From assembly GCA_905480285.1 (NCBI GenBank), contig CAJQPT010000025.1, positions 1 through 37,135 on the forward strand: a stretch of 37,135 nt of DNA, in the 5' to 3' direction. Shown here in pieces: positions 1 through 37,135 of the stretch. Position numbers and translations under genes: made by a program. Source of the DNA: an uncultured bacterium (GTDB lineage: Bacteria; Planctomycetota; UBA1135; GCA-002686595). Below the pieces are notes generated by a model. It was not told where the DNA came from. It did no database searches and worked only from the letters and a program-made list of their open reading frames with translations. Position 1 is the stretch's first letter. Every line of letters starts with the position of its first letter.

Positions 1-1154
1 GCGTGCCGGAGTCCGAGGAGGTGGCGACGGTCATCTTCTCCAGCGGCAGCACCGGGGTCCCCAAGGGCGTCATGCTGACCCACTCCAATATCCTCTCCAA
101 CGTCCAGTCGGTCCTCGAGGTCATCGCGCTCGGGCCCGGGGACGGGGTGCTCGGGATCCTGCCGTTCTTCCATAGCTTCGGGTACACGGTCAGCCTCTGG
201 GCGACGTTCCTCTCCGGCGCGCGGGGCGTGTACCACGTGAACCCGCTGGAGGCGAAGGTCGTGGGGGAGCTCTCGCAGAAGGGCGGCGTCACTATCACGA
301 TCGCGACGCCGACCTTCTATCAGTCCTACCTCCGTCGCTGCACCAAGGAGCAGTTCGCGGGGATCCGTGTCGCCCTCTCGGGCGCGCAAAAGCTGAACCA
401 GGGGCTCGCAGACGCGTGGAAGGAGAAGTTCGGCTCGGAGCTCATGGAGGGCTACGGCTGTACGGAGGCGGCGCCTGTGGTCTCGGCGAACCTCCCCGGG
501 GGCGCCGACCGGCCCCCGCGCCAGCGAGGTCACCGTCAGGGGTCGATCGGACGACCGCTTCCTGGCGTCGCCGTGAAGATCGTGGACCCTGACGTCTACC
601 CCGCCGAGGTCATCGAGCGCGAGGCGGGAGATGCCGGCCTCATCCTTGTGAAGGGGCCGAACGTGATGAAGGGCTACATGGGCATGCCGGAGAAGACGGC
701 CGAGGTCCTCCGCGACGGCTGGTACACCACGGGAGACATCGGCTACATCGATCGGGACGGCTTCCTCTTCATCACCGATCGGCTCTCGCGCTTCAGCAAG
801 ATCGGCGGAGAGATGGTGCCCCACGGGCGGGTGGAGGAGGTCATCGGTGACCTCATGTTCGAGCTGCTCGGGCCGAGCAGTGAGGAGGCCGAGGAGGACG
901 GGGTTGTCCCCGAACTAGCTGTGACGGCCGTTGAGCATGCGACCAAGGGAGAGCGCCTCATCGTGCTGCACACGCCGATGCCGTTTGACATGGATGAGCT
1001 GAAGGGGCGCCTCTCCGATAGCGACCTGCCTGCCCTGTTCCGGCCCGCGCCGAACGCCTGGGTCGAGGTGGCGGAGCTCCCCAAGCTGGGGACCGGCAAG
1101 CTCGACCTGCGGGGCCTCTCCGAGCTGGCGCGAGAGCTCGTCGCGTCCCAGTGA
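1..1154 (+). CDS. AMP-binding acyl-CoA/acyl-ACP synthetase, 5' end cut by window
   Basis: C-terminal part of an adenylate-forming enzyme that activates a fatty acid with ATP before transfer to CoA or ACP. The fragment opens just before the ATP-binding loop SSGSTGVPKG (fragment residues 13-22), followed by the motif GYGCTEAAPV and the hinge region YTTGDIGYIDRDG with the FSKIGGEMV stretch. It ends at a TGA after a C-terminal domain containing the expected GTGKLD lysine motif. The short spacing and the wording around the loop resemble the synthetase domain of Aas-type proteins (acylglycerophosphoethanolamine acyltransferase/acyl-ACP synthetase, often fused to MFS and PlsC domains), but the upstream part is not visible, so fusion cannot be judged. 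The reading frame is open from the first base. Family assignment is firm; the substrate is unknown. Confidence 0.9.
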   Translation, partial: VPESEEVATVIFSSGSTGVPKGVMLTHSNILSNVQSVLEVIALGPGDGVLGILPFFHSFGYTVSLWATFLSGARGVYHVNPLEAKVVGELSQKGGVTITIATPTFYQSYLRRCTKEQFAGIRVALSGAQKLNQGLADAWKEKFGSELMEGYGCTEAAPVVSANLPGGADRPPRQRGHRQGSIGRPLPGVAVKIVDPDVYPAEVIEREAGDAGLILVKGPNVMKGYMGMPEKTAEVLRDGWYTTGDIGYIDRDGFLFITDRLSRFSKIGGEMVPHGRVEEVIGDLMFELLGPSSEEAEEDGVVPELAVTAVEHATKGERLIVLHTPMPFDMDELKGRLSDSDLPALFRPAPNAWVEVAELPKLGTGKLDLRGLSELARELVASQ

Positions 1155-1164
1155 GAGGGCCCAA

Positions 1165-1203
1165 CGGGAGAATCCAGCGCGAGAATCCAGTGGGAGGACC
1201 CGG
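1165..1203. repeat. 13-bp imperfect tandem repeat, three units
   Basis: Three adjacent 13-bp units (1165-1177, 1178-1190, 1191-1203). The first two share GAGAATCCAG and the third is degenerate. The array lies in the spacer between two genes whose stops converge. No function is evident. Confidence 0.6.
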
Positions 1204-1264
1204 TGAGGGGGGCGTCGACCGGAGCCTGCCGGGGTCGGGCTCGAACTCCCCCCTCGGGAGGTGA

Positions 1265-2281
1265 TCAGAGCACGGAGAGCGTGGCCTTGTAGGTGAGCGC
1301 CGCCGAGAGCTCTGCGGCGAGCTGGGTGTCGACGTCCATCTTCAACCGCGCGGCGACCTCACCCTCGAGCTCGATCTCGACCAGCTGTCCCGCGGCGAGA
1401 TCGAACCGGCCCACACCCTTGAAGCTGATCTCGCCGTCGAGGCTTCCGGTCGACCCTTTCGGCGTCTCCGCGTCGCCACCGGCGGCCTCCTCGACCATGT
1501 CCACGAGATCGTCGACCTTGAACGAGCCTTCCATGGCGTAGTCGATGATGGCGACACCCTCTGACACCTCGCGGAGAGTGCCCTGCCCCTCGAGCTCCAC
1601 CTCGTCAAGGATCCAGCGCGCCCCGACCGAGATCGCGGGTCCCTCCATCTCCTCCCAGCCGTCGAGCGCCGCGGCGCACTGCGCCACGAGGTCCATCGTG
1701 CGCCCCGCGTACTCGCTGGCGTCGAGCTCGAAGGAGTCGCCGACCAGGACGGGCGCGTCGGGGAGCAGGTCAGCGAACGGTGCCGAGAGGGTGAGGCTCC
1801 TCGTGAGCTCTTCCTCAAGGTCGTCGCCGAAGAGGTCCTCGTCGGAGAGGTCCTCGACCTGGACCTCGCCGTCCTCGTTCGAGGTCAGGAGGTAGCTGCG
1901 ATCGTTCAGCGGGAGATCGAAGGCCTCGTTCATCTCCTTCGTGCGCGGTCCTTGCTCGGAGGTGATGTCCGCCTCCATGGTCTGCCCGGCGAAGTCCACG
2001 CGCTTGCTCTGGGCTCCCCCGCCTTCGGCGGTGAGGACCTCTTCGGTCCGTGAGGTCTCGGTCGAGAACAGCATCTCCAATCCAATGCCAACGCCCCCGA
2101 CCTCCACGCCATCGATGAGCACGGAGAGCTCGTCGAGCACGCCCTCAAGCCTGCCCTCCGAGGAGATCTCCAGGCGCTGGTCGGCGAGGACCTTCGGGCT
2201 CAGGCTCACGGGGTCTTCGGCGGATCCGCTGGCGGCGGACATCGCGAGGAGGCAGGTGGCGGCGGCGAGCGGGAGTCTCAT
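1265..2281 (-). CDS. Secreted protein of unknown function, tandem paralogue A
   Basis: A 338-residue protein with an N-terminal signal peptide (MRLPLAAATCLLAMSAASGSA) and an acidic body of alternating strand-like segments. The centre is very acidic, around EDLSDEDLFGDD. I do not recognise a catalytic motif. It is clearly related to the next gene upstream on the same strand: both carry ELSVxxDGxEVxGxGIGxE near the N-terminus, a LLPDxPVxxGxxFEL segment in the middle, and an FDLxxGQLVxxEIEG segment near the C-terminus. The start chosen is the ATG at 2281, because it gives the signal peptide at residue 1 and has GAGGA six bases upstream (2288-2292). A start 20 codons further upstream is open but would bury the signal. 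It probably acts in the periplasm or outside the cell. DUF6263-like secreted beta proteins have a similar look, but this is only a resemblance. Confidence 0.8.
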   Translation of the reverse strand: MRLPLAAATCLLAMSAASGSAEDPVSLSPKVLADQRLEISSEGRLEGVLDELSVLIDGVEVGGVGIGLEMLFSTETSRTEEVLTAEGGGAQSKRVDFAGQTMEADITSEQGPRTKEMNEAFDLPLNDRSYLLTSNEDGEVQVEDLSDEDLFGDDLEEELTRSLTLSAPFADLLPDAPVLVGDSFELDASEYAGRTMDLVAQCAAALDGWEEMEGPAISVGARWILDEVELEGQGTLREVSEGVAIIDYAMEGSFKVDDLVDMVEEAAGGDAETPKGSTGSLDGEISFKGVGRFDLAAGQLVEIELEGEVAARLKMDVDTQLAAELSAALTYKATLSVL

Positions 2282-2393
2282 GGTGGTTCCTCGCAGAGGT
2301 GGGGAAGAGGCTGCACCATCGCCACCTGCGGGTCCATTCACGCACTCCGCTGGGACTCATTACATGGGATCCCAGAAAACTTGGCACCTATGA

Positions 2394-2434
2394 CCGCGGG
2401 GCGGCCGTGGAGCGATTCCACAGCCGCCCCGCGG
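2394..2434 (-). terminator. 18-bp hairpin 3' of paralogue B
   Basis: Inverted repeat of 12 bp (2394-2405 with 2423-2434) continued by an inner 5-bp arm (2407-2411 with 2417-2421) and a 5-nt loop. The single mismatch between the arms is C/A on the plus strand, which becomes a U-G wobble in minus-strand RNA. The stem is therefore continuous over 18 bp only in the transcript of the gene ending at 2479. No T-tract follows directly; a TTTT lies about 15 nt beyond. A smaller hairpin (2445-2459, 6-bp stem, ACT loop) sits between it and the stop codon. It is probably a terminator or 3'-end stabiliser. Confidence 0.75.
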
Positions 2435-2478
2435 GGCCCAGGGCGGCTCGACTCGAGCCTCCCTTCTGGAGTCTCAGG

Positions 2479-3510
2479 TCACTCGACTTCGACCTTGAAG
2501 GTCATCGCGATCGTCCCGGACATGGCCGCGGCGGCCTCGGCGCTGGTGCCCTGCATGTCGGCGGCGCCGTCCATCTCCATGGACATGTCACCCTCGATCT
2601 CGAGGGAGACGAGCTGGCCGAGCTCGAGGTCGAACATGCCCGTTCCCGTGAGCTCGAGGCCCATGAGCATGGAGGCCTCGACGCCCGGGGGGATCTCACC
2701 GGCCTCGGGCGAGACCTCGGCGGCGAGGGTCATGAGGTCGTCCATCTCGACGGCGGCGGTCATCACGTACTCGATGGTGGCCATGCCGTCCTCGACGCCG
2801 GTGACCTTGCCGACCGCCTCGATGCTCAGGGCTTCGTAGAAGCTCTCCATCACGACCTCCGCGGCGGCGGCCTCCTCATCACCGAGGTCATCCATGGCCT
2901 CGCCGAGGTCCTCTTCCATGAATTCAGCAGCGAGCTCCATCCACTCGCTGGCGAGCTCGAACTCCTCGCCGATCTCGACGGGCTCGTCCGGAAGCAGCCC
3001 GGCGGCCATGGGCTCGAGGTCGAACATCGCGAGCTCCTCGTCGCTGAGGGCGCCGTCCGCGTCCTCGGTGACGTCCGAAATCTCAAGGTCGCCCTCCTCA
3101 TCGAGGCGCACCTCGATGGTGCGGCCGGCGAGGTCGGAGTCGATGGACTCGTTCATGGTGTCCGACTCGCCCATGGCGTCATAGCTCGCCTCGAACTGGC
3201 CGTCCTGCTCGTCGAAGGTGATCCGCATGGCGGTGACCTCACCGTCCTTCACCTCGAGGATCTCCGTCGTCCTGGCCTCCTTCATCTCCGCCAGGACTTC
3301 GAACCCGATCCCATCGCCCAGGACCTCGGCGCCGTCGACCATGACGGACAGCTCGTCGAGGGCCATATCGGCCTCGCTGGTGGTGCTCACCGTGAAAGTC
3401 TGGCCCTTCTTGAAGCGGAGGGAGAGGTCGACCTCGTCGACGGCGGGCTTGTTGCTGAGGGCCGCGAGGCTGATCAGGAGCGCGGCGCTGGAAGTGAGGG
3501 TGTAGTTCAT
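2479..3510 (-). CDS. Secreted acidic protein of unknown function, tandem paralogue B
   Basis: A 343-residue exported protein with a signal-like N-terminus (MNYTLTSSAALLISLAALS) followed by a Glu/Asp-rich body with no recognised catalytic motif. It shares the same segment order as the neighbouring downstream gene (1265-2281), so the pair arose by tandem duplication. Both keep the D-G-x-E-V/G-x-G-I-G segment and the terminal FDLxxGQLVxxEIEG strand. This copy has a longer helical acidic insert in the middle (ELAAEFMEEDLGEAMDD). The start is the ATG at 3510, which begins the signal sequence. A run of eight C and no clear Shine-Dalgarno precede it, and the frame is open 38 codons further upstream without coding character. 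The gene is followed by tandem hairpins at 2445-2459 and 2394-2434. Confidence 0.8.
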   Translation of the reverse strand: MNYTLTSSAALLISLAALSNKPAVDEVDLSLRFKKGQTFTVSTTSEADMALDELSVMVDGAEVLGDGIGFEVLAEMKEARTTEILEVKDGEVTAMRITFDEQDGQFEASYDAMGESDTMNESIDSDLAGRTIEVRLDEEGDLEISDVTEDADGALSDEELAMFDLEPMAAGLLPDEPVEIGEEFELASEWMELAAEFMEEDLGEAMDDLGDEEAAAAEVVMESFYEALSIEAVGKVTGVEDGMATIEYVMTAAVEMDDLMTLAAEVSPEAGEIPPGVEASMLMGLELTGTGMFDLELGQLVSLEIEGDMSMEMDGAADMQGTSAEAAAAMSGTIAMTFKVEVE

Positions 3511-3704
3511 CGGGGGGGGAATAGGAGAGGGTCGAAAGCGAGCGGTAGCTGTTTTGCTATTGGTTGCGTCAGGGCAGCCTGACCCGCCTCGGGAATCTGG
3601 CTGAAACCTGAATACGGAGCACAAATGTAGCGCCGGCGGCGCAGCGGACGGGGGCGGATCCTGGGAACGTCCAGCCCCCCCGGGACCCCTTCGGGCTCTC
3701 CCCT

Positions 3705-3775
3705 GGGTCCCTCAACTCCCCTGGGTTCCTCAACTCGCTGGGGTCCCTCAACTCGGGGGCCCCTCAGCCGCGGAG
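3705..3775. repeat. 18-bp tandem repeat in the spacer after the DUF1501 gene
   Basis: Three good 18-bp units (3705-3722, 3723-3740, 3741-3758), each containing the core CCTCAACTC, plus a degenerate fourth (3759-3775). The array lies directly downstream of the DUF1501 stop and about 200 bp upstream of the paralogue B start. The unit length is a multiple of three and one frame reads as a Glu-Gly-Pro-Arg-type hexapeptide repeat, but nothing else suggests coding. The rest of the 3511-3780 spacer shows no recognisable gene. Confidence 0.7.
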
Positions 3776-3780
3776 GCCCC

Positions 3781-5244
3781 TCAGGCGAGCCAGTCGTGCT
3801 GCACGTGGCCAAAGACGTCGGTCAGGCGCATGTCGCGTCCATCGAACCGGACAGACAGGCGCGTGTGATCGAGACCGAGGGCGTGCAGGAGCGTTGCGTG
3901 CAGGTCGTGCATCTCCACGGGCCGGTCCACCGCGAAGTAACCGAAGTCATCCGTGGCGCCGAAGCTATGGCCGCCCTTGAACCCGCCACCGGCGAGCCAG
4001 ATGGTGAATCCGTGCGGGTTGTGATCGCGGCCGCGGTTGTCGCCGTCGCCGCCCCCTTGGGCCATCGGGGTGCGACCGAACTCACCGGCGAAGAGCACCA
4101 CGGTGGACTCCAGAAGCCCGCGGCTCTGCAGATCCGCGAGCAGCGCGGCCACGGGCCGGTCCACGGCGCGGGCGTTGTCGGTGTGGCCCTTCTTCAGGTT
4201 GGAGTGCTGATCCCAGCGGTCGTGACCCGTGGCGACCATGGGGACCTGGACAAAGCGGACGCCGCGTTCGACCAGCCGGCGGGCGAGCATGCACTGGCGA
4301 CCGAAGGTCGCCGTCGCCTTGAACTCGTCGTCGATCCCGTAGAGCTCCCGCGTGGCGGCGGACTCGGCGCTCAGGTCCGCGAGCTCGGGAACGGCGGACT
4401 GCATCCGGAAGGCGAGCTCGTAGTTGTCGAGGGCGGCCTCGATGGAGCCGTCGCGCTCACCGCCGCGCTGATCAAGGGCCTCCAGGAGCCTGCGGCGGTT
4501 GGCCTCGCGCTCGCTTCCGGAGTGGGGGCCACGGGCGTGGGCGACCGGCTCACCCTTGGACCGGAAGGTCGAGCCCTGATAGGAGGGGCTCAGGAACCCG
4601 CTGCCGTAGCACTCGATGCCGCCAGGCGGCGTCAGCCCGCCGTCGACGACCACATAGCCGGGGAGGTTCTTGGACTCGGAGCCGAGCCCGTAGGCGCACC
4701 AGGCGCCCACCGACGGCCGCCCGGCCGGGTTGTGCCCCGTGTGCAGCAGATAGTTCGCCGCGGTGTGCTCGGGGAACTTGTTGGTCATGGAGCGGACCAC
4801 GCAGAGCTTGTCCGCCTGCTTTCGGAGCTCCGGGAACAGGTCGCTGATCATCAGCCCGCTCTCCCCGCCGGGCTTGAATTCCCAGTAGGAGGGGAGGACG
4901 GTGCCGATGTTGTTGAACTGGGTCGGCGGCGTGTCGACCGGGATGGGCTTCCCCGCCCAGCGCTCGAGCTCCGGCTTGGGGTCGAACGTGTCCATCTGCG
5001 CCGGACCGCCGTCCATGTAGAGGAAGATCACGTTCTTCGCGCGCGCCGGGAAGTGGGGGGCGCGTGGCGTGAAGGGGCCGCCGCCGTCCAGTGCCCTCCG
5101 GGCGTCCAGGCCCACGCCCGCCGCGCTCGCGGTGGAGCCGAAGAGGGCGCCGGCCGCGAGCGCGCCGAAGCCGTTGGCGGTGCGGGTCAGGAGGGCGCGC
5201 CGGGAAAGGGGCGCGCTGCACGGAAGTCGGTCGTAGGCGCTCAT
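3781..5244 (-). CDS. DUF1501 family protein with Tat-type signal
   Basis: A 487-residue DUF1501 protein, an alkaline-phosphatase/sulfatase-fold family that in planctomycetes is nearly always paired with a PSCyt1/DUF1549/DUF1553 gene. The N-terminus has a twin-arginine signal (S14-R-R-A-L-L, then a hydrophobic stretch to about residue 42). The family segments follow in order: NVIFLYMDGGPAQMDTFDPK, a PGYVVV region, RGVRFVQV, and the C-terminal FAGEFGRTP and DHNP motifs. The start is the ATG at 5244, which overlaps the TGA of the upstream PSCyt1 gene in an ATGA sequence (5241-5244), so translation of the two is coupled. The protein probably functions outside the cytoplasm after folding. Its biochemical activity is not established for the family. 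Confidence 0.93.
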   Translation of the reverse strand: MSAYDRLPCSAPLSRRALLTRTANGFGALAAGALFGSTASAAGVGLDARRALDGGGPFTPRAPHFPARAKNVIFLYMDGGPAQMDTFDPKPELERWAGKPIPVDTPPTQFNNIGTVLPSYWEFKPGGESGLMISDLFPELRKQADKLCVVRSMTNKFPEHTAANYLLHTGHNPAGRPSVGAWCAYGLGSESKNLPGYVVVDGGLTPPGGIECYGSGFLSPSYQGSTFRSKGEPVAHARGPHSGSEREANRRRLLEALDQRGGERDGSIEAALDNYELAFRMQSAVPELADLSAESAATRELYGIDDEFKATATFGRQCMLARRLVERGVRFVQVPMVATGHDRWDQHSNLKKGHTDNARAVDRPVAALLADLQSRGLLESTVVLFAGEFGRTPMAQGGGDGDNRGRDHNPHGFTIWLAGGGFKGGHSFGATDDFGYFAVDRPVEMHDLHATLLHALGLDHTRLSVRFDGRDMRLTDVFGHVQHDWLA

Positions 5245-8200
5245 TCGAGGAAGAGGAACTCCTTCGTGTTGAACAGGGTGTGGGCGAGGTCCACCCACGG
5301 ATCAAGGGCGCCTGACGGAGCGCCGGAGACGTACGCGGTGGCCTGCTCCAGCTCCTGGGGAGAGGGGCGCCGTGCCAGCGTCTGGAGCCAGAGCGCCTCG
5401 ACGGCCGCCGCCGGTGCGCTCCGATCGACACCCTCGGCGAGGGCCACAGCGCGGGCCTCCACGAAGGGATCGTTCAGCATCGCCAGGGCCTGGGCCGGGA
5501 CGTTGGCGGAGGTCCTGCGCCCGTGGCAGGTGGAGGGGGTCGGTTGGTCAAAGACCGTGAGCAGCGGATGGGGGAAGTTGCGCCGCACCTCGATGTAGAT
5601 GGACCGGCGCCCGTCGCCGTCCTCGGGCCCGCTCCGGCCAGGACGGCCGCGGCCGCTCATGAACGGCGTCAGGTGGATCGGGACCGGGGCGCCGAGGGTC
5701 GCCCGATCGAGCTCGCCGCTGGCGGCGAGGAGCGTGTCGCGGACCTCCTCGGCCTCCAGCCGCCGCACGGCCATGTGGCCGAGGAGCCGGTTACTCGGGT
5801 CGAGCTCGGCGGCCGACGCGGTCGGGCGGGTGCTGCGGCCGTAGGCGTCCGTGAGGACGAGGCGGCGCAGCAGGCGTTTGGTGGACCAGCCGTCGGCGTC
5901 AAACTCGAGGGCCAGGTGATCGAGGAGCTCGGGGTGGGTGGGCTTCGCTCCCATCGCGCCGAAGTCGTCGGTGGTCTCGACGATCCCCTTCCCGAAGAGC
6001 GCCTGCCAGGTTCGGTTCACCCAGACCCGCTGCACGATGGCGGACTCTGCGCCGAGGAGCGCCTCTGCGAAGGCGAGCCGGCCGCTCCCCTCGGCGTCCC
6101 GCGCGAGGGGGGCGTCATCGGAGCGCAGGGCGCTCGGCAGCCGTCGGGGAGCGGCCGCGAGCGGGGACTGCCAGCTCCCGCGGTCCAGGACCCGCTCATC
6201 CCGGCCCTCGAGCTCGAGGGCCGCCGGGGCGAGCCGAGACTGTAGGACGCGCCGGTGAAGGATGTAGGCGAGCGTGCCGCGCTCGGGCGCGAGGGCCGCG
6301 CGGACGCGCGCGCGCACCGAGGGGACCTCCGTGGCCATGAATTCTGCGAGGCCGTACAGGAAGCTGCGCTCCCCGTCAGAGAGCGCCCGGCCCTCCACCC
6401 CGCCCGTGCGGACGAGCTCCGCGGCGTCGCGGACGCGCTGGACCACGAAGCGAGCGCGGTCGGCGGGCGTGTCCCCCTCGAGCTCGTCGAGGGATCGGTC
6501 CTCCACCCAGTCCATGGGGAGCGGCGCGGGGAGAGCGCCGTCCCGGGCCACCTCCACCGTGGCCGCGATCTCGCAGGGCCCGCGCCCGGTGGCGGTCAGC
6601 TCCAGGTGGGCCGAGAGGCCCGCGCCCGAGGGCACGTCCTGGATCACCCAGCGCCACTCGCCTCCCGTGTCGAAGGCGCGGGTCGAGCCGCCGTGGAGCG
6701 GCCCCTGCACCAGCTTGTGGGAGGCGATCGGCATCAGCATCCGCCCCTCGCCGCGTACGAGGTGCGCGACCCGGCCGTGCTCCAGGTCGAACTCCGGGGA
6801 GACCAGGGTGCGGCCGGCCTGGACCCAGTTGAGCGACGACCCCCGCGAGGTCGAGGAGTCCACCACCTCCAGGTCTGCCCAGGTGGGGTGACCGACGGCG
6901 GCGGGGCGGGAGGTGATCCCGGCCACCTCGAGCGAGTCCTCACGGAGGTCGAGGAGCACGTCGCCCGCGCCGCGGGGGCCGGGGCCGAACCCGGGGCCGT
7001 TCGTGATCCAGCTCGGGCCCGAGAGCGCGTCGTAACGGACGAGCTCCCTCACGCCGCGGGCGGCGATGGCGACCTCGCCGTCGATGCGATCCAGCCAGTC
7101 CATCCACTGGCGGGCCCCGGCGTCGAAGCGCTCCGACCCCATGGCGTCGATCCAGCCGAGGAGTCGGTCGAGGTCCGCGCCATCCAGCGCGTCGCTGAAC
7201 ACGGCCAGGCGGGCCACGGGGAGGGCCACGTCGAGGACCTCGGGGCCCGGCTCGTCGCTCAGGACAAAGTGGTCGCCGCCGATCTGCCCCCAGCCGCCCT
7301 CGTGCTCGTCCACGAAGCGGATCCGTACCCGCCGCCCCTGGAAGGGCTCGAGATCGAAGCGGGCGGGGGTGAGGGTGTTGGTGCGGTCCGCGCTCGTGGC
7401 GATCAGCGCCTCTCCCGTCTCCGCGTCGATCAGCTCGACCCGGACCGTGGGCTCGTCCCCCCCGTTGACCAGGAAGTGGAGGTAGGACCGGATGACCGTG
7501 AAGGGCGCGCTGGTGAGGGTGCCTACGTAGGCGTCCGCGGAGCCGGGGGCGTCGGGGTGCCCCGCGTAGCTGTTGACGGCCCCTCGGCCACGGGGCTTGA
7601 AGGTCGGCTGGGACGAATGGATGTCATCGCGCCGGACCGGGTGTCCGATGAACGCCTCCCCCTCCCGGACCCAGGGGCCCAGGGAGCAGTCGTCGAGGCC
7701 CTCGCCCTCGAAGTCCTCGAGCACGATGCACGGGCGCAGCTCACCGCGGGCCTCGAAGGCGGCGTCCAGCGCCGCGGCGGCGGCGTCGGTGTAGGGCTCG
7801 GGGGGCGTCACGGTTCGGGCTGCTGCGAGCACCCCGGCGAGCCCCTCCGCCTCGGCCTCCAGCGCCTCCGCCACGGCGTCGCGCGCGGTGATCTGTTGAC
7901 CGTCGATCCAGGCGGCCAGCTCCCGCGCCACGTGCCGGTTGTGGTCATTGGACTCGTACCGGACCTGCCTGGGCGCGGTGGAGAGGGCGAAGCCCGCGAG
8001 GGCGTGGTAGTCCTCGGCGCTGATGGGGTCGAACTTGTGGTCGTGGCAGCGGGCGCAGGCGGCGCCGAGGGCCATGACGGACTTGGACAGCACCTCCACC
8101 TGGTTCGCGATGCGGTCGGTCTGATCCCCCCGCGGCTCCACGGGGGAGTGGACCTCCTCGCCGAGCTGCCAGGCGCCCGTGCCGAGGATCGACTCGTCCC

Positions 8201-9113
8201 AGAGTCCGGACGGGTCCATGCGCGGGGTCTCCACCAGGTCGCCGGCGATGAACTCGGTGATGAAGCGGTCGTAGGGGACGTCCGCGTTGAACGCGCGGAT
8301 GACGTAGTCCCGGTATCGGTACGCGTTGGGGATGGGGTAGTCGAACTCGTGCGCCTTGGTCTCGGCGTAGCGGACCAGGTCGAGCCACCGTCGCGCCCAG
8401 CGCTCACCAAACGCCGGGGACTCGAGGAGCCGATCCACGACGCGCTCCCGCGATGCTGGCGCGGGGTCGTTGAGGAACGCGTCGACCTCTTCCGGCGTGG
8501 GGGGCAGGCCCGTCAGGTCGAAGGTCACCCGGCGAAGCCAGGAGCGAGGCGAGCTGGGCGTAGAGGGCTGGACGCCACGCTCGGCGAGGGCCTCGAAGAG
8601 GAAGGCATCCACCGGGTCCTCGTGGGACGCCAGGGTCGATGGCAAGGCCTCCACAGGCGGCTGGAAGCACCACGGCTGGGTCTCGCTCGCTTCGAAGTTC
8701 AGCGTCTGGGGGAGGTGGGCCCCCATCTCGATCCAGCGCTCGATGGCCTCGATCTCCTCGTCCGCGAGCTTCCCGTCCGGTGGCATCGCGGTGAAGGGAT
8801 CCTCGTAGCGGACCGCCTCGACCATCAGGCTCGCCTCGAGGTCCCCAGGGACGAAGATCGGCTCACCCGCAGCGCCCGCGCGGAGGCCTGCGATGCTGTC
8901 CATCCGGAGGTCCCCCTTGGGCTTCTCCCCGGAGTGACAGTCGACGCAGCGCTCGGCCAGGATCGGGCGGACGCGCGCCTCGAAGTACTCCGCTGCCGCC
9001 GTCTCGTCAGGGGGCCGCTGGGCGAGGTCCTCCTGCGCGGGAGCCCCCGAGGGCTGGGGCGGTCGCGTCGGAGCCGCTGTCAGCGCGGCGAGGAGGAGAG
9101 GGCCGAGGATCAT
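5241..9113 (-). CDS. PSCyt1/DUF1549/DUF1553 planctomycete cytochrome-like protein
   Basis: A 1290-residue exported protein. After a signal peptide, a PSCyt1 cytochrome-c-like domain carries the haem motif CVDCH (residues 56-60) and a candidate distal Met at 110 (TAMPPDG). A DUF1549 domain (about 165-390) ends in a second CxxCH, CARCHDHKFDP (353-363). The long middle (about 460-900) contains a beta-sandwich-like segment with a GGWGxIGGDHF motif resembling a module known from GH32 levanases. The DUF1553 domain (about 1000-1270) has RVWVNRTWQALFG and DDFGAMG. The ATG at 9113 has AGGGG four bases upstream (9118-9122) and follows the oxidoreductase stop by 15 bases. Its stop overlaps the DUF1501 start. 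A periplasmic redox role, perhaps tied to polymer breakdown, is inference. Confidence 0.93.
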   Translation of the reverse strand: MILGPLLLAALTAAPTRPPQPSGAPAQEDLAQRPPDETAAAEYFEARVRPILAERCVDCHSGEKPKGDLRMDSIAGLRAGAAGEPIFVPGDLEASLMVEAVRYEDPFTAMPPDGKLADEEIEAIERWIEMGAHLPQTLNFEASETQPWCFQPPVEALPSTLASHEDPVDAFLFEALAERGVQPSTPSSPRSWLRRVTFDLTGLPPTPEEVDAFLNDPAPASRERVVDRLLESPAFGERWARRWLDLVRYAETKAHEFDYPIPNAYRYRDYVIRAFNADVPYDRFITEFIAGDLVETPRMDPSGLWDESILGTGAWQLGEEVHSPVEPRGDQTDRIANQVEVLSKSVMALGAACARCHDHKFDPISAEDYHALAGFALSTAPRQVRYESNDHNRHVARELAAWIDGQQITARDAVAEALEAEAEGLAGVLAAARTVTPPEPYTDAAAAALDAAFEARGELRPCIVLEDFEGEGLDDCSLGPWVREGEAFIGHPVRRDDIHSSQPTFKPRGRGAVNSYAGHPDAPGSADAYVGTLTSAPFTVIRSYLHFLVNGGDEPTVRVELIDAETGEALIATSADRTNTLTPARFDLEPFQGRRVRIRFVDEHEGGWGQIGGDHFVLSDEPGPEVLDVALPVARLAVFSDALDGADLDRLLGWIDAMGSERFDAGARQWMDWLDRIDGEVAIAARGVRELVRYDALSGPSWITNGPGFGPGPRGAGDVLLDLREDSLEVAGITSRPAAVGHPTWADLEVVDSSTSRGSSLNWVQAGRTLVSPEFDLEHGRVAHLVRGEGRMLMPIASHKLVQGPLHGGSTRAFDTGGEWRWVIQDVPSGAGLSAHLELTATGRGPCEIAATVEVARDGALPAPLPMDWVEDRSLDELEGDTPADRARFVVQRVRDAAELVRTGGVEGRALSDGERSFLYGLAEFMATEVPSVRARVRAALAPERGTLAYILHRRVLQSRLAPAALELEGRDERVLDRGSWQSPLAAAPRRLPSALRSDDAPLARDAEGSGRLAFAEALLGAESAIVQRVWVNRTWQALFGKGIVETTDDFGAMGAKPTHPELLDHLALEFDADGWSTKRLLRRLVLTDAYGRSTRPTASAAELDPSNRLLGHMAVRRLEAEEVRDTLLAASGELDRATLGAPVPIHLTPFMSGRGRPGRSGPEDGDGRRSIYIEVRRNFPHPLLTVFDQPTPSTCHGRRTSANVPAQALAMLNDPFVEARAVALAEGVDRSAPAAAVEALWLQTLARRPSPQELEQATAYVSGAPSGALDPWVDLAHTLFNTKEFLFLE

Positions 9114-9128
9114 CGAGCCCCTAACGTA

Positions 9129-10325
9129 CTACGCCAGGACGGATTCGAAGCGTCCCACTGTGCACTGTGCGGCGAGCTCCGTTGGCTGACCGAGGATGGC
9201 GCTGGCGGCCGCGCGCCCCAGTCCCAGGGAGAGGGTCATCCCATGTCCCCCCAGACCGCAGCACCAGTGGAGGCCCCCGAGCCTTGGATCGGGGCCGAGA
9301 ATCGGTCGATCGTCGGGGGAGAGGTCCCTGAAGCCGCTCCAGCCCCGCTCGAGGGGAAGGGCAGCGCCCGGGCGGCGGACCCAACCGGCCACCGCCTCCG
9401 TGGCCATGCGCTCGATCTCCGGGTCCACGGGGTACAGGGGGGCCTGGGTCGAGGCCTCGAGCACGTCGCAGATGGAGATACCCCAGCGCGAGCCCTCACG
9501 GCGAATATAGAAGGCCGCGTCGTCGTCCCAGACCACCGGGGCGGTGTTGCCCCGGCCGGAGTCGGAGTCGGAGTCGGAGCCCGAGTCGGAGCTGGAGTCG
9601 GGGGCGGAGCCAGGGTCAGGCGAGGTCATGAACATATGGCGCCGGGTGGTCCGGAGCGGCAGGTCGACACCGAGACCCCGTGCCATCGGACCGCTCCACG
9701 CCCCCGCGGCGACGACGACGTCCTCCGCGTCGAGGAGTCGGCCGTCGTGGAGCCGGACGCCCCTGACGGCTCCCCGCTCGCTCACCACCTCCGCGTCTCC
9801 CGCGTTCCGCAGGAGGGTCACCCCGGCCCGCTGGGCGCTGCTGACCAGGGAGGCCACCAGTCGTTCGCCTCGGATCCTCCCGCCGCGCTCGAACCAGTAG
9901 GCTCGGCCCTCGAGCCGAAGGGCGTCCTCCGCCTCTCGGAGGTCTGGCGCCAGTCGGCGCAGGGAGGCGGCATCGGGGCGCGTCACGATCCCGCGGCGCT
10001 CGAGGTCCGCGGTCCAGCTCGGCGCGCCCGAGTTGAGCACCAGCAGGCCGGTCCGATCCACCAGGCTCTCCGCGTCAAGCCCCGCCGCGACGGGATCCTC
10101 GAAGAGCCGATCGGTCTCCAGCGCGAGCGCGCGGGTGATCGGGTCGTTCACGGCCACGCGCAGGATCTCCGCGCTGCGACCCGTGGAGTGGACGTCGTGT
10201 CGGCGCTCCCGTTCCACGAGGGTCACCTCGACCTCGCCGGCTTGGCCCTGGGAGCGGGCCAGGGAATGGGCGGTCGAGAGCCCTGCGATGCCGCCACCGA
10301 GGACGATGATCCGTCGACGGCTCAC
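9129..10325 (-). CDS. FAD-dependent amine/amino-acid oxidoreductase (DAO family)
   Basis: A 398-residue flavoprotein of the D-amino-acid oxidase/glycine oxidase/sarcosine oxidase type. These enzymes oxidise a C-N bond of an amino acid or N-methyl amino acid. It begins with the dinucleotide-binding loop GGGIAGLS (residues 10-17) and an acidic VVER-type strand end, has the ATG second FAD motif VVVAAGAWSGP, and ends with the family's FAD-contacting GLGGHGMTLS. An unusual acidic linker of mostly Ser-Asp (about 236-258) interrupts the substrate domain and is encoded by a hexanucleotide repeat. The start is a GTG at 10325, overlapping the TGA of the NUDIX gene as GTGA (10322-10325). There is no signal peptide, so it is cytoplasmic. 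The exact substrate cannot be read from the sequence. Confidence 0.9.
   Translation of the reverse strand: MSRRRIIVLGGGIAGLSTAHSLARSQGQAGEVEVTLVERERRHDVHSTGRSAEILRVAVNDPITRALALETDRLFEDPVAAGLDAESLVDRTGLLVLNSGAPSWTADLERRGIVTRPDAASLRRLAPDLREAEDALRLEGRAYWFERGGRIRGERLVASLVSSAQRAGVTLLRNAGDAEVVSERGAVRGVRLHDGRLLDAEDVVVAAGAWSGPMARGLGVDLPLRTTRRHMFMTSPDPGSAPDSSSDSGSDSDSDSGRGNTAPVVWDDDAAFYIRREGSRWGISICDVLEASTQAPLYPVDPEIERMATEAVAGWVRRPGAALPLERGWSGFRDLSPDDRPILGPDPRLGGLHWCCGLGGHGMTLSLGLGRAAASAILGQPTELAAQCTVGRFESVLA
9558..9606. repeat. Hexanucleotide (GAGTCG) repeat inside the DAO gene
   Basis: About seven imperfect copies of GAGTCG on the plus strand, read on the minus strand as alternating Ser-Asp codons. 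It produces the Ser-Asp linker of the flavoprotein. Because the period is six, unit gain or loss would not shift the frame. Confidence 0.75.
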
Positions 10326-10936
10326 GGCCGGGCCTCCGCTCCGTCATCCTCGAGGCCGTGGGACCTCAGGTCCAGGACCCGTAGCATCGCCGTGAGGACG
10401 AGAGAGTGGTCCACGGCACCGTCGAGGATGGCCGCCCGCATCTCCTCGAGCGACATGGTCCCCACGTGGATGTCCTCGCCGGGATCCTGAAGCTGCTCCC
10501 CGGAGCGGCGGCAGCCCTCGGCCAGGAAGTGGTGGCAGCGGTTGTTGAGGAAGGCGGGGTTGGGGGCGACGGCGCCCAGGGACCTCCATCGCTCGGCCAC
10601 GAAGCCGGTCTCCTCGCGGAGCTCGCGCTTGGCGGCCACCAGGGGCTGCTCGCCCGGGTCGATCATGCCGCCGGGGATCTCGATGGTGGGCGCGCCGACG
10701 CCGAAGCGGTGCTGCTTCACGACGATCACGTCCCGCTCGGCGGTGAGCCCGACGACGTTGACCCAGTCTGGAGCGTCGACGACCACGCGCTCCATACGCT
10801 GGCCAGTCCTCGGATTCTCGAGCTCTTCGAAGGTGGTGGTGAAGATCCGGTATTCGGTCCCCGCCCGGACACCGTGGCGCGGCCACGGCCTGGGGTCGGG
10901 GATCGACCGCGCTCCGGGTCGCTCGCTCTCAGCCAT
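10322..10936 (-). CDS. NUDIX hydrolase
   Basis: A 204-residue NUDIX hydrolase with a complete box at residues 90-112: G-x5-E-x7-R-E-x-x-E-E-x-G (GMIDPGE, then RELREETGF). Such enzymes cleave nucleoside diphosphates linked to another moiety. The spacing and the N-terminal EYRIFTTTFEEL and PDWVNVVGL segments resemble ADP-ribose pyrophosphatase-like members. An alternating His/Arg-Pro stretch at the N-terminus is not part of the fold. It starts at the ATG at 10936 and is the first gene of the minus-strand operon. Its stop overlaps the GTG start of the FAD oxidoreductase, so the two products are made together. A housekeeping role on FAD or ADP-ribose-type nucleotides for the flavoenzyme is possible but is inference. 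Confidence 0.93.
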   Translation of the reverse strand: MAESERPGARSIPDPRPWPRHGVRAGTEYRIFTTTFEELENPRTGQRMERVVVDAPDWVNVVGLTAERDVIVVKQHRFGVGAPTIEIPGGMIDPGEQPLVAAKRELREETGFVAERWRSLGAVAPNPAFLNNRCHHFLAEGCRRSGEQLQDPGEDIHVGTMSLEEMRAAILDGAVDHSLVLTAMLRVLDLRSHGLEDDGAEARP

Positions 10937-11064
10937 GGGAGCACGGTAGTCCGAGCTCGGGCGGAATGCACCGCTTGCTCGGCTGGGAACCTCATCAGAT
11001 CTCTCGACGGATCTCGAGGATGGGGGCGGGGTGGGCCGCGATCGGGTCCTATTCTCACCGCCCC

Positions 11065-12021
11065 ATGGGAAGCCGCGTCAGCTCCAGAGGCGCGCAGCCC
11101 ATCTCCACAGCACCTGCGGCGGACCACTCGGTGCGCGCGGGGCTCCTGGCCCTCACGGCCGTCCAGCTGTGCTTCGGGCTGTTTCCCGTCTTCGGCGCCC
11201 TGGCGATGGACCCGGCCACGGGCTTCTCACCCTTCGCCGTGGCAACCTGGCGCATCGCGGTCGGAGCGATCGTCCTGATGCTCCTTGCGGCGCTGCTCTA
11301 CCGGCGCCGTGCGCTCCCGGCCCTGCGGGACATGCCGACCCTGTTGGGCTTCGCGGTGCTCGGGATCGTGCTCAATCAGGGGCTCTTCCTGGAGGGCTTG
11401 CAGCGATCGACGCCCATGAACGCAGGGCTCGTGATCTGTCTGATCCCGGTGTTCACTTACACGGTGGCGGTCGTTCTCGGCAAGGAGGTGCTGCGGGGGC
11501 TGCGCGTGCTCGGCGTCGTCGTGGCGCTCCTCGGCGCCGTCCCGCTCTTCCTCTCGAGCGGGGGAGACCTCTCCTCCGAACACGCCTTCGGGAACCTGCT
11601 GATGGCCGGGAACGCCCTCTGCTACGCGATCTATCTGGTGCTCTCCAAGCCCCTCCTGCGCCGCATGCCGCCGCTGGTGCTGGTGGCCTGGATCTACGTC
11701 CTCTCGGTCCCGTTCCTGCCGCTCTTCTTCGTGGGCGAGTCCCTGGCACCTGAAGACGCGTCGAGGGGGGCGTGGCTGTCCCTCGCCTACGTCCTGGTCT
11801 TCCCGACGATCCTCGCGTATGCGCTGAACTCGTACGCGCTCGCGCGAGTCGAGGCCTCGACCACCGCCTTCTTCGTCTTCGCGCAGCCCATCATCACCGC
11901 CCTGGCCGCGGCGGTGCTGCTGGCCGAGCGACCGACCCCCGAGCTGGGCTTCGCGGCCCTCGGCCTGTTCACCGGGATGGCGCTCGTGGTCAAGCGCCCT
12001 GCGCCACGGCCCGCGGCGTAG
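11065..12021 (+). CDS. EamA/DMT-family transporter
   Basis: A 318-residue integral membrane protein with about ten hydrophobic segments arranged as two EamA repeats of roughly five helices each (about residues 20-150 and 165-310). It is a drug/metabolite transporter superfamily permease, likely exporting amino acids or other small metabolites; the substrate is not predictable. The family signatures NQGLFLEGLQRSTPMNAGLV in the first repeat and ALARVEASTTAFFVFAQPI in the second are clear. The ATG at 11065 is preferred because it leaves a short polar N-terminus before helix 1; the frame is open 33 codons upstream without coding character. It is divergent from the NUDIX operon (127-bp spacer) and lies 10 bases upstream of the thioesterase gene, with which it probably forms an operon. 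Confidence 0.92.
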   Translation: MGSRVSSRGAQPISTAPAADHSVRAGLLALTAVQLCFGLFPVFGALAMDPATGFSPFAVATWRIAVGAIVLMLLAALLYRRRALPALRDMPTLLGFAVLGIVLNQGLFLEGLQRSTPMNAGLVICLIPVFTYTVAVVLGKEVLRGLRVLGVVVALLGAVPLFLSSGGDLSSEHAFGNLLMAGNALCYAIYLVLSKPLLRRMPPLVLVAWIYVLSVPFLPLFFVGESLAPEDASRGAWLSLAYVLVFPTILAYALNSYALARVEASTTAFFVFAQPIITALAAAVLLAERPTPELGFAALGLFTGMALVVKRPAPRPAA

Positions 12022-12031
12022 ACTCGGTCCC

Positions 12032-12451
12032 ATGGAAGCCCCCGAGATCCCCGAGTTCCCGCAGTTCGTCCACGAGACCGTCACCCGCTGGTCCGACGAC
12101 GACAGCCAGGGCGTGCTGAACAATGCCGTCTACCTGACGCTGTTCGAGGAGGCGCGCCACGGCTTCAGCCGCGCCGCCGAGGTCCTCATCGACGGGGCCT
12201 TCCCCTTCCTCCTGGCCCAGACCAACGTTCGCTTCGTGGCGCCCGGCCGCGGTGGAGAGAGCGTGCGCGTTGAGCTCTCAACGGTCCACGTGGGCACCCG
12301 CTCCTTCCGCCAGGCCTACCGCGTCCGCTCGGCCGAGGGTGAGATCTGGGCCGAGGGCGAGGCCGCGCTGGTGTGCTACGACCCGGACACCATGGAGTCG
12401 GCGGAGATCCCGGCGGACCTCCGCGACGCCCTCGAGGCCATGAAGGGCTAA
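12032..12451 (+). CDS. Hotdog-fold acyl-CoA thioesterase (4HBT/YbgC-like)
   Basis: A 139-residue single hotdog domain of the 4-hydroxybenzoyl-CoA thioesterase class, which hydrolyses acyl-CoA thioesters. The active-site region DDDSQGVLNNAVYLTLFEEAR (residues 22-42) matches the family pattern D-x-D-x-x-G-x-x-N-N-x-x-Y-x-x-x-x-E-x-x-R, with Ser-Gln in place of the more usual Ala-Gln or Ser-Gly. The F-V-A-P strand after residue 60 fits the fold. The ATG at 12032 lies 10 bases after the transporter stop, which indicates co-transcription. The physiological acyl group is unknown. Its stop converges with the serine hydrolase gene across a 22-bp spacer. Confidence 0.92.
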   Translation: MEAPEIPEFPQFVHETVTRWSDDDSQGVLNNAVYLTLFEEARHGFSRAAEVLIDGAFPFLLAQTNVRFVAPGRGGESVRVELSTVHVGTRSFRQAYRVRSAEGEIWAEGEAALVCYDPDTMESAEIPADLRDALEAMKG

Positions 12452-12473
12452 GGGGCGTCCCGGGCGACGGGGC

Positions 12474-13790
12474 TCAGTCCGCGGAGCCGCCGCCGATCCC
12501 CAGGATCGCGCCGTAGACCATGTCCTCGTAGCTGCGGTAGACCTCGTAGGCCTCCGGGTCGTCGAAGGGCAGCAGCTGACTGAAGCTGAAGACCGCGATG
12601 CCGCGCTCGGGGTCGATCGTGTAGTAGGTGTTGAAGAGGCCGGACCAGTAGCCGACCCCTTCGGGCCGCGCGCCGTCCTCGCCGCCCACCTCGATCGCCC
12701 AGGAGAGGCTGTACCCGTCGTCGTACTCCTCGAGGGAGGTGCGCTCGCGTTCCTGCTGCTGCTCTGGATCAGGGGGCAACGTCACGCGGACTCCGTCCGG
12801 GAGTTGGTCCGTCATCATCAGGGACACCATCTCCTCGCCCAGGATCCTGACGCCGTCGAGCTCCCCGCCGTTGAGGAGACAGCGCAGGAACCGAGCGTAG
12901 TCCCGCGGAGTACTGAGCAGGGAGCCCCCCCCGTAGAAGCGCTCCATGGGGACCGGGCGGACGTCGGGCATGGGGACGAGCACGCCCGTGCCCGGGATCC
13001 GGGTGTGCAGGGTGACCCGCCCATCCATGAGCGGTTCGGTGAGGTTGTAGCCCGTGGAGTCGAGCCCGAGCGGTCCGAGGATGTGCCCCTTGAAGTAGGT
13101 GTCGAGATCCTCCCCTGAGAGGCGCTCCACGACCCTCGCCGCGACGCCCACGCCGCGGCCGTAGACCCACGCCTCGCCCGCGTCGAAGATCCGGCGAGGC
13201 TGGACACCGAACCCCCAGTCGTACTCTCCTTCCTCGAGCTTGTCCGGCAGCGGCATGCCCGTGATGGGGTTGAGGCGGATCTCCGCGAGGATCGTCGGGC
13301 TCGTGAAGAAGTAGGCGAAGCCGGACGTGTGCCGCAGCAGATCACGGAGGGTCAGGGGGCGGGCCGGGGGACGCCGGGTCCCATCCTCCTCGAGGATCTG
13401 GATCTGTCGTAGCTCCGGCATGATCTCCTCGAGCGGATCGTCCAGCCCGATCCGTCCCTGCTCGACGAGCTGCAGCGCCGCTGTCGCGGTGATGGCCTTC
13501 GTCATCGACTGGATCTCGAAGATGCTGTCGGGGGACATGGGCGTCGGGTCGCCGATGCCATGCACCCCGTGGGACAGGAACTCCTCCGCGCCGTCACGGG
13601 TGATCGTGCCCACCACGACGCCGGGGATCGAGGTCTGGTCGACGACAGCGCCCATGGCCTCGCCGCGGGCCAGGGACGAGGCTTCGAGGCGCTCCTGGAG
13701 CCGCGGCGCGGTGGAGGGCGCAGGGGTCGAGCAGGAGCCGGCGAGGAGGCCAAGGGCGACGGCGAGCGGCGCGGGCGAGCGGGGAGTCAT
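12474..13790 (-). CDS. Beta-lactamase-fold serine hydrolase, exported
   Basis: A 438-residue penicillin-binding-protein/beta-lactamase class C-like protein (pfam Beta-lactamase, often esterases or D-aminopeptidases). The nucleophile motif is S95-M-T-K98. The second motif is aberrant: VYGRG stands where YxN is usual. The third region YWSGLFNTYYTIDP occupies the place of the KTG/HxG strand. A signal peptide ending in LAGSC (Cys20) suggests a lipoprotein, although the -3 residue is Ala, making the lipobox weak. A Gln/Glu-rich loop (QQQERE) around residue 345 is an insertion. It is not convincing as a resistance enzyme, since family members in such genomes are mostly esterases or peptidases. It stands alone, convergent with the thioesterase gene. 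Confidence 0.9.
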   Translation of the reverse strand: MTPRSPAPLAVALGLLAGSCSTPAPSTAPRLQERLEASSLARGEAMGAVVDQTSIPGVVVGTITRDGAEEFLSHGVHGIGDPTPMSPDSIFEIQSMTKAITATAALQLVEQGRIGLDDPLEEIMPELRQIQILEEDGTRRPPARPLTLRDLLRHTSGFAYFFTSPTILAEIRLNPITGMPLPDKLEEGEYDWGFGVQPRRIFDAGEAWVYGRGVGVAARVVERLSGEDLDTYFKGHILGPLGLDSTGYNLTEPLMDGRVTLHTRIPGTGVLVPMPDVRPVPMERFYGGGSLLSTPRDYARFLRCLLNGGELDGVRILGEEMVSLMMTDQLPDGVRVTLPPDPEQQQERERTSLEEYDDGYSLSWAIEVGGEDGARPEGVGYWSGLFNTYYTIDPERGIAVFSFSQLLPFDDPEAYEVYRSYEDMVYGAILGIGGGSAD

Positions 13791-13940
13791 GGGGGCGGTG
13801 GCGAAGGGAAGGACGCCCGGCCGTGCGAGGTGTGCCAGGGCGCGGGACAGAGCCTAGCCGGATCGACCATCGGCTCCGATAGCGCGCCGCCGCCCGGTCA
13901 GGGAACCTCCGGGTGAGAGTGTCCGGGGCGCCGGGATGTC

Positions 13941-13980
13941 CCGCGGCCCCGCCCCCGGTGAACCGGAGGCGGGGCCGCGG
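13941..13980 (-). terminator. 18-bp hairpin 3' of the lectin-like gene
   Basis: A 13-bp perfect inverted repeat (13941-13953 with 13968-13980), one C/A position (13954/13967) and an inner 4-bp arm CCGG/CCGG around a 4-nt loop. In minus-strand RNA the C/A becomes a G-U wobble, giving 18 continuous pairs. It begins 42 nt after the stop at 14023, and no T-tract follows. A second hairpin (13994-14014, 9-bp stem, 3-nt loop) lies between it and the stop. The design matches the hairpin at 2394-2434. Confidence 0.8.
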
Positions 13981-13993
13981 AAATTCCTGGGGT

Positions 13994-14014
13994 CGGCCGT
14001 CCGCTGGACGGCCG
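13994..14014 (-). terminator. 9-bp hairpin immediately after the lectin-like gene
   Basis: Perfect 9-bp GC stem (13994-14002 with 14006-14014) with a GCT loop on the plus strand, starting 8 nt past the stop codon. It forms a tandem hairpin pair with 13941-13980 and could act in termination or 3'-end protection. Confidence 0.6.
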
Positions 14015-14022
14015 GCGGAGGG

Positions 14023-15312
14023 TCACTGGAAGGTGACCTCGAGCCCGTCCGTGAAGTTCGAGGTTGTTGAGCCGCCTACCGCGTCACGGTGCCAGGCCTG
14101 GAAGTTCCAGGTGTCGCCGGGAAGGACGCCCACGGTGCCGAGGGCGGGGTCGGGGAAGGCGGTGAGGTCGGCCGGGATGGTGAACTCGCCCGCTGGACCG
14201 CTGTTCACGATCTGCTGCTGGAAGCGCCCGACGGCGCCGCCGAGACAGAGATTGCCCTGGGAGCCGCCTGGGGTCGGGGCGAAGCCCTGCTGTCGAGACG
14301 TGATGAAGAACCCGAAGCTGTTGGCGGGTAGTCCGCTGGCCGTCAGGTTGAAGTCGTTCAGTGCGACAGAGGGCGACCCATCGGCGCCCATGGAACCCGC
14401 GGCGCCCGTGGAGTTCGGGTTGGCGGCGCAGTAGTTCGAGCCGAGGCCGCCGCCCGCGTACTCCACGAGGAAGCTGGTCGTGTTGACGTGGTTCTCCTCC
14501 GCGTCGTTCCACTGGCCGCTCCCGAACATCTCCGCGTAGTCCTCGGCGCCGCCGTTGGCTGCGTTGTTGTTGGGCTCGCCGGGGAACCAGTTGGTGAAGG
14601 TCGCATCGGTCCCGTCGATCCAGACCCAGCCGCCGTCGGGCTCGGAGTACTGGGGGTGGGTGGTGTCCTGGAAGAGTCCGACCCAGGGGCGCCCGACGGG
14701 CAGGTTGTTCACGACCCAGTCGAGATCGGCCTGGTCGGAGAGGACGGCGAGGCGGCCTGGCTGACCGAGCCAGACGAGGTCAGCGGCCCTGTCACGGGCC
14801 TGGGTCCAGGAGAGATTGTCGTCGACCAGCTCGTAGTAGCGGCCGTTGTTCGGGTTCAGGGCAGGGATGTACTCGGACAGGGTGAAGGTCCCCGTGCCGG
14901 TGCTCCCCACGGATCGAGAGCCAAAGCGGATCAGGTACTGCTGGCCCGCCGCTGCGGCGAATCGCACGTTCGAACCGATGTTGCAGTCGATCGCCGAGCA
15001 GGCGAGCTGCATCAGGTTGTTGCAGTCGTTGCCGTCATAGACGGCGACGCGCGTCTCGAGGGAGGTCTGGCCGCACACCTCCACGGTGACCCGGGCGTTG
15101 TTGGGCGCCGTCCAGAGGAACCAGACGTCCTTGCGGACGGGAAGGCCGTTGCAGTCGGAGAGGCCGGGGGTGGGCGTCGCGCTCGTGTTGTCGAAGGGGT
15201 GCGGCCCAAGGCCGGAGATGGGCTGGGCGTTGGCGCAGTCGTCCGCACCCTGGGCGAAGGCTCCGGAGACGGTGAGCGTGGCGAGGGCGAGCAGGTAGAT
15301 CGAGCGGCGCAT
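14023..15312 (-). CDS. Secreted three-domain protein with C-type-lectin-like domain
   Basis: A 429-residue exported protein. Residues 1-20 are a signal peptide. Residues 22-146 form a Cys-rich PPC-like beta domain with the pattern DDCANA, DVWFLWTA, VEVCGQTSLETRVAVYDG, and paired Cys at 105/110. Residues 155-286 form a C-type-lectin-like domain with the calcium/sugar motifs EPN (246-248) and WND (268-270), so mannose-type sugar binding is plausible. It has no Cys, so the usual CTLD disulphides are absent. Residues 294-428 (from YC to SNFTDG) form a module I associate with many secreted proteins of high-GC marine planctomycetes. A surface carbohydrate-binding role is inferred from EPN/WND. It ends in a tandem hairpin region. 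Confidence 0.88.
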   Translation of the reverse strand: MRRSIYLLALATLTVSGAFAQGADDCANAQPISGLGPHPFDNTSATPTPGLSDCNGLPVRKDVWFLWTAPNNARVTVEVCGQTSLETRVAVYDGNDCNNLMQLACSAIDCNIGSNVRFAAAAGQQYLIRFGSRSVGSTGTGTFTLSEYIPALNPNNGRYYELVDDNLSWTQARDRAADLVWLGQPGRLAVLSDQADLDWVVNNLPVGRPWVGLFQDTTHPQYSEPDGGWVWIDGTDATFTNWFPGEPNNNAANGGAEDYAEMFGSGQWNDAEENHVNTTSFLVEYAGGGLGSNYCAANPNSTGAAGSMGADGSPSVALNDFNLTASGLPANSFGFFITSRQQGFAPTPGGSQGNLCLGGAVGRFQQQIVNSGPAGEFTIPADLTAFPDPALGTVGVLPGDTWNFQAWHRDAVGGSTTSNFTDGLEVTFQ

Positions 15313-15426
15313 GGTCGGTGTGGAAGGAGGATAGAGAGGACCGTTGGACGGTAGCAGCGCCCCTTGGATCCCGCCATCCGCCCGCCCCTGGACCCTCCCG
15401 GTCCAGCCCTCAGCTAGCGCTGGCGC

Positions 15427-16335
15427 TCAGTTCGTGCAGAAGGCCCGGCTGTCGACGAACTCGCGCGTTCGCCGGACCTCCTCCTCGCAGACGCGCTGGC
15501 CGAGGTCACGCAGGTACGCGAGGTCCTGCGGCGCGAGCTGCCGCCAGCGCCGGGGGGGGACGATGGACTCGACGTCGTCGGCGCCGAGGCTCATGGCGAG
15601 CATCACGAGCGCGAGGAAGCTCCCGGCCTGGCTCGGGTGCTCACGGTCGGCTGCGTACAGGTCGAGGTCGGGCCGCTCGCGTCGTGCGATCCCGAAGGCC
15701 TCTCCGACCGGCACGACTTGAACGTTCTGCCCGAGCGCCACCCCTCGGTGGGCAGCGACGATCTCCTCCAACGACAGCCACCCCAGCCGCTCGTAGTCCC
15801 AGGTCATGAAGAGGACCGGGCGGGCTCCCGCATCCCGGACCAGCTCGATGAGCTTGCCTGCGTGCTCCTCAAACGAGGCCACGGTGGACTCGGGGATGTC
15901 CGCTTGGAGGACGACGACGTCCGCCTCACCGACGTCGATCCGGTCGAGCACCTCCTCACGATGCCAGTGGGTCTCCAGGGAGGCGCCGCCCTCGACGCAG
16001 GGCTCCACCGTGACCCCGCGATCCTCGCTGTCGAGGGCCGCGGCGAGCGGCTTCCAGAGGCCGCCGTTCCAGAAGGTGAAGCTGTTGCCCACCATGAGGA
16101 CGCGGCCCGGAGGGGGGACGTCCCAGCGGTGCGCCGGGCGAGCTTGGGCGTCCTCCGCTGTCGCCTCGCCGGGCGAGCTGGGAACCGCTCGGTCGGGGGG
16201 GAGCGGGGCCGCGCTACAGGCGGCGAGGGCGGGCACCGCGGCGAGGGCAGCCGGCCCCGCCAGCGCGCGGAGAACCGCGCCCGCAGCTGCCGGTCTCAAC
16301 GGTCGGCCCCGAGCTCGACCATGGCGTGCACCCAC
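15427..16335 (-). CDS. SGNH/GDSL-like hydrolase lipoprotein
   Basis: A protein of up to 302 residues with an SGNH-hydrolase fold. Block I is VGNSFTFWNGG with the nucleophile candidate Ser85, and the final block is DREHPSQAGSFLA with the Asp/His pair. Substrates of this fold are esters, often acetyl groups on polysaccharides. The N-terminus is a lipoprotein signal ending ALAAC (Cys40 from the long start). Two starts are possible: GTG at 16335, overlapping the upstream gene by 40 bp, or TTG at 16299, which forms a 4-base TTGA overlap with that gene's stop and starts right at the signal peptide. The longer form is listed; the TTG form fits the overlap style of the neighbourhood. It is translationally linked to the TPR/ASPIC gene in either case. 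Confidence 0.82.
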   Translation of the reverse strand: MGARHGRARGRPLRPAAAGAVLRALAGPAALAAVPALAACSAAPLPPDRAVPSSPGEATAEDAQARPAHRWDVPPPGRVLMVGNSFTFWNGGLWKPLAAALDSEDRGVTVEPCVEGGASLETHWHREEVLDRIDVGEADVVVLQADIPESTVASFEEHAGKLIELVRDAGARPVLFMTWDYERLGWLSLEEIVAAHRGVALGQNVQVVPVGEAFGIARRERPDLDLYAADREHPSQAGSFLALVMLAMSLGADDVESIVPPRRWRQLAPQDLAYLRDLGQRVCEEEVRRTREFVDSRAFCTN

Positions 16336-19300
16336 TCGGTCTCAAGGGCCGGGGCCATGGGGACGACCCAACGATGCGCGGGTCGAGTGTTCCACTCCGC
16401 CCGCCAGGCGCGGTGCTCGGGCGTGTCGGGGAAGGACTCGGTGTCGGGGTAGGGGTACCCGCTCATGGCGTGGAACGGGAGCGGCTCGACCTCGAGGGCC
16501 TCGTACGTGTTGTGGTCCCGGTCCTTGGCCCAGCCGTCGAGGAACACCAGGTAGTCCCGCACGTGCCCCTCCGGGACCGGCGGGAGCTTGGAGGCGTCGA
16601 AGCGGAGGGTGAGCGCGTCGCCCGAGCCCATGATCACGTACTGATCGTCGACCGCGGTGAGCAGGGGGCCGACGGCCCCGTAGCGGGTGTAGTCCCCCGG
16701 GTGCTGGTCCCAGCGGGGCTCCATGGCGACCTTGTCCCAGTCGAAGAAGAGGGGGAGGTCTTGCCGGTCGGGGACCTGGCCCTCGGAGAACCCGCGGGAC
16801 CACAGGCGCGTCCCGATCGGCTCCATGGAGGAGGTGATCAGGCCGGCGTCGTCGTCGCAGGTCGCGAGCTCGATGCAGTCCCAGTAGAGCTCGAGGGTCG
16901 AGCCCAGGCGCATCCGCGGGTCCTCACGGTTCAGGATCTCCGAGACGTCGATCACCATGGTCTTCGTCTTGCCCGCGGGGAAGCCCACGGGCGGCCCGGC
17001 GGGGACCCAGGTCCCGTCGGGGCCAGGGATCTCGATCACGGGCGGGATGAACTCGACGCCCGGTGTCGCGGCGGACGCCACGTTCGCGCTGGCGTCACTC
17101 CAGAAGAACCAGCCCGTGGCGACCATGCGCAGCAGCTTCGCGTCCTTGACGTCCGCGGGGTCAAATTCCAGCTCGAGCCAGTGGGGCTCCGCGAGCCCGA
17201 GGTACTGGCCCGCGAGGCGCTCGAAGGGGACCGGGTGGACGGAGTCGCGGTCGCGGAGCTCGGCGGTCCAATCCGCGCCGTCGGAGCCGGTGGCCTTGCG
17301 CACCTTGGCGACCCGCTCCACCACGTGGGTGTGGGGCTCGGGGAAGGGCGGGAACTTGAAGCGCTCGTTGGGATAGATCGCCGTGCCCGCCGGGTGGTCC
17401 ACCACGTCGAGGCGCACCCGGTCCAGGTAGGTGACCTCGCGCAGCTCCTCGGTAAACTGGAGCACCAGCTCGTCGTTCTCGTCGGGGACGAGCTGATCCC
17501 CACGCACGAGCACGTACTCGTCGTGGTCCGGCGGCACCAGCATTCCTGGCGCCATGGGCAGGCCCAGGGGCGTGATCCCGATCACGTCGCTGATGAACTC
17601 GAACGTCTCCCCGTTCCAGGTGTAGAGGAACGGGCAGGAGCCAATGAGGCCCTCGGGCTGGACGCCGAAGTCGGAGTTGTCGAGGAAGAACTGGACGCCG
17701 GCCTCGACGTCGAGCTCCTGCTGGACCACGCCGTTGGGCCAGGAGACTCGGACCACATCCGCATAGGGCCGGTCGCCGATGCCGACGATGGCGGCCTCGC
17801 CACGGAGGTACACGCGGCGGTAGAGGTCCTGGGCGCGTACCTCGAGGACCGCGCCGACCGCCTGCCTGTTGTCCTTCTGGCCGACAAACTTCAGCAGCAG
17901 CGCGTTCTTCGCCGCGTTGGTGGGGGAGATGGCCACCAACCCCTCGTCGGTCAGCTGCATCACCTCGAGGGTGAGCGGCGCGTAGGGGTCCGGCCGGTCG
18001 ATGTCCCTCACCAGCAGGTCGCGGCCGCCTCCAAGGGGGACCTCGAACGCCAGCGGTGCCGGCTGGGTCAGGTTGAGCAGGCCGCGGCAGCTCCCTGCCG
18101 GGTCCATCCACACCAGGTCGACCGCCCCGTTCATGTCGAGGTCCGTGACCTCCACATGGCTCTCCTCGGCGACGTTCACGTCCAGATCCGCGGGCTCATA
18201 GGTCCCCTCGGCCGTGCGGCGGAACCAGCGCGAACCGCCGGCCCCGGGGACGAGCAGGTCCGGGCGGCCATCGGCGTCGAGGTCCGCCACGGTGGGCTCC
18301 CGGAGGAGGGTCGCTCCAGCGAGGCCGCTCGCTCTCAGGTCCTCGAAGAGCCCGCGCCGCAGGGAGTCCATGAGGTGGGTGGCCCCCGCTCCGCCAAAGA
18401 GCAGGTCAACGTCGTTGTCGCCGTCGAGGTCCTCGGCGGCGCACCAGCCGAAGTCACCGGCGGGGAGCGACGCGGCCTCGCTGGCGTCTCTCCAGGCGCC
18501 GCGCGGCTGGACATTGCCGTCCTTGTCGACCAGGGCGCCGGCGCCGTCGTTGCGGAGGAGCCGCGCTCCGAAGGCGCCGACCACAAGCAGGTCGAGGTCG
18601 CCGTCGTGGTCAAAGTCCACGGTCTCGAGGTCGCGGATCTCTCCTTCGAAGGCCGGGAGCGGGACCGGGGAGAGGGTCCAGCGGGGACCCTCATCGTCAT
18701 CCGACTGCTCGAAGAGCACGAGGCGGTCACCCGCAGCTGCCAGGACGTCGAGGGTGTCGCCGCTGAGGCGTTGGTTCAGGTCGAGGGCACGGACCGGGCC
18801 GGTGATCCCGGACGCTGCCAGCTCTGTGGTCTCCAGCGAGGAGTCGTCGCTGCCGTCGCGGAGGTGAACGGCGAGGGATCCGTCGGCCACCGTGATCAGG
18901 TCGAGGGTGCGGTCTCCGTCGAGGTCGCGGATCTCCAGCGCGCTGACGTCGTCGCCGAGCGGGGCGACGGTGCTCGGGGCGATGGTGCGCGGGGCGCCAA
19001 ACTCCGGCGCCACGGCGGGGCGCGTGGGGAAGGAGCCGAAGGGCGCGGGCGGCGTGACACGCGCCAGGAGCCCCTGGTCCAGCTCGACGTCATTGGTGGG
19101 CTTGAAGCCCTTCTCTCGCAGGGACGTCCAGAGGCTGTCCCAGCTGCGCAGCTCCTGTTCGTCGTCTTCGTAGGCGGCCGTGTAGCGGTAGCGCTGGTAG
19201 ACGGCGGTCACGTACCACTGGAGGCCGAGCTCGATGCCGAGGGCAACGACCTCATCCAGCGCCCCGACGGCGCGGTCCAGGTCCTCCTCAAGGCCGAGCA

Positions 19301-19769
19301 GCGCCCGCGCCAGGCCCAGCTTCGACGGCGGGTCCCCTGGGGCGAGCTCGAGGACCCGATCGTAGAGCGCGGGGACCTCCTCCATGCGATCCGGATCGTA
19401 AGAGGCGAGCCTGGCCTGCAGGTAGTTGGCGCCGGGGTCGTCGGGCGCCGCCTCGAGGGCGCGGGCCACCAGGGCGATGGACCCCTCGAGGTCCTGGGTC
19501 TTCAGGGTGACCTGAGCGGCTGTGATCAGGTCGACCACCGCGGGGCTCTCGCCCTCGATCAGGGGGGAGATCTCCTCGAGCGCCGCCCTGTACTCCTCTT
19601 TCGAGAAGAGCACGGCGACGCGCTCACGGGTCAGCGTGGCCTCGACGGAGGGGCGGGCTTGGTCGGTGGAGGAGCCCGGTTCGCCGCAGCCACCAATGAG
19701 GGGTGCGAGGACGAGGGTCGCGAGGGCAGCAGCCCTCAAGATCGGGTCCTGGGCCGGAGTGTCAGTCAT
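16296..19769 (-). CDS. TPR, FG-GAP/VCBS and ASPIC/UnbV lipoprotein
   Basis: A 1157-residue exported protein. The start at 19769 yields a clean lipoprotein signal ending LIGGC (Cys28); in-frame starts up to 12 codons upstream exist. Residues about 50-200 are helical TPR-like repeats (ALEAAPDDPGANYLQARL). Residues about 240-600 are FG-GAP/VCBS beta-propeller blades with repeated calcium-type loops such as DLDGDRTLDL, DFDHDGDLDLL, DLDGDNDVDLL, DLDADGRPDLL and DLDMNGAVDLV. Residues about 625-700 are an ASPIC/UnbV domain (RVSWPNGVVQ). The last ~450 residues are an unassigned beta-rich region with FFWSD and ELYWDCIELA. This architecture is common in planctomycetes, Acidobacteria and Verrucomicrobia, and its function is unproven. 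Surface adhesion or a scaffold role is inference. Confidence 0.9.
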   Translation of the reverse strand: MTDTPAQDPILRAAALATLVLAPLIGGCGEPGSSTDQARPSVEATLTRERVAVLFSKEEYRAALEEISPLIEGESPAVVDLITAAQVTLKTQDLEGSIALVARALEAAPDDPGANYLQARLASYDPDRMEEVPALYDRVLELAPGDPPSKLGLARALLGLEEDLDRAVGALDEVVALGIELGLQWYVTAVYQRYRYTAAYEDDEQELRSWDSLWTSLREKGFKPTNDVELDQGLLARVTPPAPFGSFPTRPAVAPEFGAPRTIAPSTVAPLGDDVSALEIRDLDGDRTLDLITVADGSLAVHLRDGSDDSSLETTELAASGITGPVRALDLNQRLSGDTLDVLAAAGDRLVLFEQSDDDEGPRWTLSPVPLPAFEGEIRDLETVDFDHDGDLDLLVVGAFGARLLRNDGAGALVDKDGNVQPRGAWRDASEAASLPAGDFGWCAAEDLDGDNDVDLLFGGAGATHLMDSLRRGLFEDLRASGLAGATLLREPTVADLDADGRPDLLVPGAGGSRWFRRTAEGTYEPADLDVNVAEESHVEVTDLDMNGAVDLVWMDPAGSCRGLLNLTQPAPLAFEVPLGGGRDLLVRDIDRPDPYAPLTLEVMQLTDEGLVAISPTNAAKNALLLKFVGQKDNRQAVGAVLEVRAQDLYRRVYLRGEAAIVGIGDRPYADVVRVSWPNGVVQQELDVEAGVQFFLDNSDFGVQPEGLIGSCPFLYTWNGETFEFISDVIGITPLGLPMAPGMLVPPDHDEYVLVRGDQLVPDENDELVLQFTEELREVTYLDRVRLDVVDHPAGTAIYPNERFKFPPFPEPHTHVVERVAKVRKATGSDGADWTAELRDRDSVHPVPFERLAGQYLGLAEPHWLELEFDPADVKDAKLLRMVATGWFFWSDASANVASAATPGVEFIPPVIEIPGPDGTWVPAGPPVGFPAGKTKTMVIDVSEILNREDPRMRLGSTLELYWDCIELATCDDDAGLITSSMEPIGTRLWSRGFSEGQVPDRQDLPLFFDWDKVAMEPRWDQHPGDYTRYGAVGPLLTAVDDQYVIMGSGDALTLRFDASKLPPVPEGHVRDYLVFLDGWAKDRDHNTYEALEVEPLPFHAMSGYPYPDTESFPDTPEHRAWRAEWNTRPAHRWVVPMAPALETEWVHAMVELGADR

Positions 19770-19898
19770 GGAGCGCGGGGGAGTGTGGGGCATCGGGTAC
19801 GCCACGTGTCGGGAGGTGTTGGCGCGGTCAGCGGTCGGGCCTGCGTACCCGGGGACAGGCTACGGCGAGAGAGTGGGCCGTCCAATGTCCAACCTCCC

Positions 19899-19952
19899 AA
19901 TGGGCGCAGCCCAGCCGGCTAATGGGCGCAGCCCAGCCGGCCGATGGGCGGA
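19899..19952. repeat. 22-bp tandem repeat of paired palindromes between divergent operons
   Basis: Two near-identical 22-bp units (19899-19920 and 19921-19942) and a partial third (19943-19952). Each unit contains the dyad TGGGCGCAGCCCA (5-bp arms, GCA centre) and an AGCCGGCT palindrome, or a one-base variant of it. The array lies 54-107 bp before the M28 peptidase start and 130 bp before the start of the divergent TPR/ASPIC gene. Direct repeats of a dyad in a divergent promoter region look like an operator, but a slippage product is equally possible. Confidence 0.65.
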
Positions 19953-20005
19953 TCCGCGCCGGGCCTGGGATGTGACGCGGGCGGCTGTGTGGCAGACTCC
20001 GGGGT

Positions 20006-22447
20006 ATGGACGAATTGGCAGAGGCTCCGGGCCGACTCCGCACAGACGGCTTGCGAGCGTGGGGCGCGCTCCTGATCTGGCTGACCGCTGGCGCGACAGC
20101 CGTCTGGCTCGGAGCGCCACCGCCGGCGCTGCCCGAAGATGCGCCAGCGGAGGTCGCGTCCGGAGGGCGCGCCGGCGCCCTTCTCGAACGCATCGCTCGG
20201 GAAGAGGGCGGCGCAGCACCGCAGCCGCGACCGGTGGGGACCGCCGCGAACGCGCGCTGCCGGGAGCGCATCCTCGACGAGTGGCGGCGTATCGGCTTCA
20301 CCCCCGAGGTCTCCGAGCGGGTCACCGTCGTTGGAGATTGGAGCCTCGCTGGATCCACAAAGAACATTCTGACTCGCCTCCCCGGGACCGGTCGCAGCAG
20401 CGGCCCTGGCACCGCCATCCTGTGCATGGCGCACTACGACTCGGTGGGGGCCGGGCCCGGCATCGGTGATGACCTCTCCGGGGTCGCTGCCCTCCTGGAG
20501 GTCGCGCGGGCCCTCAAGGCACGGGGCGGGACGGGGCGCGACGTGATCTTCCTCATCGATGACGCAGAGGAGTCTGGCTTGCTGGGGGCGGCGGCGTTCA
20601 CGCAGCATCACCCCTGGGCCGCGGATGTCGGCGCGGTGATCAACCTGGAGGCCCGAGGGACGAGCGGGCCGAGTCGGATGTTCGAGACGGGGCCAGGCAA
20701 CGCCGCCCTCGTGGAGGCCCTGGCCGATGTCGTCACGCGCCCGAGCACGAGCTCGGTCTCCGTGGAGGTGTATCGGCGGATGCCCAACGACACCGACTTC
20801 TCCGTCTGGCGCAGGCTCGGAGTCCCGGGCCTGAACTTCGCGTTCATCGGTGACGTCGCTCGATACCACACGCCCCTGGACGACCTCGAGCACCTGGATC
20901 CGCGGAGCCTTCAGCACCACGTGACCAACGCCATGGAGGCGGTGCTCGCCCTCGACCAGGCGCCCCTCCCCGCGAGACCCTCTGGCGCTCAGACCGCGGA
21001 CAAGGCCAGCGCCCCGGCCTCCGCAGACGCCGTGTTTCTGGACCTCGGCGGCCGCTCAGTCGTGACCATGGGGATCCCCACGATCCGGTTCCTCGGCGGC
21101 CTCTTCTTCCTGCTCTCCCTGGTGGGCATCAGCCGGGCCTTGACCCGCGGCGCGCTCGGGCTGAGGGGAATCATGCTGGCGCTCCTGGGCGTCTCGTTGG
21201 CCACGGGTTTGGCGGTCATGGTCGCCAAGTTCCACCTCGACCTGCTGCGTATCCTCGGCGCCCCGGCTGTGACCTTCTCGGCGGCGAGCGACCTCCTTGC
21301 GGTGAGCGTCGGCGCGATCGGGCTCGGGTCCCTCCTGGCCATGGTCTTGTTCCTCACGCGGGTCGTGACCTCGGCTGAGTGCGGCGCCGCCGTCGCGCTC
21401 ATGGTCACCCTCGCGGGGATGCTCTTGACCTGGGCCGCACCCGGGGCAGCCTTCTTGCTCGTCTTCCCCTCGGCGATCCTCGCGGTGACCTGGTTCATCT
21501 TCCCCAAGAAGGGCGATCTCGGCGCGCAGGTCAGCAACGCCGCGCTCTTCGCGCTGGGCATCGCCGCCTTCCTCTGGATGCCCCTTCACCTCGGGCTCCT
21601 CGACGCCTTTGGCGCAGGCTCCGGGGCGGTGCTCCTGGGCCCGCTCCTGCTCTGCGGAGCGCTGCTCCTCGCGCCGATCTGTCGGGCCTCAGGAGGGGCC
21701 TCCCCGTGGATCACCGCGGTGCTGCTGGCTGTTGGCCTCGGGGCAGGGGCCTTGGCGACCCGGGCACGTGCGCTCACCCCCGATCAGCCGGGAAAGCTCA
21801 ACCTGGTCCATGTGCAGACCGCCGGCGGCGAGGCCTGTTGGTTGGCCCGTGGCTTCGCGGCGGGGGCCTTGGATTCAGAGGTGCGTACGGAGCTTGTCAG
21901 CTCCCTCGGAGGTGCCGTCCTGAGGCCTCCCTTCGAGCGGATCCCCTGGGCGGGCAGGACGGCCTTCAGCCTGAGCACGCGCCCGGTCAACGTCCCCTTC
22001 CCCGAGCTCGAGGTGGTCGACGGTCGGCTCTCCGAGGAGGGGGGCACGGCCAGGCTCCGGATGCGCACGAACCGCGGCGGCGATGAGCTCCTCCTCAACG
22101 CGGCGGGGCTCGGCGCCATGCGGGCCGAGGGGGTCACTGTGTCGCCGCGAGGGCTGTCCTGGCTCGCCCCGGGCGACGGGTGGCTTGAGTTCGAGGTGGA
22201 CCTCGCGGACGAGCTCGAGGCATCAATCACGGTCTTCGACAAGCGCTTCGGTCTGAGCCGGGTCCTGACGCAGCGTGCCGAGATGTTCCTGACGGAGCGG
22301 GAGCCTCTCCTGGTCCCGGCCCACGACGGCGACGGCTCCATCCTCAAGGCCGAATACGTGCTGCGGATCGACGCCGAGAGCGGGGAGGCCAGCCTGCGGA
22401 TCAAGGGCCCGGACGCCGCAGGACCCGAGGGCGGGGGAGGCCGGTGA
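20006..22447 (+). CDS. Membrane-bound M28 family zinc metallopeptidase
   Basis: An 813-residue membrane peptidase. One hydrophobic segment (about 18-38) anchors an M28 aminopeptidase domain (about 55-315) with all metal ligands present: H143-x-D145 in AHYDSV, D155/D156 in GDDLSG, E188/E189 in DAEESG, E215 in NLEARG and H288 in YHTPLDD. The domain is followed by seven to eight transmembrane segments (about 345-585) and a C-terminal extracytoplasmic beta domain of about 200 residues. The layout resembles the Fxna/ERMP1 style of M28 protein. The ATG at 20006 begins the open frame. The stop overlaps the next gene's GTG start as GTGA (22444-22447). It probably trims peptides at the outer face of the membrane; the partnership with sulfatases suggests sulfated glycoproteins as targets, which is inference. 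Confidence 0.93.
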   Translation: MDELAEAPGRLRTDGLRAWGALLIWLTAGATAVWLGAPPPALPEDAPAEVASGGRAGALLERIAREEGGAAPQPRPVGTAANARCRERILDEWRRIGFTPEVSERVTVVGDWSLAGSTKNILTRLPGTGRSSGPGTAILCMAHYDSVGAGPGIGDDLSGVAALLEVARALKARGGTGRDVIFLIDDAEESGLLGAAAFTQHHPWAADVGAVINLEARGTSGPSRMFETGPGNAALVEALADVVTRPSTSSVSVEVYRRMPNDTDFSVWRRLGVPGLNFAFIGDVARYHTPLDDLEHLDPRSLQHHVTNAMEAVLALDQAPLPARPSGAQTADKASAPASADAVFLDLGGRSVVTMGIPTIRFLGGLFFLLSLVGISRALTRGALGLRGIMLALLGVSLATGLAVMVAKFHLDLLRILGAPAVTFSAASDLLAVSVGAIGLGSLLAMVLFLTRVVTSAECGAAVALMVTLAGMLLTWAAPGAAFLLVFPSAILAVTWFIFPKKGDLGAQVSNAALFALGIAAFLWMPLHLGLLDAFGAGSGAVLLGPLLLCGALLLAPICRASGGASPWITAVLLAVGLGAGALATRARALTPDQPGKLNLVHVQTAGGEACWLARGFAAGALDSEVRTELVSSLGGAVLRPPFERIPWAGRTAFSLSTRPVNVPFPELEVVDGRLSEEGGTARLRMRTNRGGDELLLNAAGLGAMRAEGVTVSPRGLSWLAPGDGWLEFEVDLADELEASITVFDKRFGLSRVLTQRAEMFLTEREPLLVPAHDGDGSILKAEYVLRIDAESGEASLRIKGPDAAGPEGGGGR

Positions 22448-23808
22448 TTCGGCGCCTCTGGCGATGCGCGCTCGCCCTGGGGGCCGTGCTGGTCGCGGCC
22501 TGCGGGGGAGACAGCCCGCGACCCAGCGTGGTCATGGTGGTCGGCGACACCCTTCGTGCCGACAAGCTCAGCTGCATGGGGGGGCCCGCGGGGCTGACCC
22601 CGTACCTGGACCGCATCGCGTCGGATGGTGTGCGCTTCGATCAGGCTCGCTCCCACGCCCCCTGGACGCTGCCCTCCACCGCCTCCATGCTCACCTCGCT
22701 CCACCCCGAGGAGCACGGGGCGGGCGGTCGCCTCGGCCGCTTCACGACGCTCGACGAGGAGGTTGAGACCGTGGTGAAGGGCTTCCGTGACCAGGGGTAC
22801 CGGACCCACGCGATCGTTAACGTGCTCTTCCTCGATCCGGGCCTCTTCGGGGTCACCCGGGACTTCGAGACCGTGGATCAGCAGGTCTTCGAGACCAACG
22901 TCGACGTGCGCGCGGCCGACGCGACGACCCGGGCCGCGCTGGAGTGGATCGAGGCGAATCGTGACGACGGGCCCTTCTTCCTCCTCGTCCACTACTTCGA
23001 CCCGCACTGCGTCTACGCGCCACCGCCCGCGTTCCGCGAGCGGTGGGCTGCGCCTGCGGATCAACAGGGGGATTGGACCTTCGGGACCCGGCCGCAGATG
23101 GTCGCGATCCGCGAGGGCGAGCTCTCACCCGCGGCGGCGACCATCGAGCGCGCTGAGGCCCTGTACAACGGCGAGGTCAGCTACCTCGACGCCCAGATTG
23201 GGCGCCTCGATGACGGCCTGGCGTCCATGGGGCAGCGGGATGAGCTGGTCCTCGTCGTGACGGCGGATCACGGTGAGGAGTTCCTGGACCACGGCGGCTT
23301 CGAGCACGGTCACACCCTGTACGACGAGCTCGTCCGGGTGCCGCTGCTGATCCGCGCGCCGGCGAGGCTCAAGCCGGGGGTCGTGGGCGCCCCGGTCCGC
23401 CACATCGACCTCGCCCCGACGCTCTGCGAGCTCTGCGACCTGCCGGTCCCCGGACAATTCGTCGGGCGCAGCCTCGTCCCGCTGGCGGACGGTGAGCTCG
23501 AGCTCGAGCAGCGATCGACTCTGGCCCACGGGAACATGTGGGCGCGGCCTCAGACCAGTTGGACCTCGGGGGGCTGGAAGCTGATCGTGCGAGAGGGCGC
23601 CCCGGCGCAGCTCTACGAGGTGGCGAGCGACCCCGGAGAGCTCCGGGACCTCGCGGCAGAACGACCGGAGGAGCGGGCCCGCCTGCAGGCTGAGCTCGAG
23701 GCCGTGGAGCGCGGAATGACCGCGCTACGGCGCGGGGAGGCGGCAACGCTGGACCCCCGCACACGTGAGGTGCTCAGCGGACTGGGCTACGGTGGAGAGG
23801 ACGAATGA
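22444..23808 (+). CDS. Sulfatase-fold lipoprotein lacking the formylglycine Cys
   Basis: A 454-residue protein of the alkaline phosphatase/sulfatase superfamily with a lipoprotein signal ending LVAAC (Cys20). Metal-binding segments are present: VVGDTLRAD near the N-terminus, and VVTADHGEEFLDHGGFEHG. At the position of the sulfatase CxPSR motif it has T75-L-P-S-T79 within HAPWTLPSTASML. The residue that becomes formylglycine is therefore Thr and the motif Arg is Thr. Such proteins are common and may be phosphodiesterases or phosphotransferases using Thr, or sulfatases only by annotation. The GTG start at 22444 overlaps the peptidase stop, and its own TGA overlaps the next ATG. There is no transmembrane segment apart from the signal. 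Confidence 0.9.
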   Translation: MIRRLWRCALALGAVLVAACGGDSPRPSVVMVVGDTLRADKLSCMGGPAGLTPYLDRIASDGVRFDQARSHAPWTLPSTASMLTSLHPEEHGAGGRLGRFTTLDEEVETVVKGFRDQGYRTHAIVNVLFLDPGLFGVTRDFETVDQQVFETNVDVRAADATTRAALEWIEANRDDGPFFLLVHYFDPHCVYAPPPAFRERWAAPADQQGDWTFGTRPQMVAIREGELSPAAATIERAEALYNGEVSYLDAQIGRLDDGLASMGQRDELVLVVTADHGEEFLDHGGFEHGHTLYDELVRVPLLIRAPARLKPGVVGAPVRHIDLAPTLCELCDLPVPGQFVGRSLVPLADGELELEQRSTLAHGNMWARPQTSWTSGGWKLIVREGAPAQLYEVASDPGELRDLAAERPEERARLQAELEAVERGMTALRRGEAATLDPRTREVLSGLGYGGEDE

Positions 23809-25370
23809 TGATCATGAAGCACAGCCACGCCCTCCTCGCCGCGATGCTCGCGGCCTGCGCCGCGGCTCCCGACGCGAGCGTCCCCGGCGCCAGCACCGCA
23901 GGCTCCAACGCTCTTCGTCCCGAGCGGCGGCCCAACGTGGTCCTGATCTACGGAGACGACGTGGGGTTCGGTGACCTCGGCTGCTACGGCGCCGAGAAGA
24001 TCCCGACGCCGAACCTCGATCGGCTGGCGGCCGAGGGGCTCCGGTTCACCGACGGGCACTGCGCGGCGGGCACCTGCACGCCCTCGCGCTTCGCGCTGCT
24101 CAGCGGCGTGCATGGCTTTCGAAGCGGCGTCCGGGTGCTCCCGCCCAACGCGAGGCTGACCATTGGGGTCGACGCCTGGACGCTCCCCGACACGTTCAAG
24201 GCGGCCGGCTACCGCACCGGCGTGGTGGGGAAGTGGCACCTCGGCCTGGGCGCAGAGGGAGCGCCGGTGGACTGGAACGGGGCGGTGAAGCCCGGGCCCA
24301 TGGAGTTGGGTTTTGACGAGTCGTTCCTGCTCCCGTCCACGAACGACCGGGTGCCGTGCGTTTACCTCGAGGGTCACGAGGTGGTGGGGCTCGACCCTGG
24401 GGATCCGCTCTTCGTGGGCAAGCTCAAGGACCTGCCCGAGGGGAGCACGAGCTACCCGAACGGTAGGAAGGAGCCGGAGGCGATGACCTACTACCCGAGC
24501 TCCCACGGGCACAACCAGTCCGTGATCAACGGGATCGGGCGCATCGGATACATGGCGGGCGGCGCGTCGGCGCTCTGGGACGACGAGACCATGGCCGACG
24601 TGTTCGTGGAGCGGGCGACCCGGTTCATCGACGAGAACGCGGAGGAGCCCTTCTTCCTGTTCTTCTCCTCCCAGGACATTCACGTACCGCGCACGCCCCA
24701 CCCGCGCTTCCACGGCAAGAGCGAGCTCGGCTACCGGGGGGACGCCATGGTGCAGCTCGACTGGGCCGCGGGCGCCGTCATGGCGGCGCTGGAGGCCCGT
24801 GGGCTCGCGGACGATACGATCGTGATCTTCTCCAGCGACAACGGCCCCGTGTATGACGACGGCTACGTGGACGGCACCACGGTGCTCACGAGCAAGGAGG
24901 AGGTGGACCGGGGCCATGACGGCTCGGGGCCCTACCGCGGGGGCAAGTACCAGGTGTACGAGGGGGGCACGCGGGTGCCGCTGATCGTCCGCTGGCCGGG
25001 GGTCATCGAGCCCGGCGTCTCGTCTGCGCTCGTGACCCAGGTCGACCTGGTCGCCTCCTTCGCGTCCATGCTGGGCGTGCCGCTCCCAGCGGGGGAGGCC
25101 ATGGACAGCCGCGACGCGATGGACGCGCTGCTGGGCCGGGACGCCGTCGGGCGCCAGTTCGTGGTGGAGGAGGCGCGGGGCCTCGCGCTGCGGGACGGGC
25201 CTTGGAAGCTCGTACAGCGGCCGAAGAAGGCGGACGAGCTGTACGACCTCTCCGTAGACGTGGGGGAGGCCTCGAACGTGGCGGCCGACCACCCCGAGCG
25301 GGCCGCGGTGATGGCGGCGCGGCTGGAGCAGGTCCGGTCGGCGGGGCTCAGACCCCTCGGCCTGCGCTGA
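23805..25370 (+). CDS. Arylsulfatase-type sulfatase lipoprotein (CTPSR)
   Basis: A 521-residue type I sulfatase. The activation motif C91-T-P-S-R95 is intact, and Cys91 would be converted to formylglycine by an FGE or anaerobic maturase encoded elsewhere. Other metal and sulfate ligands are present: the DD pair at 51-52 (IYGDDVGFGDLGCYG), GKWHLG and FSSDNGPV. A lipoprotein signal ends LAAC (Cys18), so it sits in a membrane facing the periplasm or outside. The ATG at 23805 lies within an ATGATGATCATG cluster and overlaps the upstream TGA (23805-23808). It probably removes sulfate esters from polysaccharides or glycoproteins, in keeping with the sulfatase-rich genomes of marine planctomycetes. 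The substrate cannot be predicted. Confidence 0.95.
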   Translation: MMIMKHSHALLAAMLAACAAAPDASVPGASTAGSNALRPERRPNVVLIYGDDVGFGDLGCYGAEKIPTPNLDRLAAEGLRFTDGHCAAGTCTPSRFALLSGVHGFRSGVRVLPPNARLTIGVDAWTLPDTFKAAGYRTGVVGKWHLGLGAEGAPVDWNGAVKPGPMELGFDESFLLPSTNDRVPCVYLEGHEVVGLDPGDPLFVGKLKDLPEGSTSYPNGRKEPEAMTYYPSSHGHNQSVINGIGRIGYMAGGASALWDDETMADVFVERATRFIDENAEEPFFLFFSSQDIHVPRTPHPRFHGKSELGYRGDAMVQLDWAAGAVMAALEARGLADDTIVIFSSDNGPVYDDGYVDGTTVLTSKEEVDRGHDGSGPYRGGKYQVYEGGTRVPLIVRWPGVIEPGVSSALVTQVDLVASFASMLGVPLPAGEAMDSRDAMDALLGRDAVGRQFVVEEARGLALRDGPWKLVQRPKKADELYDLSVDVGEASNVAADHPERAAVMAARLEQVRSAGLRPLGLR

Positions 25371-25373
25371 GCG

Positions 25374-27125
25374 TCAGCGGCCGATGCAGATCACCTCGGC
25401 GCCGGTGCGGTGGTACAGCCGACCGCCCGCGTACGAGATCGAGTTCGCGGTCCAGACCTCCCCGGCGGAGCCGAGGTCGTTGACCGCGAGCAGCGCGTCG
25501 CCATCGAATGGGCGTGCGGCGGCATCGAGGACGTACACCACGCCGCTGGCCAGCGTGAAGTACAGGCGGTCGTTCACGCGCGTCGGCGAGCCGTTGAAGA
25601 CCCAGTCCCACCCGTCCCATCGAGAGCGGTCGTCGCCGGTGACCTCGAGGCCGCGGCTGTTGAGGGGGCGCGCGACCCGCGGCGTGCGCCAAAGGAAGGC
25701 CGGGCCCCCGCCGGTCATGCTCTCGGTGGCCCTGTTCCCCTCTGCGGGGCCCGAGGTCACGTCCGTCGGGACCTCCAGATACTCCACCGTCCCGGCCGTC
25801 GGGTCCACTCGACCGAAGCTGTAGGCAGGCCCGATGCTGGGCTTGCCCCACGCCGTGGCGTAGCACTGGAACGTCACGGTCCCACCGGCGGCGATCATGG
25901 AGTATCGAGCGGGGAAGACCCCCTTCTCCAGGTCGACGTCCTCGGCGGTGATCCAGGCGCCAAGAGAGGGGTTGAAGGTCCGTCGAGTGACGCCCTCGAC
26001 CAGGGAGATGGACCGCACCTCCTCGCCCGTGGCGAGGTCGAGGACCACCAGCTCGTTGCGGGGCTCCTTGAGGATCCAGTACGCGTACCGGCCATCGTGG
26101 GCCATGGTCTGAAGGGACGCCTCGTGGTTGCCGCGCGGATCCTCGAAGCGCCAGCTCCGGGCCCCGGCGCGGTCGCCGGTCACGTCGGTGAGGGAGACGC
26201 CCACGGGGCGCTCCGGGACCGCGTGGGGACCGCCCCGGGCGTGGAGCATGCGCGGGGCGGGGCCGGCCACGAGGGTGGGCGCGTTGTACTGGGTCAGGCC
26301 GTCCTCGCTCCTCCAGAGCTCGGCGCCGGTCGCCGCGTCGAGGCCCACCAGGTAGTGCCATCGACCGTGGAGCTCCCTGTCGCCGCTCCCCGCTGGGCTG
26401 TCGCCGCTCCCCGCAGGGGCGGCGCCGCTCCCCGCAGGGCCGGGGCCGGCCCCACCCTCCGGCGCAAAGGGCTCCATGTGCACGAACACCTGCCGGTCCC
26501 CCTCGTCGATCAGTACGGGCTCGAACTGCTTGTTGAAGGGCCCATCGAAGGCGGGCGTATAGGCTCGCTCCCAACGGACCTCGCCCTCGAGGTCGAAGCA
26601 CACCACGCGCCCTGCGGCGTTGGTGAAGATCACGCCGCCAGCGCACGCCACAGGAGAGGCGGCCGTGGCGTCAGAGAAGGGGTAGGTGTAGATGGCGGGG
26701 ACGCTCCCCTCGATCCGCCGGGTCCAGAGCACCGCGCCGGTGTCCGCGTCGAGGCAGTGGGCGTCGATGTGCATGCCCACCACGCCCCGGCCCTCTGTGG
26801 CGTGCTTGAAGCGAGCGGCCTCCTCCGGAGCGAGGGCATTCGCCGGATCCCAAGGCGCCATGGAGGCGACGAAGGCGCGCTGGCCGGCCACGATGACGCC
26901 GCCTTGACCCGTCTCCGGGAGCGGCGCTCGCCAGAGGACGTTCTCGCCCCGGCGGACGCTGAAGTGCAGCGGAGGTGGGGGGCCCTCGCTGCTCCAGTCT
27001 CCGTTCGGGCCCGGCCCCTGGGGCCAGTCGGCGCCGGGCGAGGCGCCGCCGCTGACGGAGGCGCAGGCGACCGCGAGCGGGAGCAAGGAGAGGGCGGCGA
27101 GCGTCGGGAGGGACAGCGGCTTCAT
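25374..27125 (-). CDS. PQQ-like beta-propeller exported protein
   Basis: A 583-residue exported protein (signal MKPLSLPTLAALSLLPLAVA followed by Cys, possibly lipid-modified) built of PQQ/WD40-like blades. Recurring strand motifs are DADTGAVLWTRR, DLEGEVRWER, DAATGAELWRSEDG and DLATGEEVRSISL. These propellers (pfam PQQ_2) serve as scaffolds or, with a bound quinone cofactor, as dehydrogenases. No clear cofactor-binding residues were identified, so a scaffold role is as likely. A seven-residue linker repeat PAGSGxx (three units) sits near residue 235. The gene converges with the sulfatase operon across three bases, so it is a separate transcript. The start is the ATG at 27125. Confidence 0.88.
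   Translation of the reverse strand: MKPLSLPTLAALSLLPLAVACASVSGGASPGADWPQGPGPNGDWSSEGPPPPLHFSVRRGENVLWRAPLPETGQGGVIVAGQRAFVASMAPWDPANALAPEEAARFKHATEGRGVVGMHIDAHCLDADTGAVLWTRRIEGSVPAIYTYPFSDATAASPVACAGGVIFTNAAGRVVCFDLEGEVRWERAYTPAFDGPFNKQFEPVLIDEGDRQVFVHMEPFAPEGGAGPGPAGSGAAPAGSGDSPAGSGDRELHGRWHYLVGLDAATGAELWRSEDGLTQYNAPTLVAGPAPRMLHARGGPHAVPERPVGVSLTDVTGDRAGARSWRFEDPRGNHEASLQTMAHDGRYAYWILKEPRNELVVLDLATGEEVRSISLVEGVTRRTFNPSLGAWITAEDVDLEKGVFPARYSMIAAGGTVTFQCYATAWGKPSIGPAYSFGRVDPTAGTVEYLEVPTDVTSGPAEGNRATESMTGGGPAFLWRTPRVARPLNSRGLEVTGDDRSRWDGWDWVFNGSPTRVNDRLYFTLASGVVYVLDAAARPFDGDALLAVNDLGSAGEVWTANSISYAGGRLYHRTGAEVICIGR
26380..26442. repeat. 21-bp in-frame tandem repeat in the beta-propeller gene
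   Basis: Three 21-bp units (26380-26400, 26401-26421, 26422-26442) sharing the core CGCCGCTCCCCGC. They encode a Pro-Ala-Gly-Ser-Gly-rich linker. Unit length keeps the frame. Confidence 0.75.
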
Positions 27126-27231
27126 TCCCCGAGGATAGGGCGGCCGCTCGGGAACGGCGACGTCGGGGGCAGGATCGACGCCACGCCAGCGCTTCAGGGG
27201 AGGAGCAGACTCCCAAGGCGCGGGGCGCGGC

Positions 27232-29028
27232 TCACCGACACTGGAAGTCGGCGACGATCAGCTCCACCTGGGTGCGCCCGCGCCAATGGCTGAGGCGCGG
27301 CGTGAAGACGAGGTCCACCGGTCGAGACATGCGGAGCTCGTGCTCGCGGCTCGCCATGCCGAAGGCGAGCGCCTTCAGGACGGTCGTGCCCGAGCGGACC
27401 TGCAGCAGCATGTGGGTGCGGTCCTGGCCGATGATGCGGGGCATCTCGTCGAGGCGGATGTCCTCGGCGAGGAGGACGGGCTGCGGGTTACCCTCGCCGC
27501 AGGGCTCCAGTCGTTGGATCTGGCGCATGAGGCTCTCGTCGAAGCCCTGGAGCTGGACCCGGGTGTCGATGCGGAGATCCTGGACCGCGTCCCTGGGGGG
27601 GAGCTCCTTCGCCTTCGCGACCAGCGAGGCGCGCAGGTCGTCGAGGCGGTCGCCCTGGATCTCGCACCCGGCCGCCATGGCGTGCCCGCCGAAGCGATTC
27701 ATGTGATCCGCGCCCGCGCGCATGATCTCCAGCACGCTGATGCCGGGGACGGAGCGCGCGCTCCCGCGACCGATGCCCTCGTCGTCGATGCCGATGATGA
27801 GGGCTGGCCGATGGAATCGGTCCACGATCCGCGAGGCGACGATGCCGACCACGCCGGGGTGCCAGCCCGCGCCGCCGAGGACCATGATCGGATACGCCTC
27901 GGGGTCCGCGAACTGCTCCGCTTGCTCGAGGGCCTCCTCGAGGACACCGCGCTCCACCTGGCGGCGCGCGTCATTGAGGGACTCGAGGTGCTCGGCGTGG
28001 CGGCGGCCCTCCACCGCGTCGGCGGCGAGCAGCGTCTCCACGGCGCGCGCCGCGCTGTCCATGCGTCCGCTGGCGTTGATGCGCGGACCGATCTGGAAGC
28101 CGATGTCCTCGGCGGTCAAGGCCCTCCCCGCGAGGTCGGTGCGCTCGAGGAGCGCCTGGACCCCCGGCGACGGCGACTCGTGCAGAGCGCGCAGGCCGAA
28201 GTGCGCGAGGATGCGGTTCTCGCCGATCAGGGGCACCACGTCGCAGACCGTCGCGATGGCCACGTAGCCGAGGGCCTCGAGGAGGAACTGCCGGAGGTCG
28301 GGGCGGACCTTGTCGCCGTCGCTCATGCGCTGGCATACGGCCCAGGCCAACTTGAAGGCCACCGCGCTCCCGCAGAGTTCACGGAAGGGGTAGGTGGACG
28401 TGGGGAGCTTGGGGTTCACCAGCGCGAACGTCGGCGGCAGGTCGCCCTCGGGGGGCTCGTGGTGGTCCGTGACAATGACATCGACGCCGGCGTCGCGGAG
28501 CGCGGCGATGGGCTCCACCGCCGAAGTGCCGTTGTCCACGGAGATGACGAGCGTCGCGCCGGTGTCCTTGGCCTTGACGACCGAGTGGTCGCCGAAGGAG
28601 TAGCCATCCTTCGTGCGATGGGGGATGTGCCACTCGACCTTCGCGCCCAGGTGCTTCAGGAAGCGCACGAGGAGGACGGTGCCGCTGACGCCGTCCACGT
28701 CGTAGTCCCCGTGGACCAGCACGGTCTCGCCGTCCGCGACGGCCCTCTCGAGGCGCTCGGCGGCTCGCTCCATCTCGGGCAGCCCCGCCGGATCATTCAG
28801 GCCGTGCAGCGTCGGGGCCAGTTGGGCTGCGGCAGCCTGGGGCGTGCCGTGACCTCGGTTGACCAGGAGCCGCGCCAGAACGTCCGGGACCCGCTCGGAA
28901 CGCACGAGCCCCTGGACCTGGTCGAGATCGGGCTCCATCAGGTTCCAGTGACCTGGCAAGACGGGGAGTGCGCTGGCGCCTGAGGGGCGCGAAGCTGAGG
29001 CCGAGGCCGTGGGGGGGGGATGCGCCAT
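27232..29028 (-). CDS. recJ: Single-stranded-DNA-specific exonuclease RecJ
   Basis: A 598-residue RecJ, the 5'-to-3' ssDNA exonuclease of recombination and mismatch repair. The DHH-domain motifs are in order: VHGDYDVDGVSG (around residue 108), SVDNGTSA, and VTDHHEPPEG. The DHHA1 domain has GGHAMAAG, and a C-terminal OB-like domain ends the protein. The length is typical. The first twenty or so residues are an Ala/Ser/Pro-rich tail absent from most homologues. The ATG at 29028 is preferred because an AGG lies eight bases upstream; a GTG at 29034 is also possible. It is divergent from selA across an 83-bp spacer. Expected to be cytoplasmic and manganese/magnesium dependent. Confidence 0.96.
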   Translation of the reverse strand: MAHPPPTASASASRPSGASALPVLPGHWNLMEPDLDQVQGLVRSERVPDVLARLLVNRGHGTPQAAAAQLAPTLHGLNDPAGLPEMERAAERLERAVADGETVLVHGDYDVDGVSGTVLLVRFLKHLGAKVEWHIPHRTKDGYSFGDHSVVKAKDTGATLVISVDNGTSAVEPIAALRDAGVDVIVTDHHEPPEGDLPPTFALVNPKLPTSTYPFRELCGSAVAFKLAWAVCQRMSDGDKVRPDLRQFLLEALGYVAIATVCDVVPLIGENRILAHFGLRALHESPSPGVQALLERTDLAGRALTAEDIGFQIGPRINASGRMDSAARAVETLLAADAVEGRRHAEHLESLNDARRQVERGVLEEALEQAEQFADPEAYPIMVLGGAGWHPGVVGIVASRIVDRFHRPALIIGIDDEGIGRGSARSVPGISVLEIMRAGADHMNRFGGHAMAAGCEIQGDRLDDLRASLVAKAKELPPRDAVQDLRIDTRVQLQGFDESLMRQIQRLEPCGEGNPQPVLLAEDIRLDEMPRIIGQDRTHMLLQVRSGTTVLKALAFGMASREHELRMSRPVDLVFTPRLSHWRGRTQVELIVADFQCR

Positions 29029-29111
29029 GGGCACAACCTAACAGCGGTTCGGACCGGGATCGAGCCCGGCGGCGCGACGGACGGCTCGTCGGGCGCTAAT
29101 CTCGGGGCACC

Positions 29112-30620
29112 ATGAGTTCCGGTAAGCAGGCCAACAGCGAGGCAAACCCGTTCCGAGCCCTCCCGAGCGTGGACGAGGGGCGTCGGGTGCTCGACGGGAT
29201 CCTGGATGCTCCCGCAGGCGGCCCTGCCGGTGACACGACCGGTGATCAGGCGGGCGACCCGTCGGGTCATTCACTGAACGCCGACGCTCGCCTGGGCGCG
29301 ATCCCGGCGGCAGTGCGCACCGAGCTCGTCCAGCAGGAGCTGGACGCCTTCCGGCGGCGCATCGGCAAGGACGGCCTGAGCGGGGCGGACGTGGAGGCGG
29401 AGCTCTCTGGCGGTGCGTTCGAGGCAGCGCTCGCCGCGCGAGCCCGGGTGGAGGCTGGCCGAGGGGTCCGCTCGGCCGTGAACGCCACCGGGGTCGTGCT
29501 GCACACCAACCTCGGGCGGGCGCCGGTGCATCCCGAGGCGGCCGAGCGCATGCGCGCCGCCGCCGAGGGGTACTGCGTGCTCGAGATGGATCGCTTCAGC
29601 GCGCGGCGCGACGAACGCGACGCGCGCCTCGGGGTGCTTCTCTCCCGCCTCACCGGCGCAGAGGTCGGTATCGCCGTGAACAACTGCGCCGGCGCCGCCT
29701 TCCTGATGATGCAGACATTCGCCGGCGGGCGTGAGGCGGTCGTGAGTCGAGGCGAACTCGTCGAGATCGGTGGTTCGTTTCGGGTCCCTGACGTGATGGC
29801 GCGCGCGGGGGTGCGGATGATCGAGGTCGGTACCACGAACCGCACGCGGGCCGTGGACTACGAGCGCGCGATCGGGCCGGATACGGGGCTGCTCATGAAG
29901 GTTCACACGAGCAACTATCGGGTCGTGGGCTTCACCGAGGAGGCGGACCCGGCGGAGCTCGCGCAGCTTGGCAAGGAGCACGGGGTGACCTCGGGCTGGG
30001 ACCTCGGATCGGGGCGCATCGAGGTCGAGGGGACACGCCCCCTCGACGAGGTCGGCGACGAGACCGTGGTGCGCGACGCCGTGGCCACAGGCGTTGACGT
30101 GGTGGCCTTCTCCGGGGACAAGCTCCTCGGGGGCCCCCAGGCCGGGCTGATCGTTGGCCGTCGGGACTCGATCCGGGCCCTGCGGGCCAATCCCATCTAC
30201 CGTGCGCTCCGCCTGGACAAGGTCGCGCTCGCTGGCCTCGAGGCCACCCTCGAGCTGCTGCTCGCTGGACGCGGCGGTGAGATCCCCTCACGCCGCCTCA
30301 TGCATCGGCCTGAGGCCGAGCTGGCGGGGGCCGCTGGCCGTATCGCGGCGGCCATCGACGCGCTCCCCGGCTTCGCCGCCGAGGCGGTCCCCGAAAAATC
30401 GCAGCCCGGCAGCGGCAGCGCGCCGACGATCTTCCTGCCCACGACCGCGGTCCGTGTGTCGGCGGACGGGCAGTCGGCCGAGTCCCTCGCCACCGGCCTC
30501 AGGGCCGGCGAGCCGCCGGTCTTCGTTCGAATTCATGAGGACGCCGTCCTGCTGGATCCGCGCGCGCTCCTGCCCGGGGATGAGGAGCGCCTCCTGGCAG
30601 CCTTCGCGGCGATCGCCTGA
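29112..30620 (+). CDS. selA: L-seryl-tRNA(Sec) selenium transferase
   Basis: A 502-residue PLP enzyme that converts Ser-tRNA(Sec) to Sec-tRNA(Sec) using selenophosphate, the product of SelD. The family signatures are clear: NATGVVLHTNLGRAP (around 124-138), FVxVNNCAGA-type segment VGIAVNNCAGAAF, the glycine-rich GTTNRT, and the PLP lysine K337 in FSGDKLLGGPQAG. The N-terminal domain carries the usual LPSVDEGRRVL start plus an extra Gly/Asp-rich insert (about 34-54, with PAGGPAG and TTGDQAGD). No strong Shine-Dalgarno is visible before the ATG. The gene is divergent from recJ and upstream of selD by 324 bp. Its presence shows that the organism uses selenocysteine. selB and the Sec tRNA are not in the window. 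Confidence 0.97.
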   Translation: MSSGKQANSEANPFRALPSVDEGRRVLDGILDAPAGGPAGDTTGDQAGDPSGHSLNADARLGAIPAAVRTELVQQELDAFRRRIGKDGLSGADVEAELSGGAFEAALAARARVEAGRGVRSAVNATGVVLHTNLGRAPVHPEAAERMRAAAEGYCVLEMDRFSARRDERDARLGVLLSRLTGAEVGIAVNNCAGAAFLMMQTFAGGREAVVSRGELVEIGGSFRVPDVMARAGVRMIEVGTTNRTRAVDYERAIGPDTGLLMKVHTSNYRVVGFTEEADPAELAQLGKEHGVTSGWDLGSGRIEVEGTRPLDEVGDETVVRDAVATGVDVVAFSGDKLLGGPQAGLIVGRRDSIRALRANPIYRALRLDKVALAGLEATLELLLAGRGGEIPSRRLMHRPEAELAGAAGRIAAAIDALPGFAAEAVPEKSQPGSGSAPTIFLPTTAVRVSADGQSAESLATGLRAGEPPVFVRIHEDAVLLDPRALLPGDEERLLAAFAAIA

Positions 30621-30944
30621 GGCTCGCTGGAGGCGCGGGCCGGTGGCTTGTCCTCGGCCTGGTCCTGAATCGAGGTCCTCTGGGCGCGCGGGGCGAGCTC
30701 AACCCTGGTCGGCTGGGCGGATGCGCCGCGCGGCCGATCCCAGGGCACGGCCTTAGCCGCTCTGGCTCCGCTGCTTCGGCCCTGCTGCTTCGGCTCTACT
30801 GCTCCGGTGCCTCCGCTCTGGCGCCCGCGCGGTCACCGGGGCGGCGTGAACTCCCCACCCGATCGGGAATCCGCTGCTCGCTTCGCTTCCAAGGGGGCGG
30901 GCGTGGGCTTAGAGTCGCGGCGGGGAAGCGCCCCGACCAACATC
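30621..30944. other. 324-bp spacer between selA and selD
   Basis: No convincing gene. I looked for a Sec tRNA on both strands (T-arm GTTCGA-type loop with TCA anticodon) and found none. The middle (about 30758-30820) is a weak imperfect repetition of CTGCTTCGGC-like units with pyrimidine-rich bias. The last 140 bases run in frame with selD without a stop, but upstream of 30945 the codons are atypical. The selD promoter and ribosome-binding region probably lie here; GGGGAAG about 20 bases before the selD ATG is a weak candidate. Confidence 0.6.
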
Positions 30945-32012
30945 ATGTTCAAACGCAACAAGCGACTCACCGACTACGCCGCCTGCGCGGGCTGAGCGGC
31001 CAAGATGCCCATGGGGCAGCTCACGCAGGTGCTGCGTGACCTTGATCCGTCCTCCGATCCACGACTCATCGTCGGTCCTCAGACCGTCGACGACGCGGGC
31101 GTCGTCGTGCTCGGTGAGCGCGACGGCCTCCCCTCAGGGGTCGAGGTCGCGCTCGTGCAGACCGTGGACTACTTCCCGCCGGTGCTCGACGACGCCTACC
31201 TCTACGGCGCCGTCGCCGCGGCCAACTCTCTCTCGGACGTCTACGCCATGGGGGGGCGGCCCATCAGCGCGCTCAACCTGGCCGGGTTCCCGAAGGACTT
31301 CAACGAGCAGTGGATCGCCGACATCTTCCGGGGCGGCTTCGAGAAGGTCGCCGAGGCCGGGGCGGTGGTCGCTGGCGGGCACACGGTCGAGGCGCCCGAG
31401 CCCCAGTTCGGGTTCGCGGTCACGGGGATCGTGGAAAGGGCTCACCTCGCGGACAACGCGGGGGCCCAGCCGGGGGACGTCCTCTACCTGACCAAGTCGC
31501 TCGGGATGGGGTCGATGACCACCGCGGGCAAGTTCCGCAAGGCGCCCGAGGCCACCGTCCGAGCCGCGGCCGAGCAGATGGCCACGCTCAACAACCGCGC
31601 GGCTGAGGCGATGAACAGCGCGGGCTCACACGCCTGCACGGACATCACCGGCTTCGGCCTGAACGGGCACGCCAGCAACATTGCGCGCTCGTCGGGGGTG
31701 ACCATGCGCTTTGACCTCTCCGCGGTTCCGATCTTCCCGGGCGCGCGCGACCTGGCCGCCAGGGGCATCGTCTCGGGCGGCGTCAAGCGCGGCAAGTCCG
31801 CCCTCGCCGGGCAGGTGCAGGTTGCCAAGGGGCTCGACCAGGCGCTTGTGGACATCTCCTACGACGCGGAGACCTCGGGCGGCCTGCTGATCGTCCTCCC
31901 CGAAGCCCATGCTCCCAAGCTCGAGGACGAGCTCGCCCGGCGGGACGTCGAGGTGCACCGGATCGGTGAGGTGCTCCCGAGGGAGGGTGACTCTCTCGTG
32001 CAGCTGGTCTAG
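30945..32012 (+). CDS. selD: Selenophosphate synthetase, selenoprotein with in-frame TGA (Sec)
   Basis: A 355-residue SelD, which makes selenophosphate from selenide and ATP. The full gene starts at the ATG at 30945 and reads MFKRNKRLTDYAACAG, then TGA (30993-30995), then AAKMPMGQL, all in one frame. In E. coli SelD the aligned segment is LTQYSHGAGCGCK, so the TGA stands at catalytic Cys17 and the second Cys is Ala. Many bacteria have Sec at this site. The remainder is intact: the GGHTVEAPEPQFGFAVTG glycine-rich region, SLGMGSMTTAGKFRK, DITGFGLNGHA and YDAETSGGLLIVL. A hairpin suited to a bacterial SECIS follows the TGA. Translation from the internal ATG at 31005 would remove the active site. 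Twenty-seven bases separate it from the next gene. Confidence 0.95.
31018..31042 (+). promoter_or_regulatory. Putative bacterial SECIS hairpin of selD
   Basis: Perfect 8-bp stem TCACGCAG/CTGCGTGA (31021-31028 with 31032-31039) closed by the 3-nt loop GTG, extended below a C-C mismatch by two further pairs (31018-31019 with 31041-31042). The loop starts 33 nt after the TGA. Known bacterial SECIS elements have a loop about 16-37 nt after the UGA with a G in its first two bases, and both conditions are met. A smaller hairpin TGCCC-ATG-GGGCA (31006-31018) lies between the TGA and this stem. SelB binding is inferred. Confidence 0.75.
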
Positions 32013-32039
32013 GAGAGAGCCCGCCCCCGTCCTCCCATC

Positions 32040-33308
32040 ATGGAACGAATCGCTCGCCTGCTCCCTCCCGTCGCCTTGCTCCTCGCCGTCGCGGCCTGTC
32101 GGGTCGCTCCCGGCCCGGAAGTCGTACCGGAGATCGCACCTTTGGGCCCGGAGCCCCTGTCCGTTCCGGCCGTCCTCAGTGACGCCTGGGAGCTCTCCAC
32201 GGTCTTCCGTGGCGACACCCGGATCAACGGCGTGGCCTGTGGAGAGCTCGACCCCTCATCGCCTGGGGACGAGATCGTCGCCGTGGATCGGCGCGGCGCC
32301 GTGCGTGCGTTCCGGCGGTCGGGCGAGGGCTTCGAGCCCATGGACTTCCGGCCCGCCGGTGGGGCCAGCATGGGGGAGCTCGTGCAGGTCATCTGCGCCG
32401 ACCTCCTTCCCTCCGTGCCCGGGGACGAGATCGTCGCGGTAGGCATGTTCGAGGGTGGGGAGGACGACGGGGGCCGCGGCATCGTCCGGGTGTTCGCTCG
32501 CTTGCCCTGGGGCGATGGCGAGGGCTGGATGGGGGCCAGCCTGGTGACGCCCGGCCTCGTACACGCCGTGGCGGCGGGGGATCTCGACCCGTCGCGTCCG
32601 GGCCTGGAGGTCGTGGTCGCAGGATACTTCGGCGAGGCGCGGTTGCTCGGGGTCACGCTGACGGACCAGTGGTACGCGGTGGAGGATCTCTCGGGTGCCC
32701 ATGAGCTCGGTCACGAAGGGAACGCCAAGGGGGCGTGCCTCACGGCGGGCGGGTTCGCCCTCGCCTGTGACGATGGCGGCCTCAGCGAGTTCACCCGCGG
32801 CGACGATGGGGCCCTCTCGATCCATGGGCGACGTGACCTCGGCGCGGCCCTTGCGCGCATCGCGCCCTTCCCTGGAGACGGCGTGGTCGTGTGCGACAAC
32901 GGTGGGATGCTGCGCGTCATCGAGCGTGGCGCTGGCGGTCAACTCAACGGGGCCGTGACGGGCCTGGAGCGGGCGGACAATCGACTGCGCGGTGCCGTGG
33001 TCGCGGACCTCGTCCCCGGGGATGAGGGCGTCGAGGTGGCCACCGCGGGCTACGACGGGGTCATCCGGGTCGTGACCCTGGAGAACGTCGAGATCCGCTC
33101 GATGGATCACCCCAACCGGGCGGCGAGGTCGGGGCTCATGAGCTCCAAGCGCTCCGTGGCCCGTGACTCGGCCAAGCTCCACCACCTGACCACCGGGGAA
33201 ATCGACGGGCTCGGGTTGTGCCTCGTGAGCTGCGGCTACTCGGGGAGCGTGCTCGTGGTGCACCGCGTCGAGGCGCGCCGCGCTCCCATGACCTCGCAAG
33301 AGCCGTGA
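32040..33308 (+). CDS. Beta-propeller-like lipoprotein
   Basis: A 422-residue exported protein with a good lipoprotein signal (LLLAVAAC, Cys20). The body contains FG-GAP-like blades in which a repeated loop of the type GELDPSSPGDEIVAVD recurs (ADLLPSVPGDEIVAVG, GDLDPSRPGLEVVVAG, ADLVPGDEGVEVATAG), pointing to a propeller of about six or seven blades. I see no catalytic motif. It starts 27 bases after selD, so it could be on the selD transcript, although no functional link to selenium is evident. Its TGA overlaps the GTG start of the glycerophosphodiesterase gene (33305-33308), so those two are translationally coupled. Confidence 0.85.
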   Translation: MERIARLLPPVALLLAVAACRVAPGPEVVPEIAPLGPEPLSVPAVLSDAWELSTVFRGDTRINGVACGELDPSSPGDEIVAVDRRGAVRAFRRSGEGFEPMDFRPAGGASMGELVQVICADLLPSVPGDEIVAVGMFEGGEDDGGRGIVRVFARLPWGDGEGWMGASLVTPGLVHAVAAGDLDPSRPGLEVVVAGYFGEARLLGVTLTDQWYAVEDLSGAHELGHEGNAKGACLTAGGFALACDDGGLSEFTRGDDGALSIHGRRDLGAALARIAPFPGDGVVVCDNGGMLRVIERGAGGQLNGAVTGLERADNRLRGAVVADLVPGDEGVEVATAGYDGVIRVVTLENVEIRSMDHPNRAARSGLMSSKRSVARDSAKLHHLTTGEIDGLGLCLVSCGYSGSVLVVHRVEARRAPMTSQEP

Positions 33309-34870
33309 CCGGGAGCTCGTTTCGCGGGCCCGCATCCCCGCGCCGGAACGTCTATGAGGGGCTCTCCAGCCTCGAAGTGTCGGGGGCCCACCTCACGGGC
33401 CCGCCGCTCCTCCTCGGTCACCGTGGCGCGCCGAGGGAGGCACCGGAGAACACCCTCGCGGCGCTTCGGCGGGCGCTCGAGGCGGGCCTCGACGGGGTGG
33501 AGTACGACGTCCGTGCGTGCGGAAGCGGCGACCTCGTGCTCTTCCACGACGCGCGGCTCGAGCGCACCACGGATCATCGCGGCGCCCTCTCGGAGCTGGA
33601 CCTGCGGGACCTCTTCAGCGTGGACGCCGGCGGCTGGTTCTCGAAGCGCTTCGCCGGGGAACCGGTCCCGCTCCTCGATGAGGCGCTCGGGGTGACCGCC
33701 GAGGCGCGAGCCTCGGAGCCGCCCTTCCACATGATCGAGCTCAAGGAGGCAGGGCTGATCCCTCGGCTCACCGAACTGCTCGCTGAGCGGCGGCCCCCGA
33801 TCCCGTGCAGGGTCGCGAGCTTTCGGAGGGACGTGGTGCTCGACGCTCGAGACGCGGGTCTATCCACCATGCTGCTCGGTATCTCCGCGAACGAGGACGA
33901 CCGGCGCTTCGTCAGAGACGAGCGGATCGACGCGTACTCGGTGGGCCCCCGCGGGTGGAGGGGGGAGGCCGGCGGCGCGGACTGGTCGTTCACCGAGCGC
34001 TGGGCCTGGGCGATCGACGATCCGGACGAGCTCCTCGAGCTCTGCCGGCAGCCGCTGTTCGGGCTCAACTCGAACGAGCCCCACCGTGCGCTCGCCGCCC
34101 GGGCCCTGGCGCGGATGCTCCCAGGGTCCAGCGCGCCTTACCCCGTCCGTCCCCCTGAGCTGTTCGTGGAGCCAGAGACCCTCGAGGACCGGGCCCGTGG
34201 TGAGTGGTTCGGGGACTGGACCAGCGCCGTGACCGTGGCGAACCCCTTCCCCTTTCCCGTGGAGGCGCGCGCGTCGGCGTTTGTGCCGCACGGGGCCTTC
34301 GAGATCGAGGGGCTCCCTCGGGTGCTGGAGCTCGAGGCGGAGGAGGAGCGATCGGTGGAGTTCCGTATCCGCGGTGGCGCCCGAGTGCCGGGCCCGGACC
34401 CGCTCATCGGCGTCCTCTACAGCTGGCGGGGAGGCCTCGCCGTGGACGGAGAGATCCGGCCTGGGGGGAGCCTGCTCATTGACGCGCCCCTGACCCGGCG
34501 GCGCGCGGCCACGGCCGATGGCCTCGCCAGGCGGCTGGAGCTGCTCGCTGAGCGGCCCGGAGATCCCCCCGCTTCGATCACCGCTCGCAGAGCAGGCAAG
34601 GACATCGTCCTCAGCATCGAGAACCCCGGCGGCCTCACGGACGCCCATCTCGTGGCGCGCCTCGGGCTCGAGGTGGTCCGGGGCGGGCGGGGCCTCCGCT
34701 TGCGGCTGCCCGAGCGCTTCGACGACGTCCCCCTCGGCGTCGAGTTCTCTTGCGGCATCGAGGGGCTCAGCCCTGACGGCGAGCGTCGCCTGCGACGCTG
34801 GTCGGGTGGGCTCCCCGCAGGGCTCGGGCACGGCGCCCCTGGGCTCCTCATCCCCCTCGCCAGGGGCTAG
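33305..34870 (+). CDS. Glycerophosphodiester phosphodiesterase with extra C-terminal domain
   Basis: A 521-residue protein. Residues about 33-285 form a GDPD TIM barrel, which hydrolyses glycerophosphodiesters to glycerol-3-phosphate and an alcohol. Catalytic and metal residues are visible: H39-R-G, E48-N-T, E66-x-D68, H81-D, and the metal Glu in HMIELKEA. The last ~235 residues are a beta-rich region (VTVANPFPFPVEARASAF, then VEFRIRGGARVPGP) unlike the usual short GDPD; I do not recognise it, though the first part looks like an immunoglobulin-like accessory domain. The start is the GTG at 33305, overlapping the upstream TGA as GTGA; longer in-frame starts would lie inside the lipoprotein gene. 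There is no signal peptide, so cytoplasmic action is likely. Confidence 0.88.
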   Translation: MTGSSFRGPASPRRNVYEGLSSLEVSGAHLTGPPLLLGHRGAPREAPENTLAALRRALEAGLDGVEYDVRACGSGDLVLFHDARLERTTDHRGALSELDLRDLFSVDAGGWFSKRFAGEPVPLLDEALGVTAEARASEPPFHMIELKEAGLIPRLTELLAERRPPIPCRVASFRRDVVLDARDAGLSTMLLGISANEDDRRFVRDERIDAYSVGPRGWRGEAGGADWSFTERWAWAIDDPDELLELCRQPLFGLNSNEPHRALAARALARMLPGSSAPYPVRPPELFVEPETLEDRARGEWFGDWTSAVTVANPFPFPVEARASAFVPHGAFEIEGLPRVLELEAEEERSVEFRIRGGARVPGPDPLIGVLYSWRGGLAVDGEIRPGGSLLIDAPLTRRRAATADGLARRLELLAERPGDPPASITARRAGKDIVLSIENPGGLTDAHLVARLGLEVVRGGRGLRLRLPERFDDVPLGVEFSCGIEGLSPDGERRLRRWSGGLPAGLGHGAPGLLIPLARG

Positions 34871-35089
34871 GCGGCCCCGCCGCTCGTCCCGGGCTGAGGC
34901 GCGAGGGGAGTCCATGTGCCTCGCTTCGGCGCATCAAGCCCTGGCAGCGCAGCAGAGCCGGTCTTCTGCTCCTCTTCCCGCGGGGGGCCGGTCGATGTTC
35001 GTCTCCGCACCCACGCGCTTCGGCGGGTGGTGGCGCCTGGTCGGGAGGAGACCTGACCTGCCAGCAGGATCCAGTGAGAGGGCGAAGAG

Positions 35090-35383
35090 ATGAATGAGAG
35101 TCAGCGAGCCATGCACCGGCTCATCGAGGAGGTGGTCTCCCTGTCGGAGGGGACCCGGTTCCTCGCGCGGAGCGAGGACTACCGTGCCGAAGCCCTGAGG
35201 GTCGTCCGCGGGTACGCCGGGGCCGTCCTTCAGGCGGTGGATCGCCTCGGAGGCGCGATGGACGCCGGGAGCGAGGAGGCCCTTGACCGCCCGCGTGAGA
35301 GCGCAGAGGTCGTGATCAGCGGCGGACCCGCCGCACCGGTGGGGGCCCCGGTGGACGGCCTGGGCGACCTCTTTGCAGAGTAG
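35090..35383 (+). CDS. Small protein of unknown function
   Basis: A 97-residue product with no recognised family. The first 60 residues are predicted helical (MHRLIEEVVSLSEGTRFLARSE and a second helix around ALRVVRGYAGAVLQAVDRL). The rest is Gly/Pro/Val-rich and low in complexity. Strong G/C at third codon positions through the whole frame and an AGAGG stretch about eight bases before the ATG support real coding. It is not obviously coupled to neighbours: the preceding 219 bp (34871-35089) hold no clear gene, and the next gene is convergent 64 bp away. Confidence 0.6.
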   Translation: MNESQRAMHRLIEEVVSLSEGTRFLARSEDYRAEALRVVRGYAGAVLQAVDRLGGAMDAGSEEALDRPRESAEVVISGGPAAPVGAPVDGLGDLFAE

Positions 35384-35385
35384 CG

Positions 35386-35418
35386 CTGCGGGGGCGTCTC
35401 TGCGGCGGGGGGCGTCTC
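35386..35418. repeat. Short tandem duplication in a convergent spacer
   Basis: Two neighbouring copies of a G-rich unit ending GGGCGTCTC (35386-35400 and 35401-35418), right after the stop of the small gene. No hairpin is obvious. It looks like a slippage duplication. Confidence 0.4.
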
Positions 35419-35447
35419 TGGCGAGCCGCCTCCCCTGACGCGCGAGG

Positions 35448-36967
<1,520 letters not shown>

Positions 36968-36971
<4 letters not shown>

Positions 36972-37135
36972 GTCGCGGATGCGAGGGCGTGCTGATTGGC
37001 CATGGCGATCCCCGACAGCATCGCGCCGACGATGCCGAGGTATCCCTGGTCGGTCCCGCAGAGGAAGAGGCCGTCCACGGCGGTCCTCCCGCTGCGCTGC
37101 TTGCGCGTGGAGCCGTAGACGGCCCCGCCGAGGTG
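36968..37135 (-). CDS. C-terminal end of a second CrtI-like FAD oxidoreductase, cut by window
   Basis: The last 55 residues of a protein that begins beyond the right edge. They read from HLGGAVYGSTRKQ through the FAD-binding end VDGLFLCGTDQ and GAMLSGIAMANQ, which is the typical terminus of phytoene-desaturase-like flavoproteins. The TGA at 36968-36970 lies inside the ATGA overlap with the downstream flavoprotein gene. No start codon is in the window, so the gene would be missed by start-requiring searches. Confidence 0.8.

Follow-up and report, generated by a model that had tools for sequence, protein, structure and literature searches.

A selD gene with an in-frame UGA codon and a predicted downstream SECIS hairpin in an uncultured planctomycete

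The selD locus and the selenium genes of the genome

The window considered here, a stretch of 37,135 nucleotides from contig CAJQPT010000025.1 of an uncultured planctomycete, carries a gene for selenide, water dikinase (selD) on its forward strand, whose full read-through frame occupies positions 30945-32012. A TGA codon at 30993-30995 stands in frame between the ATG at 30945 and the TAG that ends at 32012; as the earlier note on this DNA had stated, the frame is the same on either side of it, and read-through yields a product of 355 residues with this single TGA, MFKRNKRLTDYAACAG(U)AAKMP.... The product is a full-length member of the curated SelD family, scoring 333.4 bits against TIGR00476 (cut-off 125) with residues 7-321 on profile positions 1-309 of 311; two further SelD equivalog models matched without reaching the cut-off set for each (NF002098, 284.7 of 299; NF010705, 182.3 of 291). 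In a phmmer alignment with the solved SelD of Escherichia coli (3u0o; E 1.2e-62), residue 17, encoded by the TGA, falls on Cys17, and Lys20 on Lys20, positions which we take to be those of the catalytic residues. This alignment of the read-through product, the first check that the note had proposed, bears out its placing of the stop at the Cys/Sec position of the active site, and the protein is predicted to catalyze ATP-dependent synthesis of selenophosphate.

The next gene upstream on the same strand is selA (29112-30620), encoding L-seryl-tRNA(Sec) selenium transferase (TIGR00474, 454.5 bits with a cut-off of 267.9; PF03841, 397.7 bits). The gap between selA and selD measures 324 nt (30621-30944) and contains CTGCTTCGGC-like repeats. 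Of 55 fetched relatives, 28 have a selA match that precedes selD and shares its strand, with gaps that vary and with several matches being cut fragments, and one (L054) has it downstream; none was seen in 26, many of which are short loci. With the ends of the selA match and of selD as its limits, the gap comes to about 260 nt in L042 and roughly 1.4 kb in L020, L021 and L024.

The assembly to which the window belongs comprises 4.5 Mb in 339 contigs and is 84% complete. A selB gene lies on contig C216 (327.9 bits, or 350.2 together with an in-frame neighbour; cut-off 242.25), and contig C23 carries a tRNA-Sec that scores 69 bits (gathering score 47) and that ARAGORN also reports as SeC with anticodon tca; 11 further matches to the tRNA-Sec model in this genome are all below the cut-off. 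The selB model exceeded its cut-off in 2 of 14 control genomes and the tRNA-Sec model in 5 of the 14, so that the latter may not be fully specific on its own, though ARAGORN agrees with it here. With selA in the window, the genome thus has selA, selB and tRNA-Sec, and the two components whose absence the earlier note held would speak against a selenoprotein are both there.

Other selenium genes are also encoded. A selenouridine synthase gene (selU/ybbB) was identified on C127 (232 bits with a neighbour; cut-off 219.75), and the end of C120 carries an N-terminal piece of fdhA with an in-frame TGA (...QCAAT(TGA)HAPTVAGL...) and, downstream of it, a hairpin whose loop reads GGUCU. The C-terminal part of fdhA likely lies at the end of C276, the gene apparently being split across contig ends (C120:15436-15933, L080; C276:44024-45244, L081), and FdhA profile positions 160-265 are in neither piece. 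Given the in-frame TGA and the hairpin of this fdhA piece, SelD is probably not the sole selenoprotein of the genome. For two of the nine genus members, G004 and G006, there is neither an FdhA match above the cut-off nor a TGA-bearing one; SelD might be the main selenoprotein in these two, or fdhA might be missing from their assemblies.

The hairpins downstream of the UGA codon

The earlier note had described an 8-bp hairpin with a GTG loop 33 nt downstream of the TGA. The hairpin is there, on the forward strand at 31021-31039 (DNA, TCACGCAG-GTG-CTGCGTGA; RNA, TCACGCAG-GUG-CUGCGUGA), with its loop at 31029-31031; the distance of 33 nt holds for the loop, whereas the stem begins 25 nt after the TGA. 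The energy of the hairpin is -10.8 kcal/mol (z -3.62), a stability reached by none of 200 shuffles. The constraints for a bacterial SECIS (bSECIS) printed in PMC13188914, namely 16-37 nt from UGA to loop, a loop of 3-9 nt, a stem of 4-16 bp, an energy of -7.5 kcal/mol or lower and a G within the first two loop positions, were applied by script, and the selD hairpin falls within every one of them; it resembles the consensus in its 3-nt loop with G and then U, its stem length and its spacing. Taken by itself the hairpin says little, since uninterrupted stems at least as long, subject to identical limits on spacing and loop, trail 50 of the 790 TGA triplets (6.3%) on both strands of the window. 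Folded from the UGA, the 61-nt stretch gave z -1.13 against dinucleotide shuffles (29 of 200 as good), and all eight pairs formed in 0.2% of 2000 synonymous shuffles drawn from the gene's own codon usage (mean 5.2 pairs). An Rfam scan of 28900-32500 with E up to 5 returned four matches, none of which came near its gathering score or coincided with the hairpin.

It is comparison with relatives, through covariation and codon-invariant columns, that decides in favor of a predicted SECIS. The alignment (A1) comprised 35 of the 40 TGA sequences, with at least 59% identity to the window SelD and 31 distinct sequences over both hairpins described here; five sequences from other phyla (L053, L054, L056, L057 and L062) were left out of it and also out of the group means for synonymous shuffles. 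Over both hairpins 97.3% of cells are paired and in 14 cells both partners have changed, counts which are not independent because the sequences are related; the covariation score was reached by none of 500 shuffles. Three pairs show a both-sided change, a number reached by 15 of 500 shuffles, and all three belong to the distal (SECIS) helix. Sliding the partner by one to three columns as a control lowered pairing to 32.5-55.3%, with 0-7 both-sided cells.

The codon columns point the same way. Among 102 columns of the 35 genes in which the residue is invariant and more than one codon is possible, three are restricted to a single codon: Gly GGG at 31014 and Leu CTC at 31020, both in the predicted element, and Tyr TAC at 31170; columns of the same genes are compared, so that the test shares one tree. 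The Gly codon at 31014-31016 is GGG in 35/35, against a share of 23% among the other Gly codons of these genes; for CTC the share among the other Leu codons is 44%. In the comparison columns, the Gly codon immediately ahead of the TGA (30990) is GGG in 7/35 and Leu 30966 is CTC in 18/35. The energy of the distal stretch was below the synonymous mean in all 35 sequences (p < 0.05 in 26) and in 40 of a further set of 48 from the order, of which 45 belong to other families and three to the window's own (L066, L067 and L121, the last from the same genome as L025, which is one of the 35). Under the uninterrupted-stem rule with the -7.5 kcal/mol threshold, a SECIS candidate passed in 32/35 of the close set, 28/48 of the further set and 65/88 in total, with one sequence lacking any candidate.

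These comparisons bear on two other readings of the TGA. Since Sec in SelD is read from sequence, the codon might instead be passed at a low level with insertion of a standard amino acid; we consider this very unlikely and rejected it, given that a covarying SECIS and the Sec machinery accompany the TGA, with selB above its cut-off in 112 of 121 genomes of the order. The other reading starts translation at the ATG at 31005, which opens a long ORF, and takes the gene either as a functional SelD of 335 residues with neither Cys nor Sec or as a pseudogene. The mechanical ORF list indeed gives only 31005-32012 (335 aa) for this frame, the truncated protein that the earlier note expected from default annotation. 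However, Leu 30966, Asp 30972, Ala 30978 and Gly 30990, all encoded before the TGA, are invariant in 35/35 with silent codon changes, from which we conclude that this stretch is translated, and past the TGA the element is more conserved than its coding function requires; with conservation on both sides of the codon, we rejected the internal start as extremely improbable.

Between the UGA and the SECIS lies an additional 5-bp hairpin, UGCCC-AUG-GGGCA (31006-31018, forward strand), with a putative function; it begins 10 nt after the UGA, and the GGG at 31014-31016 is paired with CCC at 31008-31010. In the 35 aligned sequences this proximal stretch was always more stable than the synonymous mean (mean z -2.08; 11 at p < 0.05), whereas in the further set of 48 the mean z was -0.48 (35 below zero; two at p < 0.05), and from this difference the proximal hairpin looks like a trait of the close relatives. 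Both-sided changes in the pairs of the proximal helix were not found among the 35, and the window taken alone lends the hairpin no support: 46 of 200 dinucleotide shuffles were as stable, and synonymous shuffles gave p values of 0.21 and 0.125.

The position of the SECIS differs within the order. In the further set of 48, the loop of the best uninterrupted candidate lies at a distance from the UGA of 33 nt in 18 sequences, 26 nt in 18 and some other length in 11, and one sequence has no candidate. The 26-nt form was observed in L066, L067, L071, L091, L094, L099, L100, L103, L105, L106, L107, L108, L110, L114, L116, L117, L118 and L120, with L100 and L107 being weak candidates. These distances suggest that the predicted SECIS moved by 7 nt between SelD lineages of the order; the difference does not strictly follow a family boundary, because G029 and G041, of the window's own family, have the 26-nt form. 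A search of the open-licence PMC literature, supplements being outside its scope, found no mention of a two-hairpin bSECIS or of Sec-containing SelD in this order; two minor details may be new, namely the extra 5-bp hairpin of the close relatives and the placing of the SECIS loop at 26 rather than 33 nt elsewhere among the SelD lineages of the order.

The active-site codon among relatives

A relative is encoded by 45 of the fetched loci, and 44 were counted for Sec or Cys, L051 being without an N-terminus. The active-site codon is TGA in 39/44 and TGT in 5/44, the latter being the more distant ones; homologues with Cys where the window has its in-frame UGA are L055, L058, L059, L060 and L063, together with G088 and G074 from the order. 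The closer TGA relatives are Planctomycetota MAGs, unnamed bacteria and Planctomycetes bacterium Poly30, whose record CP036434 (L024), titled a complete chromosome, has TGA at the SelD codon; because G007 and L024 agree in their coordinates, we infer that the window's planctomycete belongs to the same genus-level group as Poly30. The codon is also TGA in records of Dehalococcoidia, Zixiibacteriota, WOR-3 and Cloacimonadota.

Our survey of the order covered 121 genomes including the window's own, and a clear SelD was identified in 115; weak matches only were obtained in G044 (E 2.1e-5) and G065 (1.1e-4), and none in G023, G028, G061 and G098. TGA is found in 113 of these 115 (including G021, where the N-terminal piece with the TGA is on a separate contig) and Cys in two. 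At the active site, the codon was read base by base in 88 TGA sequences including the window, among which L025 and L121 represent one genome; the count of 113 rests in part on such readings.

That a Cys codon (TGC or TGT) was turned into TGA by sequencing or assembly, a result by which resequencing would have told against the earlier note, has a vanishingly small probability. Cys codons do occur, in the five distant relatives and in two members of the order; nevertheless, TGA is repeated at this codon by independent assemblies, the titled complete chromosome CP036434 among them, and is accompanied by a covarying SECIS, so that the error is in practice rejected. A changed genetic code (of type 4 or 25), with TGA read genome-wide as an ordinary amino acid, would likewise place an in-frame TGA within a conserved gene, and was dismissed as practically inconceivable because seven of the ten window genes examined terminate with TGA and both tRNA-Sec and SelB are present.

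The two Cys-encoding genes of the order use TGT (L064, from G088) and TGC (L065, from G074). Genome G088 has retained selB, and its Cys-selD gene still has seven of the eight pairs of the SECIS hairpin; its best uninterrupted stem, of 6 bp and -5.0 kcal/mol, fails the energy rule of -7.5 kcal/mol. This hairpin remnant points to a change from Sec to Cys, and SECIS-like remnants after such changes are described in PMC1794560.

Predicted self-dependence of SelD and comparison with known systems

We regard it as highly probable that selD encodes a selenoprotein in which the UGA at 30993-30995 specifies Sec at residue 17 by means of the SECIS at 31021-31039, and that SelD feeds the pathway on which it depends. 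The reading frame, the alignment, the machinery genes, the conservation and the covariation are what the sequences show, and known biology supplies the rest. When the ribosome meets the UGA, SelB with Sec-tRNA(Sec) would bind the SECIS hairpin, and Sec would be inserted at the Se-binding position of the active site, where it would serve in catalysis. Full-length SelD would then provide selenophosphate, from which SelA would produce Sec-tRNA(Sec) and thereby allow more SelD to be made, in a positive loop. The dependence of SelD on its own product, as proposed in the earlier note, is in this way supported, with the dynamics of the loop being those expected from known biology. No second SelD was found in the window's own assembly, where the only other match scored 19.9 bits at 30%, and the single-contig genome G007 has one SelD match only.

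A broader reading would join three things: a recoding signal of two hairpins in the genus and its close relatives, a 7-nt shift of the SECIS between SelD lineages during which the Sec stayed, and a Sec loop that, with no second SelD found and hence no Cys-SelD as backup, could act as a switch necessarily inherited as protein. The proximal hairpin sits about where the mRNA entry of the ribosome would lie and, ahead of the SelB-binding SECIS, might tune pausing or Sec insertion. We hold this combination to be possible and rather doubtful.

A Sec-containing SelD is a known arrangement, predicted here in nearly all the relatives examined; the SelD of Haemophilus influenzae and human SPS2 are further cases. 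Such proteins, and their self-dependence, have long been known, as PMC1794560 and PMC13188914 record. The window SelD is like this family in that its N-terminal Se-binding loop has the Sec codon where E. coli has Cys17, and in having a UGA with a downstream bSECIS, selA, selB and tRNA-Sec in the genome, and the predicted self-dependence. Unlike in E. coli SelD, the second Cys (Cys19) is replaced by Ala (GUAAK versus GCGCK), and unlike in the bSECIS consensus, as given in PMC13188914, an extra conserved 5-bp hairpin precedes the SECIS in the window's close relatives. Among planctomycetes, the Porphyra isolates P1 and P2 have genes for Sec insertion and a 2-selenouridine synthase, and FdhA is listed among the putative selenoproteins of P1 (PMC4807772); the genome studied here is like these isolates in its Sec-insertion genes and selenouridine synthase, and has an fdhA with an in-frame TGA.

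In this planctomycete order, for which MAGs are the main source of knowledge, nearly every genome sampled encodes a SelD predicted from its codon to contain Sec, and gene callers that do not handle Sec would leave the active-site residue out of it. Relatives sampled this densely provide a good natural alignment for following the evolution of a bacterial SECIS inside coding sequence, and they also suit the question of whether a cell whose only SelD contains Sec can start its selenium metabolism again after losing it.

Elsewhere in the window, two very long ORFs (6255-10490, 1411 aa; 16326-19922, 1198 aa) have no Pfam match at E 0.001, and both are overlain by long ORFs on the opposite strand. 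Two neighbouring and slightly overlapping sulfatase genes (22444-23808 and 23805-25370) follow a gene for an M28 peptidase (20006-22447). Beyond selD, the ORF at 33218-34870 matches only the first 94 of the 244 positions of the GDPD domain, and is possibly broken or frameshifted.
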